Positions 1 to 64,000 of a stretch of 64,000 nucleotides of DNA are shown one piece after another. Made by a program: the position numbers and the translations under genes. Numbering within the stretch: position 1 is the stretch's first letter; every line of letters begins with the position of its first letter. The notes beneath the pieces are model-generated. The model was not told the DNA's origin. It ran no database searches and saw only the letters and a program-made list of their open reading frames with translations. The stretch lies in NCBI RefSeq assembly GCF_008087625.1, contig NZ_CP042997.1, forward strand, positions 1,922,001 through 1,986,000. Direction: 5' to 3'. Source of the DNA: Aquisphaera giovannonii. Its GTDB lineage: Bacteria > Planctomycetota > Planctomycetia > Isosphaerales > Isosphaeraceae.

Positions 1-168
1 AACACCGCGACCGACCGAGGCCTCACCATCCAGGCAGAACTCGATCCGGGCAGCTATCCGACCGGGATCAAGGTGACTGACGAACAACTGGCCGCGGTGA
101 ACATTACACCCAATGCATTCCACGGCGAATGGAACTACTCCATCCTGCCTGGTAAGCGAGAAAAATAG
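1..168 (+). CDS. ISAzo13-family transposase, C-terminal end (partial)
   Basis: Frame 1 is open from the window edge to a TAG at 166-168 and encodes the last 55 residues of a protein. The order of motifs (LTIQAELD, YPTGIKV, then AFHGEWNY just before the end) is the typical C-terminus of the ISAzo13 (Rhodopirellula-type DDE) transposases that are abundant in planctomycetes. The catalytic part lies outside the window. The next gene begins six bases after the stop on the other strand, so two insertion sequences are packed together. Family assignment rests on recognised motifs only. Confidence 0.75.
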   Translation, partial: NTATDRGLTIQAELDPGSYPTGIKVTDEQLAAVNITPNAFHGEWNYSILPGKREK

Positions 169-173
169 GCAAC

Positions 174-1700
174 TTATTCTGACGAGGCTCCCAGCCTCAT
201 CAGGAAGGCGCCACGCCACGGGTTCCACGACAGGATCCGGTAGATCAACCTCCTGCCACCTCGGATGATCTGGCAGGGCATCTCGATCATCGCCGCTCGG
301 AACGTCCGGAACTCCATCGCCAGCAGGGCCCGCTTCTGGGCCTCGTGACGCTCGGCGTGCCGCGGCGAGATCGGCAGCAGCAGCGCCGACCACGCCTTCA
401 GGCTCCAGGCCAGGCTCGCCATCACCATGTACGCCCAGTTGCTCACCAGGTCGTCCACCGGCGTCGCGAGCGCGTGCACCCCGCCCTTCAGCTGCGCGAC
501 CAGGTTCTCCTGATTGCACCGCCGGTTCGCATCCAGGACGACCGCCTCGGCGGGCCGCTCGCGGTCGTTGGTGATGAAGAAGAAGTATCGGTACTCCTCG
601 AACAGGCGCATCTGGCCCTTGTCCCTCGCCAGCCGCTTGCGGAGCACCACGACCCGATACGCGCGGTCGCAGGCCGTGGGCCGATAGTCGAACTCCGCGA
701 CCATCTCCTCGAGCGTCCCGATCGTCTCGAATTCGCGGGCCTCGACGACCTTCGCCTTGTGCCGCTCGGGCCGCTCGCGGGGCACGGTCCCGATGGGCGG
801 CTCGGGCCGCTCCAGGTAGCCGTAGGCGCCCTCGGGCAGGGCGACCAGGTTGGGCATCGCGTCGAGGCCGAAGATGAAGCGGACGTGGCCGGCGTCGTCC
901 CAGCGATCCAGCCGCCTCGTCTGCGAGAAGTCGGTGTCGCCGCGCAGCAGGACCTCGCGGAAGCCGGCTCGGCGGCACAGCGCGATGGCCTTCTCCTCGT
1001 AGACCCACGCCTCGTCGTGCGACGGCCGGTTGCCGGGGCGGTCGGCCAGGAACGGCGGCTCGGAGGTGTTGGCCAGCGAGACGACCAGCGGGTGATAGCC
1101 CCAGGTGCCGTCGTAGGCGATGTCGATGCCCGCCTTGCACTCGGCGCCGGTGCCGACGAGGGTGCCGTCGATGTCGATGATCGCCCGCTCGAAGAAGCCG
1201 GCGGGCTGCTGCCGCCAGACGCGGAGCCGGGCCGCGTTGAAGGCGTCCATGAGGTCCAGGACGTCGGGCCCCTCGAAGCGGCGGCAGAAGTCGCCCCCGG
1301 TGGTGGGGTCGGGGATCCGCCCGGCGCCAAGGGCGTCGAGGAAGGCCTCGTCGTTGCGTCGCAGCTCGATGTGCTCGATGCGGCTGCCGCCGGCGGCGAT
1401 GTTCAGGGCGACGTTGAGGACGTGGTCGGACTCGTGATAGGGGAGGTGCCGCCTCAGGAGCTTGAGTCGGGAGTCGATGTCGCCGATCAGGCCGGAGGCG
1501 CGGGCGACCATCATCAGGGCGCCGACGCCGCCGCAGGCGATGCCGCGGGCTCGGGAGGAGAGCTCGTAGTGGACGTCGGTGGCCGTGAACATGGGGGACT
1601 CGCGTTCCTCCCCGGGACGATTCTCCAGCCGTCTCTCGAGTCTCCTCTTGCTCCGCCGCAGCTTCTCGCGGACAGTGGTCCTCACTCGAAAACCCTCCAT
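174..1700 (-). CDS. IS1380-family transposase
   Basis: A 508-residue protein whose middle part carries the DDE-type signatures of IS1380 transposases: an IDIDGT block near residue 175, a long aspartate-rich segment with LLRGDTDFS near residue 252, and a C-terminal Asn/Glu region (RCNQENLVAQLKGG). The length matches intact IS1380 transposases (about 430-510 aa) and no internal stop or shift is present, so it may be functional. The first 35 residues are very Arg-rich. Clear terminal repeats could not be fixed. The gene ends six bases from the ISAzo13-type transposase stop, which suggests insertion beside an older element. Confidence 0.85.
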   Translation of the reverse strand: MEGFRVRTTVREKLRRSKRRLERRLENRPGEERESPMFTATDVHYELSSRARGIACGGVGALMMVARASGLIGDIDSRLKLLRRHLPYHESDHVLNVALNIAAGGSRIEHIELRRNDEAFLDALGAGRIPDPTTGGDFCRRFEGPDVLDLMDAFNAARLRVWRQQPAGFFERAIIDIDGTLVGTGAECKAGIDIAYDGTWGYHPLVVSLANTSEPPFLADRPGNRPSHDEAWVYEEKAIALCRRAGFREVLLRGDTDFSQTRRLDRWDDAGHVRFIFGLDAMPNLVALPEGAYGYLERPEPPIGTVPRERPERHKAKVVEAREFETIGTLEEMVAEFDYRPTACDRAYRVVVLRKRLARDKGQMRLFEEYRYFFFITNDRERPAEAVVLDANRRCNQENLVAQLKGGVHALATPVDDLVSNWAYMVMASLAWSLKAWSALLLPISPRHAERHEAQKRALLAMEFRTFRAAMIEMPCQIIRGGRRLIYRILSWNPWRGAFLMRLGASSE

Positions 1701-1991
1701 TGCTGGAATAGTGAGAACGTGTAGACACCTCCATTATTCCAGGAATGCCGAGGGTTTTCGAGCTTTGTCCTTCAGCCGACCCAATTCGAGGTATATATCA
1801 CGCTTGGTTCAGGCCTAGAGTCGCTCGAGGAGACGCTCCCGCCGTGGGCGGCGGCCTTGGCTCCTGGGTCGCCATGCTTCTCCTCGGCAGCAGCGAGCCC
1901 ATGTCTTTCTTGAGCGTGCTTGGTGGTTTCGGGAGGGGTCGAGTCAGCCCGACGTACCATCTTGAGGGGATCTCTTTACTCGGAGGAATCC

Positions 1992-2471
1992 ATGGGCGGA
2001 CTGGCTGCGGTAGATCATGATCAGCCCGACGTCTGGACGATGCCGGGCCATCCCATCGACGACGCGGGGCTGAACGTCAAGCTCAAGGCCGTGCTCGCCG
2101 AGACGAACCCCGGGCATCTCGCCGGGGCGTGGCTGCCGTACGGCCAGATGGTCATGGCGGCGGCGAGGGCGTCATCGGACCCGGCATGGGCCATCGACCA
2201 TCACGACCCGCTGGTCCGTCGGGTGTCGGGGTTCGTGCGGTTCCTGGCGACCTTCTACTCGAGCTGCGGCAGGTCGTCCTGCGTCGTGCTCGCGAAGGAT
2301 GCCAGCAGGGCGATCGGGGCTCCGCAGTACGCGATCGTCGGCATCCTCAAGCAGTTGGCCGCGATGGGCGTCATCCGCTCCATCCCCCCCGGCCCCGGCT
2401 GCTTCAGCCCGACGTGGGAGTGGATCGGAGAGGTGGGTAGGTCCGGTACGCCAGTCCGGGCAACGGCCTGA
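1992..2471 (+). CDS. Hypothetical protein with a possible winged-helix C-terminus
   Basis: A 159-residue protein starting at ATG 1992, chosen because GGAGG at 1982-1986 sits five bases upstream; the frame is open further upstream without another ribosome-binding site. The segment from about residue 100 to 135 (LAKDASRAIGAPQYAIVGIL, then QLAAMGVI) has the spacing of a helix-turn-helix followed by a recognition helix, as in replication or regulatory proteins of small mobile elements. No family was recognised. It is flanked by insertion sequences and faces the same way as the integrase cluster, so it may be the leftmost visible gene of the integrated element. Confidence 0.6.
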   Translation: MGGLAAVDHDQPDVWTMPGHPIDDAGLNVKLKAVLAETNPGHLAGAWLPYGQMVMAAARASSDPAWAIDHHDPLVRRVSGFVRFLATFYSSCGRSSCVVLAKDASRAIGAPQYAIVGILKQLAAMGVIRSIPPGPGCFSPTWEWIGEVGRSGTPVRATA

Positions 2472-2622
2472 CGAACCCGCGGCTCGTTGGCGAGCCCCGC
2501 GGCCGGCGATGCCTGCTGGCCTCCTGATGCGACCCGTCCCTACGGCCGGCCCCCCACCATGGGATGCCCGGCCGTTTTCGTGCGCCGCCTTGCTCGCCTC
2601 CGGGGTCCACGGGACGACCGAG

Positions 2623-2630
2623 GAAAAATC
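2623..2630. repeat. Target-site duplication, left copy
   Basis: The octamer GAAAAATC abuts the left inverted repeat of the ISL3/IS256-like element. Confidence 0.7.
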
Positions 2631-4167
2631 GAGACTTCTCGCCGATCACCACCTCGATTTCATGCGGACTGACTTGATTGTTGTGTAGTCTGGGTTTGCG
2701 ACTCGCCACACCCGGCTTCATCCGGGACCTCGCGTCCTCTCGTTTCGGCCCGGGTCCATTCCCGCCAGATGCCATCCAACGTCAAGGCCACGAATCGCAC
2801 CAGCGTCCGCCGGCGACGCCACTTGTACCGCACCTTCTCCAGAAACCGGAACACCCGGTTGGTCCGCTCCACGTGGTTATTGGTCCGCACCCGCCGGCTC
2901 TCCGGGTCGTTCAGGTACGCCATCAGCTTGGCGAACTTCCCCTCGTCCAGTTGCTCCATCGCCTTGACCAACTCGGGGACCGCCAGGAACGCGGGATCGC
3001 GCACCAGGGCCGACCGGCGGCAAGCCGCCTGGTGCCGGTCCTTGGGCGTGTCGAACACCCAGTAGATCCGGTCGGCGAATCGCCGCAACGTCGCCAACGC
3101 GGGCGGGTATTCCAGGGCCCGCTTCAGGTCGCCCCGCTCCGCCTCGGTCAAGTTCTCGCGGCGCTTCACGATCAGGTGGCGGTGCTTGAACACGAAGTGC
3201 GCCTTCTCCTTGACCGTCAGGCCGCGTCGCTTCGCGGCGGCCTTGGCCTTGGCCCCCTTGCGGCCCCGCTTCTTCTTGCGGCCGGCCTTGCCCCGCCGGC
3301 CCATCGCCGTGCGCATCCGGCGTACGGCGTCGAGGATCAGCTCGTTGATGTCCTTGATGACGTGGAACACGCACAGCTGATGCGCCGCGTCGGGCCACAA
3401 CTCGGCGAGGACGGCGGGATACAGGTTCGACCCGTCGGTGACCACGACCTCGGGGGCCAACCCCCAGGTCTTGAGGTTGCCCAGGAACCGCCGCATGTGC
3501 GACTGATCGTTGGCGGCGACCAGCGCGAAGGCCACCGGCAGGTCATTCAAGGGGTCGGTGGCCAGCAGCAAGGTGAAGCGGCCGAGATGCAGTTCGTCGA
3601 CGCAGAGCGCGCCGCTGAAGCGGTCCAGCACCTCACGGCGGTGCGTTGCCATGTCGAGTTGCGCGGCCCGGTCGCGGAGCACGTCGTAGACGAACCCCGA
3701 GGACGGGTCGAGGAGGAAGTCGCGCCGGAGTGACCGGAGGGTGCGTTCGACGCTCATCCCGTCCTTGAGGATGCGATCGAGGACGAGGTCGCGGACCTTG
3801 TTGTCGTAGGCGGCCCTGGGGATCACACCCTCGTGGGTGTTGCGGAAGGTCGTGGAGCACTCGCATCGGGCGGCGTACTCGCCGTAGGTGACCTCCAGGT
3901 AGGCGACGGCCTTGTAGGTGACGGTTCGGACCCTGCGGGTGATCGTCCGCTTCCGCCGGCCTCGCTTGCCGCACCGGGGGCACGGAGCCTTCTTGGGGGC
4001 GCATCGAACCGGTATAACGATCGGTGTGGGTGCCTCGGTGCCCATGGCCTGCATCCCTGGTGTTGAGGTCGGTAAGCACCCTCATTCACCGGGATGCAGG
4101 CCCTATCTTACAAGAGCAGAACGACTTGCTGACCCTGCTCGGATGGTGGGGTACAGCGAGAAGTCTC
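2631..4167 (-). mobile_element. ISL3/IS256-like insertion sequence, complete
   Basis: The element is bounded by a perfect 12-bp inverted repeat: GAGACTTCTCGC at 2631-2642 and its reverse complement at 4156-4167. Directly outside both ends stands the same octamer GAAAAATC (2623-2630 and 4168-4175), read here as the target-site duplication. An 8-bp duplication fits the ISL3 and IS256 families. Internally there is one transposase on the minus strand. Intact gene, ends and duplication point to a fairly recent insertion. Total length is 1537 bp. Confidence 0.8.
2660..4054 (-). CDS. Zinc-ribbon DDE transposase (ISL3/IS256-like)
   Basis: A 464-residue transposase. Residues 25-66 hold four cysteines in CPRC and CEC pairs, a zinc ribbon like that of ISL3 transposases. 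The catalytic triad is plausible as Asp in VDELHL, Asp in VVTDGSN and Glu in NNHVERTNR. A CVFH motif between the second Asp and the Glu resembles the C(2)H signature of IS256/Mutator enzymes, so the family lies between ISL3 and IS256 by eye. A Lys/Arg-rich stretch (residues about 252-275) may bind DNA. The frame is intact. It is the only gene inside the element at 2631-4167. Confidence 0.8.
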   Translation of the reverse strand: MQAMGTEAPTPIVIPVRCAPKKAPCPRCGKRGRRKRTITRRVRTVTYKAVAYLEVTYGEYAARCECSTTFRNTHEGVIPRAAYDNKVRDLVLDRILKDGMSVERTLRSLRRDFLLDPSSGFVYDVLRDRAAQLDMATHRREVLDRFSGALCVDELHLGRFTLLLATDPLNDLPVAFALVAANDQSHMRRFLGNLKTWGLAPEVVVTDGSNLYPAVLAELWPDAAHQLCVFHVIKDINELILDAVRRMRTAMGRRGKAGRKKKRGRKGAKAKAAAKRRGLTVKEKAHFVFKHRHLIVKRRENLTEAERGDLKRALEYPPALATLRRFADRIYWVFDTPKDRHQAACRRSALVRDPAFLAVPELVKAMEQLDEGKFAKLMAYLNDPESRRVRTNNHVERTNRVFRFLEKVRYKWRRRRTLVRFVALTLDGIWREWTRAETRGREVPDEAGCGESQTQTTQQSSQSA

Positions 4168-4175
4168 GAAAAATC
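4168..4175. repeat. Target-site duplication, right copy
   Basis: The octamer GAAAAATC abuts the right inverted repeat of the ISL3/IS256-like element and is identical to the left copy. Confidence 0.7.
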
Positions 4176-4249
4176 CGGCAAGGGCGGGACAGGGGCGGAC
4201 GTATGCTTCATAAGAGGGAATTGATGCTCACGTCTTCAGGAGCTGTCGC

Positions 4250-4459
4250 GTGGATACGCATCAGCCGGTCGCCTGCGAGGGGCTGGCCACAGCGCTGACG
4301 CTGGCGGACATCGCGAGGGACGCCAGGCGGTGCACCAGGACCATCCAGCGGGCCGTCAATTCGGGACAGCTGCCCCCCCACGACTTTGAAGTTGGGCGGG
4401 CGAGGTACTGGCGTAGGGCGACCGTCGAGGGCTGGCTGGCGGGGCGGAAGGGGGTTTGA
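4250..4459 (+). CDS. AlpA-like excisionase / small HTH protein (copy 1)
   Basis: A 69-residue protein starting at GTG 4250 with AGGAG at 4238-4242. It has the layout of AlpA/MerR-type excisionases: LADIARDA followed by a second helix, a basic wing (VGRARYWRR) and a terminal VEGWLAGRK helix. Such proteins act as recombination directionality factors or as regulators of integrated elements. It is closely similar in pattern to the protein at 8433 (SGQLPPHDFEVGR against SGRLPKPDFQLGR). It is the first gene to the right of the ISL3/IS256-like element and precedes the DUF3987-like gene in the same direction. Confidence 0.65.
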   Translation: MDTHQPVACEGLATALTLADIARDARRCTRTIQRAVNSGQLPPHDFEVGRARYWRRATVEGWLAGRKGV

Positions 4460-4513
4460 CATGGGCCGGCGGCGGACGTCGTGACAGAAGGCCATTTGCA
4501 TAGGGGTTCGTTC

Positions 4514-5596
4514 ATGAATGTGGATCTGAGGATTTCCCCGGACCTCCTCGGCGGCGGCGCCTCCGGCAGGTTCGCCGCGGCGATCCCCGACTCGCTTCGT
4601 GCGTCCGGATCGCATGCCGTGCTGAGCGCGCTGGCCGCGGTCGGTGGCGTCGTCGGCCTTGCGGTGCGGGCTCGCTGGGGCACCCGGAGGTTCGGGGTGA
4701 ACCACGAAGTGGTGCTCCACGGCCCCGGCGCCTGGCGGGCCATCGAGGCGTCCCTGGACCCGCTGCGGGGTTCGGACCTGCTGCTCGACGGCGATCGGGC
4801 CAACCACTACAACACGATGCTCCGCGGGCTCAAGACCAGGCCCCAGGGCGTGGTGGCCGCAATTCGCGACGCGAGCCAGCTCGTCGGCGAGATCCTGCTC
4901 GAGCGGCAGGTGGACACCACCCTCGTGCTCGTCACCCGCGCCCTCCTTGCGGACGGCGCGGCGACCGGCGGCATGTTGAAGGGCGCCGACGAGACCCCGT
5001 GGGCCACGCTGGTCGAGCGGCACGAGGAGATCGTCGACCTCGACTCGCCGTAAGTCATGCTCGCATGCAAGAGGCCCTGCGTGTCGCTGCTCGCCTGCGT
5101 CGGCGACAACGTGGTTCCGGTCATCCCGCGGCATTGCCAGGCCGGGGCGCTCGCGCGTCTCGTGTGGGGGCTCGCCGATCGGCCCAGGAGCGACCTCCAG
5201 CCGGCCCGTGCGGACATACCCGAGGACATCGTCGAGGGCTGGGAGGACCTCCTGCGCGGGCTCATGGGCGTCCCGTTCCAAGGGCCGGACCGCCCGCTGC
5301 TCGTCGACTTCGAGGCCGACGCCCTGCGGGAGTTCGAGGTTTGGTATTCCGCCTCGGTCCGCCGATTGGAGACGCGTGGCACCTCGATGGACCGCCTCCT
5401 GCGCGACGCCGAAGTCCGATCCCTGGATCGGGTGCCCGGCCTCGCGTTGGCCTTCACCTTAATCGACGCGGTCGAAGCCGGCGACCCGATCGGCGAAGGG
5501 GTCGCCATCGGCCCGGACGTCCTCTGTCGGGCCATCGAGCTGCGTTCAGCCCTGTCGGCACACACCGAGGCGGCGCTGGCGACATTGCGAGCCTGA
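4514..5596 (+). pseudogene. DUF3987-like gene split by an in-frame TAA
   Basis: Two open frames lie in the same reading phase: 4514-5053 (179 aa) and 5057-5596 (179 aa), separated only by TAA 5051-5053 and one codon. Read through, the join gives a Pro-Cys-x-Ser-Leu-Leu context followed by a GALARLVWG segment, as expected for the primase/helicase-associated DUF3987 proteins of phages and integrated elements. The upstream half has ATG 4514 behind AGGGG. Either the gene carries a nonsense mutation, or the second half is made separately from ATG 5057 by coupling. The N-terminal ATPase part of the family was not clearly seen, so the gene may also be shortened. Family assignment is moderate. Confidence 0.55.
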
Positions 5597-5634
5597 GCCC
5601 GATCGGACGCGAACGAAGGGAGGGTGATGACGCG

Positions 5635-5847
5635 ATGCCGAGGAAGCTGACCCATCCACCGAAGTCGCACCTTGATCACGCGTCACTGCCCGACGCCTCA
5701 AGGATGCTCGACGTCCCGGGGTCGGTCATCATGGCCGCGTTGGACTCCGGGAGGTTTCTGACACCCAGGCTGTGGACCAATAAGGGCCCGGTCTGGATCA
5801 GGGCGGACCTGGCCGATTGGGTTGCGGCCGGGTCGTTCCCGCGGTGA
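5635..5847 (+). CDS. Small HTH/excisionase-like protein (copy 2)
   Basis: A 70-residue protein starting at ATG 5635 behind the purine-rich GAAGGGAGGG at 5614-5624. Its layout resembles the other two small proteins of this element: a LPDASRML helix, a turn, a second helix (IMAALDSGRF), a basic strand and a final ADLADWVAAG helix typical of AlpA or HTH_17 proteins. Sequence identity to the other two is low, so it may bind a different site. It follows the split DUF3987-like gene by 38 bases and probably shares its transcript. Confidence 0.55.
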   Translation: MPRKLTHPPKSHLDHASLPDASRMLDVPGSVIMAALDSGRFLTPRLWTNKGPVWIRADLADWVAAGSFPR

Positions 5848-5911
5848 CCCACGCGATCGAATTCAAGCCGGCCGGTCAGGATGGCCGCCAGCGATTTTCA
5901 CGGACGAAGCC

Positions 5912-6814
5912 ATGGAATCGACCGAAAGCATGCGGTCGGCGACGGCAACGGCTCCCGAAAAGGGCCCTAAGGGCCCTGTTCGCGCCGGACTGGCCGCCGT
6001 CGCCGACCTCCCACTCCCGGACGCGGGACCGGGACGGCTCCCCCGGGTCGCCCCGGCCTGGCCGTGGGCTGCCGCCCCGCCGCAGGCACTCGCCGAGCCG
6101 GACGAAGGCGTCCCCGAAGGCCGAGGCGAGCCTCCGGACGGCCCAGTTCAACCTTCGCACGACCTGTACCTGACCCGGGCGACGGCTGCGGCCCGTGAGT
6201 TCATCCTCGGTGAGTTGCCGCCCAGGATCTGCAAGACCATCGACCTCTTGCGGGCCGCATGGCGTGGACGAGGGGGCCATCCGAAGCCGTTCTCGATGGC
6301 CCTGCGCGGGCTGGCCGAGGAAGGCGTCGTCGTTGACCGGGCCGGGTTCGTTGCAATCGCCTCCTCGGCCTCTTGCCTCCCCCGCGAGCAGCCGTGGCTG
6401 CGATACAGACGCCCCGACGGCAGCAAGACCGGGCGACGCTCGCGACCGGGAAAGGGTACGGGGTCCAGGCCGGTGCCGGGCCTCTCGCCCGTCGAGCGAC
6501 GGCTCTGGGGCTACCTGCGGGACGGCCGATGCGGGGTGACGTTCAGGAGCCATAGTGCCGCGTGCACGTCGGGGAAGTTCGCGTTCGTCGCCCCGGACGC
6601 CAAGCTCGCCGTCGATGTGGGGGACGGAAATCGGGGACACGACCGGTCGCTTGCCTCGAAAGGCTGGAGAGTACTGCGGGTCGCGGTCACCTCAGCCGAG
6701 GCGGACCCCGGGGCGGTCGTCCTCGCGATCGGCCGGGCGTTGCAGGAGCAAGCTGTGAACCCGATCGGCTTCGGGACGTTCGAGGCCGACCTGGACGGCG
6801 CTCGCGACAGTTGA
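5912..6814 (+). CDS. DUF559 (Vsr/restriction-fold) nuclease-like protein
   Basis: A 300-residue protein; ATG 5912 was chosen as the first start beyond the previous gene, though earlier in-frame starts exist. Residues from about 190 to 290 follow the DUF559 pattern: SPVERRLWGYLRDG, then FAFVAPDAKLAVDVGDG, a GHDRSL block, and GWRVLRVAV before a final helix. DUF559 domains have the fold of very-short-patch and MutH-type endonucleases. The usual Glu of the central strand (EvDG) is replaced by VGDG here, so activity is uncertain. A region at about 85-160 may be a winged helix. The N-terminal 70 residues are Pro/Ala-rich. It lies inside the tRNA-Leu element. Confidence 0.6.
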   Translation: MESTESMRSATATAPEKGPKGPVRAGLAAVADLPLPDAGPGRLPRVAPAWPWAAAPPQALAEPDEGVPEGRGEPPDGPVQPSHDLYLTRATAAAREFILGELPPRICKTIDLLRAAWRGRGGHPKPFSMALRGLAEEGVVVDRAGFVAIASSASCLPREQPWLRYRRPDGSKTGRRSRPGKGTGSRPVPGLSPVERRLWGYLRDGRCGVTFRSHSAACTSGKFAFVAPDAKLAVDVGDGNRGHDRSLASKGWRVLRVAVTSAEADPGAVVLAIGRALQEQAVNPIGFGTFEADLDGARDS

Positions 6815-6841
6815 CCTTTTACGGCTGGCGAGGCCAGCAGG

Positions 6842-8260
6842 ATGCGGGACGTGGCAGGATACGGTCGGAGCTGGACGGACGACGCCTACGGTTACGGCGA
6901 GTCTCGCCCCGGAATCAAGCCGGCGGCCCCGGACGCGGGCGACTACATGCGGTCGCCGCAGACCTTCGGCACGCCCCCGCGCGTCCGCGCGATGGAAGCC
7001 AAGGCCGGGTCGATCGGCCGGGCGTTCACGGAGGACCAGAACCGGATGATCGGGCGGGCCGCGATGAGCAACGCGGACATCCGCCGCGAGTCCGACGGCC
7101 AGGCGCTGTCGATGATGAGCCCGGAGCAGCGGTCCGCCTATGACGCCAACACGGCGAGGGACCTGGGACGGCGGTTCCCGTTCATCGCCGCGAACCCGGG
7201 CGTCGCCGCCCAGCAGCCCGGGGCCGCGCTCGCCGGGATCGCAGGCGGGCTGCCGGGGCTCGAGCACGTAGCCCCGCAAGTCCCGGCCGCACAGCCGGGG
7301 CCGCGGATCGGTGTGGCCGGGGCCCCCGGCCTGGGCCGTCCCGGGGTCGCCATCTGCGGAGCGGCCGCCCCACCGGGTCCGCAAGCCCCCGCCCGCATCC
7401 AGCCCGGCGGCCCGATCGCTCAAGGCGCCGCGATGCCCGGGGGCGTCGGGGCCGGCCTCGCCGCCCCGGCCGGTCCCGCCCCCGGAGCCGCGCCCCGCCC
7501 CCCGATCCAGAACATGAGCCCGGAGTTCATCGCGGGCGTGGCCCCGCGCGTTCAGAAGCACTACATGCAGACCGCACCGGATGCGGCCGGCGGTAGCCCC
7601 TTCATAGCGGCGTTCGGCCGTCCCGGAGTCTCCGGGCGGGAGTTCCAGCCTGGCGGAGTGCGATCGCTGCCCATGCCGCCGGGCCAGCAGCACGCCGTGT
7701 TCGACCCGTTCAAGCCCACGGGGGTGGTTCCCGAAGAGATCCAGAAGGCCAACGCGGCGTGGGTCGCCAGGCAGGACGCACAGACCTCTCTGACCTCGGC
7801 CCAGGCCGAGCAGCACCGTGCCACCGCCGCGTTCATGCAGCGGTTCGGCCCTTTGATGGCAGCCCGAGAACTGAACGGGATGTTCGACCCGAAGTCCCCA
7901 GCCGGGCAACAATTCCAGGGCGGGCTCGAGGATCTGATGCGGCAGGCGTTCCCGGGGCTGAAGCCTGCGGCCCCCGGCGTGCCCGCGGCCCCGCATCCGC
8001 CCGCCATCCCCGCCATGCCCGGGGATCAGGCGACCGCGGGGGGCCGTCCCTTCATGCCGTTCCCGCCCGGCCTCAAGCCCCCGACCACGCCGGGGACGCA
8101 GGCCCCCGCCCCGCCCGCGGCCGTGGCGCCGGGGGGCGGCCTGGGCGCGGGGCCGTGGGGCATCATCCCGAACCCGGTCGCCCCACCCGGGTACAGGCCG
8201 TCTCGGGCGCCGCTCGAGGACTTCCTCGGTGCGATCTTCGGGGGATGGGGGAATCCGTGA
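6842..8260 (+). CDS. Pro/Ala/Gly-rich protein of unknown function
   Basis: A 472-residue protein of strongly biased composition. Residues 1-115 are mixed, with a helical part rich in Met, Asp and Arg (DQNRMIGRAAMS, MMSPEQRSAYDA). Most of the rest is low-complexity Pro/Gly/Ala, broken by a more ordered part near residues 215-380 that includes a glutamine-containing helix. There is no signal peptide and no membrane segment. It ends two bases before a 19-bp inverted repeat. No family was recognised. Its position among element genes suggests a structural or mobilisation role, but this is only inferred. Confidence 0.55.
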   Translation: MRDVAGYGRSWTDDAYGYGESRPGIKPAAPDAGDYMRSPQTFGTPPRVRAMEAKAGSIGRAFTEDQNRMIGRAAMSNADIRRESDGQALSMMSPEQRSAYDANTARDLGRRFPFIAANPGVAAQQPGAALAGIAGGLPGLEHVAPQVPAAQPGPRIGVAGAPGLGRPGVAICGAAAPPGPQAPARIQPGGPIAQGAAMPGGVGAGLAAPAGPAPGAAPRPPIQNMSPEFIAGVAPRVQKHYMQTAPDAAGGSPFIAAFGRPGVSGREFQPGGVRSLPMPPGQQHAVFDPFKPTGVVPEEIQKANAAWVARQDAQTSLTSAQAEQHRATAAFMQRFGPLMAARELNGMFDPKSPAGQQFQGGLEDLMRQAFPGLKPAAPGVPAAPHPPAIPAMPGDQATAGGRPFMPFPPGLKPPTTPGTQAPAPPAAVAPGGGLGAGPWGIIPNPVAPPGYRPSRAPLEDFLGAIFGGWGNP

Positions 8261-8262
8261 CA

Positions 8263-8328
8263 GGCGACCGCGGCCGGGGCGAGGAGTGCCGTCCCCTCCC
8301 TCCTGAACCCGCCCCGGCCGCGGTCGCC
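8263..8328 (+). terminator. Long perfect inverted repeat after the Pro-rich gene
   Basis: A perfect 19-bp inverted repeat (8263-8281 and 8310-8328) encloses a 28-base loop that itself contains GGAG/CTCC complementarity. It starts two bases after the stop codon of the upstream gene. There is no T run, so it may be a strong stem-type terminator, a protein-binding site, or an element-specific signal. Confidence 0.6.
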
Positions 8329-8432
8329 CGTAGCGTCGGCCTTATTCGCAGGGATACGGCCAGGGTCGGACCCGTCGCGCGTATCCTCCTGCGGTGACCT
8401 TGCAGAGGAAGTGCGAATCGGAGGTGCCCGAC

Positions 8433-8666
8433 ATGCCCAAGCCTTGTGCCCCTCGGGGCGACGCGACCGCGCCGCAGCAGCCGATCGAACCGCTGCGCGA
8501 CATCGATGACCTGGCGACGATCCTCAAGGCGTGCCGGCGCATCGTCGAGCGCTACCGAGCATCGGGACGGCTCCCCAAGCCGGACTTCCAGCTCGGGCGG
8601 TGCCCGCGGTGGAGGCCGGAGACGATCCGCGCCTGGATCGCCTCGGGGGGCGTCCCGGCCGAGTGA
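8433..8666 (+). CDS. AlpA-like excisionase / small HTH protein (copy 3)
   Basis: A 77-residue protein starting at ATG 8433, preferred over an upstream GTG because GGAGG lies at 8420-8424. Residues 24-75 form an AlpA-type unit: IDDLATIL, a second helix CRRIVERYRASG, the strand PKPDFQLGR, then RWRPETIRAWIASGG. It is the probable recombination directionality factor, since it lies 127 bases upstream of the integrase in the same direction. It is a close pattern match to the protein at 4250. Confidence 0.7.
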   Translation: MPKPCAPRGDATAPQQPIEPLRDIDDLATILKACRRIVERYRASGRLPKPDFQLGRCPRWRPETIRAWIASGGVPAE

Positions 8667-8793
8667 CGCCACGTCCAGAAAAGGCCCAGATAATTGCACG
8701 TATTGACCCGACCGGGATGGGTGCTACAGTTCGATCGCGGCCGACGCCGGCCGACCCGTCATCGTGTCCTCGGCCGGCAGGCAGGGGAGTGTC

Positions 8794-10242
8794 ATGGCGA
8801 GCTACAGGAAGCGATCCGGGGTCTGGTACTACCGGTACGTTGATCACGACGGCGTCCAGCGCGAGGCCAAGGGCTGCACGGACAAGCGCGAGACCGAAGC
8901 GATGGCGGCGGCGGCCGAGGCCAGGGCATCCAAGGTCCGCTCCGGGTACATCGACCCGAAGGAGACGGGCTTCGCGGTCCACGAGTCGAGGCCGCTGGGC
9001 AAGCATCTCGAGGACTTCCGGGCCGCACTCGTGGCCAAGGGGGACACGGCACAGCATGCCAAGGTCACGATCAGCAGGGCCAGGCGCGTCATCGAGCTGG
9101 CGAAGGCACGCCGCATCTCGGAACTGTCCCTGTCGAAGTGCCTGGACGCGATCGCGGTCCTGAGATCCGAGGGTCTGGGGCAGGGGACGATCAACCATTA
9201 CACGCGGGCCGTCAAGGGCTTCGCCCGATGGCTCTGGAAGGATCAGCGGGCCAGGGAGCATCGCCTCGCCCATCTGGCCACGAGCAGCTCCGAGGCGGAC
9301 CGGAGACGCACCAGGAGGGCCCTGACCTCCGAGGAGGCCATGAAGCTGATCGAGACGACCTCCGCGGGGCCGGACGTCATGAAGATGGCGGGTGCGGACC
9401 GGGCGATGCTGTACGCGCTGGCGATCGGGACCGGGTTCCGGAGGGAGGAGCTGCGGTCGCTGACCCCCGAGAGGTTCAACCTGGACGCCAGCCCCCCGAC
9501 CGTCCGCGTCCCGGCCGGATACACGAAGAACAAGCGCGAGGCGACGCAGCCCATCGCCGCGGGGCTCGCGGATGTGGTCCGCCCCTGGCTGGCCCTGAAA
9601 GCCCCGGGACGGCCCGTGTTCGCGGGGATGACCAAACGCACGGCCGACATGCTCAAGGCCGATCTGGGGGCCGCAGGGATCGCCACGGACACCCCGGATG
9701 GGAGGGTCGACTTCCATGCGCTCCGGACGTCCTACGTCTCTCACCTGGTGTCGAGCGGCGCGACGATCAAGGCCGCCCAGGTCCTCGCCCGCCACAGCAC
9801 CCCGAGCCTGACCCTCGGGGTCTATGGGAAGGCCTCGCTCGGCGACATCACGGGTGCAGTGGAAGGGCTCCCGAACCTGAAGGCCCAATCGCCCGGGGCG
9901 ACGGAGTCGGGACGCGTGGAGAGCATCGCCGCAGAACCCATAAGCGATCGCTTTGCCCTTCCCTTGCCCTACGGCGGGGACGGGGCGATGCATTCCGGTT
10001 CGGTCCCATGCGGGACGACCGATACTTGGCAGGCGGGGGACTTCGGCCGCAAATCCCAGGGAATTACGGGGTCTTGCGGCCCGGTGCGGCCGCATACGGC
10101 CTCAGTGCGAGAGGAGGGAATCGAACCCTCACCCCTTGCGGGACAGGATCCTAAGTCCTGCGCGTCTGCCAGTTCCGCCACTCTCGCGAGCGTCCGCCGG
10201 GCCCTTCCGCGGGCGGCGCCAGGGGCTTATGGTAGCAGATAG
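8794..10242 (+). CDS. int: Tyrosine recombinase (integrase) running into tRNA-Leu
   Basis: A site-specific recombinase of the phage integrase family. ATG 8794 is preceded by GGGGAG. Residues 1-50 form the arm-binding N-terminus (GVWYYRYVD), 65-160 the core SAM-like domain, and 175-350 the catalytic domain with Arg216 (TGFRREEL), His308 and Arg311 (HALR), His334 (ARHSTP) and Tyr344 (GVYGK). The frame continues past the catalytic core into the tRNA-Leu gene at 10106-10187 and stops at 10242, so the last 45 or so codons are antisense tRNA and flank. In the excised element the protein would end differently. This arrangement marks the tRNA as the attachment site. Confidence 0.9.
   Translation: MASYRKRSGVWYYRYVDHDGVQREAKGCTDKRETEAMAAAAEARASKVRSGYIDPKETGFAVHESRPLGKHLEDFRAALVAKGDTAQHAKVTISRARRVIELAKARRISELSLSKCLDAIAVLRSEGLGQGTINHYTRAVKGFARWLWKDQRAREHRLAHLATSSSEADRRRTRRALTSEEAMKLIETTSAGPDVMKMAGADRAMLYALAIGTGFRREELRSLTPERFNLDASPPTVRVPAGYTKNKREATQPIAAGLADVVRPWLALKAPGRPVFAGMTKRTADMLKADLGAAGIATDTPDGRVDFHALRTSYVSHLVSSGATIKAAQVLARHSTPSLTLGVYGKASLGDITGAVEGLPNLKAQSPGATESGRVESIAAEPISDRFALPLPYGGDGAMHSGSVPCGTTDTWQAGDFGRKSQGITGSCGPVRPHTASVREEGIEPSPLAGQDPKSCASASSATLASVRRALPRAAPGAYGSR
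10106..10187 (-). tRNA. tRNA-Leu (anticodon UAG)
   Basis: The minus strand from 10187 folds as a tRNA with a long variable arm. The acceptor stem pairs GCGAGAG at the 5' end with CTCTCGC at the 3' end; the T arm reads GGTTCGATTCC; the anticodon loop reads CTTAGGA, giving anticodon TAG, which decodes CUA (Leu). The variable arm of class II type supports Leu. CCA is not encoded. The integrase reading frame crosses the gene from its 3' end. Confidence 0.93.
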
Positions 10243-10270
10243 ACCACACGACCAATAGGTTCGAAACGCC

Positions 10271-11980
10271 GTGAATCGACGACGCTTCCTCGAAGGGACC
10301 GCCACCGGGCTCGCCGCCATGCTCGCCGCCGCGGGCGGGGGGATGGCGCGAAAGGCCTGGGCCGCCGCCGCCCCCCGCGAGGTCGCCGCGGACCTCGTCG
10401 TCATCGGCGGCGGGCTGGGCGGGTGCGCCGCGGCGATCGCCGCCGTCGAGAGCGGCTTGACCGTGGTGCTGACCGAGCCGACGGACTGGATCGGCGGCCA
10501 GCTCACCTCCCAGGCCGTGCCGCCGGACGAGCATCCCTGGATCGAGCAGTTCGGGTGCAACGCCCGATACCGGGACCTCCGGGACGGGATCCGGGACTAC
10601 TACCGCCGCCACTACCCGCTGACCGCCGCCGCCCGGGCGGACCGCCACCTGAACCCCGGCCGGGGCAGCGTCTCCCGGCTCTGCCACGAGCCGAGGGTGG
10701 GGCTCGCCGTCCTGACGGCGATGATGGCCCCCTTCGCGTCCGGCGGCAAGCTCCTGGTCCTGCTCGAGCACGAGCCCGTCCGGGCCGAGATGCAGGGTGA
10801 CCGCCTCCGCGCCGTCGTCGTCCGGGACCGCCGGACGGGGGCCGAACGGTCCCTCGTCGCCCCCTACTTCGCAGACGCGACCGAGCTGGGCGACCTGCTC
10901 CCGATGGCCGGCGTCGAGTTCGTCACCGGCGCCGAGGCCCAGGCCGAGACCGGCGAGCCCCACGCGCCGGCCGCCGCCCGCCCAGACGACCAGCAGGGCA
11001 TCACCTGCTGCTTCGCGATGGACTACCTCGATGGTCAGGACCACACGATCGACCGCCCCGAGGACTATGCCTCCTGGCGCGACTACGCGCCGAGGCTCAC
11101 CCCGCCCTGGCCCGGCAAGCTGCTCGCCCCGCACTACACGCATCCGGTGACCCTGAAGCCGGTCGCCCAGCCCTTCGACCCGAGGGGCGCCGGCGCCGGC
11201 CTCTGGAACTACCGGCGGATCGTCGACCCCCGCAACTTCGAGCCCGGCACCTTCCCCGGGAGCAGCGGGATGACGCTCGTGAACTGGCCGCAGAACGACT
11301 GCTGGCACGCGCCGCTCGTCGGCCCGGGGGTGACCCCAGAACAGGCGGCGGAGGAGGTCCGCCGGGCGAAGCAGCTCAGCCTGTCGCTGCTCTACTGGCT
11401 CCAGACCGAGGCCCCCCGCCCCGACGGCAAGGCCGGCTGGCCCGGCCTCCGCCTCCGCCCGGACGTCGTCGGGACCGCGGACGGCTTGGCGAAGGCCCCG
11501 TATATCCGCGAATCCCGCCGGATCCGGGCCGAGTTCACGGTCCTCGAGCAGCACGTCGGCACCGACGCCCGCCGCAAGGAGCTCGGCAAGGCGGACGTCT
11601 CCGCGGCGGCCTTCCCGGACAGCATCGGCGTCGGCTGCTATCGGATCGACCTCCACCCGAGCACCGGCGGGACGAACTACATCGACGTCAGCTCGCTCCC
11701 CTTCCAGATCCCGCTCGGGGCGCTGATACCCCGTCGGGTCGAGAACCTGCTCCCGGCCTGCAAGAACCTCGGGACGACCCACGTCACCAACGGCTGCTAC
11801 CGCCTGCACCCCGTCGAATGGGCCATCGGCGAGGCCGTCGGCACGCTCGCGGCCCACTCCCTCGCGACGAGGCTCCCCCCGAGGGCCGTCCGGAACCGCC
11901 CCGAGCCCCTCGCCGCCTTCCAGAAGCGCCTCGTCGCCCGGGGCGTCGAGCTGACCTGGCCCACCCTGACGCCCCGGTGA
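10271..11980 (+). CDS. Tat-exported FAD-dependent oxidoreductase
   Basis: A 569-residue protein with GTG 10271 as start. The N-terminus RRRFLEG followed by an Ala-rich segment ending in AWA is a Tat signal. Residues 41-55 form the FAD-binding Rossmann motif (VVIGGGLGGCAAA), followed by an acidic end of the second strand and a TDWIGGQLTSQ motif typical of the FAD_oxidored family (Pfam PF12831-like). A second nucleotide-contact region near the C-terminus (HVTNGCYRLHPVEWAIGEA) supports the family. The substrate is unknown; planctomycetes carry many such exported flavoproteins. It begins just beyond the tRNA-Leu site and so belongs to the host chromosome, not to the element. Confidence 0.85.
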   Translation: MNRRRFLEGTATGLAAMLAAAGGGMARKAWAAAAPREVAADLVVIGGGLGGCAAAIAAVESGLTVVLTEPTDWIGGQLTSQAVPPDEHPWIEQFGCNARYRDLRDGIRDYYRRHYPLTAAARADRHLNPGRGSVSRLCHEPRVGLAVLTAMMAPFASGGKLLVLLEHEPVRAEMQGDRLRAVVVRDRRTGAERSLVAPYFADATELGDLLPMAGVEFVTGAEAQAETGEPHAPAAARPDDQQGITCCFAMDYLDGQDHTIDRPEDYASWRDYAPRLTPPWPGKLLAPHYTHPVTLKPVAQPFDPRGAGAGLWNYRRIVDPRNFEPGTFPGSSGMTLVNWPQNDCWHAPLVGPGVTPEQAAEEVRRAKQLSLSLLYWLQTEAPRPDGKAGWPGLRLRPDVVGTADGLAKAPYIRESRRIRAEFTVLEQHVGTDARRKELGKADVSAAAFPDSIGVGCYRIDLHPSTGGTNYIDVSSLPFQIPLGALIPRRVENLLPACKNLGTTHVTNGCYRLHPVEWAIGEAVGTLAAHSLATRLPPRAVRNRPEPLAAFQKRLVARGVELTWPTLTPR

Positions 11981-12267
11981 GGCCTCCCCCGGCCTCCCCC
12001 CACTCCGCGGCCCGCCGGGCCTACCGCACGCCCAACGCCCCCGCCGGACGCCCTCGCGCCGACGATTCCGTGGCTCCGCCCGTCGAGCCGGCTGCTTCGA
12101 AGAATTCGTCCCAAGTCCTTGCAACGTAACGCCTAGACCCCGGTTTTCGAACGGCTTCGCCGGGTCTTCGCCGACAGGATTCGAGCTGCCTTCCGAGCCC
12201 CGGCACAAGGGCACACGCCCACCCGCCGGGGACATCGCCTCCGAACCGGACAAGTCCTCACGGACCA

Positions 12268-12428
12268 GCCTCGGCCCGCGCCCGTCCCCGTGGGAGCCGC
12301 CTCCGTGCGGCGACCGGGTGTGCCTCGGCCCGCGCCCGTCCCCGTGGGAGCCGCTTCCGTGCGGCGACCGGGTGTGCCTCGGCCCGCGCCCCTCGCTGTA
12401 GAAATCGCCTCCGTGCGGCGACCGGGTG
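12268..12428. repeat. 54-bp direct repeat, three copies
   Basis: Three consecutive copies of a 54-bp unit, each with the block CCTCCGTGCGGCGACCGGGT. Copies one and two differ by one base in most of their length; the third differs in its first half. Each unit has a small stem (GCCGC, loop CTCCGT or TTCCGT, GCGGC). The period is a multiple of three, so the opposite strand reads an 18-residue repeat. Confidence 0.85.
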
Positions 12429-12903
12429 AGCCTCAGCCCGCGGCCCAATTCGTCGGCATCCGCTCCGATGGACGGCCTGCACCCTGCATCGCCCCCCCGC
12501 CAGCCGCCGCGTGGGTTCAGTCGTCGCGACGGCCGTTGCGACGACCTCGACACTTCTTGCTGCACAGCATCGACTTGCGTCGGAAAACATCCAGCTTCGC
12601 CGGCGTCGTCCCGAGACGGGAACGTCAGCCTCGGGGGGACCTCTCGATCGGCTCCGCCGCGGCCACGCCGGCATCTCGACGGGCCGTCGACCCGCAGCCC
12701 CAGGCCTTGGGTCGGTGCCGCTTCGCCGACGCCCCGGGGCCTGAGCCCGCCCGCAGCCCCTTCCGCGAAGTCAGAGAGGGGCCGGGGCGTCGCCTCCAAA
12801 CCCGGTCCCGCCACCCGCGCCGCAGGCGGCCCGGCCGCCAAATCCCCCTCGCCGACGGCCCCCCGGATGCCCAGGCCGCCCGGCGAGCCCGCCGATGGGG
12901 GCT

Positions 12904-12937
12904 CACCCGATCGCCGCACGGAGGCGGCTCCCACGGG
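12904..12937. repeat. Inverted copy of the 54-bp repeat core
   Basis: The segment is the reverse complement of the hairpin core of the array at 12268-12428, with one substitution (GATCG for GACCG context). It lies 476 bases to the right in the opposite orientation, as expected for a dispersed palindromic repeat. Confidence 0.7.
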
Positions 12938-13199
12938 AGGCTTGCTCCCCTCCGGTGGCACCTGGCCGCCCGACACATCCGTCCACCCCGGAGGCGACCC
13001 TCCCGTGCCCTCCCCGCACCGCCGGCTCGGTCCAGGGAGAGAAGGTGACCGCCTGCAGCCGGCGAGGGGGGCACCCGTTCCTGGAAGCGGTTCCCTCCCA
13101 TCCGTAACCTCGTCCCCCGATCGAAGGCCCCGGCCCCCCTCTCCCTGATCCTCACCCACGAGGGGGGAGGAGACAGCCCGTGGCCCCCTCGCGGACAAA

Positions 13200-14227
13200 T
13201 GCGACGGGCGGTCAGCCGGCGGCTCGGGGTCCCCCGCTCCCGCTCCCGCTACCGCCTCCGCCCCGGCCTTCCGGACCCGGTGGAGGTCGTCCAGGACCCG
13301 GAACAACTCCTTGCTCATCCGCGCGACCTCCCGTCGCAGCCGCCCCACCGCCTCGCCCGCGGCGAGGGCCTGTCGGTCGGCCCGCTCGGCGTCGGTCTCC
13401 GACTGGAGGGCTTCCAGCCGGCCGATCCGCCCGTCCGCCACCGCCAGCAGGAACGCCCGGGCCTCGTCCGCCGACCCGAACGGCTCGCCCTCGGCGCGCC
13501 AGGCCAGCGAGCGGCGGATCATCGGGTGGCTTCCGGCGGCCATCTCGCGGGCCCGGGCGAAGAACGCCTCGCAGGCCGCCTCGCCGCCATTTTCCAGGGC
13601 ATTCAGCGCCCGGACGACCTCGTTGGCATGGGGGAACATCGTCGCGTCGATCGGGTCGTACCCGAGCACCCGGCCGATCCGGTACCGGTCGAGCAGGTCG
13701 AACCGCCTGCCGCCCTGGAAGGCCTGCCGCAGCCGCCGCCAGGTCTGCAGCAGCCACGCCCGGCCCGCCCGCGAGCCCTCCAGCTCCCCGAGCATGGCCC
13801 CCGCCTCCCCCCCGAATTCGTCGGCGGCCTCCTCCCACGCCAGCAGCCGCCGGCTGAGCACCGCCACCCGCGAGGCCACGCCCGCCTCGGCCGCCTCCCG
13901 CCGCCCCTCCGCCCCGCGGACCTCGCGATCGAGGTAGGCGCATTCCGCCCGCTCGGCCTCCTCGATCTTCCACGACAGCTCGGCGGCCCTCCTCAGCAGC
14001 GCCTTCTCCTCCTCATCGTCGGCCAGGATTGCCGACTCCAGGAACGCCGCCACCCGCCCCTCGACCTTCCGCGGGTCCGCCTCGCAGACCCTCGGCCCCG
14101 CCTCCCTCCTCCGCCCCCCCGGCCCGTACCCGTTCCGCCGCGACCGGGCCTTGCCCCGCTTCGTCCGCGGCCCGGTCGAACGCTGGGCATTCCGCCTGTT
14201 CGCTTGAATTTGAGCCTCGGTCGCCAT
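13200..14227 (-). CDS. Planctomycete conserved hypothetical protein, end unclear
   Basis: ATG 14227 opens a protein beginning MATEAQIQANRRNA, followed by STGPRTKRGKARSRRNG, a motif common to a planctomycete family of unknown role. The first 340 residues or so look real: a basic start, then long Glu/Arg/Ala-rich helices that may form coiled coils (residues about 60-340). After that the reading continues without any stop through the repeat array and opposite the FAD gene to 10151, where the sequence looks like translated intergenic DNA. The true end is therefore unknown; a lost stop or an indel is possible. A truncated second copy lies at 23600-23857. Confidence 0.55.
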
Positions 14228-14486
14228 CGTCGGAGGCCTCCACGTTTCGGAAAGACATGGTTGGAATCGAGAGTGCGCAATCTCGCAACCTTCACTCAAT
14301 ACAATCCCCCAGTCAGGCCCGCCGGTTTCATGGGAACGATGACAAATCCTGAGAGGCTCTTAGAATCGTTCGAGACAGCCTACAGGGCCCGGCATCGAGC
14401 GGAACCAGACAGTCCCCATGTCTATTCCGTGAACCACGCTGACGGACGTAGTAGGCCGCCAGACTGCCTTCCTAGGCTGTCCAAAC

Positions 14487-15302
14487 TCAGGCGCGATATA
14501 GCGATGGCCTCGTATCGACCCGCTCGGAATTTCCCAGCTGGATGTACGTCCGCGCCTCGCGGCGGCCGAGGCCCGCCTCCTCGGTGCGATCGCGGCCCGC
14601 CCGATCGCCGGCGAATCCCGCCTCCCAGCGGCCCATCAGGTGGTCGACCACCGCATGGTGGAGCGTCGGCTGATTATCCTTGAGCGCGAACACGTAATCC
14701 GCCTTAGCGGCGACGACCACAGCGGCCATATCCCTCTGGCAGCCCATCGCGTCGATGGTGACCACGCCGCCGGCGACGTCCACCAGCCTGAGCAGCTCGG
14801 GGATCGCCGCGATCTCGTTGGACTTCTCGGCGCAGGCGAACTGGCCCAGCGAGAGCCCTTATTCGCTCGCCCGGACGGTCACCGAATGCAGCGCCCCCAG
14901 GCCGCCCTTGCGGTCGTGGCTGCGCCGCAAGGTCTTGCCGTCGACCGCCAGGGTCGGCCGCTCGACGCCGATCTCGGCCGCCGCCGCGCCTCGCAACGAG
15001 CGCAGCAAGGCGGCGAAGCGTGCCTGGGACGCCGACGAACGAAGGGCCATCATCACGCCACGGAAGACGTCCTTGGAGGGTACCCCGTGAGGCATCGAGA
15101 GGACCGACGCGAGCAGGTCCTTCTTCAGCGCCGCCCACTGGGCGATCGAGGTCGGCCCCGACGACCCGGCGAGCACCTAGATCACCGCCACGACCACCAC
15201 TGTGGCCAGGGGATGCTTGCGATTGAGCGCCGACCGCGTGTCCTCGAGCTCCTGGAAAAACGCCAGGATCTCGTCCAACCCGAACCGCAGCTCGCTCGCC
15301 AT
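14487..15302 (-). pseudogene. ISAs1-family transposase, two in-frame stops and truncated
   Basis: One minus-strand frame from ATG 15302 to 14487 encodes successive ISAs1 (H-repeat) transposase motifs: FFQELEDTRS near the N-terminus, HPLATVVVVA, VDGKTLRRSHD, then VTIDAMGCQ and DYVFALKDNQPTL. The frame is interrupted by TAG at 15177-15179 and TAA at 14859-14861, both in phase with the motifs. The C-terminal third (with the catalytic Glu region) is missing beyond about 14530. The element is clearly dead. No terminal repeats were found. Confidence 0.85.
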
Positions 15303-15409
15303 CGGCCACCCCCATGCCCCGACATCGAGAGTCGCATGAAGGATGGTGTAACCGATCTCGGCCCCAGGCGCAAGCCGTCAAAGCCCGCGAAATCCACTTA
15401 AAGTGCGAC

Positions 15410-15829
15410 CTAGCCCTGGGTCAGAAGGCGGGCGATCACATCCATCAAATTGGGCGTTGTAGACCGTTTCAGCGTGCAATCGAAATTCACTCCCAGGAAG
15501 GCCACGTCATCGTCAAGCCGAAGTCTAGCGATCGACCCCGCAACCGGCCCCTCCAAGACCGTCTCCCCGGACGGCAAATTGAAGAGAAACCTGAGCATGA
15601 TGGGGTGAGCCTCCGGCAGGGGAGTGCAGCAGGTCAACAGGACCCCAACTTGGCTGATGTTTATAGTCTTGGCTTCGACCAAGAAATCACTGTATGATGG
15701 CTGCACCAACACAGTGCACAAGAACGGAACGCGGCGAAAGCGACGCCTATCCAAGCACGCCACCGATTGTCTACCCGGAGCCTGCAGCTTTTGTACCGGT
15801 AACAAGACGACCTCGTGGCCAAGACACAA
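15410..15829 (-). CDS. PilZ-domain protein, probable c-di-GMP receptor
   Basis: A small protein with a PilZ domain. The RxxxR element lies in DRRRFRRVPF (residues 27-36) and the second ligand motif is NISQVG near residue 58 (the D/N-x-S-x-x-G pattern). These bind cyclic di-GMP in the family. The beta strands that follow end in VAFLGVNFDC near residue 113. The start is uncertain: the frame opens after a TGA and only TTG 15829 is available upstream; a GTG at about 15763 would leave the domain almost whole. No partner domain is present, so it probably acts as a single-domain adaptor. Neighbouring genes give no hint of target. Confidence 0.7.
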   Translation of the reverse strand: MCLGHEVVLLPVQKLQAPGRQSVACLDRRRFRRVPFLCTVLVQPSYSDFLVEAKTINISQVGVLLTCCTPLPEAHPIMLRFLFNLPSGETVLEGPVAGSIARLRLDDDVAFLGVNFDCTLKRSTTPNLMDVIARLLTQG

Positions 15830-15844
15830 TTCAGCGGATTGGTC

Positions 15845-16081
15845 TCAACGTGCAAACCGAATGACCGTCCGCCCGCCGCACAGGCATATATCACATTCCA
15901 GAGACTCTTGGCCTGGCAGCTCCACTTCGATGTATGTAAATTCTTCGTCCTCATATTGCACTGGCGAAACCTGCTCGCCCAAGGCGACCCAGTCGCGGTC
16001 ACGTATCAGGGCGATGCTCTGGGCCAGGCGAAGCATCTGCTTTTCCAATGATGGAACATCGAAAAACGTTCGTCGAGCCAT
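15845..16081 (-). CDS. Small hypothetical protein
   Basis: A 78-residue protein from ATG 16081, with GAGGT seven bases upstream on the minus strand. It has a helical first half (SLEKQMLRLAQSIALI) and a beta-rich second half (FTYIEVELPG, ECDICLCGG). The IEVELPG phrase resembles small heat-shock proteins, but the domain is too short for a secure call. A longer frame up to 16204 exists. It ends 15 bases before the PilZ gene start and could be cotranscribed with it. Confidence 0.4.
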   Translation of the reverse strand: MARRTFFDVPSLEKQMLRLAQSIALIRDRDWVALGEQVSPVQYEDEEFTYIEVELPGQESLECDICLCGGRTVIRFAR

Positions 16082-16745
16082 GGGAACCTCAGCAAAGAGT
16101 GGAGTTGTTGAAGATGCGACCGGCCCGACAAACGCGATGGCGGCACCATCGCCGAGGTCCTCTTCGACCTGCCATCGCGGTTGTCTTAATCGCCGAAAGG
16201 ACACCTCAGTCGTCCACGGCAGTACATTGGGCAGGCTCTCCGCGGCCGCTGAGATTTTTCACGACCCGGAGCCAATATTCTCCCGAAACACGTGGCGTCG
16301 ACTCAAGAAGCATCTGCGGTGTTGTCCAGCTGTGGGCCCACTCACCTCAGGTGTTCAAACCATCCGGCGGGTAAGGTCTTAAACCGGTCCGCAGCGTATG
16401 GGGATCGCCCTACTCAGATGGCCCTCTGACGGAACCCACATCGGTTCCATTCGGTCCACGCATCTGAAGTATGGCTCGAACCGAACTCGCAGTCCTTCGA
16501 GTGATTACCCGAAATTGCTTAGGGAATTCCCCCAGTGGCACACCCGCACCACCTCCACCCGTCGAGATCGGCGGCAAGCATAAGTGGCAAGTGGGGCACG
16601 CTGCTGGGCACGTGGCTTGCAGTTACGGACGGCGCGTCTGGAAGGTGTCCGTAGGCTGGGTCTGACCCGTTTTTCCCCATGCTTGCTGTGTCACGCCTCG
16701 CTCGCGGTGGTTCATGCTAAGAATAAAGTAGACCACCTTGACCTA
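16082..16745. other. Gap without credible gene
   Basis: About 660 bases with lower GC than the neighbours. Open frames here lack ribosome-binding sites and family motifs. No RNA gene or repeat was seen. Confidence 0.4.
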
Positions 16746-17977
16746 GTGTCGCCCGAAGTAAGTAATGCAAGGAATTCGGGGCGACCGGGTAAACTGGGGT
16801 GGGCTCTTCTCCAGCAAGGCGAGGTGGCCCGATGCGTGGACGCCGGCCCCGACCGCTCTCGATCGACTCCGGCGATCTGTCGGCCGTTCAGCGGGTTGGC
16901 CGGAGCGACTCCTCGCCCTGGTATCAGGTCCGACGGGCTCGCACCCTCCTGGCCGACGCCCGGGGATGCCTAATAGCGTCCTCGCCTCGCAGATGCAGTG
17001 CGACGAGTCCACCGTCTGGTGACCCTGCCGCCGCTACCAGCACGGAGGCCCGTCCTCGCTGCTGGCCCTACCGACCCGACCCGGCAACCCTGGGCGAGTT
17101 TCCCCCCCTCCAGCGGGCCCAGATCGTCCGGGTCGCCCGCCTGGAGCCCGTGGCCATGGGTCTGCACATCACCCACTGGTCGAGCGAGGACCTGGCCCGC
17201 CAGGCCATCCTCGACGGCATCGTCTCGTCGATCACCGGGCGAACGATCCGCATGATTCTCGACCGGGTCGATCTCCAGCCGCACCGGACCCGCTACTGGA
17301 GGACCGCCCGGCCCGATGAGCGGTTCAAGGAGCGGGCCGAGAAGGTCCTCTGGTGCTACGCCAATGCCACGCGGCTTGCGGAGCGGGACGTCTGGGTAGT
17401 ATACATCGACGAGAGGCACAACAAGCAAGTGCTGGAGCGATCCCCGATCCGGCGGGCGGTCCCCGGCTCGACCGAGCAGCAGGAATTCGAGTACACCCGG
17501 CATGGGACGGTCGACGTCCTGAACTTCCTGGCGGTCCATACCGGGCGGATAGAGGCAGTGACCCCGGAGGCCAACGACGCCGGGCACTTCATCCCGGCGC
17601 TCGAGGCCATCCGCCGAGGACATCATCGACTCCGGGGCGGCTTCCTGGTCATGGACGGCGGGGCAAGCCATATCGCCGGCGAGACGGCCGATTACCTCGC
17701 CGGGTCGGGGGGCTGGTGACGCCCCTGGCTGATGCCGGCGCACGCCTCGTGGCTGTATCAGGCGGAGATCCTTCACCACGCCTTCGGCCTCCGCTACCTG
17801 AAGCGGGGGTCGTGGACCAGCCGCGAGGAGTACATCTCCCACGTGGCGGCCTCGTGGCCGGAGTACAACCGGCTTTACGCCCATCCCATCGAGTGGACCT
17901 GGTCCAACCAAAAGATGCGCCGTTGGTTCGAGGAGTACACTCTCTGAATTCCTTGCAACACTTGCTTCCGGCGACAC
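16746..17977 (+). mobile_element. IS630-family insertion sequence with inactive transposase
   Basis: The ends are a 32-bp imperfect inverted repeat: 16746-16777 (starting GTGTCGCCCG) and 17946-17977, matching at 28 of 32 positions. Both ends are flanked by TA (16744-16745 and 17978-17979), the dinucleotide target duplicated by IS630/Tc1 elements. The only gene inside is a decayed transposase. Length is 1232 bp. Confidence 0.88.
16832..17947 (+). pseudogene. IS630-family transposase, multiply broken
   Basis: ATG 16832 follows GAGGTGG. The frame encodes an IS630 start, loses phase at about 16968, regains it near 17095 and then runs through typical motifs: a QRAQIVRVARLEP helix, ITHWSSEDLA, the first catalytic Asp in VVYIDERHN, the second in LVMDGGASH. 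TGA 17717-17719 then cuts the protein just before HASWLYQAEI, where the last catalytic Glu sits, and the same phase resumes to 17947. In the intervening region the correct phase also contains a TGA near 17021. The enzyme cannot be made intact. Confidence 0.85.
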
Positions 17978-18388
17978 TAGTACTCCGACGGAAGTGCCGA
18001 GCTCGCCCCCTGGCGAGCCACGAAACAACTCGTACGTTTTGTCGAAGGATTTGGATATCCTCCACCTCCTTTACATGCCACGATATGGTCCTCATCGCCA
18101 TCAGCCTGAGCGTGGCCCCGTCCTTTGTACGCAGGCTCACCATGCCGGGCATCGCGCATCGGGACATTTCCTGAGATGCGTTTTCAGCATTTTCCCATGT
18201 AGCCGTGTGGATCGGCTGCTGGCGGCGATTTAGTTCGTCAGGAATTCTCCCGATTAACGTTTGAATCTTTCATCTGCGGCCGTTAGACTTTTGTTAAAGC
18301 GGTCAAGTTCATTCATTCACACTGCCACGAAGTGCTCGCGCTTTCGATAGACTCGAAGGCAACACGTACGCATTCCGGAGGTGCGCAT

Positions 18389-21300
18389 ATGATTTCGCGC
18401 ACACTCGTCCAGCGACGATTTCGTTACCCGTTCGCCGTCCTGACGGCCGCCCTAGCAACGGCGATCCGATTCTATCTCTCCCCTTTGCTGGATATGCGGC
18501 CCGGCTTGCCCTTGCCGATTGCAGCCGCAATGCTCACGTCGAGCCTGGCGGGTCTCGGGCCGGGAATCCTCTGCACAATTTTCTGTCTGTTCGCCTGGTG
18601 CTACTGGTTCACCGAGCCGATAGGCGAGCTAATCCCGGTCCACAACGCTGACATCGTGCATCTTGGCCTGTACACCGCCGTGGCCTGGGCGATCTGCCTG
18701 TGGGGTAGCACCCTGAGAGACTTCCGCCTCCAGTCCGCTCGCCATGCGGGGCTCCTCGACCAGGCGGGGGACGCGATCTTCACCTGGGAGCCTGGGGCGG
18801 GCCGGATTCGGTCGTGGAACCGTGCGGCGGAGCGGCTCTATGGCTTCGCGGCCGCCGAGGCGATCGACCGGCGGGGCCATTCGCTCCTGGCGACGCTCTA
18901 CCCGATTCCGCTGGAGGAGATCGAGCGCATCCTGGCATTGGAGGGCGAGTGGTCGGGCGAATTGACACACCGGACGGCCTCAGGCGCGACCGTGGTCGTG
19001 TGGAGCCGCATGGCGCTGGCGATCGGCGAAGACGGCCTTCCGCTCGTGATGGAAGCCAACCGCGATCTCACCGAGCGCAAGCATGCCGAGGCAGCCAACG
19101 CCTGGCTGGCGGCGATTATCGAATCCTCCGACGACGCGATCGTGGGGAAAGATCCGGACGGGGTTGTGACATCCTGGAACCGCGGCGCCGAGGTGATGTT
19201 CGGTTTCTCGAAGTCCGAGGCCATCGGCCGCCCGATCACTTTCCTGATCCCGGAAGACCGCATTCAAGAGGAGGTCGAGATCCTCGCCCGCCTGCGAGAG
19301 GGTGGACGGGTTGACCACTTCGAGTCGGTCCGTAGGACGAAGGCCGGGCACAACATCGACGTCTCGCTGACCATCTCGCCGGTCAAGGACGCCGAGGGAC
19401 GCATGGTCGGGATCGCCAAGACGGCCCGCGACATCACGGACCGCAAGCGGGTCGAGGAGGCGGTCCGGCAGAAGCGTGAGCTGCAGGAGCAGCTCGCGAG
19501 CATCGCCGAGAGCGTGCCCGGCGTCCTGTGCTCCTTTCGGATGATGGCTGACGGCCGCGCGAGCATGCCCTTCGCGACCGCCGCGATCGAGGACCTGTAC
19601 GGCTTCTCGGCGGCGGTCCTCGCGGAAGACTTCAGCCCAGTCTACGAACACGTCCATCCGGAGGATGCCGAAGAGATGCGGGCCGGGGTGAGGGAGGCGT
19701 TCGACGCGATTGGGCCCTGGCACGCAAAGTTCCGCTACGGGCACCCCAGTAAGGGGCAGCGGTGGGTCGAGGGATGGGCGCAGCCGATCAGCTCTCCCTC
19801 CGGGAGCGTCCTGTGGCACGGATTCTTAATGGACGTGACCGAACGCGAGCGTGCCGAGTCGGCACGGGTGGAGTTGGAGAGGGAATCCCGCTCGATCCTA
19901 GACTCCATACCCAGCCACATCGCCGTGGTGGACGAGTCCGGGATGATCCTGAACGTGAACCGCGGCTGGATGCAGCTCGGCGAGGTTCTCGGCTCGAGCG
20001 GTCGCCTCCCCGAGGGAACAAATTACCTTGACGCGTGCGAATCGGCCGCCGGTGAGGCCGGTGCACAGGGCCGCACCTTCGCGGAAGGCATTCGTGCGGT
20101 GCTTGCTGGCCAATCGGAGCTTTTCCAGATGGAGTATCCGTTCCATCTGCATCTGGATCGTCGCTGGTTCATCGGCCGGGTTACGCCGTTCACCGAGGGC
20201 GGGCCTCGCCGCGCGGTGGTCTCGCATCACGACGTGACAGCGCTGAAGCTCGCCGAGGAGGGGCTGCGGGACCGGGAGCGGATGCTCAAGCGCTCGCAGG
20301 CGATGGCCCATCTCGGAAGCTGGGTGCTCCAGCTGGAGAATATACATGACCCCTCTGTCAATGCACTCCGCTGGTCGGACGAATGCTACCGGATCTTCGG
20401 GTACGAGCCGGGCGAGGTCACGGTCACGAACGCCCTGTACTTCGACGCGATCCACCCCGACGACCGCGAGCCGCGCCTCGCGGTGGTGGCAGAGAGCGTC
20501 CGCACGGGTCGTCCCTATCAGCTCGAGCACCGAATCCGCCGGCCCGACGGCGAGGCACGGAACGTACACGAGTGGGGCGAACCAGTCGTCGGTGCGAACG
20601 GCCAGGCCCTGCGGCTCGAGGGGACCTGCCAGGATGTCACCGATATCCGCCTAAGCGAAGAGGCACTGCGGCAAAGCCAGGAATTGCTGACGCTGGCCGT
20701 GCAGTCGGCCGACCTGGGTGTCTTCGACTGGGACCTCAGCGGGAGTTCGATCCGGTGGTCACCGCGCATGGAGGAGCTCTATGGATTCCCGGCCGGAGGG
20801 TTCGATGGGACTTACGAGAGCTACCGCGAGAGGCTCTTCCCGGCAGATCGGGAGGACGCGGATGAAATCCTGGCGAACCCCGGCCGGACGGGCGAGCGCT
20901 ACACGCTCGAACATCGCCTGGTCCTCCCCGACGGCTCGACCCGGTGGATCGCCACCTATGGCCAGTTCCGTCTCGACCGGTCGAAGCAGCTGTCGCGAGT
21001 TTCGGGCGTGGCGATGGACATCACCGAGAGGAGGCGGTCGGAGGAGGTTCTGCGGAACTATGCCTCACGGCTGGCGCACCTACGCAAGGTGGACGCGGCG
21101 ATCCTCACGGCCCGCTCCTCCCGTGAGATCGCCGAGGCCGCGTTGCGCCATCTCTCGGCCCTGATACCCTGCGGGTCCGCCACCGTTGCCATGGTGGACG
21201 TCGAGCGAGGGCAGCTCGTTCCCATCTTCACGCTCGGGCCCTTGGGGGACTGGTACCCGGCAGGACTACGCCAGCCCCTCCCCGCGGCCGATGCTCCCGC

Positions 21301-22249
21301 GATTTTGTGCGGCTGGAAGGAACAGATGGTTGTGATCGATGACGTCCGCGAGACGCCGAGTGAGCACCCAGCGATACGAGGGCTGAATGATCGCGGGCTG
21401 CTTTCCCTGGCCCGCATCCCCCTCCGGGACCGGGAGGAGCCTATCGGATTCGTCCTGCTCGCCGCCGGGGGCACGGCGGCCTATACGTCGGCGCACCTGG
21501 AGGTGGCGTGCGAGGTCTCCAACCAGCTTGCCGTAGCCATCCACCAAGCGTCGCTCTTCGACGAACTACGCGCCACCAAGAATCGGGGCGAGGAGCTGGC
21601 CCGGCGACTCCTCAGAGCCGAGGACGACGAGCGACGAAGGATTGCCCGGGAGCTGCACGACGAGGTCGGGCAGACCCTGGCGGCGGCTAAGATCCTAGTC
21701 GATCGTGTGCGGTCGGCGAAGATCCGGGGCGAGTTCGCCGCTGAGGCGTCGGATCTGATTCGCCATGCAATGGACCAGGTCCGCGACGTTTCGCGGCTGC
21801 TACGGCCGGCTGCCCTTGATTTCGCCGGCCTGGGCGCGGCCCTTCGGGCTCTGGCCGAGGGCGTGGCCGAGCGGTCGGGCCTGGCTCTGGATCTTTCGCT
21901 TGAGGCGAACATCGGACGAGTGCCACCCGAGGTCGAGATTGCCTGCTATCGGATCGCCCAGGAGGCCCTCAATAACGCGACGAAGCATGCCCAGGCGGCC
22001 CGTCTCGGCGTGAGCCTCTACTCCGAGCGAGTCGACTTGATCCTGGTCGTCTCCGACGACGGGAGGGGCTTCGACGTCGCCGCCGCCTCCGCCGATGCCG
22101 AGAGGGGTGTGAGTCTAGGGCTCCTAAGCCTCGCGGAGCGAGCCGCGATGGCCGGAGGAAATGTGGTCATCGAATCGCAGCGGGGCGCAGGCACGCGAAT
22201 TGTCGCTAGGTTCACTGGTGGGATCGACGACTGGCAGGAGTCGGGCTAA
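18389..22249 (+). CDS. Multi-PAS/GAF sensor histidine kinase (NarL/UhpB type)
   Basis: A 1286-residue membrane-anchored sensor kinase. ATG 18389 is chosen for GGAGG at 18377-18381. Residues 10-105 hold about four membrane segments resembling the KdpD-type DUF4118 domain. Six PAS units follow between about 115 and 885 (several end in DITDRKR, DVTERER or DITERRR linkers), then a GAF domain at about 890-1050. The HisKA_3 dimerisation helix carries phospho-acceptor His1090 (ARELHDEVGQT) and the HATPase domain at about 1170-1280 has ALNNATKHA and DDGRGF. It is coupled to the response regulator by overlapping stop and start codons (TAATG). The signal is unknown; PAS and GAF units suggest redox, light or small-ligand sensing. 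Confidence 0.93.
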   Translation: MISRTLVQRRFRYPFAVLTAALATAIRFYLSPLLDMRPGLPLPIAAAMLTSSLAGLGPGILCTIFCLFAWCYWFTEPIGELIPVHNADIVHLGLYTAVAWAICLWGSTLRDFRLQSARHAGLLDQAGDAIFTWEPGAGRIRSWNRAAERLYGFAAAEAIDRRGHSLLATLYPIPLEEIERILALEGEWSGELTHRTASGATVVVWSRMALAIGEDGLPLVMEANRDLTERKHAEAANAWLAAIIESSDDAIVGKDPDGVVTSWNRGAEVMFGFSKSEAIGRPITFLIPEDRIQEEVEILARLREGGRVDHFESVRRTKAGHNIDVSLTISPVKDAEGRMVGIAKTARDITDRKRVEEAVRQKRELQEQLASIAESVPGVLCSFRMMADGRASMPFATAAIEDLYGFSAAVLAEDFSPVYEHVHPEDAEEMRAGVREAFDAIGPWHAKFRYGHPSKGQRWVEGWAQPISSPSGSVLWHGFLMDVTERERAESARVELERESRSILDSIPSHIAVVDESGMILNVNRGWMQLGEVLGSSGRLPEGTNYLDACESAAGEAGAQGRTFAEGIRAVLAGQSELFQMEYPFHLHLDRRWFIGRVTPFTEGGPRRAVVSHHDVTALKLAEEGLRDRERMLKRSQAMAHLGSWVLQLENIHDPSVNALRWSDECYRIFGYEPGEVTVTNALYFDAIHPDDREPRLAVVAESVRTGRPYQLEHRIRRPDGEARNVHEWGEPVVGANGQALRLEGTCQDVTDIRLSEEALRQSQELLTLAVQSADLGVFDWDLSGSSIRWSPRMEELYGFPAGGFDGTYESYRERLFPADREDADEILANPGRTGERYTLEHRLVLPDGSTRWIATYGQFRLDRSKQLSRVSGVAMDITERRRSEEVLRNYASRLAHLRKVDAAILTARSSREIAEAALRHLSALIPCGSATVAMVDVERGQLVPIFTLGPLGDWYPAGLRQPLPAADAPAILCGWKEQMVVIDDVRETPSEHPAIRGLNDRGLLSLARIPLRDREEPIGFVLLAAGGTAAYTSAHLEVACEVSNQLAVAIHQASLFDELRATKNRGEELARRLLRAEDDERRRIARELHDEVGQTLAAAKILVDRVRSAKIRGEFAAEASDLIRHAMDQVRDVSRLLRPAALDFAGLGAALRALAEGVAERSGLALDLSLEANIGRVPPEVEIACYRIAQEALNNATKHAQAARLGVSLYSERVDLILVVSDDGRGFDVAAASADAERGVSLGLLSLAERAAMAGGNVVIESQRGAGTRIVARFTGGIDDWQESG

Positions 22250-22902
22250 TGGAATCCATCCGAGTCATCCTTGCGGACGATCATACGTTCCTCCGCCTCG
22301 GCCTCCGAGCGTTACTGGAAGACGCTCCCGGAATCGAGATCGTTGCGGAGGCCGGTGACGGCGAGGAGGCACTGGATCTTGTTGCAAACCTACGGCCTGA
22401 CGTGCTCGTTACCGACATCAATATGCCGCGGCTCGACGGTCTGAAACTCGCGTCGCGTGTCTCCGCGGATCACCCGGCGACGCGCGTGCTTATCCTTTCA
22501 ATGTACGCGGACCGCGAATTCGCCCGTAAGGCTCTATCAAGCGGCGCTGCGGGATATCTCGTGAAGGACGCTGGCGAGGCGGAGCTTGAGGCGGCCATCC
22601 GCGCCGTGGCTCGCGGCGAATCCTACCTGAGCCCGACGATCTCGGCTCATCTGGTGAAGGAGTTCTCGCGTCTCGCGAGGGCTGAAACAACGAAACCCAA
22701 TCCTCTGACGGCCCGCCAGGTCGAGGTCCTGAAGTTGGTGGCCGAGGGGATGACCACCAAAGCAATCGCCCGATGTTTAGGAGTCAGCATCAAGACCGTC
22801 GATACGCACCGGACCCAGCTCATGGATCGTCTGGGGATCCACGACGTGGCGGGCCTGGTGCGTTACGCCCTCCGCCAGGGGTTCATTAAATCCGAAGAGT
22901 AG
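22249..22902 (+). CDS. NarL/FixJ-family response regulator
   Basis: A 217-residue regulator. The receiver domain (1-120) has the acidic pair Asp10-Asp11, phospho-acceptor Asp56 (VLVTDINMP) and Lys in LVKDAG near residue 105. The LuxR-type helix-turn-helix (about 148-210) reads LTARQVEVLKLVAEGMTTKA, then VSIKTVDTHR. Its ATG shares a base with the TAA of the upstream kinase gene, so translation is probably coupled and the two form one two-component system. Targets cannot be read from the window. Confidence 0.95.
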   Translation: MESIRVILADDHTFLRLGLRALLEDAPGIEIVAEAGDGEEALDLVANLRPDVLVTDINMPRLDGLKLASRVSADHPATRVLILSMYADREFARKALSSGAAGYLVKDAGEAELEAAIRAVARGESYLSPTISAHLVKEFSRLARAETTKPNPLTARQVEVLKLVAEGMTTKAIARCLGVSIKTVDTHRTQLMDRLGIHDVAGLVRYALRQGFIKSEE

Positions 22903-22950
22903 CGGCCTGGCGGGGCCGCATCGGCTGGGCGACAACCTCCTTCTGAGCGA

Positions 22951-23083
22951 GCAAGCGGGGTCAAGCGAGCAAGCGGGGTCAAAGCGAGCAAGCGGGGTCC
23001 GAGCAAGCGGGGTCAGGGTCAGGCAAGCGGGGTCCGAGCAAGCGGGGTCAGGGTCAGGCAAGCGGGGTCAGGCAAGCGGGGTC
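22951..23083. repeat. Tandem GCAAGCGGGGTC array
   Basis: Eight copies of the dodecamer GCAAGCGGGGTC, separated by 3 to 8 bases that are themselves variants of GAGC, AAAGCGA or AGGGTCAG. The array directly precedes the truncated exonuclease remnant and starts 48 bases after the response-regulator stop. It has no coding sense that looks real. Confidence 0.9.
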
Positions 23084-23098
23084 GGTCAGGCAAGGCGC

Positions 23099-23512
23099 TT
23101 GTACTGCGGGATGTGGCATGAAGGGGCCCACGGGGCGGAAGCCGACGTGATCGCAACGCTGCAAGTAGTCGACGGCCAGGCCGCTTATTATGATGAATTA
23201 CCGCGCACCATCCGGGGGCTTCACGACTACATGGGATATCCCGACTTCATCGATCCTGATGGAAAGTTCGCCCGACGAGCGGATGGCACGGTCATCCTCG
23301 GATTCGGGAAATACAAGTCTCGTCCCCTCGAAGCTGTGGCGCGAAACGACCCGGGATTCCTGGAGTGGATGCTCCGCAGTGACTTCAGCGAAGAGGCGAA
23401 GGCCGTGGCAAGGGGGGCGTTGGACACCCTCAGTAAAGGGGCAAACAAGTCCCATCGCGGCTCGACGGCCGTCCGGACGACGAGCCGGAATCATACCAGG
23501 GGTCATTCCTAA
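23099..23512 (+). pseudogene. 3'-5' exonuclease C-terminal remnant
   Basis: The frame encodes the last part of a DnaQ-like (DEDDh) exonuclease family of planctomycetes and related bacteria: an ATLQVVDGQ helix, YDELPRTIRGLHDYM, then DPDGKF and the terminal FGKYKSRPLEAVA and FLEWMLRSDF block. All catalytic motifs of the nuclease domain are missing, and the sequence upstream is the tandem array. Only TTG 23099 or ATG 23111 could start it. It is best read as a 5'-deleted gene; a separate small protein is less likely. The tail after about residue 112 looks unrelated. Confidence 0.6.
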
Positions 23513-23599
23513 ATATCTTCGTAAGCTACGTAGTCTGGGTGGCTCCACCGCCCCTGCACCCCCTTTTCCCCCCTCTTTCCTCTTTTTCCCCTTCCCCCC

Positions 23600-23857
23600 C
23601 CAGGACAGCTCGGCGGACCTCCTCAGCAGCGCCTTCTCTTCCTCGCTCGCCGTCGGGCTCGCCGCCGTGAGGAACTCCGCCACCCGCTCCTCGACCGCCC
23701 GGGGATCCACCTCCGGCGTCCTCGGCGGAGCGTCCTTCCGTCGTCCCCCCGGCCCGATCCCGTTCCGCCGCGAGCGTGCCTTGCCTCGCTTCGTCCGCGG
23801 TCCCGTCGAGAAACCGGCGTTCCGCCTGGTCGCGAGGATTTGCGTCTCGGTGGCCAT
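23600..23857 (-). pseudogene. Truncated second copy of the MATEAQI-type gene
   Basis: ATG 23857 opens MATETQILATRRNA, then STGPRTKRGKARSRRNGIG, closely matching the start of the gene at 14227. Similarity ends at AELSW (about residue 86), where the DNA turns into a C-rich low-complexity run near 23565-23600, and the reading continues into unrelated sequence opposite the exonuclease remnant. It is therefore a 3'-truncated paralogue. No function is known for the family. Confidence 0.7.
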
Positions 23858-24027
23858 CCTCGGCAGCCTGCGCGTTGAGGTTCGGCATCGTTGCGGGAGG
23901 AGCGGGCGCTCTCTCGTACGATGACTCAATACGGTCCCGTGCTCGCGCATCCCGGTTTCACGGGCGGCGGAAAGAGTCGCGGGCACGACCCGGAACCATT
24001 CCGCCTTCGCCGCCGGGAGGCGGCCGC

Positions 24028-27000
24028 TCAGCGAGGGGCCGGCGATGGCGATCCGAGGATGGACGCGAGGACCGCGGCGAAGTCGGCCCGGCCGCGGAGG
24101 GGGGCGAACGCCTGGGCCGTCCGCAGGTTGGCGGCGTCGGCGAAGCCATGTTCGACGGCCGCCTTGAGGTGCCGGACGGCCCTCGCGGCATGCTCCTCCG
24201 CCTTCGCGGCCCGCGACTCGGCGGGCAGCGAAGGGTCGTTGAGCGCGATCGCGGCGCAACGGCTGAGGAAGCCGGCCGCGTAGTAGGACTCGGCGGGTCG
24301 ATCGGGGAAGAGCGGCGGCATGGCCTCGGCCGCGGCCGCCGCCTCCTCCCGCCGCCGGAGGGCCAGGCTGGCCTCGGCGAGCGACCAGTAATGGTCGCTC
24401 AGGGCCTGGCGGTAGTGGCGATTCGTGGGGGCCATGTCGAGCGCGGCCCGCTCGTCCTCGACCGCTTGGCGGAGCAGGGGGACGGCCTCGGCCCCCTTCT
24501 TCGTCGCGTGGAGCAGGTCGCCCAGGTTGTGGCGGAGCATCGCGAGGGAACTCCGGTAGTCGGGCCGCCTCGCGGCCTCTCCCTGGGCCTCGGCCAGTGC
24601 CCCGAGCCCCTGGCGGAACGACGCCTCGGCCCGGGCCGGGTCGCCGCCCGGGGTGGTCCGGATCGCGTTGCCCAGCGAGTTGCAGGCGGTCGCGAGCGCC
24701 TCGCGATACTCGTAGTGGGACGGATATGCGGCCGCCAGCGCGGCGAGGGCGTCGCGCGCCCTGGTGAGGACCGGGACGGCCTCCGCCTGCTTGCCCGAGC
24801 CCTGCAGCAGGTTCCCGAGGTTCTGGCGGATCGCCGCGACGTCGAACCGATACTGCGGCTCGTCGGGGAAGCCGGAGGCCAGATCCGCAAGCCGGGACTC
24901 CGCCGACCGGTACGCCCGCTCCGCGTCCTCCGCCTTGCCGAGGCCCGAGAGGGCCTGCGCCTGGAGGTCGAGGACGCGCGCGAGCAGCCGGGCGCGGGAC
25001 GCCCGGATCGTCTCGCCGCGGGGGGCGTCGACGACCTCGATGGCCCTGCGGGTTGCCCGGAGGACCCCGTCCATGTCACCCCGCCGATGGCGGTCCGTCG
25101 CCGCGTTGTGGAGGATGGCCCCGAGCTGGACGCGCAACTCCTCCGAGTCGGGCCGTCGGGCGAGCAGGGACTCGGCGAGCGCCCGGCCCCGGTCGAAGAG
25201 CGCGGCCGCCTCGGCGTGCTCCTCCTCCCGGTCGGAGAGGACGAGCTGGGAGCCCAGGCTGTCGAGCGCCTGGACCAGCTTGCGGCCGTCCTCGTCCGCG
25301 CCGGTCGAGGCGGCGACCTGCTCGCGGGTCGAGAGCGAGCGGCGGTAGGCGTCCACGGCCTCCCGGTCGCGGCCGCGGGCGCCGAGCAGATGGCCGAAGT
25401 TGTGGAGCCCGCCGGCCCGCTCCCGGGCGACCTCGGGCTGGCCGGGCGACGCTCGATCGAGGGAGTCGAGCTCCGCCAACCCCCGCCGGTAGGACGCTTC
25501 GGCCTCGTCGAGCCGGCCGAGCCAGAGCTGGATGTCCGCGGCGCGGAGGCGGGCCCGGCAGGCGTCGAGGCGGAGGCCCGAGTCCTCGGGGCGGTCGCGG
25601 AGGAACGCGAGCTGGTATTCCAGGGCGTCCCGGAGCAGCCCTTCCCGCGCATGGCCGAGGTCGGCGGGGAGGCGGTCGAGCCGGTCGCCGGCGACACGGG
25701 TCAGCATGCGGTCCACGGCCTCCCTCGCCCTGGCGAGGTTCGTGTCGGCCCGGTCCCGCTCCAGGGCGATCGCCGCGGCGGCCCGCCTCTGCGAGACGCC
25801 GAAGGCGACCGAGAGCGCGACGACCAGGGCACCGCCGGCGACGGCGGCGGCGGTCGCGGCCGCGAGCTCGGGGTGGCGGCGGGCCCAGCGTGCCAGGCGC
25901 TCGGCGCGGCCCGCCGGCCTGGCGTGGATGGGCTCGCCGCGGAGGAATCGGCCGAGCTCCTCCGCCAGGGCCCGGGCCGATTCGTAACGGGAGCCCGGCT
26001 CCTTGGCGAGGCACTTCAGGCAGATCGTCTCCAGGTCCCGCGGGAGCCGCTCGTCGAGGCGGCGAGGCGGGACGGGCTCCTCGTGCTCGATCTGGCGCAT
26101 CACCGCCGCGGCCGTCGCGCCCCGGAAGGGCCGCTCGCCGGTGATCGCCTCGTACAGGACCGCCCCGAGGCTGAACACGTCGCTCCGCGGGCCGGCCGTC
26201 CCCCCCGGCGAGCAGAGCTCGGGGCTCATGTAGGCCGGAGTCCCGATCCGAGCGCCGTCGATCGTCAGCCGAGCCTCGTCCTCCGCGGCGGGCTTCGCGA
26301 CCCCGAAGTCGGCCAGCAGGGGGCGTTCCGTCCTCGCCTCGATCAGGATGTTGGAAGGCTTCACGTCCCGGTGCACCAGGCCGGTGGCGTGCGCGGCGTC
26401 CAGCCCCAGCCCCACCCGCCGCACGAGGTCGGCCGCGCGTCCCGGGCCGAGACGCCCCTCCCTCGCCAGGACCGCGGCGAGCGACTCGCCGCGGATCAGC
26501 TCCATCACGAGATAGGGGAGGGCGAACTCGGCCCCCTGGCCGCCGACCGCGTAGATCCGGACGAGGTTCTCGTGCACGGCGGCGGACGCCAGCCGGGCCT
26601 CGCGCTCGAACCGCCGCCTCAGGTCCGGGCGGGCGGCCAGCTCCGGGCGGGGGACCTTCAGGGCCACCTCCCTGCCCAGGCCGACGTCCCACGCGCGGTA
26701 GACCGTGCCCATCGACCCGCCCCCGAGCCGCTCCAGGACCTCGAAGCCGTCCAGCCGGCCGAGCGAATCGGGGCGTTCGGAGCGGGGGAACCGGACTTCC
26801 GTGGCCTCCTCGGCGGGGGCGGCCTCCCGGAAGAGGGGCTCGCCCTTGAGGCTCAGTCCCTCGAGGTCGAGCGAGTCCCTCCAGCGCCGGGTGAGGTTGG
26901 CATCGACCCGCTCGAGGAGGCCCCGGCAGGCCTCGCATGCCTCGAGATGTCGGGCGCTCTCCGCGTCCATCGCGCCCTCGCCCGAGGCGAGGATCTCGCG

Positions 27001-27036
27001 GATCCTCGCCGGATCGAGGCAAGCCCCTTCGTTCAT
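24028..27036 (-). CDS. Ser/Thr protein kinase with anti-sigma-like zinc motif and TPRs
   Basis: A 1002-residue Pkn2-type kinase. Residues 30-37 (HLEACEAC) form the His-x3-Cys-x2-Cys motif of zinc-binding anti-sigma domains. The kinase domain (97-370) has the P-loop LGGGSMGTVY, Lys127, HRD at 222-224, DFG at 243-245 and SPE in place of APE. One membrane helix lies at 391-414. The remaining 580 residues are predicted tetratricopeptide repeats outside the membrane. ATG 27036 overlaps the TGA of the ECF sigma gene by four bases (ATGA), so the two are translationally coupled. The zinc motif suggests that the kinase binds that sigma factor and acts as its partner; this is inferred. Confidence 0.92.
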   Translation of the reverse strand: MNEGACLDPARIREILASGEGAMDAESARHLEACEACRGLLERVDANLTRRWRDSLDLEGLSLKGEPLFREAAPAEEATEVRFPRSERPDSLGRLDGFEVLERLGGGSMGTVYRAWDVGLGREVALKVPRPELAARPDLRRRFEREARLASAAVHENLVRIYAVGGQGAEFALPYLVMELIRGESLAAVLAREGRLGPGRAADLVRRVGLGLDAAHATGLVHRDVKPSNILIEARTERPLLADFGVAKPAAEDEARLTIDGARIGTPAYMSPELCSPGGTAGPRSDVFSLGAVLYEAITGERPFRGATAAAVMRQIEHEEPVPPRRLDERLPRDLETICLKCLAKEPGSRYESARALAEELGRFLRGEPIHARPAGRAERLARWARRHPELAAATAAAVAGGALVVALSVAFGVSQRRAAAAIALERDRADTNLARAREAVDRMLTRVAGDRLDRLPADLGHAREGLLRDALEYQLAFLRDRPEDSGLRLDACRARLRAADIQLWLGRLDEAEASYRRGLAELDSLDRASPGQPEVARERAGGLHNFGHLLGARGRDREAVDAYRRSLSTREQVAASTGADEDGRKLVQALDSLGSQLVLSDREEEHAEAAALFDRGRALAESLLARRPDSEELRVQLGAILHNAATDRHRRGDMDGVLRATRRAIEVVDAPRGETIRASRARLLARVLDLQAQALSGLGKAEDAERAYRSAESRLADLASGFPDEPQYRFDVAAIRQNLGNLLQGSGKQAEAVPVLTRARDALAALAAAYPSHYEYREALATACNSLGNAIRTTPGGDPARAEASFRQGLGALAEAQGEAARRPDYRSSLAMLRHNLGDLLHATKKGAEAVPLLRQAVEDERAALDMAPTNRHYRQALSDHYWSLAEASLALRRREEAAAAAEAMPPLFPDRPAESYYAAGFLSRCAAIALNDPSLPAESRAAKAEEHAARAVRHLKAAVEHGFADAANLRTAQAFAPLRGRADFAAVLASILGSPSPAPR

Positions 27037-27626
27037 GACTCGCCCGCCCCGGGGTCCCCGCCGTCGAGCCGCCGGACCTCCTCGCGGATCTGCGCCAGGA
27101 TGCGATGCTTGATCATGTAGACCGACGCGACGCTGAGTCCGCGGCCCTCGGCGATCTCCGGCGCCTTGCGCCCTCCCGAGGTCAGTTCCCGGAAGACGTC
27201 CCAGTCCCGTCCCGTGACCCTTGCGCGGACCCGGGCGGCGGCGGCCTCCATCAGCTCGCGGCGGGCCTCGCGGTCGACCTCGGCGTCCAGGTCGTCGCGA
27301 GCCGGCAGGTCGTCGACGAGCGGCCGGAAGCGCCGCGAGGCGTCCCGTTCCAGGAAGTTCGCGCAGGCGGAGTGCGTCACCGCCCGCAGCCAGCCGCGGA
27401 AGCGGCCCCGCCAGGGGTCGTACGAGAAGCGGCGGAGCCGGTCGTGGATCTCGGCCACGATGCCCTGGCTCACCTCGTCGGCGTCGGCCTCCTGCAGGCC
27501 CCGACGCAGGCACCAGCCCTTGATGGCCCGGCCGTATCGCCCGGCGAACTCGGCCCAGGCGTCCGCATTCCCGGGATCCTGGAGGCGCTGCAGGAGCGTG
27601 GCGCTCGTGTCGGTCACGTCCGACAT
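27033..27626 (-). CDS. ECF-type RNA polymerase sigma factor
   Basis: A 197-residue extracytoplasmic-function sigma factor. ATG 27626 is preferred over an upstream in-frame start because GAGGGAG lies at the right distance. Region 2 covers about residues 25-95 (ADEVSQGIVAEIHDRL, then FRGWLRAVTHSACANFL), and region 4 covers about 130-190 with a helix-turn-helix (APEIAEGRGLSVASVYMIKH). The short linker between them is acidic. It is the planctomycete type that stands next to a Ser/Thr kinase. It is transcribed away from the giant PPC-peptidase gene, with 278 bases between them, so it may control that gene. Confidence 0.92.
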   Translation of the reverse strand: MSDVTDTSATLLQRLQDPGNADAWAEFAGRYGRAIKGWCLRRGLQEADADEVSQGIVAEIHDRLRRFSYDPWRGRFRGWLRAVTHSACANFLERDASRRFRPLVDDLPARDDLDAEVDREARRELMEAAAARVRARVTGRDWDVFRELTSGGRKAPEIAEGRGLSVASVYMIKHRILAQIREEVRRLDGGDPGAGES

Positions 27627-27904
27627 GGGGCTCCCTCGGGGCTCGGTGCGCATGCTCTCGCCCTCGGCGGAGCATCGAAAAAATCCGGCCGAGTTCCGTT
27701 AGATTCGCGGCCCTGCCGTGTAGTGGTAGCGAAGACGCATCGATTGAGGACGTCTCCCAACCGTCAGAGCTTTCTTCTACCGCACACAGCACGATATTGC
27801 AATCATCCTGCTCCATGCGGGACCGTGATCGGCCCGCGTCCCGGCGACCTCCAGCCCGACGCCGCGCCGACCGCCGCGGGATCAGACATCCAGGAGGACC
27901 TCCG

Positions 27905-30900
27905 ATGAGCCAGCATGGCAGGCGAGATCCCGGTCGGCACGATCGGCGAGACGGCGGGGCGTACGAGGGCCGACGCCGGCGTGCGAGGCGGGCCCGGCCC
28001 GCGATCGAGGACCTGGAGCGCCGGGCGATGCTGGCGGGGGACTGGGCGGAGTCCAACAACTCGCTGTCGAGCCCCTATGTCGTCGGCTTCGTGGAGGGGA
28101 CGCTGACCTATCAGAACCTGTCGATCCACTCGTCGTCCGACAAGGACTATTTCCTCTTCCAGGTGGACGGCGGGTCCAACTCCGACGACTTCGTCCGGAT
28201 CCAGTTCGACGGCGACCAGGGCGACCTGGACCTCAAGCTCTACCACGAGTACTACGACCCGTGGTACGGCTACCAGTTCGAGCTCGTCGGCTCCTCGTCG
28301 GGGGTGGGGGACGCGGAGACGGTCTCGCTCTCGGGCCTTCCCGCGGGGATCTACGCCGCTTATGTGTTCGGCTACGGCGGCGCCACCAATCCGTCCTACA
28401 GCCTCCAGGTCGCCGCGCCGGGCACCTACGATTCCTATCAGAGGAATGACTATCCCTGGACGGCGACCGACATGGTGACCGTCCGCGACCAGTACACCTA
28501 CGGGCGTCAATCGATCGACTCTCGGGACGCGGCGGCGATGGGGGACTGGTACTCGTTCAACATCCCGCGCGGCGGCGTGGCCGGGAACTTCGCCGCGATC
28601 GACTTCAACGCCGCCTACGGGGACCTCGACCTGCGCCTCTACGACTCGGACCTGAACCTGCTCGACCAATCCACCGGCTCGGGGAACCACGAGCAGGTCT
28701 CGTTCAACCGGCTGCCGGTGGGGCGATACTACGTCCAGGTCTACGGCTACGCCGGGGCCACGAACCCGGATTACGCGCTGACGATCAACGAGGCCCCGGT
28801 GCGGCCCGATGCGATGGAGCCCAACGACAGCCTCGGCGGCGCGCGGGACCTGGGGACGCTCCAGGGGACCACGATCAAGGACGGCCTGTCGATCCACAGC
28901 AGCACCGACCAGGACTGGTTCAAGTTCACCACGCTCGCGACCTCGCGGCCCGGGGACGGCGTCGGCATCACGTTCGACGACGCCGTCGGCGACCTGGACC
29001 TGTATCTCTACGACGCCGGCGGGAACCTGCTGGGCTCGTCCCGGGGCACCGGGAAGGTCGAGCTGGTCGACATGGGGGGCCTGCCCGCCGGGACCTACTT
29101 TGCTCGCGTCCAGGGATTCCTGGGCGACACGAACGACCGATATATCCTCGCCCTCCAGACGCCCCGCGCCACGGCGGCGGCCGACCTCCTGGAGCCGAAT
29201 GACACCCGCGCCACCGCGACCGCCCTGGGCGCCGTGTCCGGCCGCCGCGAGGTCGCCAACATGTCCATCCACGCCGGGGCCGGCGGCCAGCCCAACGACG
29301 ATTGGTTCCGCTTCGACCTGGCGGCCGCCGCGATCAACGGCCACGACGCGCGGATCGAGTTCGACGCGACGCTCGGCGACCTGGACCTGGAGCTCTACAA
29401 TTCCGCCGGGACCATGCTCAATCGCTCGGCCGGCGTCTCGGGGGTCGAGCAGATCTCCCTCGCGGGGCTCGCCGCCGGGACGTATTACCTGCGGGCCTAC
29501 GGGTACGGGAAGGCGACGAACCCGAACTACAAGCTGATCATCGACGCCCCGGGCGGCACCGGCTCGGGCGACCTTTATGAGCCGAACAACACCCGCGCGG
29601 CGGCGACGAACCTGGGCGTCGCGCGGGGGTATGTCGTCGTGGGCGGCGACGAGGATCATCGCCTCTCGATCCACGACGGGGCGGACGAGGACTGGTTCAA
29701 GTTCACCACGACGACCGCGGGCGTCGCGGGCAACGACGTCTCCATCGCCTTCGACCACGGGCTGGGGGACCTGGACCTGGAGCTCTACGACTCCTCGGGC
29801 AACCGGCTGGTCAGCTCGGCGGGCGTCGGCGACGAGGAGCGGATCTCCCTCCAGGGGCGGGCCGCCGGGACATACTACGCCCGCGTGTTCGGCTACAACC
29901 GGGCCGCGAACCCGGTCTACTCCCTGACCCTGCGGGCGCCCGGGGACGACGAGTACGACGTGTCCCCGCGCAACGACGCGTCCGGCAACGCGTCCAACCT
30001 GAACGACACCGCCGGCAACGTCCAGGGCGAGAAGGTCCTGGGCCACCTCTCGATCGGCGCCGGCGACGTGGACTGGTTCAAGTTCACCACGGCCAGGGCC
30101 GGCGGCGTGAACGATTACGTCCGGATCGACTTCTGGAACGAGCTGGGCGACCTGGACCTGGACCTCTTCGCATCGGGCGACCTCTCGACCCCCGTGCGGT
30201 CCTCGGCCGGGGCCGGCGACCGCGAGCGGGTGCCGCTCCAGGGCCTGGCCGCGGGCACCTACTACGTCCGGGTCCGCGGGGCCAGCGGTGCGGTCAACCC
30301 GGACTACGCCCTCACGATCGACGCGCCCCGGATCCCGACGGCCGACTGGGCCGAGCAGAACGACACCGTCTCCGCGGCGACGGACCTCGGGACCATCGCC
30401 GGATCGTACGAGGCCCGGCCGCTCTCCATCGAGGCCGCGGGGGACGCCGACTGGTTCAAGTTCCAGATCATCCGGACCGGCCAGGCCCCGCATTACGCCG
30501 CCATCTCCTTCGACCACGCCGACGGCGACCTGGACCTCGCGCTCTTCTCGTCCTCGAACACGACGACGCCGATCGCCGTGTCCGACGGGGTGAGCGACCT
30601 CCAGTCGGTGAGCCTCGCGGGCCTGGCCGCGGGGACGTATTACCTGCGGGTCGTCGGCTACAACAACGCGACCAACCCGCACTACGTCCTGTCCGTCGAT
30701 GCTCCGGCCCGGCTGGTCGCGGACGCCTACGAGCCGAACGACAGCGCCTCCGCCGCCGTCGACCTCAAGGCGCTCGCCGGCGTCTTCACCCGCGACGGGC
30801 TCTCGATCCACACCTCGACCGACCAGGACTGGTTCAAGTTCCAGATCGGGGCCGGGGCCGACGCCTCCAGCTACGCCGCCATCGCCTTCGACCAGTCACT

Positions 30901-33900
30901 GGGAGACCTCGACCTGCGGCTCTATGCCGCGGACGGGGCGACGCTCCTCGCCTCGTCGGCCACGATCTCGGGCGTCGAGCAGGTCTCCCTCCAGAACCGG
31001 TCCGCCGGAACCTACTACCTGCAGGTCGTCGGCTACAACGGCGCGACGAACCCGAGCTACTCGCTCACCGTCAGCGTCCCTCGGGCCGGCGGGGACCGGG
31101 CGGAGCCGAACAACGAGGCCGCCTCGGCCTACGACCTCCGCCAGGTGGAAGGCCTGCAGGCCTTCACCGACCTCTCCATCCACGCCTCGACCGACCAGGA
31201 CTGGTTCAGGTTCACCACGGTCGCGGCCGGCGTGGGCGGGGACTACGTGGCGATCGTGGCGCCCTACAAGCTCGGCGACCTGGACCTGGAGCTCTACAGC
31301 TCCTCGTCGTCCACGACGCCGGTCCTGACCTTGAAGGGCAGCTCGAAGACGACCGACGACGCCGAGACGATCTCCCTGGCGGGCCTCCCCGCGGGGACCT
31401 ATTACGTCCGGGTCGTCGGCAATCGGGGCTCGACCGCCGGGAGCTATTCGCTCGTCGTGCAGGCCCCCCGCCGCAACGTGCCGATCGACTGGTCGGAGCC
31501 GAACAACACCTCGTCCAGCGCCAGGGACCTGCGGACCGTCGAGGGCTTCGCGGCCTGGGGCGGACTCTCCATCCACGCCGGCGATGCCGACTGGTTCCGG
31601 TTCTCCACGACGAGGGCCGGGACCGCCGAGCAGTTCGTCGCCATCGCCTTCGACGCCTCGCTGGGGGACCTGACGCTGGAGCTGTATGCCCTGTCGAACC
31701 TGGCCACGCCGCTGGCGAAGTCCGCGGGCACCGGCAACGTGGAGCTGATCTCGCTGGCCGGCCTCGCCGCCGGGGCGTACTACGTCCGCGTCGTGGGGGC
31801 GAGCACCACCGTCGCCAACCCCAACTACGTCCTCGGGATCAACGCCCCGGTCATGCCGGTCCGCGACTTCGCCGAGCCCAACAACTCGCTGGCCACGGCC
31901 TACGACCTGCGTCAGGCGTCCGGCTCGCTCATGCTCGGCGGCCTGTCGATCGACAGCTCCACGGATCAGGACTGGTTCAAGGTCCAGACCCTGTCCACCG
32001 GCCTGCCGGGCGACGTCGTCCGGATCGACGCCGCCTATGCCGACGGCAACCTGGAGCTGGCCCTCTACAACTCCGCCGGGACCCTCCTCGCGACCTCCGC
32101 CTCGTCCGCCGACTACGAGCAGATCTCCCTCCAGGGACGGCCGGCCGGCATCTATTACATCCGCGTCATGGGGACCGCGGGGGCGGTCGCCGCCGACTAC
32201 ACCCTGTCGATCAACGCCTCTCAGGCCGCCGGCCGCATCCAGCCGGACTTCGCCGAATCGAATAATACGAGGGCCACGGCGTACGACCTCCGGCAAGGCA
32301 TGGCGACGTCTTCGTCGTCGAGGAAAGGGGGCCTCGGGGGCGTCGACGGCTTTATAGGCACCCTGTATTCCAGTGTCGTCGTGCCGGACTACGGGACGCA
32401 GACCTGGAGCTCCGGCAACGCCGCCTTCGACGCGGGCGTGGCCGGATTCCGCGAAGCCTACCGCGACCAGATGGCGCAACAGACCATCCGAAATCTCCCG
32501 AGTATCCTCTCCAGCGTGAACAACCAGGTCGTCTCCGCGGTGATGGGCTACGTGCCATCCCTCGGGACGTCGATACTCGAGTCCGCCGGCTTCACCGTCC
32601 AACCGAAGTCGTACGAACAATTGCTGCTGGAACAATACCAGCAGATGCAACGGCAGCAATACCAGGCGCAGCTGGCGGCCCTCGCGGAGCAGAGATACCA
32701 GCAGGAGTCGCAGCAGGCGATGGCCCAGAGCGGCATCGTCACCAGCAACATCATCGGCTCGGCCCTGGGCAACCTCCAGGGGGCTGCGAGCAGCGTCCTC
32801 GGTTCGCTGAACCTGGGAGGCGCCGGCACGTCGGCGCCCATCTACAACAGTGCGGGCTATACGTCGCCCTTCCTCGGCTCCGTCTACAACAGCCCTTCTG
32901 CAGCGTACGGGGGCTATGGGGCCTACGGGATGGCCCCCGCGTACGTCTTCGTCCCGTCCGGCATGTGGGGCGCGGGACGGTCCTACGATGCCGCCCCGAT
33001 GGCGATCACCGGCCTGTCGGTGCACTCGTCGAGCGACCAGGACTGGTTCAAGTTCGAGCTGACCTCGACCGGACGCGACGGGCAGTACGTCGGCATCAGC
33101 TTCGACGACTCGCTCGGCGACCTGACGATGGAGCTCTACGACGCGGCGGGGACGCTGGTGGAGAAGACCGCGGGCGCGGGCGGCCTCGAGAAGATCGGCC
33201 TGGAGCGGCTGGCGGCGGGGGCGTATTACGTGCTGGTCCGCGGCGCCGCCAACCCGAGCTACACGCTGCTGACGAACATCACGCCCGCGGCGACGCTCAC
33301 GCCGGACTGGTCGGAGCCCGACGAGTCCACCTCCGCGGCCCGGGACCTTCGCAGGCTCGAAGGGGCCACGACAATCAGGGGCCTGTCCATCTCCTCGGCC
33401 TCGGACAACGATTACTTCACCTTCAGCACGGCGTCGGCCGGGGTGGCCGGGCACTCGATCCGGCTGGCCTTCGACCGCACGCTGGGCGACCTGGACCTCC
33501 AGCTCTTCTCCTCCACCGGGGCCCTGCTGGCGACGTCGGCGGGCGTGGGAGACTCCGAGGAGATCTCCATGGCCGGCCGCGCGGCGGGGACGTACTACGT
33601 CCGCGTGTACGGCTACGCGGGGGCCACCAACCCGTCGTACAGCCTGACGTTCGACCTGCCCCGGGTGACCGCGATTCCGGACGGCCTGGAGCCCAACGAC
33701 TCCATCGCGACGGCGGCCGACCTGACCAACGCGAGCTCGACGAATCACCTGACCGGCCTCACGATCACCCCCGCGGCCGGCGGCCGGGCCGCGGACGTGG
33801 ACTATTTCAAGTTCACGACGACGGGGGCCGGGACCGCCGCCCATGCCGTCTCCCTCCGCTTCGACGAGGCCGCCGGCGCCGTCGAGGTGAGCCTCGTGAA

Positions 33901-36280
33901 CGCCTCCGGGCAGGTCCTCCGGGCCGCGACCGCCGGGACGGGCCTGCGGCGGATCCCGCTCGAGGGGCTCGCGGCGGGGACCTACTACCTCAAGGTCGCG
34001 GGGAAGACGACCGCCGTCTCCAACTCCTACAGCCTCGACCTGGACGCCCCGATGGCGCCGTCCGGCGCCCGGGATTCCTGGACGATCCTGGTCTACATGT
34101 CGGTCGGCGACCTGGAGGACGAGGCGGCCCGCAACGTCAACGAGATGGAGCTGGCGGCCTCGTTTCTCCCGGCCGACGTGCACATCGCCGTCCTCTACGA
34201 CCAGAGCGCCGCGGGCAAGAAGTTCGCCACCGGGGCCGGGGCGCAGGCCGCCTGGGGCGACACCGGCCGGGCGATCATCCGCGGCGACCTCGACCGCGAC
34301 GTCATCGGCACGACCTTCGACCGGACGATCGGCGAGCAGAACACCGGCACGAGCGCCGCGCTGGTCAGCTTCATCACCTGGGCCACGCAGGTCGCCCCGG
34401 CCGACCGCTACGCCCTGGTCCTGTGGGACCACGGGAACGGCTTCCGCGGGTTCAACAGGGACAACCTGGACAACGCCGGCTCCGACAACCTGACGACGGC
34501 CGAGCTGGCCTCCGCCCTGTCGTCGACGTCGGCCTTCTTCCGCCCGAGCGTCCTCGCCTTCGACGAATGCCTGATGGCGATGGCGGAGGTCGGCTACTCG
34601 CTGCGGACCTACGCCGACGCCATCGTAGGCTCGGAGGAGAACGAGGGGCCCGAGGGGCAAGATTACGCGTCGGTCCTGTCCGCCCTCGCGACGCGGCCGC
34701 GCCTCGTCGCCGCCGACCAGCTCGCCTCCGCGTTCGTGCAGAGCTACCAGGACCGATACCGGGGCGATCGCGGCGGCGCGGACACGCAGTCCGCCGTCAG
34801 GACCGCCGGCTATGCGGACCTCGCGAATGCGCTGAAGGCCTTCGTGAACGCGGCCCTCGCCGCCGGCACCGCCGCCGACTGGGACCTCATCCGGCAGGCC
34901 GGGGCGGCGGCGTCCTCGTTCGGGATCAACCCCTCCGGCGACCCGGGCTACCGCGACCTGAAGCAGTTCGCCGCCTGGATCGGGGCAAACGCCGGCATCA
35001 CGGCGTCCATCCGGACGGCCGCCAACGCCGTGGCCTCGGCCGTGACCTCGCTGATGTACGCGGTGGCCATCGACGGCCGTACCACCGGCGGGCAGTCGAT
35101 CTACCTGCCCGCGGTCGGCACGGCCATCGACTCCACGTACGCCTCGCAATACGCGTCGTTCCTCACCGCCACCTCGACGGCCACGACGGCGCCCGACGGG
35201 TGGCTGTCGTTCCTCCGGAAGTATGTCCAGGGGACGGCCGCTCAAGGGACGCTGCTCGACTGGGCCGAGTCCAACAACGTCGCCGCCCGGGCCTTCGACC
35301 TCGGCTTCCTCGCGGGGCCGGGCCAGAACTTCTCCAACCTCAACATCCACCAGGCGAGCGACCTCGACTATTTCCGCTTCGCGATCGGCGCGGCCGGGGC
35401 GGCGACCAGCCGGGTCGTGGCCTCCTCGGCGGGGGTCAAGCTGAGCCTCTACAACGGCCAGGGCGCCCTCCTCGCCACCTCGTCGCCGGTCGGCGGGCTC
35501 CCGACCATCAGCCTCTCCGGCCGAGGCGCGGGGGGTTACCGGCTCCGCGTGGAGCCCGCCGCCGCCGGCACCACGGTCGCGTCCTATTCGCTGACGATCG
35601 ACGCCCCCGCCGCGCCGGCGATCCCGGCCGACTGGGCGCCCGGCAACGACACCCGGGCGAAGGCGTTCGACCTGGGCGTGGTCAACGGCGAGACCGTCTT
35701 CGCCGGCCTGACGCTGCCGTCCTCGACCTCGGTCGACTGGTTCCGGTTCACGACCCCTCGGATCGACGCCTCCGTGGCGTCGGGCACGAACAAAATCCAC
35801 GTCAAGACGACGGCCGGCCAGAGGCTGACGGCCCAACTCGTCTCGTCCTCGGGCTCGGTGCTCCAGGCCGTGACCGGGGCCGGGGACCTCGTCCTGACGT
35901 ACGCGATCGGCGATGCGGTCAGCTACTCCCTCTCCGTGACCGGCGCGGCGGGGAGCTACTCGATCCACTTCGAGCGGACCGGCTCGGCGGGCCGCGGGAT
36001 GTGGGACGGCCCCGCGCCGGCCGGCGTCCAGTCGCTCGAAGCCCCCGCGCCCGCGAAGACGATCCCCGGGCCGTCGCCGTTCTCCGGCAAGGCCATCCCC
36101 GGCTTCGCCGGCCGCGCGTCCTCGCCCCGACTCTCGACGCGAGAGCGAGGCGTCGCGGCGTCGGCCCGGCTCATGCCGTCCTTCGTTGCTTCCGCCGATC
36201 GCCCCTTCGTCCTCACCCCGGGCGACCTGGCCGCGGAGCAGCACGTCGCCACCCCGCCACACCGCAGGCGCAAGCGGTGA
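27905..36280 (+). CDS. Giant exported PPC-repeat protein with clostripain (C11) peptidase
   Basis: A 2791-residue protein; ATG 27905 follows AGGAGG. The N-terminus is very Arg-rich and ends in AIEDLERRAMLA, the motif found at the start of many exported planctomycete proteins. About 14 PPC-like domains of roughly 110-120 residues follow (each with DWFKF, GDLDL.LY and AGTYY.RV), then a C11 peptidase at about 2055-2440 with His2176 (LWDHGNG) and Cys2222 (FDECLM), then two more PPC-like domains and a basic tail (PHRRRKR). Residues 1468-1697 are a Gln/Tyr/Gly-rich insertion within the twelfth repeat. PPC domains are usually found beside secreted peptidases. The role of the protein is unknown; cell-surface proteolysis is inferred. 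Confidence 0.9.
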   Translation: MSQHGRRDPGRHDRRDGGAYEGRRRRARRARPAIEDLERRAMLAGDWAESNNSLSSPYVVGFVEGTLTYQNLSIHSSSDKDYFLFQVDGGSNSDDFVRIQFDGDQGDLDLKLYHEYYDPWYGYQFELVGSSSGVGDAETVSLSGLPAGIYAAYVFGYGGATNPSYSLQVAAPGTYDSYQRNDYPWTATDMVTVRDQYTYGRQSIDSRDAAAMGDWYSFNIPRGGVAGNFAAIDFNAAYGDLDLRLYDSDLNLLDQSTGSGNHEQVSFNRLPVGRYYVQVYGYAGATNPDYALTINEAPVRPDAMEPNDSLGGARDLGTLQGTTIKDGLSIHSSTDQDWFKFTTLATSRPGDGVGITFDDAVGDLDLYLYDAGGNLLGSSRGTGKVELVDMGGLPAGTYFARVQGFLGDTNDRYILALQTPRATAAADLLEPNDTRATATALGAVSGRREVANMSIHAGAGGQPNDDWFRFDLAAAAINGHDARIEFDATLGDLDLELYNSAGTMLNRSAGVSGVEQISLAGLAAGTYYLRAYGYGKATNPNYKLIIDAPGGTGSGDLYEPNNTRAAATNLGVARGYVVVGGDEDHRLSIHDGADEDWFKFTTTTAGVAGNDVSIAFDHGLGDLDLELYDSSGNRLVSSAGVGDEERISLQGRAAGTYYARVFGYNRAANPVYSLTLRAPGDDEYDVSPRNDASGNASNLNDTAGNVQGEKVLGHLSIGAGDVDWFKFTTARAGGVNDYVRIDFWNELGDLDLDLFASGDLSTPVRSSAGAGDRERVPLQGLAAGTYYVRVRGASGAVNPDYALTIDAPRIPTADWAEQNDTVSAATDLGTIAGSYEARPLSIEAAGDADWFKFQIIRTGQAPHYAAISFDHADGDLDLALFSSSNTTTPIAVSDGVSDLQSVSLAGLAAGTYYLRVVGYNNATNPHYVLSVDAPARLVADAYEPNDSASAAVDLKALAGVFTRDGLSIHTSTDQDWFKFQIGAGADASSYAAIAFDQSLGDLDLRLYAADGATLLASSATISGVEQVSLQNRSAGTYYLQVVGYNGATNPSYSLTVSVPRAGGDRAEPNNEAASAYDLRQVEGLQAFTDLSIHASTDQDWFRFTTVAAGVGGDYVAIVAPYKLGDLDLELYSSSSSTTPVLTLKGSSKTTDDAETISLAGLPAGTYYVRVVGNRGSTAGSYSLVVQAPRRNVPIDWSEPNNTSSSARDLRTVEGFAAWGGLSIHAGDADWFRFSTTRAGTAEQFVAIAFDASLGDLTLELYALSNLATPLAKSAGTGNVELISLAGLAAGAYYVRVVGASTTVANPNYVLGINAPVMPVRDFAEPNNSLATAYDLRQASGSLMLGGLSIDSSTDQDWFKVQTLSTGLPGDVVRIDAAYADGNLELALYNSAGTLLATSASSADYEQISLQGRPAGIYYIRVMGTAGAVAADYTLSINASQAAGRIQPDFAESNNTRATAYDLRQGMATSSSSRKGGLGGVDGFIGTLYSSVVVPDYGTQTWSSGNAAFDAGVAGFREAYRDQMAQQTIRNLPSILSSVNNQVVSAVMGYVPSLGTSILESAGFTVQPKSYEQLLLEQYQQMQRQQYQAQLAALAEQRYQQESQQAMAQSGIVTSNIIGSALGNLQGAASSVLGSLNLGGAGTSAPIYNSAGYTSPFLGSVYNSPSAAYGGYGAYGMAPAYVFVPSGMWGAGRSYDAAPMAITGLSVHSSSDQDWFKFELTSTGRDGQYVGISFDDSLGDLTMELYDAAGTLVEKTAGAGGLEKIGLERLAAGAYYVLVRGAANPSYTLLTNITPAATLTPDWSEPDESTSAARDLRRLEGATTIRGLSISSASDNDYFTFSTASAGVAGHSIRLAFDRTLGDLDLQLFSSTGALLATSAGVGDSEEISMAGRAAGTYYVRVYGYAGATNPSYSLTFDLPRVTAIPDGLEPNDSIATAADLTNASSTNHLTGLTITPAAGGRAADVDYFKFTTTGAGTAAHAVSLRFDEAAGAVEVSLVNASGQVLRAATAGTGLRRIPLEGLAAGTYYLKVAGKTTAVSNSYSLDLDAPMAPSGARDSWTILVYMSVGDLEDEAARNVNEMELAASFLPADVHIAVLYDQSAAGKKFATGAGAQAAWGDTGRAIIRGDLDRDVIGTTFDRTIGEQNTGTSAALVSFITWATQVAPADRYALVLWDHGNGFRGFNRDNLDNAGSDNLTTAELASALSSTSAFFRPSVLAFDECLMAMAEVGYSLRTYADAIVGSEENEGPEGQDYASVLSALATRPRLVAADQLASAFVQSYQDRYRGDRGGADTQSAVRTAGYADLANALKAFVNAALAAGTAADWDLIRQAGAAASSFGINPSGDPGYRDLKQFAAWIGANAGITASIRTAANAVASAVTSLMYAVAIDGRTTGGQSIYLPAVGTAIDSTYASQYASFLTATSTATTAPDGWLSFLRKYVQGTAAQGTLLDWAESNNVAARAFDLGFLAGPGQNFSNLNIHQASDLDYFRFAIGAAGAATSRVVASSAGVKLSLYNGQGALLATSSPVGGLPTISLSGRGAGGYRLRVEPAAAGTTVASYSLTIDAPAAPAIPADWAPGNDTRAKAFDLGVVNGETVFAGLTLPSSTSVDWFRFTTPRIDASVASGTNKIHVKTTAGQRLTAQLVSSSGSVLQAVTGAGDLVLTYAIGDAVSYSLSVTGAAGSYSIHFERTGSAGRGMWDGPAPAGVQSLEAPAPAKTIPGPSPFSGKAIPGFAGRASSPRLSTRERGVAASARLMPSFVASADRPFVLTPGDLAAEQHVATPPHRRRKR

Positions 36281-36282
36281 TC

Positions 36283-36348
36283 CGTCGCTCGAACGAAGCG
36301 ACGAACCCCGCATCGCGGACCATCAGGGCGACCTCCCGGAGGTCGCCC
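36283..36348 (+). terminator. Double hairpin after the PPC-peptidase gene
   Basis: Two perfect stems follow the stop codon: a 7-bp stem (36283-36289 with 36297-36303) and a 9-bp stem (36326-36334 with 36340-36348, loop CCCGG). There is no strong T run. A transcription terminator is likely from position and stem strength. Confidence 0.55.
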
Positions 36349-37275
36349 CATTGCGTTGCAGGGCGTCGCTTTGCTTGAGCTTCGGGCCATTTCCTGGTCC
36401 CAGCACCTTCCCTGCTCGCTTGCGATGGCCGATGCATCCGGCGGCGAGAGGATTTCTAGCCTTGCGGAGCCGTCGCGCGGCGGCCATCGCGAGGGAGGCG
36501 GCGGCGAGGGAGTTGCTCAGCGGGCCGCCGGGCTCGGGGACCGAGGCGCCGAACTCGGGGGCGACGGAGACGAAGTCGACGACCAGCTTGCCCGCCGCCG
36601 GCGGCGCGAGGAGGAGCTGCCACCCGACCGCCGGGGACGCCGCCCGACCACGCCGAACCTTGCACATATCGACACTCTCCATCGCAGGCCGGTTGCGACT
36701 CCGCCACCGCGGGGCCCGCACCGGTCGTCCGGATGCCATCGTGACGTCGAGGCCGGGCGACCGCCCTTCCGTTGCGGTGACAGGGCGCGGGCGTGGTCGG
36801 GACGCGGGGTGAGTCGGCGGACGTGGCCGCCCTCGCGATCCTGACGCAGGGGGCGCCGGTCCCGCGGGGTGGCCGGCGGGCGGCCACCCTGGTCAAACGC
36901 CGGCCAGCGTGCCGCGGACGCGGACGCCCCGCTTCCCGGCCGGGCCGCCGTCTTCCAGCAAAACCTTTGGCGGCGGCCCGACGCCCGCCGGCTGCGGGAT
37001 TTCGGCCCCGAGAGCGGCCGCGTCGCGGCCTCCGGAGCGTCGATCGCGGTGCGGCTCCGAGGCGGCCGGGACCGTCGGCACCGGACTTGCCCTAACAGGC
37101 TTTTGCCATTCTCGTCCTCCCCGTTGGGGAGGTGTTCGCCCGGTCGGGCGGGGTCGGTGGATTTGCCGCAGGAAAGACGGCGCGACGCGTCTCGCGTCGT
37201 CGTCGGCGGCGGCTTCGTCGACTCCGATCCCGTACCCGGGCGGTAGGTCCCCCGACTCTCCCGGAGACCCATCTG
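36349..37275. other. Gap of 0.9 kb, one weak reading frame
   Basis: No gene is secure. A minus-strand frame from ATG 36667 (behind GGAGAG) to 36323 would encode 114 residues with an Ala-rich hydrophobic middle, but its end runs into the terminator hairpins and no family was seen. The rest is GC-rich without repeats or RNA signatures. Confidence 0.35.
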
Positions 37276-37704
37276 ATGAAGTGCTTGACCTGGAAGATCA
37301 GCTATGGCGGCGCCGCGGCGCTCGCGTTGGCCCTCGGACTCGGCGTCGGGGACGCCCGGGCTCAGGAGGGGACCTACCCCGTCCCCCCGACGTCCACGCA
37401 ACCGTCGGCCATCTGGTACGTGTACCCGGGCACGAACTCGTGGAGCGGATACGCCCCCGCCGGCGGGTGGGCCGGGTACGTGCCGCCGACGGCCGCCCCG
37501 CCGTCCGCGACGGCCCCGACCCGGGTGTATGTTCAGCCGACGCAGCCGGCCGTCGGTCCCGCATCACCGGTCGTCACGCGTCCCTACGTGAGATATGTGC
37601 CGGCCGCCCGCCGATCGGCGCCGGCGACTCCGCCCGCCCACTACCGCGAATTCGGCACGGGCCGCAACGTCTTCCTGCACAAGCCCTGGCTCCCCAATCA
37701 GTGA
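37276..37704 (+). CDS. Small secreted Pro/Tyr-rich protein
   Basis: A 142-residue protein from ATG 37276. Residues 1-29 are a signal peptide (positive start, LALALGLGVG core, cleavage after ARA). The mature part is rich in Pro, Thr, Tyr and Val with repeated YV and P-T-x-P phrases, and ends in FLHKPWLPNQ. There are no cysteines after the signal and no membrane segment. No family was recognised. Its stop codon overlaps the end of the convergent gene by seven bases. Confidence 0.7.
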   Translation: MKCLTWKISYGGAAALALALGLGVGDARAQEGTYPVPPTSTQPSAIWYVYPGTNSWSGYAPAGGWAGYVPPTAAPPSATAPTRVYVQPTQPAVGPASPVVTRPYVRYVPAARRSAPATPPAHYREFGTGRNVFLHKPWLPNQ

Positions 37705-38327
37705 GCCGGCGGCTCGGGCCGGGCGGCGGCCTGGGGCCGGGCCTCCCGGGGCTTGCTCTCCAGGGCCGCGGACGGGTTGCCCTGCTCGTCGAACAGCCCG
37801 AGGCCCGGCGTGCCGTCGGGCCGGATCGCCAGCGCCGCCCGGAGCCGGCCGTCGTCGCCGTGGAGGTGGGCCGCGGGCCTCCCCACGGCGTCGATGTCGA
37901 GCGAGAGCCGGGGCGTGCCGTCGGGATCGAAGAGTCCGAGGCCCGGCGTGCCGTCGGGCCGGATCGCCAGCGCCGCCTGGGGGTGCCCGGACGCGTCCAG
38001 CAGGCAGACGCCGGCGACGCCCGTCGGATTCACGTCCATCGAGATCCGGGGCCGTCCCTTCTCGTCGAACAAGCCCAGGCCCGGGCTACCGTCCGGCCGG
38101 ATCGCCAGCGCCGCCCGCATCCGGCCCGCCGGGTCGCGGAGGACGAACTGCTCCGCCTCGAGCACCTTCGTCAGCCCGTTCGCCCCGGCGGCCGCGAGCA
38201 CCGCGAGCCCCGCGAGCGCCACGAATCCGCCCCGCCGCCAGCGGCGGCACTCCGCCGCGAGCGATCGATTGGCTTCTTCGAGGCCCTCGAGGCGGGCCTC
38301 GATCGTCCCTTGCCGGCACTCGGCCAT
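37698..38327 (-). CDS. Membrane-anchored protein with ALAIRPDG repeats
   Basis: A 209-residue protein; ATG 38327 was chosen for the purine-rich GGAAAGGCGG upstream, and ATG 38348 is an alternative. A short coiled coil (IEARLEGLEEANRSLAAE) precedes one membrane helix (FVALAGLAVLAAAGANGL). The outer part has three near-identical copies of ALAIRPDG(T/S)PGLGLFD with intervening variants such as PRLSLDIDAVG. Such short repeats occur in planctomycete and myxobacterial surface proteins of unknown role. The gene is convergent with, and overlaps by seven bases, the secreted-protein gene at 37276. Confidence 0.75.
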   Translation of the reverse strand: MAECRQGTIEARLEGLEEANRSLAAECRRWRRGGFVALAGLAVLAAAGANGLTKVLEAEQFVLRDPAGRMRAALAIRPDGSPGLGLFDEKGRPRISMDVNPTGVAGVCLLDASGHPQAALAIRPDGTPGLGLFDPDGTPRLSLDIDAVGRPAAHLHGDDGRLRAALAIRPDGTPGLGLFDEQGNPSAALESKPREARPQAAARPEPPAH

Positions 38328-38793
38328 CGCGACCGCCTTTCCACGCATGTCTGAGAGTCGTCGCGAGCGGCCTCGCTGCCTTCGTCTCCACGCCAACTCC
38401 GGATGCTTCCCAGATTGGTGGTTCCCTCATAGCGACCCGCATACCGAATGAGCATTCAGACGGTGAATTGCGAGAAGCCCTTGTGCATTAACCACTTAAG
38501 ACGACGCGCACGGTCCTGGCCTTTCGCCATGCCACGGCCACCTGCGCGCCTTCCCGGCTACGCTGCACAGATTCCCGTCTGGCCCCTACGCGATCGGTCG
38601 ACGATCGAGGCCGGTCAACCAGGCGTGGCCAGGCGGAGGGACGAGTTCCGTATTTCCGCGGGGAGGACACGCCGAGAGACTCGTCGTGCGTCATTGCAGG
38701 ACGTTCAGGCTCGTCGAGGCCGAGCCCGATGGCCGGCGCCGCCTCCGTGATGGCCGCCGCGATGCGTCCGTCCTCCCCGAGGCCCGGCCATCG
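38328..38793. other. Gap without credible gene
   Basis: 466 bases between two minus-strand genes. No frame shows a ribosome-binding site and family motif together, and no repeats or RNA elements were seen. Confidence 0.4.
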
Positions 38794-40130
38794 TCAATGT
38801 CCCGCACCGACGGCCCGGGCCGGTGTCGCCGGGTCGAGGACGAGGAGTGCATCGAACGTGGCACCCGGCGCTCGTGGGGGTGCCTCTCCGGCCGTTCGAA
38901 CGTCGAGCAGGAACGGGCGAGGTGCGGAGGGCAATGGAGGGGAGGCCGCGTCTCCCTCCCGCGCCGCCTCGCGCATGCCGATGACGACCAGTCGGTCACC
39001 CAGGGCCGCGCGCAGGTGCTGCCCCATCGAGGTAGGCATCCGCTCGAGGGCGCCCCACGGGCCGCCGGCGGTCGCCGCGGCCTGAACATGCAGGTTATGG
39101 GCGACGACGAGCACCCGCCCCGCCGGCCCCTCCTGCCCGAGCGCCCAGAGGACGTTCTCGGCCATCGCGGCGTCCCGCGCGTTGATCATCCGCCAGGCGC
39201 CGGACGGGACTCGATCCCCCGGCGGGTCGGTGGGGGCCACGCGGAACATGCGGTCCGTCTGCTTCGCGACGACGGCGGCGCGGTGGGCCCAGTCGTAGTC
39301 GGCCGCGGGGGCCGCGGCGAGGTAGTCGACTCGCTCGCGTTCCAGGAGCGCCACCAGGTCATCGACGACGGCCGTGAAGGCGTCGTGCTCCGGCCTCGTC
39401 CATGGTTCCGTGGGGTTCGCGAGGCGTCGCAGCCACGGCTCGGAGGCGGCCCGGAGCGTCCTTGCCGACGCGGGGTCGACGCGGCCCAGGTACGCGAGCG
39501 CGGCCGCGATCCCCGCGGGCGTCGGCCGCGAGCCCCAAGGGCCCGTGTAGCTCAGGTCGATCGCGTAGAACCGGATCGGACGCCTGGTCGCGGGGCGTGC
39601 GTTGCGGGCGTGCATCCAGCGCACGAGCTGCAGGCTCTCCTCAAGGGGCTCGTGCCACCACGTCCGAGCCCCGGCGACGACATCCTCCGGGGTCCCGGGG
39701 CCGCCGGCGACGTAATCCGCCAGGCGTCGCGACTCCGGGAACGCGGATTCCACCGCGATCGCCGTGAAGCCGAGCTCCTCGACCAGGTCCTCGAACAGGC
39801 GGTTCCGGAAGGCGAGGGGCTCGTGGGCCCGAGCGACGACTCGCCGAGCGCGACCACGCGGGCGTCGCCGACGATCGCGCGGAGCGGGGCGAGGTCGGAG
39901 CGGTCGCCCCCGAGCTGAAGGCCCCGGAGCGGCCAGGCCCGCGTCGACGCCGGTCGCTCGACTGTCGTCGCGGATTCGGGCGATTGCCCCAGGGCCGCCG
40001 TCCCGCCCGCGCCGACGCAGGACGCGCCCGCGAGGGCGACCAGTGCGACCGTGAAGCGAAGGACGCGGTCGACGATAGCGTTGCCCGACGGGGCCGCCGG
40101 AGCCATCCCCTCGATTCTATCTATGTTCAT
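38794..40130 (-). pseudogene. Erythromycin-esterase-like protein, frameshifted
   Basis: The N-terminal part (40130 to about 39832) encodes a signal-like segment, then WPLRGLQLGGD and DARVVALGES; the rest (to 38794) is in another phase and gives VESAFPESRR, RWMHARNARP, FYAIDLSY and VVAHNLHVQ, the order of the erythromycin esterase/succinoglycan-biosynthesis family. One base appears lost near 39832 (GGGCCCACGAG). The family's GESSHG motif reads GESSLG here, so the catalytic His of that motif is also absent unless the base call is wrong. Erythromycin esterases hydrolyse macrolide lactones; environmental members often do something else, so no resistance is claimed. See the finding on indels in this region. 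Confidence 0.75.
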
Positions 40131-40283
40131 CAATCAGCCCCATGCGGAACGTCGAATCCCTCGCCACAGAGGGGATTCGTCCGACGGGAGGGAAGATTGG
40201 CCGCCGCGAGGAGGGAGGGGCCGCGAAGGAGGGACGGCGAGAGGGCGAATGACGATCGCCCGGGCGATGCCGGACGACGTTTT

Positions 40284-41235
40284 TCAGGCCTGCTCCGCCA
40301 GGACGGCCTCGTAGGCTTCCGGCCCTTCCTCCGAGGGCTCGCGCTCCCGGTCCCCGGACGTGACCAGCGCCACCGAGGCGACGATGATCACCATGGCCAG
40401 CCACGCCGCCGGGGCGACGGGCTCGCGGCCGACGAGGCTGCCCAGCAGCACGGCGACGACCGGGTTCACGTAGGCGTAGGTGCTCAGCTTCGCCGGCGTG
40501 GTCGCCGCGATCAGGTAGCCGTAGGCGCTGAAGGCCAGGAGCGAGCCGAAGAGGATCAGGTAGAGCCAGGCCAGGATCGAGGGCGCGGCGACGGCCGCCG
40601 GGTGGAACCGCGACGCCTCCCCGCCCATCAGGCCGAGCGTCGTCAGCATCGCTCCGCCGGTCAGCATCTGCATGCCGGTGGCGAGCGGGGCGGATTGGGG
40701 CAGGTCCGCCGTCCGCAGGAAGAGCGAGCCGATCGCCCAGGTGAGGGCCGCGAAGAGGATGGCGACGGACCCGGCCAGCATCATCCCGCCCGCGTCGCCC
40801 CCTCCGGCGAGACGAGCAGGGCGACTCCCAGGAGGCCGGTCGCGAGCCCCAGGGCGGTCCGCAGGCCGGGGCGTCGGCCGCCGAAGAAGCCCCAGGCGAC
40901 GAGCACCAGCCAGCACGGCTCCGAGGCGACCAGCAGCGCGGCGATGCCCGAGGGGACGTACTGCTCCGCCCAGGTCACGCAACCGTTCCCCGAGACGAGC
41001 ATCAGGACGCCGGCGAGGGCGGCGCGGAGCCACTGACCTCGAGTCGGCCGGGCCGCCCCGCGCGCGAGCGACCAGGCGGCGAGGATCGTCCCGCCACGAG
41101 GAACCGCGACCCGGCCATGAGCAGCGGCGGCATGGACTCCAGCCCGATCCGGATGGCGAAGTAGGTCGAGCCCCAGATGAGGTAGACGGCCGCGAAGGCC
41201 GCGGGCGTGAGCCAAGTCTTCCGATCAGCCTGCAT
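40284..41235 (-). pseudogene. EamA-family (YedA-like) exporter, two frameshifts
   Basis: ATG 41235 has GGGAG seven bases upstream. Three phases must be joined, with shifts near 41093 and 40795, to give a continuous ten-helix EamA protein: VYLIWGSTYFAIRIGLESMP and LLMAGSRFLVAG, then GTILAAWSLARG through VTWAEQYVPSGIAALL, then VAILFAALTWAIGSLFL through ATTPAKLSTYAYVNPVVAVL. These are the usual landmarks of the drug/metabolite exporter superfamily. Both shifts fit one missing base. It is preceded immediately by an Lrp/AsnC regulator in the same direction, a pairing often seen for amino-acid exporters. Confidence 0.8.
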
Positions 41236-41285
41236 CGCCCACGCTCCCGGGATCAGGACCGTCGCCGACTCCTTGAGCGTCTCCA

Positions 41286-41696
41286 TCACGATCGTCGTCC
41301 GGGTGGAGCGGATCGACGGGATGACGCCGACCTTCTCCGCAGCAGCCTCCCGAGCGCCTCCCACGTCCGCCCCCGGATCTTGATGAGGTAGCAGTCCTCG
41401 CCCGCGATGTGGTGGACCTCCTGCACCTCCGGGATGGCGGCCAGGGCCTCGGCCGACTCGATCCCGCCGACGCGGTCGTCCGACCTGACGAAGGCGAAGG
41501 CGACGAGCCCGGAGCCGAGCTTGCGGGCGTCCAGTCGCGCCTCGTAGCCGCGGATCAGCCCGCGCTCCTCGAGCTTCTTCACCCGCTCGAGGACGCCGGA
41601 GGGCGCCATGCCGACACGCCGGGCCAGCTCAGCATTGGAGATCCGGGCGTCACCCTGAAGATGATTCAGGATTTTGCAGTCCACGTCGTCGATCAT
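41286..41696 (-). pseudogene. Lrp/AsnC-family regulator, frameshift near the end
   Basis: ATG 41696 follows GGGGGAA. Residues 1-60 form the Lrp-type helix-turn-helix (IDDVDCKILNHLQGDARISN, then RVGMAPSGVLERVKKLEERG), and the RAM ligand domain follows (VHHIAGEDCYLIKIRG). At about 41340 the proper phase changes: the expected ending VGVIPSIRSTRTTIVMETLK is found in the neighbouring frame, which then runs without a stop into the exporter start. At least one base seems lost. The regulator presumably controls the adjoining EamA exporter. Confidence 0.8.
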
Positions 41697-42244
41697 TCGG
41701 CATTCCCCCATAGCGGGAGAATTATCATCAGAAGGCCGACGGGAGTCAAGCCTGCCATTCGGACTGACAGCCCCAGGGCCGAACCACGTTCGGCATTTCC
41801 ACCAATTTGGAGTCGATCATTCGATTGGACAAGGCAGGACGAGCATGAGGTTCGGGCAGGCCGTCATGCGGGTCATGCGAACCGCGACACGCTGACATCG
41901 GCGGTCGCAGCCTCGAGGAGCCCGGACGGTGGGCGTCGCCAACGGTCGGCCCGAAGTATGGTGCCGGCAGGAGGCGGGCACGGCCCGGCCGCACGCGATC
42001 GATGGGCCGGCGTCGCGGAGGGCACCCGCACGGTGCTCGCCCTCCCGGAGCGGGCCTATTTCCGCGGCTCCGGACCGAAGCGGGACGGGCCCTCCCCGGG
42101 GGCAGGGGAGGGCCCGTTCGTCGGACAGGTCACGGAGTCATCCCCGAGCCGGCCTGCCCGGCGCCAAGCGGGTGCCGGCGGTGCCGCGGATTATGCGGGC
42201 CGAACGGTTCGTCAGTGGTCGGCGCGAGGGGCGCCGCGCGGTCG
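41697..42244. other. Gap of 0.55 kb with one hairpin
   Basis: No gene was seen. It contains the 11-bp perfect hairpin at 42087-42115 and otherwise ordinary sequence that includes the promoter region of the minus-strand regulator near 41700-41760 (an AT-richer stretch). Confidence 0.45.
42087..42115 (-). terminator. 11-bp perfect hairpin
   Basis: GGGCCCTCCCC at 42087-42097 pairs with GGGGAGGGCCC at 42105-42115 around a 7-base loop. It lies 130 bases downstream of the OB-like gene on the minus strand. There is no T run, so the terminator call is tentative. Confidence 0.5.
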
Positions 42245-42834
42245 TCAGCGGCGCTTCCCGGGGCCGATCTCCACGCCGTTGACGGCCTCGGCCTCGATTG
42301 CGAGGCTCCCCGCCTGGGACGAGGTGGCCTTGCCCCTGGCCGTGACCTCCTGCCCGATCGCGAGGGCCAGCTTCTTCATGCCGTCGGGCTTGAGATGGAC
42401 GAACTCGCCGCCGTCTAGCACGACGCCGTTGGCCTCGCCATGCTTGGCGAAGTTGAGCCGGGCGACCCGCCCCGTCACCTCGGCCGGGACCCCGGGGCCA
42501 TGAGGCGGCCGCCGGGATGGTGGGGCTTCTTGCCGTGCTCGGCGGCCGGGGCCGGCCCGCCGTCGCCCTGGAACGCGACCAGTTTGTGGACCGGATGATC
42601 GCCCCTGGGGTGCTCGGCGACCTTCGGCTCGGCTCGACCTCGACCTCCACATCCGCCTCGACGAGCCCCGCGATCGCGCCGGCCCTGTCCGGCGGCACGT
42701 TGACCTGGACGACCTCGCCGCCGACATCCAGCAGCATCCCGTCGATCTCGCCCCTGGGGGCGAAGTTGACCCGCCCTGACCGTCCCGCGCAAGGTCTGCC
42801 GCCCGCGGTTCCCGTCCTGCGTCTGCCGACTCAT
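42245..42834 (-). pseudogene. Protein with two OB-like repeats, frameshifted
   Basis: Joining three phases from ATG 42834 gives a protein with two copies of one module. The first reads VNFAPRGEIDGMLLDVGGEV followed by VQVNVPPD; the second reads LNFAKHGEANGVVLDGGEF followed by VHLKPDGMKKLA. A central part is basic and His-rich (VHKLVAFQGDGG). The modules look like small beta-barrels of OB type, perhaps binding nucleic acid or polyanions. At least three indels are needed (near 42770, 42640 and 42490). No named family was recognised. Confidence 0.55.
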
Positions 42835-43116
42835 CGTCGCTCCTCGTTCTGCGTGCCCGCGGGCGACGGGCTCGCCCGGCATAACCCTATGCCGTCGCGG
42901 CCGGGTCCGAATCCCGCCTGTTGTCGCACGCCCGACTCGCCGGCCAAGGCAAACGCCATACCTCGCATGGGCGGAATACATAACTGACCGAGGCAGCTAT
43001 ACTTCCGAGGGACGGCCGGGGTATGACGAAGCCTCGTCACGGCGGCCGACGGGGGATTCGTGCATCCGCGTCGGGGGTTCCGCCCACGTCCTCCGGGCGT
43101 CGACGTCCCGGGGCCC

Positions 43117-44133
43117 TCACCGGAGCGAGACGGCGGCCTGGATCAGGATGACCGCCACGAAGCTCGCGGGGAAGGCGCGGCGGGCCAGGGCCTGGAGCCG
43201 TTCGGCCGGCTCGGCCCCCCGCGTCCTGTGGATGAAATGGATCGCGGTCACGGCGAAGATCACCGAGAGGACGTAGAGGAACGCCGTCAGCGAGAACGTG
43301 TCCGCGAACGTCAGGTAGGGCACCTTGGGGAGCGAGAAGTCGATCGTGTAGCTGAAGGCCACGAGGGACACCAGCACGGTCACCGCCGTGCCGAACTTCG
43401 CCGGGCGCGGCGTCCTCGTCCACCCAGAAGACGGACCAGGACGCGGCCGCGAGCAGGGCGAGCGGCAGGAAGACCCGCCAGAGATAGAACGTATAGCGGC
43501 GCGACACCTGGACCTCGAAGACGAACTGCTGGTCGGCCGGCCGCCGCCTGGGGGCGACTCGACCCGGGCGTCGACGCCGGCGATCGCCCAATCCGGGACC
43601 GAGGCGCCGGGGAGCTTGCCCGTCGCCCGCGGTCGCACACGAGGTCGATGTCCCCGGCGAAGGGGTCGAAGGGCGAGACGACGATCCTGAGCGTCTGGCG
43701 GTCGAACGGGAATCAGGTACATTTTGTGGCTGAACCGGACGCGCTGCACGACGACCCGTCGGCGTCGACGTAGAGGTCGCCGTCGCGCTCGCTGGACCTG
43801 CTCGGCCGCGTTCACGAACTCGAGCTCCGGCGACGCCCGGCGGAACCGCCGACGGCCCCGGACGGCCCGCTCCCGACCGCCGGCGAGTGTCGGGTCGGTC
43901 CACGAGAGGTCCAGGTAGCCGGCCATCTCGAACGCCTCCTCGGCCGGGCTGATCCGGGCGAAGTCGATGATCGTGATGCCGACCGTCACGGCGATCTTCT
44001 TGCCATCCTCCCCCGGCCAGCGGATGCCCTCGTGGATCGGCGGCTTGTCGGGCGTGTCTTCGCCCGCCCCAGACGCGGGGAGTGTCAACGCCAGGCAGGC
44101 CCAGGCGATCCCCATTCGGAAAGATACGGCCAT
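43117..44133 (-). pseudogene. Pentameric ligand-gated ion channel, several frameshifts
   Basis: ATG 44133 begins a signal peptide (WACLALTLPASGAG). The extracellular beta-sandwich follows (VTVGITIIDFARISPAEEAF, then YLDLSWTDPTL and LEFVNAAEQVQ), then FDRQTLRIVVSPFDPFAGDI in another phase, RYTFYLWRVFLPLALLAAAS as first membrane helix in a third phase, and helices two to four back in the first phase (VTVLVSLVAFSYTIDFSLP through FAVTAIHFIHR). This is the full order of bacterial Cys-loop-type channels such as GLIC and ELIC. At least five shifts are needed, so the gene is unreadable as given. Ligand unknown. Confidence 0.8.
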
Positions 44134-44554
44134 GGTACATCGACCTCGGGCCTCGCGGATCGGCCCGCGGCTGACGGGGAATCGGGTCGCGTGACGTTCC
44201 TTGCCCCGACAGGTCGTCGGTGGCCGGCCCGGGGTCGCACGGTCCGCGACGCCGGGGACCTTCGCGGACCCGGCCCGGGCGGGGGCCGCTTATGCAAACC
44301 CCTACAATGGTGCCGTCGGCGGCCCGGCCGTTGAGGCGTGGATTGAGTGGATGAGGATGCTGAGGAGGCGGCCGCGAGGCGAGGGAGGATTGACCGCGCG
44401 TCCCATTATGACATTGAGGGCCGGCGGCGAGGGTGACCCGGCGGCCCGGGGGGGGCGGCACCGGTCCGCTTGACGGAAACCCCTCGATAGCTATAAGATA
44501 CGATTTGCGAACGACTTAATGCGTCCTGGGCGGCCCGAGAGAGGATCCGCGGCA
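44134..44554. other. Intergenic region upstream of secA
   Basis: 421 bases between the divergent channel gene and secA. It must hold both promoters. An AT-richer stretch (CGATAGCTATAAGATACGAT) at 44484-44503 contains a TATAAG block and is the best promoter candidate for secA. No gene or repeat was seen. Confidence 0.4.
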
Positions 44555-47500
44555 ATGGAAGTGCTGACCGAGCTTTGGGATAAGACGACCGATGCGTTCA
44601 CGGCCCTGTCGGAGAACGTGTCCGAAGGGCTCGTCAAGCTGTTCGGCAGCGCGAATGAGCGGCGGATCCGGTCCATGCGCCCGATCGTGGCGCGGATCAA
44701 CGAGCTCGAGCCGCGCATGCAGGCCCTCTCGGACGAGGAGCTCAAGGAGCAGACCGCGGAGTTCCGCCGCCGGCGCGAGTCCGGGGAGAGTCTGGATGAC
44801 CTGCTCCCGGAGGCGTTCGCCGCCTGCCGCGAGGCCGGGCGCCGATTCATGCACATGCGGCACTTCGACGTCCAGCTCATGGGCGGCATGGTGCTCCACG
44901 GCGGCGACATCGCCGAGATGGTCACCGGCGAGGGCAAGACCCTGGTCGCCACGCTCCCGGCGTACCTCAACGCGCTCGACGGCAAGGGGGTCCACGTCGT
45001 CACGGTCAACGACTACCTGGCCCGTCGCGACGCCGAGTGGATGAGCCCGCTCTTCCACGGCCTGGGAATGACCGTGGGCGCGATCCAGTCGGAGATGGAG
45101 TCGACGGAGCGGCAGGAGGTCTACTCGCGGGACATCACCTACGGCACGAACAACGAGTTCGGCTTCGACTATCTCCGCGACAACATGAAGCCGGTCAAGG
45201 AGTACCAGTGCCAGGGCGAGCTCCACTACGCGATCATCGACGAGGTGGACAGCATCCTCATCGACGAGGCGAGGACGCCGCTGATCATCTCCGGCCCGGC
45301 GTTCGACGACGTCCGGAAGTACGCGGAGGCGGACCGGATCGCCCGGCTCCTGAAGCGTGACCTCCACTTCGAGGTCAAGGAGAAGGAGCGGACCTGCCAC
45401 CTGAACGACGACGGGATCCGCGAGGCCGAGAAGATCGCCGGGCTGGAGAGCTTCTACACGCCCGGCAACATGGAGTGGCCGCACCTGATCGACAACTCGC
45501 TGAAGGCCCACCACCTCTATCGCCGGGACCGCGACTACGTCGTCCAGCCCAACGGCGAGGTCGTGATCGTGGACGAGTTCACCGGCCGCCTCATGATCGG
45601 CCGCCAGTGGTCCGACGGCCTCCACCAGGCGGTCGAGGCCAAGGAGCGGGTGAAGATCAAGGAGGAGAACCAGACCCTCGCCACGATCACCCTCCAGAAC
45701 TTCTTCAAGCTCTACAAGAAGCTCTCGGGCATGACGGGCACCGCCATGACCGAGGCCAACGAGTTCTACAAGGTCTACGGCCTCGACGTCATCGCCATCC
45801 CGACCACCGGGCGCTCACCCGCAAACTACCCGGACGTGATCTTCCGGTTCGAGCGGGAGAAGAACCAGGCGATCCTCGACGAGATCAAGGAGGTCCACGC
45901 CACGGCCGGCCGATCCTCGTGGGCACGGTCTCGATCGAGAAGTCGGAGGAGCTTTCGGAGTACCTGCACCGCTTCGGCATCCCGCACCAGGTCCTCAACG
46001 CCAAGTTCCACGAGAAGGAGGCGGAGATCGTCGCCCAGGCGGGCCGCAGGGGGGGGTGACGATCGCCACCAACATGGCCGGCCGCGGCACCGACATCATC
46101 CTGGGCGGGAACCCCGAGTTCATGCCTGGGCGGACCTGAAGCGGGAGACCGTCGAGGGCGGCGCGCTGAAGTACGAGACCCGGCTGGACGTGCCGATGGA
46201 CGTCTGGCAGGCGGCCGTCGCCAAGTACGAGCCGGAGATGAAGGCCGAGGGCCGCGAGGTCGCGGCGCTCGGTGGCCTGCACATCATCGGCACCGAGCGG
46301 CACGAGAGCCGCCGGATCGACAACCAGCTCCGCGGGCGGTCCGGCCGGCAGGGGGATCCCGGCTCGTCGCGGTTCTTCCTCTCGCTCGACGACGACCTGA
46401 TGCGGAAGTTCGCCGGCGAGTGGGTCTCCGCGGTCCTCACCCGCCTCGGGATGCAGGAGGGCGAGGCCATCGAGAGCAAGATGGTCACCCGCCGCATCGA
46501 GGGGGCCCAGAAGAAGGTGGAGGAGCGGAACTTCGACATCCGCAAGAACCTCCTCGAGTACGACGAGGTCATGGACGAGCAGCGGAAGCGGGTCTACTCG
46601 TTCCGCCAGGGGCTCCTCGAGGGGGAGCCGCCCAAGGACAAGATCCTCGAGATGATCGACTCGCAGATCCGGGACGCGCCGCCGCCCGGTTCCTCGCGGA
46701 CGACTACGGCCTGGCCAGCTTCGCCGAGTGGATCGGCCAGCGCCTGGGGGGAGATCTCCCCGCGCGACCTCCGCGGCGTCGACTTCGAGAACGCCGTGGA
46801 CATCGTCCACGACAAGGCCGAGCGGCAGCTCTACGACGCATCCGCGAGGCGATCGAGGAGAACATCCCGGCCGACGCCGAGCCGTCCGAGTGGACCTGGG
46901 GCAACCTGACGAGCTGGGCCAACAAGCGGTTCGAGCTGAACCTCAAGGAGAAGGACCTGAGGGCGTTCCTCGTCCGGGACGACGAGTTCCGGAAGGGGGG
47001 CGAGCCGGAGCTGGACCGCCCGGCGCTCGAGGAGTTCCTCCACGAGAAGGCGAAGGGCTCCATCCAGGCGTTCGACCTGGAGCCGGGCCGCGAGTTCCTC
47101 CAGGCCGACTGGGGCCGGCGTTCGCTCGCCGGCTGGGCCCACCACAAGTTCGGCCTGGCCATCGACCCGGAGGCCTGGGCCGGCAAGGACCGGGCCGAGG
47201 TCGTCCGCCAGCTGCAGCAGGAGGCCCGCGCCCTCTACTCCACGAAGGAGGCGGAGCTGCCGGTCCGGGTCGCCATGACCCGGTTCCTGGGCGACCGCTC
47301 CCAGCAGCAGGCGTCGCACCAGCACGTCACGCCCCGGTTCGACCGCGAGGGGCTGGCCGCGTGGGCGTCCGACCGCTACCGGACGGTGATCGACGAGGAG
47401 GAGCTGCGGCCGATGCTCCGCGCCGAGATCGAGGGCCTGCTGCTGAAGCTCGCCCACGAGCAGTATCGCGGCGTCGAGCTGGAGGCCGAGCTCAACCGCC

Positions 47501-48205
47501 GGCTGGAGGCCGCCTTCCCGGCGCCCTCGGCCCGCAATCCGGCGCCGACCGCCGACGAGAAGGCCGCCAGGGAGCTGGCCGAGTGGGCGGCCGCCAACCT
47601 CGGCGCCCAGGTCGATGCCGAGGACCTCGCGGAGATGCCCGCGGACGAGGCCCGCTCCGCGCTCTGCGCCGCGCTCGACGCCCGCTGCCGGCCCGAGATG
47701 CGGGAGATGGAGAAGGTCGTCATGCTCCAGATCCTGGACGCGGCCTGGATGGAGCACCTCCGCGCCATGGACCACCTGCGGAGCTCCATCGGCCTGCAGG
47801 GCTACGCCCAGATCGACCCCAAGGTCGAGTACAAGCGGAAGGGATGCGGATCTTCGCCGAGATGTGGAACGGCATCGCCGACCGGGCCACCGACCTCATC
47901 TTCCGCGTCGAGCACTTCGACCCCGAGTTCCTCTCGTACCTGGGCTCGCGGTGGAAGCTCGACCGGGCCAAGACGATCCACCAGTCCGCCGACGCCGAGG
48001 TCGCCGCGGTGGCCGCGCCGTCGTCCGGCGGCATCCGCGAGACCCAGGACGCCGCCATCGCCGGCAGCCAGCGGTCGACGGAGAAGAAGAAGGAGCCGGT
48101 CCGCAACGTTGGAAAAAAGGTGGGCCGCAACGACCCCTGCCCCTGCGGTCCGGCAAAAAGTTCAAAGCGTGCTGCATGCGGAAGCATGGCGGCGACGCAT
48201 TCTAA
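44555..48205 (+). pseudogene. secA: SecA preprotein translocase ATPase, eight apparent frameshifts
   Basis: ATG 44555 with GAGAGGA upstream. Motifs in order: MVLHGGDIAEM and TGEGKTLVATLPAYLNAL (Walker A), VHVVTVNDYLARRDAEWM, DEVDSILIDEARTPLIIS (DEAD-type Walker B), [58 protein letters not shown] and, at the end, the zinc-binding SEC-C motif ([14 protein letters not shown]). Phase changes near 45905, 46056, 46126, 46680, 46748, 46838, 47845 and 48148. Restored length is about 1216 residues, some 300 more than E. coli SecA, with the extra part in the helical region between the second ATPase domain and the C-terminus. An essential gene cannot be this broken, so sequence error is the likely cause. 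Confidence 0.93.
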
Positions 48206-48220
48206 CAGGCTGATGCAGAC

Positions 48221-48254
48221 CCCCCGCATCCTCCAGAACTCTGGGGTGCGGGGG
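48221..48254 (+). terminator. Hairpin after secA
   Basis: CCCCCGCA at 48221-48228 pairs with TGCGGGGG at 48247-48254; it follows the secA stop by 15 bases. There is no T run. Confidence 0.5.
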
Positions 48255-48520
48255 CCACCGGCCCGACGTCGGGCCTTCGCCTCGCCCCTCGGGTCGGATT
48301 CGTCCCGTCGCGTCAACGACTTAGGGAACGTCGGCGGGGCCTCCGACGATCCGGGGGTGGACGCCTTGCTGGCCCAGGCCGGGACGGGGCAGGGTCTGTG
48401 CGGCGGGGTTGGTCGACCCTGGGCACGTGAATTGCGAAATCCTGGGCATCGGGCCGGGACCGCCACCGGCCCTCCACCTCATGGATTCGACCGATACGGA
48501 ACGGGAAAGGATTCCCCGCG

Positions 48521-49893
48521 ATGCCGATCGCCCTCGATGCCGTCTACCTCGCGACGCTGCTGCTGTTCGCGCCGGTGCTGGCCTACCGCATGTTCCGATC
48601 CGGGAAGTACCGGGAAGGGTGGTCGGAGAAGTTCCTGGGCGACGCCCCGCGGCGGATCGGCGAGGGGCCGTGCCTCTGGTTCCACGCGGTGAGCGTGGGC
48701 GAGGTGCTGCTGCTCCGGCCGCTGGTCAAGGAGATGGAGAGCGCCGGCCGGGCTGGGACGTCGTGATCTCCACGACGACGACGACGGGCCTGGCCGTGGC
48801 CCGGCGGACGTTCCCGGACCTAGTCACCTTCTACGCCCCGCTCGACTTCAGCTGGGCGACGCGGCGGGCGGTCGAGCGGATCCGCCCCAGCGTGCTGGCG
48901 CTGGTGGAGCTGGAGCTCTGGCCGAACCTGATCCGCGCGGCGAAGCGGTCGGGCGCGAAGGTCGCGATCATCAACGCCCGGCTGAGCGCCCGCAGCTATC
49001 GCGGCTACCGGAGCCTCCGCGGGCCGCTGGGGGGGACGCTGCGACGCATCGACGTGGTGGCCGCCCAGGACGACGACTACGCCCGCCGGTTCGTGGAGCT
49101 GGGCGTGCCCGGCGAGCGGGTCAGCGTGACCGGATCGGTGAAGTACGACGGCCTGGAGAGCGACCGGAACAACGCGCGGACGCGGGAGCTGCGGAGGGAG
49201 CTGGGCCTCTCGCCGTCGGACCTGGTCTTCGTGGCCGGGAGCACGATGGAGGGCGAGGAGGCCGCGGCCCTGTCGGCCTACCGGGCGGCGCGTTCGCAGC
49301 ACCCGGGGCTGCGGCTGGTGCTCGTCCCCCGGCACGCGGAGCGGTTTGACGACGTGGCGGGCTGGCTCTCTCGCGAGGGGGAATCGGTCCTGAGGCGGAG
49401 CACCGGCGGGGTCCACGGCGACGAGGCGTCGGGCCCGCCCGTGATCCTGATCGACACCCTGGGCGAGCTGGCCGCGGTCTGGGGCCTGGCCGACGTGGCG
49501 TTCGTCGGCGGCAGCCTGCTGCCGGGCCGCGGGGGGCAGAACATGATGGAGCCGGCCGCGTACGGGGCCTCGGTGATGTTCGGGCCGCACACGTCCAACT
49601 TCCGCGAGCCCGTCGAGCAGCTCCTCGCCCGGGGCGCCGCGAGGCGCGTGGCCGACGCCCGGGAGCTCGGGATGAGGCTCCGCGAGGACCTGGACGACCC
49701 GGAGTCGGCCGCGGCCCGCGGCGAGGCGGGGCGGAGCTTCGTCCTGGCCCAGCACGGCGCATCCGGCCGGACCCTGGCGGAGCTGGACCGGCTCGTCGAA
49801 TCCGGCTCGTCCCCGAAAACGCTTGATATAGACCTGGACTTCCAGTTAGTCTCGGGCCAACCTAAAGGTCCAATGGGAAAGAGCGCGCCGTAG
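48521..49893 (+). pseudogene. waaA: Kdo transferase (lipid A glycosyltransferase), one frameshift
   Basis: WaaA/KdtA transfers Kdo to lipid A at the inner membrane. ATG 48521 follows GGGAAAGG. An N-terminal membrane helix (LATLLLFAPVLAYRMF) leads to GPCLWFHAVSVGE, the conserved catalytic-loop region; the phase then changes near 48751 (GGCCGGGCTGG, one G apparently missing) and continues with WDVVISTTTTTGL, FYAPLDFSW, ALVELELWPNLIRAA, VAGSTMEGEE, LVLVPRHAERF and FVGGSLLPGRGGQN. Restored length is about 457 residues, slightly above the usual 420-430. Its presence supports an outer membrane with lipopolysaccharide, as known for planctomycetes. Confidence 0.9.
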
Positions 49894-49961
49894 CCTCTCC
49901 CCTCCGGAAACCGTTCGACAGCTCGAACGGCGCCACGTCATCCAGCAGTCAGGACCCCGCG

Positions 49962-50342
49962 ATGAGCGAAAAAGAGACCGAACATCCCGCCCAGCCCCAG
50001 GGCCAGACGACCGAAGTGGTCGTGGACGACTCGAGCACGCTCCCGTCCTACTCCAACTTCTGCCGCGTGACCGCGACGCCCGAGGAGGTCATCCTCGACT
50101 TCGGGCTCAACCCCCAGCCGTTCGCGACCGGCCGCCAGGACGTGAAGGCGAACCAGCGGATCGTCATGAATTTCTACACGGCGAAGCGGCTCCTCACCGC
50201 GCTGGGCATGACGATCCAGCGTCACGAGGGGACCTTCGGCTCGATCGAGCTCGACGTGCGGCGGCGGGCCACCGGCGCCCCCCAGCAGCCGACCGCCTAT
50301 CCCCAGCCCCCCCGGCCCGGGGCGCACAACGTCGTCGAGTGA
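49962..50342 (+). CDS. DUF3467 family protein
   Basis: A 126-residue protein from ATG 49962. Residues 28-107 follow the DUF3467 pattern: YSNFCRVTATPEEVILDFGL, then ANQRIVMNFYTAKRLLTALG and an ending HEGTFGSIELD. The tail is Pro/Gln-rich. DUF3467 proteins are small cytosolic proteins of unknown role, frequent in planctomycetes and other bacteria. It follows waaA by 68 bases in the same direction and may be cotranscribed. Confidence 0.85.
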   Translation: MSEKETEHPAQPQGQTTEVVVDDSSTLPSYSNFCRVTATPEEVILDFGLNPQPFATGRQDVKANQRIVMNFYTAKRLLTALGMTIQRHEGTFGSIELDVRRRATGAPQQPTAYPQPPRPGAHNVVE

Positions 50343-50848
50343 TCCGGCGCGACCGGCCCGGGGCGACCGCCTCGCAGGGCCCGTCGCCACCCCCGGCCGG
50401 CAAGGCCGCTTCGCAAATGTCCCCCCTCATGGGGCGGCCGCCTCACACGGCCCGCCCCAGGCCCATCCGGCCTCATCCCCCCTCGCTTCCCCATCCCGCC
50501 GTCGCCCCTCGCCCGAGTCCCGACGGCCCGACCGTGGGCCGATCCGGGCCCGTCCGCGCCAACCCGGCCGGCCATGATCCGCACGATCGGGCCGCATGCC
50601 GCGGATAGTCCGATTGCGACGGGAAGGTCCGTTTCTCCCGATTTGCGGGCGGAATGGTTGATCGCGACTTCCCGGTTCGTCCGATGCAGATGGTAAGACG
50701 TGATCCGCGGGTGCGGATTCCGCCCCCATCAGGGGTCTTGCCGGATGTTTCGACTCACCAGCGAGTGGCGCTTGCGCCGATATTGTGACTTGCCGGGCAT
50801 CTCGGCCTCGGTTCAGGACGGACGAGTCCAGCGTTAGGAGATAATGGA
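50343..50848. other. Intergenic region upstream of the subtilase gene
   Basis: 506 bases with no credible gene. The part from about 50640 to 50820 is less GC-rich and probably holds the promoter of the subtilase gene; no box could be fixed. The subtilase start has TAGGAGA at 50835-50841. Confidence 0.4.
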
Positions 50849-53800
50849 ATGTCTCAGCCATCCCGACCGCGGGCGGAAAGCCCGGCCAGGCGGCGACGTG
50901 CGTTCAAGCTCGACATGCCGCTGCCGCTGGAGGACCGCTGCCTGCTCGCCCCGTACGTGTCGGACTTCCCATTCACCGCCACGTTCACCGCGGCGTCCAC
51001 GGCGACCAACGCGCTGCTGGGCACGGTGACGGTGTCCCAGAACTTCACGGGGACGGCCAACACCGCCTCGCCGATCACGTCGGTCACCGAGCTGACGCCG
51101 ATCAGCTCGTTCGGCGGGGACATCGTGCGGATCAAGGCCGGCCCGGGCGGCGACTTCGGCCAGGGGGTCTACGCGATCTCCCGAGGCGCCGGCGCGAACA
51201 CCGGGGCGATCAACCGCCCCGGCGTGATCTACCGCGTCGACCCGGCGACCGGCAAGTCCACGGTGTTCTTCGACCTGAACACCGTCATGAGCCAGATCGA
51301 CCCCAACGCCCTGAACACCGACGGCAAGAACCCCGCCGCCAACTCGCTGGGCGCGTCCACCGGGTTCGTCAACTGGTACGACATCGCGTGGGACACCGAG
51401 GGCATCATCAACGGCCAGCCGATGATGCTGGTCAGCACGGTGGACCGCTCGGATCCGGCCAAGAACGCGATCTACATGATCAACTCGAAGGGCCAGTTCG
51501 TGGGGGCCTTCGTCACTCTGACCGACGGCCAGGCCGCGACGAAGTTCACCATCAACCCGACGGGCATGGTGATCCCCGGCCCGCAGTTCCAGAACACCCT
51601 GCGGGGCCTGCTGGCCGGCAGCGGCCTGTCGGTGGCCAATTCCACGTTCGCCGCCCTCTTCTTCAACGGCAACTCGTACACGCCCGGCCAGGTCATCAGC
51701 AACAACAACGCACTCCCGAACGGGGTCACCCAGACCTCCCTGTTCGCGGGGACGATCGTCGGCATGACGACCTCGAGCGTGGACTACTTCTCGCCGGTCT
51801 ACTCGGCGTTCACCGACTTCGGGACGCCGACGGCGGGCGGCATCCCCGCGGTGGTCGGCTCCAGCGGCGTCCAGGGCCTCAATGGCGAGCTCCTGATCGG
51901 GCAGACCATCCCCAACACGACCACGTCGCTGACGCTCGACCAGCTGGGCGCGGCGAGCACCACCCTGCGGCGGTTCCAGGACATCGCCTTCGACCAGTAC
52001 GGCTACTTCTCGAACAACCTGACCCTGACCGGGACCACCACGACCAACACCACGACCACCTCCACCTCGACGACCTTCACGGTCGGCGACACCGTCTTCA
52101 GCGCGGGCAGCCTGTTCGTCTCCGACCTGGCGACCGGGCTCTCGACCACGGTGACCTCGGTGGCGGAGGGCACGATCCCGGCGGGCGTGAACGTCATCGT
52201 CCCGGTCACCGGCAACGGGCCGGTCGGCATCCAGCTCGCCGACCCGAGCCAGCCTTATGACCCGGTGAACAACCCGCTCGTCCCGATCGACTACAGCTCG
52301 GTGACGACCAACGTGCTCGGGGGCGGCAACGGCCGCATCATCCGGATCACGCCCCAGGGCATCGTGAACCAGTTCGCCGGCGGGTTCAACGTCGACCCGG
52401 CGTTCGACTCCTCGTCGTTCGTGAACTCGGAGCTGGCGATCTCGTTCTCCGCGGACGGCACGACGCTGTACGCGTCGGACGACTCGGGCATCTGGCAGTT
52501 CAAGACCACGGCCAGCCTCGCCGGGTCGACGACCGGGACCCTGATCGGGCTCAACGACCTGCGGACGCTCGGCGTCCCCTACAACGGCAGCAACAGTGCC
52601 GTGGCGGTGGTGGACACCGGCGTGGACGCCAACTCGGCGCCCTTCCGCGGCCGCGTCGCCAGGGGCAGGAATCTCTACATCCGGAACGCGCCGGGCAACC
52701 AGGACCTGGCCGCGGCCTCGGGCGGCGGCACCGGCGGCACGGGCGGCACCGGCGGCGGCGGAGGCGGCACCGGCGGCAACGGCGGCGGCACCACCGGCGG
52801 CGGCCAAGCGCTATCCAACACGGCCGACGGGCACGGCACCCCCGTGGCCGGCGTCGTGGCCCAGTTCGTCCCGCAGGCCACCATCCTGCCGGTCTCGATC
52901 TTCGCGCCGAACCTGGGCTCGGTCTCGCTCAGCTCCACGACGAGCGGCGGGACCGGTGGCAACGGCGGCACCGGCGGCAACGGCGGTGGCACGAGCAACG
53001 GCACGATCAGCCAGTTCGCCAACGCCCTGACGACCAGCCAGGTCGTCTACCAGGCGATGCAGTACCTGTCGCAGCACCCGTTCGTCAGCGACCCGATCCG
53101 CCCCGGCCGCCAGGATCGCGTGATCGCCTCGACGTGGGCCTTCGGCACTCCCGAGACCTTCGCCAGCGAGGCGCAGGCGTTCAAGGAGTATCCGCAGATC
53201 GTCATCGCCCTGAAGAACCAGCTCCATCGCCTGCGGAAGCTCGGCATCGCGGCGGTGGCGGCCGCGGGCCAGTTCGGCGCCCCGCTCGGTGCGGGGGCCG
53301 CCTCCAACACGACGGGAGGCACCGGCGGGACCGGCGGCGGCGGCGGGACCGGCGGCGGCGGCGGGACCGGCGGCGGCGGGAACAACGGCAGCACCCTCGG
53401 CGTCACCCTGGGCGGCTCCAACAACGCGGACAATTCGTCCCTTGGCGACGTCAACGGCATGGCGCTGCCGGCCATCCTGAACGAGGCCATCTCGGTGACG
53501 GGGACGTACTCGTTCCCGTACACGACCGACCCGTCGACGACCCCGAATGACCCGACGACGGGCGTGATCCCGAACCAGCTCGGGCCGGTCCTCATCTTCG
53601 GGAACAACCTGACCATCGGCGGCACGGGAGGTACGACCACCGGCGGCAACGGTGGGGCCGGCGGCGGGGCCGGCGGCGGGGCCGGCGGAGGCGGGACCGC
53701 CGCGGCCGGCGTCAACGTCAACGTCGCGGCCTTCACCGCCGCCGACTTCACGCAGTACAGCGACCGGATCCCGGGGTCCGTGAACCGCAGCGTCGCGACC

Positions 53801-55474
53801 GACTTCGCCGCGCCGGCGATCAACGTCCCGACCTTCCGCCGGACCTTCTCGCTGACGGGCGTGAGCGGCACCACCAGCACCAGCGGCGCGGGCGACCCGA
53901 ACAACCACCTGACCTTCACCCAGGTCGGGACCTCGATGTCGACCGCCATCGTGACCGGTGCGTACTCCATGGTCGCCTCGGCCCTGGACTACTGGATCAA
54001 CCTGTCCAAGGGCGCGGGCGTCACCAGCGACGCGTACCTCACCCAGCCGGTGGGAGCCAACCAGCTCACCTTCGGGAAGCACGCGATCAAGAACCTCTCG
54101 GCCTTCGACACGCAGGACGGGATCAACGGCATCCTGGCCTACACGGCCGTGCCCGCGACCGACGTCAACGACGGCGGCTCGCTCTCGACCCCGGCCCTGA
54201 TCGGCACGACCGACAACCAGTACGGCTACCGCGGGAGCACCAGCGCCCCCTCGTACGCCCGGGTGGACATCGGCAATGCCATCGCCTCCATCGAGGGCAC
54301 CGTCGCGATCAACTACCTCCTGAAGAACAAGGTCTTCCCGATCATCGACGCCAACGGCGACGGCGTGATCACGGCCCAGGAGATCCAGGGCTTCACCGAC
54401 ACCGCGCTGGCCAAGGGCATGCCCGAGGCCGGTGCCATGGCCCGGCTCCTGGGCGGGACGTCCACGTACGCCCAGGTCGACGCCGGACTCAACAACACCA
54501 CGTTCAACGAGAACCCGGACCAGCCCGCCGCCCTCCAGCGACGGTTCAACTACTTCGACTACCTGGCCAACGGCCAGCTCAAGGGCGGGATCGCCATCCA
54601 GTCCTTCAGGATGCTGGCGAACACGCTGCTGCCCCAGCCCGACTCGTACGTGGTGATCGATCGCCAGCGGGCCTCCTACAACGGCTTCCTCGTGGATCCG
54701 ACGGCCCAGCGCAACTTCGTGAACCTCCAGCACATCCTGCCGTCGTTCATGTGGGTGCCGAAGTCGGCGAGGTCCTCCTGGAAGTCGCTGGCCAAGTACT
54801 TCAACCAGTCGCCGAACCAGTTCGGCGTGGACCTCAACAAGACCCCGGGCACGTTCCTTCCGTTCTATACGCTCTTCGACGCGGTCTCCACGGCGAACGT
54901 CGTCAAGGGCCAGACGGTCGTGCAGTCCTCGAACGTCCACGGCCAGACGATCTCCATGGCCAGGTCCAACCCCGTCGTGCTCGCCCCGACGAGCTCGACC
55001 TCGACGGCCTCGACCTCGACCGCCTCCACGGCGACCGGGACCGGGACCGCCGCGACCACCCCGCCGAAGACCACGACCACCACCACGACCGGGTCGGCTT
55101 CCACCGCGACCGGCTCCGGCACCGGCTCGACCGCCTCCACGACCACCTCCGGGTCGCAGGCGGGCACGGGGACGGCCTCGACCGGCTCCGGGACCGGCTC
55201 GACCGGCACCGGGACCGGCTCGACCGGCACGGTCTCGTCGACCGGCTCGACCTCGACCGGCTCGACCTCGACCGGGACGGGGACGGCCTCCAACAACAGC
55301 GCGGCGATCATCGCGGCGATCCAGAGCCTGGCCAACCAGCAGCAGGCGGCCGCCTCGAACGCAGGCTCGACGACGTCAACCGGGACCTCCACGGGTTCCG
55401 GGGCGACGGGCGGTTCCTCGGGATCGTCCGGCTCCTCGACGACCACGAGCAAGAACGACACCTCCCAGGCGTGA
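50849..55474 (+). CDS. Large exported subtilisin-like (S8) peptidase with Gly-rich insertions
   Basis: A 1541-residue protein from ATG 50849. The N-terminus is basic and holds LPLEDRCLLAPYV, the planctomycete start motif of exported proteins. Residues about 85-560 look like a beta-propeller-type region (YAISRGAG, IYRVDPATG, DIAWDTEG). The S8 domain has Asp589 (VAVVDTGVD), His662 (DGHGTPVAG) and Ser1029 (VGTSMSTA), all present. Four Gly/Thr-rich inserts (about 619-655, 690-720, 815-850, 925-955) interrupt it at loops. A calcium-binding loop DANGDGVITAQE lies near 1170. The last 170 residues are almost only Ser, Thr, Gly and Ala and may be glycosylated or span the wall. Substrate unknown. Confidence 0.9.
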   Translation: MSQPSRPRAESPARRRRAFKLDMPLPLEDRCLLAPYVSDFPFTATFTAASTATNALLGTVTVSQNFTGTANTASPITSVTELTPISSFGGDIVRIKAGPGGDFGQGVYAISRGAGANTGAINRPGVIYRVDPATGKSTVFFDLNTVMSQIDPNALNTDGKNPAANSLGASTGFVNWYDIAWDTEGIINGQPMMLVSTVDRSDPAKNAIYMINSKGQFVGAFVTLTDGQAATKFTINPTGMVIPGPQFQNTLRGLLAGSGLSVANSTFAALFFNGNSYTPGQVISNNNALPNGVTQTSLFAGTIVGMTTSSVDYFSPVYSAFTDFGTPTAGGIPAVVGSSGVQGLNGELLIGQTIPNTTTSLTLDQLGAASTTLRRFQDIAFDQYGYFSNNLTLTGTTTTNTTTTSTSTTFTVGDTVFSAGSLFVSDLATGLSTTVTSVAEGTIPAGVNVIVPVTGNGPVGIQLADPSQPYDPVNNPLVPIDYSSVTTNVLGGGNGRIIRITPQGIVNQFAGGFNVDPAFDSSSFVNSELAISFSADGTTLYASDDSGIWQFKTTASLAGSTTGTLIGLNDLRTLGVPYNGSNSAVAVVDTGVDANSAPFRGRVARGRNLYIRNAPGNQDLAAASGGGTGGTGGTGGGGGGTGGNGGGTTGGGQALSNTADGHGTPVAGVVAQFVPQATILPVSIFAPNLGSVSLSSTTSGGTGGNGGTGGNGGGTSNGTISQFANALTTSQVVYQAMQYLSQHPFVSDPIRPGRQDRVIASTWAFGTPETFASEAQAFKEYPQIVIALKNQLHRLRKLGIAAVAAAGQFGAPLGAGAASNTTGGTGGTGGGGGTGGGGGTGGGGNNGSTLGVTLGGSNNADNSSLGDVNGMALPAILNEAISVTGTYSFPYTTDPSTTPNDPTTGVIPNQLGPVLIFGNNLTIGGTGGTTTGGNGGAGGGAGGGAGGGGTAAAGVNVNVAAFTAADFTQYSDRIPGSVNRSVATDFAAPAINVPTFRRTFSLTGVSGTTSTSGAGDPNNHLTFTQVGTSMSTAIVTGAYSMVASALDYWINLSKGAGVTSDAYLTQPVGANQLTFGKHAIKNLSAFDTQDGINGILAYTAVPATDVNDGGSLSTPALIGTTDNQYGYRGSTSAPSYARVDIGNAIASIEGTVAINYLLKNKVFPIIDANGDGVITAQEIQGFTDTALAKGMPEAGAMARLLGGTSTYAQVDAGLNNTTFNENPDQPAALQRRFNYFDYLANGQLKGGIAIQSFRMLANTLLPQPDSYVVIDRQRASYNGFLVDPTAQRNFVNLQHILPSFMWVPKSARSSWKSLAKYFNQSPNQFGVDLNKTPGTFLPFYTLFDAVSTANVVKGQTVVQSSNVHGQTISMARSNPVVLAPTSSTSTASTSTASTATGTGTAATTPPKTTTTTTTGSASTATGSGTGSTASTTTSGSQAGTGTASTGSGTGSTGTGTGSTGTVSSTGSTSTGSTSTGTGTASNNSAAIIAAIQSLANQQQAAASNAGSTTSTGTSTGSGATGGSSGSSGSSTTTSKNDTSQA

Positions 55475-55551
55475 CGTCGCGCGGCCGGTGCGTCGGGCTC
55501 CCGACGGGCCCCTCGCCCCGGCCGGCCTCGATCGCGATGGTCGGAACGACG

Positions 55552-55594
55552 AAGCCGGCGCTCGCCCCCACCGGGGCGAGGGTCGGCTTTCTTG
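55552..55594 (+). terminator. Rho-independent terminator after the subtilase gene
   Basis: Two nested stems, AAGCCG with CGGCTT and CTCGCCCC with GGGGCGAG, enclose a CACC loop and are followed by TTTCTT. The position is 77 bases after the subtilase stop. Confidence 0.8.
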
Positions 55595-55916
55595 CTGCGC
55601 AGGCGGCGACCGGGGTGGGGACTCTCTCCGGCCCTTCGTAGAGCCCTCGGGGCGACTACCCCGGGCCCCCGGCCGGCCCCGCCCACGCCTCGATCCTCGA
55701 AGGTGAGCGGGCCGGAGCGGACGGCGGGGAGGGACGGGAGGGCAGGTCTCCGAGCGGACCGCCTCTCGTGGGCGAGGGCCGATGGCACGCGGCGCGAGTC
55801 AGGCCGCAAGATATCATCGGGGGCCGAGGCCGCCCGGGGAGTCGGTCCGAGTGGTTACGCCCATCGCCGGGCCCGGGCCGGCCCAGTCCATGGCCCAATT
55901 CCGAGCCAGAGGCCGC
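55595..55916. other. Gap without credible gene
   Basis: 322 bases between the terminator and the DUF4279 gene; nothing recognisable beyond the ribosome-binding region of the next gene. Confidence 0.4.
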
Positions 55917-56393
55917 ATGACCGACGACGAGTATCCGACGTGCGCCAGGACTTATGCGACGCTCCGCGTCTACCCGGGTGACATCGACCCGGCCGCCATC
56001 ACCGATCGCCTCGGGATCGAACCCTCGAGCTGGCAACGCCGCGATGAAGCGGCTCGGCGGGCCGGCGGGCCTCCGAGGCTCGCGACCGTCAACGGCTGGT
56101 TCCTCGAGTCGCGGGGGCGGGTCGACTCGCGGGATTCACGCCGCCACATCGATTGGCTCCTCGACCAACTGGCGCCGAGGGCGGAAGCCATTCGATCCCT
56201 CCAGGAGAGGGGTTGCCGCATGGATATCTCCTGCTACTGGCTATCACGGAGTGGCCACGGGGGCCCGATCATCCCGCCGACCCAGATGCGGAGGCTGGCC
56301 GAACTCAACATCGAGCTCGGGTTCGATTTCTACGGCCCGTACGAGGAGGATGTCCGGATGGGGACGCCGGTGGCGCCGGTGCAAGGGACGTAA
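55917..56393 (+). CDS. DUF4279 family protein
   Basis: A 158-residue protein from ATG 55917 (AGAGG just upstream). It follows the DUF4279 layout: an edge strand (TYATLRVYPGDIDPAAIT), LGIEPSSWQRRDE, WFLESRG, a helix HIDWLLDQLAP, then a Cys-containing strand (MDISCYWLS) and LAELNIELGFDFYG near the end. The family is small, cytosolic and of unknown role; it is sometimes linked to toxin-immunity loci, but no toxin stands next to it here. Confidence 0.8.
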   Translation: MTDDEYPTCARTYATLRVYPGDIDPAAITDRLGIEPSSWQRRDEAARRAGGPPRLATVNGWFLESRGRVDSRDSRRHIDWLLDQLAPRAEAIRSLQERGCRMDISCYWLSRSGHGGPIIPPTQMRRLAELNIELGFDFYGPYEEDVRMGTPVAPVQGT

Positions 56394-56703
56394 ATCGGGA
56401 GGGAGGGTCTCCGCGATGCGCATCGGGGGCAGGGCCGGGCTCGCTTGCCTCCCCGGGGTCGATCAGCGGGAGGCTCAGCACCTCGATCGATGGCTGGCTC
56501 AGCGAACTCCGGGCGGCCGGGGCAGGGGGCGCGAACCGGCGCCGGCCCGGGAGACCTCGGCCGTTCCGGCCCGCTGGCATTCGCGATCCCGCGTGGACTC
56601 CGCCCGCCATCAATGAGAGGGCCCGCGAGCCGGCCTCGATGGCGGCTCGCGGGCCTGGATGGGGAGTGGCGTGAGCCCGGGGGGTACGGCCGGGGAGGGC
56701 CGG
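56394..56703. other. Gap with operon-end hairpin
   Basis: 310 bases between convergent genes; apart from the hairpin at 56620-56655 nothing is recognisable. Confidence 0.45.
56620..56655 (-). terminator. 13-bp perfect hairpin ending the M50 operon
   Basis: GGCCCGCGAGCCG at 56620-56632 pairs with 56643-56655 around a 10-base loop, 49 bases beyond the stop of the M50 gene on the minus strand. No clear T run. Confidence 0.6.
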
Positions 56704-58887
56704 TCAGATGGTGAAGTTGAACGTCTTGTTGATGAGCCGCCAGAGCCACCAGCCGAAGGTGTAGGTCCCGCCGTCGATCTTGGCGAAGCCGCGGAGCTTG
56801 GGCTGGAGCGTCAGGTCGGGGTTGGCGACCGGGATGATGACCTCGTAGACGGCGGTCTGGGGCTTGATCTGGCCCGTCTTGGGGTCGGCCTTGCCGGCGA
56901 TCTCGCCCCCCGCCATGTGGGAGAGCTCCTGGGGGATCTCGTCGTTGGACCGCTTGGCGATCTGGGAGACCTCGCTCAGGTAGGTCGTCTCGGCGCGGCC
57001 GTAGACCTTCACCCAGGCCCGGCGGCCCAGGCGGATGAGGTCGATGTCCGACTGGTCGATGATCAGGTGCGCCTCGAGCTTCTTCGGGTCGCCGACCTCG
57101 CAGAACGGCTTGCCGGGCTTGAGCCACTGGCCGACGGTCTCGGGGTGGGGCAGGCCCATCACCTGGCCGTCGCGGCCGGCGATCAGGGTCAGCTTGCCGA
57201 TCTGCTCGTTGATCTTGGCGATCACCGGCTCGAGCTCCTCGGCGGCCCGCAGGTACTGCCGCATGAGCTGGCGGTGCTCCAGCTCGAAGCTCTGGTTGTA
57301 GAAGTTGGACTTGGCGAAGTTGATGGCGTAGTCGCCCTGGCGCTGGATGAGCTCCTTCACCTTGTCGCGGTTCTCGAGCCGGGCGATGACCTGCCCTTCC
57401 TTGACTTCATCCCCGTCGCGGACGAGCAGCTCGACGAGGCGGCCCTCGCTCTCGCAGTAGATCTCCTCGGGCTTGGCGGCCGTCAACACCAGCGTCCCCT
57501 GGATCCGCAGGGGCGTCGGGATCAGAAGGATGGCGGCCACGATGGCGACGGCCGCCACCGCGAAGCCCGCCGCTCGTGCTTTCTTCACTTTGCGCAGCCT
57601 CCCGGGAGTGCGGATGAACTTGACCATTTGGTAGATGGGCATGCCGGCGAGCGGCACGATCGAGCCGGCGGCCAGCAGGTAGCTGATGGACTGGAGCTTG
57701 TACGGCTTGAGGACCTGGGACAGGAAGTAGATGATGCTGAAGGTGACGACCCATCGGTACAGGTAGCTGGCGACGGCGTAGGTCACGAACAGCCACCGGC
57801 GCGACCGCGGCAGGTAGCTCTGCACCGGGACCTCCAGCCCGAGCACCTTCTCCTGGATCAGGTAGGAGAAGAACTGCGTGCTCTTGATGCGGAGGTTGGG
57901 GATCTCCAGCCAGTCCGCCAGGACGTAGTAGCCGTCGTAGCGGAGCAGGGGATTGGCGTTGAACAGCACCGTGTTCACCGAGCAGATGAACATGGTCGCC
58001 ATGGCCAGGCTGTTGAACAGGCCGGGCTCGCTGTAGAACCAGACGAACGTGGCGATGCTCGCGAGGAAGAGCTCGACGTAGATGCCCGCCGCCGAGATCC
58101 AGATGCGGTGCCACTTGTTGGGCAGCAGCCAGCTATCGGTCACGTCGCAGTAGAGCGCGGGCGTGAGCACGAGGAAGAGCATGCCCATCTCGTGGACCTC
58201 GCCGCCGAAGTGCTTGGCGGTGAGGCCGTGGCCGAACTCGTGGATGATCTTCACGACCGCCAGGCTGCACCAGAAGCTGAAGATCGTCCACCAGTTGAAG
58301 AAGCTCTGGAACTCCGGCAGCTTGCCGTAGAAGAGGTCCCACTGGCTGATCACCAGGGTGATCGCCGCCAGCATCAGGCCGCAGCTCGCGGTGACGAAGT
58401 AGGGCGTGAAGAGCCATCGGAAGTAGGGGTACATCCCCGTGAGCAGCCGCTCGGGGTCGATGACCGGGATCTTCACGAACAGGATGTTGGCGAAGAAGGC
58501 CCAGAACTTCCGCCACTGGTTCTTCCGGCGGCGGCGGATGAGGACCTTGGCCTGGTCCGGGCTGTCGATCTGGACGATGCCCGCCTCGTGGAGCTGGGCG
58601 ACGAACCGCGTGAGGTCCTCGATGGAGATCGTCTGCGGCCGGTACTTCTTCTCGAACGCCTTCTTGACGTCCTGGAGGTTCTGCTTGCCGTCGAACTGCT
58701 GGAGCAGGAAGTACTCCTCGAGCTTGAACCGGAAGTACTTCAGCGCCAGCGGGTCCTTGACCACGTAGTGGGTCATCCCCTCGTAGAACTGGGGCTGGAC
58801 CACCAGGTCCGGGCGGAGCCTGACGCAGAGGTGCTCGGCGGCCTGCCCGTAGGGCATGACGGGGGCCTGTGACGGTGCGGCGCTCAT
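56704..58887 (-). CDS. PqqD-like / M50 metalloprotease / HlyD fusion protein
   Basis: A 727-residue membrane protein. Residues about 25-110 resemble a PqqD-type peptide-binding domain (LLQQFDGKQNLQDV, FVAQLHEAGIV). The M50 (site-2 protease) core has HEFGH at 216-220 and the matching Asp in LLRYDGYYVLADW at 318, with about eight membrane helices between 160 and 480. A HlyD-like barrel and coiled-coil part follows (about 490-690; IYCESEGRLVELLVRDGDEV). M50 enzymes cut within the membrane. It is the last gene of a three-gene minus-strand operon with two periplasmic-adaptor proteins, 118 bases after the second. Combined domains suggest a peptide-handling membrane complex; this is inference. Confidence 0.88.
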   Translation of the reverse strand: MSAAPSQAPVMPYGQAAEHLCVRLRPDLVVQPQFYEGMTHYVVKDPLALKYFRFKLEEYFLLQQFDGKQNLQDVKKAFEKKYRPQTISIEDLTRFVAQLHEAGIVQIDSPDQAKVLIRRRRKNQWRKFWAFFANILFVKIPVIDPERLLTGMYPYFRWLFTPYFVTASCGLMLAAITLVISQWDLFYGKLPEFQSFFNWWTIFSFWCSLAVVKIIHEFGHGLTAKHFGGEVHEMGMLFLVLTPALYCDVTDSWLLPNKWHRIWISAAGIYVELFLASIATFVWFYSEPGLFNSLAMATMFICSVNTVLFNANPLLRYDGYYVLADWLEIPNLRIKSTQFFSYLIQEKVLGLEVPVQSYLPRSRRWLFVTYAVASYLYRWVVTFSIIYFLSQVLKPYKLQSISYLLAAGSIVPLAGMPIYQMVKFIRTPGRLRKVKKARAAGFAVAAVAIVAAILLIPTPLRIQGTLVLTAAKPEEIYCESEGRLVELLVRDGDEVKEGQVIARLENRDKVKELIQRQGDYAINFAKSNFYNQSFELEHRQLMRQYLRAAEELEPVIAKINEQIGKLTLIAGRDGQVMGLPHPETVGQWLKPGKPFCEVGDPKKLEAHLIIDQSDIDLIRLGRRAWVKVYGRAETTYLSEVSQIAKRSNDEIPQELSHMAGGEIAGKADPKTGQIKPQTAVYEVIIPVANPDLTLQPKLRGFAKIDGGTYTFGWWLWRLINKTFNFTI

Positions 58888-59005
58888 CGGTCGGCGTTCC
58901 CTCGGGGGAAGAAGGCGGCGGGGTCACCCGCGTCGGTTCCATCGGCGGCTCGGTCCGGTCGGCGGCTCGGGCCCGCCGGGGGCGGGCCCGCGGCCTCGGC
59001 GGGGA

Positions 59006-59929
59006 TCACCGGGTGTTGGGCTCCGGGATCCGCGCGGCGATGTCGCCGTTCAGGAAGATGGTCATCTGGACCTTCAGGCCGGGGATCAGCTTGAAGTCGG
59101 GGTTGTCGAACTCGGCCCGGATCCGGCGCTTCAGCTCGCCGAGGGCCTGGACCTGGGGATCGACGAAGGTGACCTTGCCGCGGAAGGTGAGGCCCTCGAT
59201 GTCCTCACGGCCGCCCCCGGGCGAGTCGACCCGGGCGCGGATCTCCACGACCTGCCCCTCCTTGACCTTGAACGACTCCTTCAGGGGGACGTAGCCGTTG
59301 ACGGAGAGGCGGGAGAGCTTGCCCAGCTCGACCACCGCCTCGTTCGCCCGCACGCTCTCGCCGGGGTTCTTCATCCGCTTGATGACGATCCCGTCGAACG
59401 GGGCGACGATCGTGTGCTCCTTGAGGGCCTGGATCGCCATGTCGAGCTCGGCCTTGGCGACGGCCTGGGCCTCCACGGCCTCCTTGACCTGGGCCTCGGC
59501 CACCTTGAACTCGGCCTCGTGGATGGCGCGGTCCTCCTCGGAGACCATGCCGGGGCCCTTCAGCTTGATCAGCCGCTGGTCGCGGGCGACCTTGCCGATG
59601 GCGGCCTCGGAGGACGCCTTGCCCTTCTCGATGGCGCCGGTCATGTTCGCCTGGACCTGGCTCTTCTTCACCGTCAGCTCCGCCGTCTCGCGGTGCAGGT
59701 AGCCGATCGGCTTGCCCGCCAGCGCCGTGTCGCCGAGGCGGAGCTCCATCTTCTCGACGACGCCCTCGCGGAGCGCCGCGACGGAGGACTTCTCGATCCA
59801 GTCCACCGTCCCCAGCTCGTCCAGGACCAGGGCCGAGGCCGCGGCCGGGCCGTCCTGGGCGAGCGAGGCGACGGAGAGGGTGGAGGCCAGGCCGATCGCC
59901 ACGGCTCCGGCGGTCTTCATGAGCTTCAT
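59006..59929 (-). CDS. Periplasmic adaptor (HlyD/RND-MFP type)
   Basis: A 307-residue exported protein; ATG 59929 is chosen for GAGGAGGA eight bases upstream. Signal peptide at 1-25 (VAIGLASTLSVASLAQ). The lipoyl half-motifs (VAALREGVVEKMELRLGDTA and later IVAPFDGIVIKRMKNPGE) flank a helical hairpin at about 75-170, followed by a beta barrel with LTFRGKVTFVDPQ and a final LIPGLKVQMTIFL. This is the layout of membrane-fusion proteins. There is no pump gene nearby. It starts 59 bases after the upstream adaptor gene. Confidence 0.88.
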   Translation of the reverse strand: MKLMKTAGAVAIGLASTLSVASLAQDGPAAASALVLDELGTVDWIEKSSVAALREGVVEKMELRLGDTALAGKPIGYLHRETAELTVKKSQVQANMTGAIEKGKASSEAAIGKVARDQRLIKLKGPGMVSEEDRAIHEAEFKVAEAQVKEAVEAQAVAKAELDMAIQALKEHTIVAPFDGIVIKRMKNPGESVRANEAVVELGKLSRLSVNGYVPLKESFKVKEGQVVEIRARVDSPGGGREDIEGLTFRGKVTFVDPQVQALGELKRRIRAEFDNPDFKLIPGLKVQMTIFLNGDIAARIPEPNTR

Positions 59930-59988
59930 CGGGGCATTCCTCCTCGTTCGGTATGGTGTCTCGTGTCCGGAGAACTCGCGGGGCCGGC

Positions 59989-62094
59989 TCAGCGGAGGAA
60001 CGGCCAGCGGAACATGACCGACTCGTACCAGACCTGGACGACCTTGCGCAGCAGGTAGTAGGAGAGCTTCGTCTTGCCGCAGTCCACCCGGGCGCGGACC
60101 TCGGAGCCCGGCTTCAGCTCCTGGTTCCTCGAGAGGAACTCGCGGCGGACGCCCTCGTCGAAGCCCACCGTGACCTTGACCACGTGCTTCTGCTCGACGG
60201 TGTCCGCCTTGGCGGCGATCCGCCGGACGTAGCCCTCGTACTTGTGGTCGGGGTCGGTCGCCGTGATGAAGTACGCCTTCAGGGCCGAGCTGGGCGGCCT
60301 CGTCCCGGCGGCGATCTCCTTCTGCAGCTTGCTGCTGGCCGACCGGATGGGCGCCATGTCGTCGTCGGGGACGTCCACCTCCAGCACCCAGTCGGAGTCG
60401 CCGCCGATGGCCGCGATCTGGAGCAGCTCGGTGCCGTGGTCCACGGGTCTCCCCATCAGGTTCTTCTTCACCTCCCAGGTCGTGATGATGCCGTCCTGGG
60501 GGGCGCGGATGGTCAGGCTGTCGATCTGGTCCTGGATGATGTCGATCTGCTGGCTGGCCGTCTTGGACGTGATCATCGCCTCGACGAGCTGGGACTGGAT
60601 CTGGAACTTCGCGTCCTGCTCCGCCTGGCTGCTGGTCGACCTCTGCTCCTGGGCCTCGGCGATGAGCTGCTGGCTCCTCGCCTTGTCGCGGTCGCCGATG
60701 AGCTTCTTCAGCTCCTTCTCCAGCTCCTTGCTCTCCAGCCGGCAGAGGACGTCGCCCTTCTTGACGATGTCGCCGTGCTCGACGAGGACCTCGCTCACCC
60801 GGCCCTGGAGCGGGGCGTAGAGCGTCCGCCGCTCCTCGGGCAACAGCGACCCGCGGCCCTCGATCGTCAGCGTGCAGGGGACGAAGTAGAGGGCCCCGAT
60901 CAGGAGCAGGACGCCCGCCACCGCGGCCACGATCTTCGCCAGCGTCCGGCCCCGGAAGATCCGCCAGGGGGAGCCGATCGCCTTGAGGACCGGCTTGAGG
61001 AAGATCTTGTGGTGCTCGGTGGCGTTCCAGAGGGCCGTGGAGGCGTGCCGGGCGACGACCTCCGTCCGGGCGTGCATGTCCGTCGGCGCCACCTCGTCGC
61101 CGATCTGCTCCGCGACCAGGGCGCCGTAGGGGACCTTCTCCTTGGCCACGCCCTCCTTCTCGTCGCCGGGGATCTCCTCGTCGGGCTTGTGCAGGAGCGT
61201 GATGACGACGACCTTGGACCCGGACTCGTCGACGTACAGCTCCAGCGCGTCGCGGATGTCCGGGGCGAAGCCGTCGGTGTTGCCCGTGTAGACGAGGTCC
61301 TCGCCCGACCGGATCACGACCTTGCACAGCTTCGTCAGGTCGCGGACCAGGTTGGACCGCTGCTCGACCACCTCCTGGCCGCTCACCGCCTCCACCATCG
61401 TCCGGCCGGAGATCTTCAGGGCCACGCTCAGGCGGTCGCAGCCGACGAGCCGCTTGCCGTCGTTGACCACCGCGTAGGCCGTCTCCTTCAGGTCGAGCGA
61501 GCCGTGGACGTGGTGCGTGAAGCCCTCGAGCTGGTTCCAGAGCCGCTGCTGCGACATCATCTGCCGCATCTGGCGGTTCTTGAGGTAGTTCCCGGCCAGG
61601 TCGCAGAGGTCGCCGACGAACCGGAGCGTGCTCTTCCGCTGGGCCGCCTGGCGGTTGGGATCCAGGAGGATCTCCAGGAGCCCCACGACCTGCTTGTCCA
61701 CGATCAGCGGGGCGATGATCAGGGCGAACCCGGTCGGGTTGTAGGCCTGCGGCACCCCCTCGATCACGGCGCCCGGGGGGATGATCTGGGCCTGCGAGGC
61801 CTGGATCATGCAGCCGAGCAGCGCGTCGTGCGGCGGCGTCGCGACCCGGCCGTCCATCAGGCCCGTCTGGGCGAACTCGACCTGGTACTGGAGCCGGAGC
61901 CCGCCCCGCCCGTCCAGCAGCCAGAAGGCGCCGCCGGAGGCGGCCACCGCCGCGACCGCCCGGTTCAGGAACTCCACGTAGAATTCCGCCGGCTGCACGT
62001 CCGACTCCGCCAGGTCGGCGATCTCGGCCACCAGCTTGCGGATCTGGGTCTTCGTCTGCTCGAGCAGATCGGCATCCACGGTTTCTTGCGGCAT
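59989..62094 (-). CDS. GAF-GAF-TM-HlyD sensor/adaptor protein
   Basis: A 701-residue protein and first gene of the operon. ATG 62094 follows AGGTG. Two GAF domains (about 35-175 and 190-360; the second includes LDLKETAYAVVNDGKRLVGC) lie on the cytosolic side, one membrane helix at about 385-407 (IVAAVAGVLLLIGALYFVPC), then a HlyD-type adaptor part with lipoyl halves (LYAPLQGRVSEVLVEHGDIV; IRAPQDGIITTWEV) and a long coiled coil. GAF domains bind small ligands, so the adaptor might be gated by a cytosolic signal. Cytosolic sensing joined to a periplasmic adaptor in one chain is unusual. Confidence 0.88.
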   Translation of the reverse strand: MPQETVDADLLEQTKTQIRKLVAEIADLAESDVQPAEFYVEFLNRAVAAVAASGGAFWLLDGRGGLRLQYQVEFAQTGLMDGRVATPPHDALLGCMIQASQAQIIPPGAVIEGVPQAYNPTGFALIIAPLIVDKQVVGLLEILLDPNRQAAQRKSTLRFVGDLCDLAGNYLKNRQMRQMMSQQRLWNQLEGFTHHVHGSLDLKETAYAVVNDGKRLVGCDRLSVALKISGRTMVEAVSGQEVVEQRSNLVRDLTKLCKVVIRSGEDLVYTGNTDGFAPDIRDALELYVDESGSKVVVITLLHKPDEEIPGDEKEGVAKEKVPYGALVAEQIGDEVAPTDMHARTEVVARHASTALWNATEHHKIFLKPVLKAIGSPWRIFRGRTLAKIVAAVAGVLLLIGALYFVPCTLTIEGRGSLLPEERRTLYAPLQGRVSEVLVEHGDIVKKGDVLCRLESKELEKELKKLIGDRDKARSQQLIAEAQEQRSTSSQAEQDAKFQIQSQLVEAMITSKTASQQIDIIQDQIDSLTIRAPQDGIITTWEVKKNLMGRPVDHGTELLQIAAIGGDSDWVLEVDVPDDDMAPIRSASSKLQKEIAAGTRPPSSALKAYFITATDPDHKYEGYVRRIAAKADTVEQKHVVKVTVGFDEGVRREFLSRNQELKPGSEVRARVDCGKTKLSYYLLRKVVQVWYESVMFRWPFLR

Positions 62095-62427
62095 GGCGGC
62101 ACCTGTGGTCAGGAGCGGTTCCGAAGTTGCCTCGCCTCGGCGGGCCCGGACGAGCCACGCGACGCTCGACGGCCGGCTGGGGCGTCTGCGCGCGCTACCA
62201 GGCCCAACGGGACGGCAACATTCCTCAACTTCCCGCCGCCCCGCGCCGAGAATCCGCGGCATGCCCGCCCGGCCCCCGACGGCGCGAGCCCATCGGGCGC
62301 AGCCTTCCCAGATACCCACGACCAGACCCGAAGTCGGCCGAAATGGGGGCCTTCTGTCGCCGCTCGAGGAGGGGCGCGAAGGGACCGCCGGCCACCGGGG
62401 CATGACCGGCGGGGCGGTCGCCTCGGT
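62095..62427. other. Gap between the operon and the Tad-like gene
   Basis: 333 bases; must hold the operon promoter. Nothing else is recognisable. Confidence 0.4.
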
Positions 62428-64000
62428 TCAGCGGATGAGCGTGATCGGCACGGGGCGGAGGTTCATGATCGTCTGGAAGGCCGTGACGAGCTTCGCCTTC
62501 CGCTGATCGAGGGTGCCGATGCACCACTTGAAGCCGTTGGTCGGGTCGCTGGCGCTGGAGGGGAAGACGGTGCCGCCGACGGCGGAGATGCTCTGGAGGA
62601 GGGAGACGGAGGAGGTCAGGGTGGACGACGGGGTCTCGAAGATGCCGCCGAACGCCAGGCAATGGATGGTGACCGGCTTCCCCAGCGCCCCGAAGCCGGG
62701 ATAGCCCTGATTGGGCGTGAACGGGGTGATCCCGGTGCCGGTCACCGGGTTGCCGCTGTTGTCGTTGCAGATGTTCTGGATCGTCTGGAGCAGGGTCGTC
62801 TGGTTGTAGCCCGCGGACGCCAGCGGCTGCCCCGGCTGGATGCGGTAATAGCTGTCGTAGTACGAGCCGGCGTAGAAGCCGTTGGACGGCGTGGAGCCCT
62901 GGTTGGCCATCCCGTCGGTCTCGTAGATGATCAGCCGCTGGGCGCCGACGCGGCCGCCGCCCCCCGTGCCCGGGTAGCTGCCGTCGTCGAGCGTGCTGAG
63001 CACCGGGCTGTTGCTGAACTGGTTGTAGGCGAGCATGAAGCCGTAGCTCGAGGCCGTGTTGGAGCACCAGTCGCCGAAGGCCCGCGGCGTCTGGGAGCCG
63101 TTGGCGTCCCAGGGGCGGACGTCGGAGGCGCCGCTGTTGGGCGGGATCCAGAGCGAGTTGATCATCGGCTGCATGTTGTTCGTCAGGCTGTACTGCGCGA
63201 CGTTGAACGCCCCCGTCCCGCTGGCGCCCCCCGAGTAGAGGGGGCGGTTGAACAGGATCATCGAGACGAGGTCGTTGGGGTGGTTGTTCTGGATGTCCTG
63301 GAGCGCCTGGCCGATGCCGATCTTCATCGGGTACATGGAGATGTCGTGGGCCGTCCCGGGCAGGATGCCCGTGTCCGACATGAACTGGACCATGGTCATC
63401 GGGCCGAACCAGAGCCGGTGCCTGGGCCGCTGGGGGTTGTCGTCGTAGGCCATGTAGCGGGTGTCGCTGCCGGACGGCGGCGAGCTGATCTTGACGGTCC
63501 CGAAGGTGTAATCGGGGCCGTAGCTCATCGCCGCGTCCCCAGGCGAATGGATGCTGCCGGACGGATCCCGCCAGGAGCCGATTACGTAGTCGATGTATTC
63601 CTTCCAGAACCGCTGGTTCGCGTCGGTGATCGCCGTGTTCAGGGTCGTGTGCGTGTACGCCGAGGCCGGCACGTCGGTCGGGATCTGGTCGTAGTAGAGG
63701 ATGTTCCCGGAGCGGAGCTGGGGCGGGAACGGGTTGGGGCCGGTGTTCTTGATCCAGGCGAGGATCGCCTTGTAGTTGATCGTGTAGTTGCCCGGCGGGT
63801 CGTTCCAGGCGCCCGACGAGCTCCAGAGCTTCGTGTTGTTGGTGGTGCCGAAGAAATTCTGCCGCCAGTCGTTGGTCGGATCCGGCGGCCAGATGAAGAA
63901 CGTCTTGCCCCAGTACCGCGGCCCCTGGACGTAGCCCTTCAGCGACGCGCCCTGGATGGCCTTGTAGCCGTTGGCCTCGAAGCCCGAGTTCCTGGTCGTG
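62428..64000 (-). CDS. Large exported Tad-like protein (partial, 5' end outside)
   Basis: The minus-strand frame is open from the window's right edge to a stop at 62428, giving at least 524 residues. The GTG at 63672 is not a real start, since the coding sense continues upstream (SLKGYVQGPRYWGKTFFIWP, NDWRQNFFGTTNN). The C-terminal part has strands typical of a von Willebrand A-type fold (LVSMILFNRPLY; RLIIYETDGMANQ; VTIHCLAFGG), as in TadG-related pilus-assembly proteins of planctomycetes. The N-terminal membrane anchor expected for that family is outside the window. Rich in Asn, Ser, Tyr and Gly. Confidence 0.7.
   Translation of the reverse strand, partial: TTRNSGFEANGYKAIQGASLKGYVQGPRYWGKTFFIWPPDPTNDWRQNFFGTTNNTKLWSSSGAWNDPPGNYTINYKAILAWIKNTGPNPFPPQLRSGNILYYDQIPTDVPASAYTHTTLNTAITDANQRFWKEYIDYVIGSWRDPSGSIHSPGDAAMSYGPDYTFGTVKISSPPSGSDTRYMAYDDNPQRPRHRLWFGPMTMVQFMSDTGILPGTAHDISMYPMKIGIGQALQDIQNNHPNDLVSMILFNRPLYSGGASGTGAFNVAQYSLTNNMQPMINSLWIPPNSGASDVRPWDANGSQTPRAFGDWCSNTASSYGFMLAYNQFSNSPVLSTLDDGSYPGTGGGGRVGAQRLIIYETDGMANQGSTPSNGFYAGSYYDSYYRIQPGQPLASAGYNQTTLLQTIQNICNDNSGNPVTGTGITPFTPNQGYPGFGALGKPVTIHCLAFGGIFETPSSTLTSSVSLLQSISAVGGTVFPSSASDPTNGFKWCIGTLDQRKAKLVTAFQTIMNLRPVPITLIR

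What the first reader, a model, noticed from the sequence alone, without database searches (positions are those of the whole stretch)
56704..62094. Operon of GAF-HlyD sensor, periplasmic adaptor and PqqD/M50/HlyD protease without a pump
Three adaptors or adaptor fusions are encoded together, but there is no ABC or RND transporter. One chain links cytosolic GAF sensing to a periplasmic adaptor; another links a peptide-binding PqqD-like domain to an intramembrane metalloprotease and an adaptor. Together they look like a ligand-gated envelope complex that binds, cuts and hands over peptides or membrane proteins. I know of no characterised system with this set.
Basis: inference. Interest (0 to 1): 0.65.

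Follow-up and report, generated by a model that had tools for sequence, protein, structure and literature searches.

The report
SecA-linked exporter for LEPR-tagged proteins
The three-gene operon is real and is most of a poorly known bacterial export machine: it pairs with a second SecA motor encoded elsewhere in the genome and travels with very large proteins that carry a short N-terminal 'LEPR/LEDR' tag, which its protease subunit probably reads and cuts off.

Summary
The trio exists as described: GAF-HlyD, secreted HlyD, and PqqD-like/M50/HlyD with intact HEFGH and NPLLRYDG. "Without a pump" is misleading. The same trio was described computationally in 2015 (PMC4452313) as a conserved module with a secondary SecA ATPase. 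This genome has that SecA, lacking the SecA_SW domain, about 133 kb away. In other families it is the adjacent gene (75/80 proteobacterial loci).

New here is the likely cargo and mechanism. The module sits next to giant proteins that start with a LEPR-XLL-type motif. In 149 Rhodobacteraceae, 17 of 22 module genomes have the tag, against 4 of 127 without (p=1.4e-14). All 17 have at least two SecA genes; none of the 5 untagged module genomes does. Planctomycetes show the same association. Here a LEDRCLL subtilase-like ORF and a DUF3467 gene, both recurrent partners, lie just beyond the operon. The predicted PqqD-like domain matches RRE domains solved with bound leader peptides (Z 11), the middle a site-2 protease, the end an adaptor.

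Best reading: a SecA2-powered, type-I-like exporter in which the RRE binds the LE[PD]R leader, M50 cuts it, and HlyD/TolC complete the conduit. Association and architecture are shown; transport and cleavage are inferred.

The parts
59989..62094 (-). GAF-HlyD: N-terminal (cytosolic) GAF domain, one membrane helix near aa 385-405, periplasmic HlyD adaptor
   Evidence: first gene of the operon; orthologue in 77/80 proteobacterial loci
59006..59929 (-). Secreted HlyD/RND_mfp-type adaptor with N-terminal signal-like sequence
   Evidence: TIGR01730 96.5 bits, over its cut-off
56704..58887 (-). RRE(PqqD-like)-M50-HlyD protein, 727 aa
58567..58830 (-). RRE/PqqD-like domain, aa 20-107
   Evidence: predicted fold matches leader-bound TbiB1 5v1v (Z 11.0, rmsd 2.3, 84 aligned) and TfuB1 6jx3 (Z 10.7); profile hits to PqqD and TfuB1
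58228..58242 (-). HEFGH zinc motif, aa 216-220
   Evidence: H, E, H invariant in alignments A1, A5, A7
57934..57954 (-). NPLLRYD motif (second M50 motif), aa 312-318
   Evidence: N312, P313, L314, D318 invariant; motif pair in one frame in 139/139 loci
56752..57525 (-). HlyD adaptor domain of the M50 protein, aa 455-712
49962..50342 (+). DUF3467 protein, recurrent partner of the module
   Evidence: PF11950 E 5e-21; adjacent in proteobacterial loci and L071-L073; co-occurrence p=4e-13
50849..55474 (+). Candidate cargo: 1541-aa protein with N-terminal LEDRCLL leader and subtilase-like DTG/HGT/GTSM motifs
   Evidence: motif at 50927-50947; orthologues near the trio in about nine related loci; below the NF012209 cut-off and no Pfam S8 match
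44519..46909 (+). Canonical SecA (keeps SecA_SW); not the module's SecA2 but near the trio in many relatives; considered in a rival
   Evidence: the module SecA2 lies outside the window at G000:C1:2113312-2115255

Best explanation
The trio is the envelope part of a SecA2-powered, type-I-like protein exporter whose clients carry an N-terminal LE[PDS]Rx[LVM][LF] leader. The RRE (PqqD-like) domain of the M50 protein captures the leader on the cytosolic side; the secondary SecA pushes the unfolded polypeptide; the site-2-type protease cuts the leader at the membrane; the three HlyD modules with an outer-membrane TolC-type channel form the periplasmic conduit. GAF-HlyD would sense a cytosolic signal or organise the assembly, and DUF3467 would be an accessory or targeting factor. 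In proteobacteria one module usually serves one adjacent giant protein; in this lineage one module appears to serve dozens of LE[DP]R proteins scattered over the genome. Shown: gene set, conservation, co-occurrence, adjacency, intact active site, predicted folds. Inferred: leader binding, cleavage, transport, the order of steps, and any role of the GAF and DUF3467 parts.
For: Trio conserved and collinear; SecA2 in the genome, orthologue adjacent to the trio in other families. Five of five checked giants beside the module start with the motif; LEPR-8K over cut-off in 39/42 module genomes; unbiased Rhodobacteraceae sample 17/22 against 4/127, p=1.4e-14, 16/20 tagged giants within 10 kb of an M50 gene; at least two SecA genes in 17/17 M50+LEPR+ genomes and 0/5 M50+LEPR- genomes. 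Planctomycetota: p=1e-13, own class excluded p=2e-7. Tagged N-termini are basic and lack a hydrophobic signal-peptide core. Predicted RRE, site-2 protease and adaptor folds; catalytic motifs in 139/139 loci. TolC beside the module in several loci.
Against: No experiment. In this family SecA2 is unlinked while canonical secA lies 8-20 kb away. SecA2-free variants exist (G037). The window cargo candidate is below the LEPR-8K cut-off, and A3 was trained on it. 23/46 module-bearing Planctomycetota have no tag match at E up to 0.01. The SecA count uses any SecA_DEAD match, so fragmented genes may inflate it. TolC was not sought in the window's genome.
Confidence: 0.62

Rival explanations
1. As proposed in PMC4452313: a SecA2-energised type-I-like secretion system in which the M50 protein acts mainly as the inner-membrane pore replacing the ABC transporter, with no leader processing.
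For: PMC4452313; adaptor and SecA2 parts.
Against: HExxH and NxNPxxxxD are kept in 139/139 loci, which a pore would not need; the N-terminal domain matches leader-binding RREs.
Confidence: 0.13
2. The tagged proteins cross the inner membrane by canonical SecA/SecYEG in this family, and the trio acts afterwards as a dedicated leader peptidase and periplasmic adaptor; SecA2 is auxiliary.
For: Canonical secA is 8-20 kb from the trio in at least 12 genomes of the family while SecA2 is remote; SecA2-free variants exist.
Against: SecA2 is kept in nearly all relatives and is adjacent in other families; second-SecA presence tracks the tag in Rhodobacteraceae; tagged N-termini lack a hydrophobic core.
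Confidence: 0.13
3. One reading: a ligand-gated complex that matures and hands over small peptides, without a transporter.
For: M50 part is nearest to the daptide and YydH/LiaK maturation proteases; RRE-like domain.
Against: Below the daptide equivalog cut-off (184 of 300 bits); no precursor or radical SAM gene recurs; association with giant proteins and SecA2.
Confidence: 0.05
4. Regulated intramembrane proteolysis: the M50 protein cuts a membrane-bound regulator, with GAF as input.
For: Predicted match of the protease region to an RseP orthologue (Z 10.1 over 131 residues).
Against: No anti-sigma or sigma factor found among the recurrent neighbours; three adaptor modules plus SecA2 and TolC speak for transport.
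Confidence: 0.04

Closest known systems
Secondary SecA_DEAD / HlyD / Peptidase_M50 / GAF module of Kamneva, Poudel and Ward 2015 (PMC4452313)
   Same: Same three proteins in the same combination, with a SecA lacking SecA_SW
   Different: SecA2 is unlinked here; the paper names no substrate, no DUF3467 and no leader-binding domain, and suggests a pore role for M50
Type I secretion systems (HlyB-HlyD-TolC)
   Same: HlyD-type adaptors, TolC in several related loci, very large clients
   Different: No ABC transporter among the conserved genes; clients carry an N-terminal tag; SecA-type motor
Daptide HExxH protease NF041824 and YydH/LiaK NF058609
   Same: PqqD-like plus M50 region aligned over aa 42-413
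   Different: Score below the equivalog cut-off; fused to HlyD; clients appear to be large proteins
RRE domains TbiB1 and TfuB1 (lasso peptide, 5v1v, 6jx3) and PqqD
   Same: Predicted fold of aa 20-107
   Different: Covalently joined to a membrane protease and adaptor; ligand not shown
LEPR-XLL / LEPR-8K proteins (NF012209)
   Same: The motif type found on the adjacent giants
   Different: Planctomycete tags are often LEDR/LEER and mostly below the model's cut-off
Accessory Sec SecA2 systems of Gram-positive bacteria
   Same: A second SecA used beside the canonical one
   Different: SecA_SW missing; coupled to HlyD/TolC-type parts of a two-membrane envelope

Membership tests
Kamneva secondary-SecA module | GAF-HlyD, HlyD and M50-HlyD encoded together | tested here: met
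Kamneva secondary-SecA module | Secondary SecA without a full SecA_SW domain in the genome | tested here: met
Kamneva secondary-SecA module | Secondary SecA in the same neighbourhood | tested here: not met
   133 kb away here; adjacent in L071-L073 and 75/80 proteobacterial loci. PMC4452313 itself reports unlinked cases
Type I secretion system | ABC transporter with the adaptor | tested here: not met
   none in the operon or among the recurrent neighbours
Type I secretion system | HlyD-type adaptor | tested here: met
Type I secretion system | TolC-type outer-membrane channel | not tested
   present in some related loci; not sought in the window's genome
M50 / site-2 protease | HExxH and NxxPxxxxD motifs in a membrane protein | tested here: met
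   RseP match Z 10.1
RRE/PqqD leader-binding domain | PqqD Pfam score above cut-off | tested here: not met
   17.6 bits against 23.4
RRE/PqqD leader-binding domain | RRE fold (three-stranded sheet plus winged helices) | tested here: met
   predicted model, Z 11.0 to 5v1v over 84 of 88 residues
RRE/PqqD leader-binding domain | Binding of a leader peptide | not testable with these tools
   needs a binding assay
Daptide HExxH protease (NF041824) | Score above the curated equivalog cut-off of 300 bits | tested here: not met
   184.3 bits
LEPR-XLL (NF012209) for the window ORF 50849-55474 | Score above the curated cut-off of 17 bits | tested here: not met
   not among the hits at E up to 1, no match by hmmscan; two other proteins of the genome are above the cut-off

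The most novel reading that the evidence does not exclude
A distinct two-membrane protein secretion system: a SecA2 motor plus an RRE-guided intramembrane protease fused to a periplasmic adaptor exports LE[PD]R-leader proteins, including giants in open frames of up to about 17,800 residues, and in planctomycetes has become a general export route for dozens of proteins.
Probability: 0.45. Interest if true: 0.87.

Novelty: new variant of a known kind. Interest (0 to 1): 0.7.

Why it matters
The module has been known since 2015 without a substrate, and LEPR-XLL giants have been annotated without an export route. Joining the two gives a specific, testable machine and a leader motif that marks its clients. 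It would explain how planctomycetes and many proteobacteria could export very large surface or extracellular proteins that lack ordinary signal peptides. It would also be a case of the RRE, otherwise known from peptide natural products, serving as a secretion-signal reader.

Tried and rejected
1) SecB-like chaperone for DUF3467: the predicted fold is beta-beta-beta-alpha with no significant PDB match (best Z 5.8 to COMM domains; Foldseek E above 0.2) and no SecB among the rows; not supported, not excluded. 2) No PDB sequence match for DUF3467. 3) RiPP operon: no precursor or radical SAM gene among recurrent neighbours. 4) No published link between LEPR-XLL and this module turned up in the held library; subscription papers and preprints are not covered. 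PMC3482391 was checked for HlyD/M50/type I terms: nothing relevant; PMC10868602 mentions a LEPR-XLL giant in Vibrio without this module. 5) A second GAF domain in the region after the first one of GAF-HlyD, suspected by eye, gave no Pfam match.

Full report
Observation. The three minus-strand genes are present as reported: GAF-HlyD 59989-62094, HlyD 59006-59929, and a 727-aa M50-HlyD protein 56704-58887 with HEFGH at aa 216-220 and NPLLRYDG after it. The spacing is 59 and 118 bp, consistent with an operon. All 59 related genomes searched have the M50 protein, and the order GAF-HlyD, HlyD, M50 is kept throughout the family wherever the contig is long enough.

Is there really no pump? PMC4452313 (Kamneva et al. 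2015) described the same proteins as a conserved module with a secondary SecA_DEAD protein and suggested that SecA replaces the ABC ATPase. The window's genome has two SecA genes. One is inside the window (44519-46909) and keeps SecA_SW. The other, about 133 kb away, has SecA_DEAD, the preprotein cross-linking domain and the P-loop domain but no SecA_SW. Orthologues of the second were found in nearly all relatives (G016 and G037 appear to lack it), and in one related family they lie directly upstream of GAF-HlyD (L071-L073). In 80 proteobacterial loci found from an M50 profile, GAF-HlyD was present in 77, SecA2 in 75 and HlyD in 59, mostly in the order GAF-HlyD, M50, SecA2, HlyD. That set is ranked by similarity to one SecA2-type protein, so these are not unbiased frequencies.

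Cargo. Annotated plasmids showed giant genes of 7-38 kb beside the module, one named 'LEPR-XLL domain-containing protein', with DUF3467 and TolC genes. All five giants checked start with a LEPR-like motif: LEPRVLL, FEPRVLL, IEPRILL, LESRQLF, LEPRMLF. The curated LEPR-8K model (NF012209) was over its cut-off in 39 of 42 module genomes and in 1 of 14 control genomes. The unbiased test is an even sample of 149 Rhodobacteraceae. M50 was found in 22 and LEPR-8K in 21, both in 17 (Fisher p=1.4e-14); all 16 genomes with a strong M50 match have it. 16 of 20 tagged giants lie within 10 kb of an M50 gene, and G060, G069 and G137 each have two modules with a giant beside each. Two or more SecA genes are found in 17/17 genomes with M50 and LEPR, 0/5 with M50 only and 12/127 without M50.

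The same in planctomycetes. A profile of 19 planctomycete N-termini (A3) was run on 199 genomes of the window's phylum. At E up to 0.01, 23/46 M50+ against 4/153 M50- genomes match (p=1e-13). Leaving out the window's own class, from which the training sequences came, it is 12/34 against 4/153 (p=2e-7). The window's genome has 36 matches at E up to 0.1, some of them training sequences. Of 20 further ones examined, 18 show the motif with a basic, non-hydrophobic N-terminal stretch. Within module loci, 13 of 37 ORFs of at least 1500 aa with a visible start carry the motif in the first 140 residues, against 2 of 1210 ORFs of 400-1100 aa.

Window neighbours. A LEDRCLL protein with subtilase-like motifs (50849-55474) and a DUF3467 gene (49962-50342) lie just beyond the operon on the other strand; orthologues are near the trio in about nine related loci. 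In L071-L073 DUF3467 sits directly downstream of the M50 gene, and in L072/L073 a LESRQLL or LEARQLL protein follows it. DUF3467 co-occurs with M50 in the phylum (28/46 against 12/153, p=4e-13; own class excluded p=3e-7). Its predicted fold is beta-beta-beta-alpha with no convincing relative.

Architecture of the protease. AlphaFold2 on the window's 727-aa protein (36 sequences, mean pLDDT 82) gives three parts. Residues 20-107 match RRE domains solved with leader peptides (TbiB1 5v1v Z 11.0, rmsd 2.3, 84 aligned; TfuB1 6jx3 Z 10.7); residues 195-328 match an RseP orthologue (Z 10.1); the C-terminal part matches HlyD, EmrA, MacA and LipC. A sequence profile independently finds PqqD and TfuB1. 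HExxH plus NxNPxxxxD were found in one frame in 139 of 139 loci, which argues for proteolysis rather than a mere pore. One E. coli plasmid variant has N-A-S-P in place of N-x-N-P.

Mechanism and its limits. The simplest account is leader recognition by the RRE, translocation by SecA2, cleavage by M50 and periplasmic passage through HlyD/TolC. Gene content, linkage, motif and predicted folds are shown; binding, cutting and export are inferred. Complications: canonical secA lies 8-20 kb from the trio in at least 12 genomes of this family while SecA2 is remote. SecA2-free variants exist (E. coli and Kosakonia plasmids; five Rhodobacteraceae; G037). The window's own cargo candidate is below the curated LEPR-8K cut-off.

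Novelty. The gene module is published; its function was unknown. I found no source in the held library that links it to LEPR-XLL proteins, DUF3467 or an RRE domain, so I rate it a new variant of a known kind, with a real chance that it is a distinct secretion system.

Noticed in passing
window 44519-46909 (+): The canonical SecA reads out of frame around aa 468-540 and its open frame is about 800 aa against about 1230 in relatives. Since secA should be essential, a sequencing or assembly error is likely.
   Followed up: partly
window 44519-62094 and loci of at least 11 related genomes: Canonical secA lies 8-20 kb from the trio across the family although the module's own SecA2 is remote; the neighbourhood secA - DUF3467 - LEDR protein - trio looks conserved.
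   Followed up: partly
L142, L144 (E. coli, Kosakonia plasmids): A related set, giant cadherin/Ig-like protein with LESRQLF or LEPRMLF tag - TolC - HlyD - HlyD - M50-HlyD, without SecA2 nearby, is carried on plasmids of Enterobacteriaceae (E. coli, Citrobacter, Kosakonia).
   Followed up: partly
L034:2856-3977 (-), upstream of SecA2: A 372-aa membrane protein with a weak FtsQ match (E 0.002) is encoded directly upstream of the unlinked SecA2.
   Followed up: no
window 62428-63999 (-): Protein of at least 523 aa with vWA/Tad-like appearance, no Pfam or NCBIfam match, directly upstream of the operon on the same strand.
   Followed up: no
G000:C1:1917895-1918161 (about 4 kb before the window): A second DUF3467 gene in the same genome.
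   Followed up: no
window 55782-56393 (+): DUF4279 protein (E 2e-17) between the LEDR protein and the operon; not recurrent among the neighbours examined.
   Followed up: no
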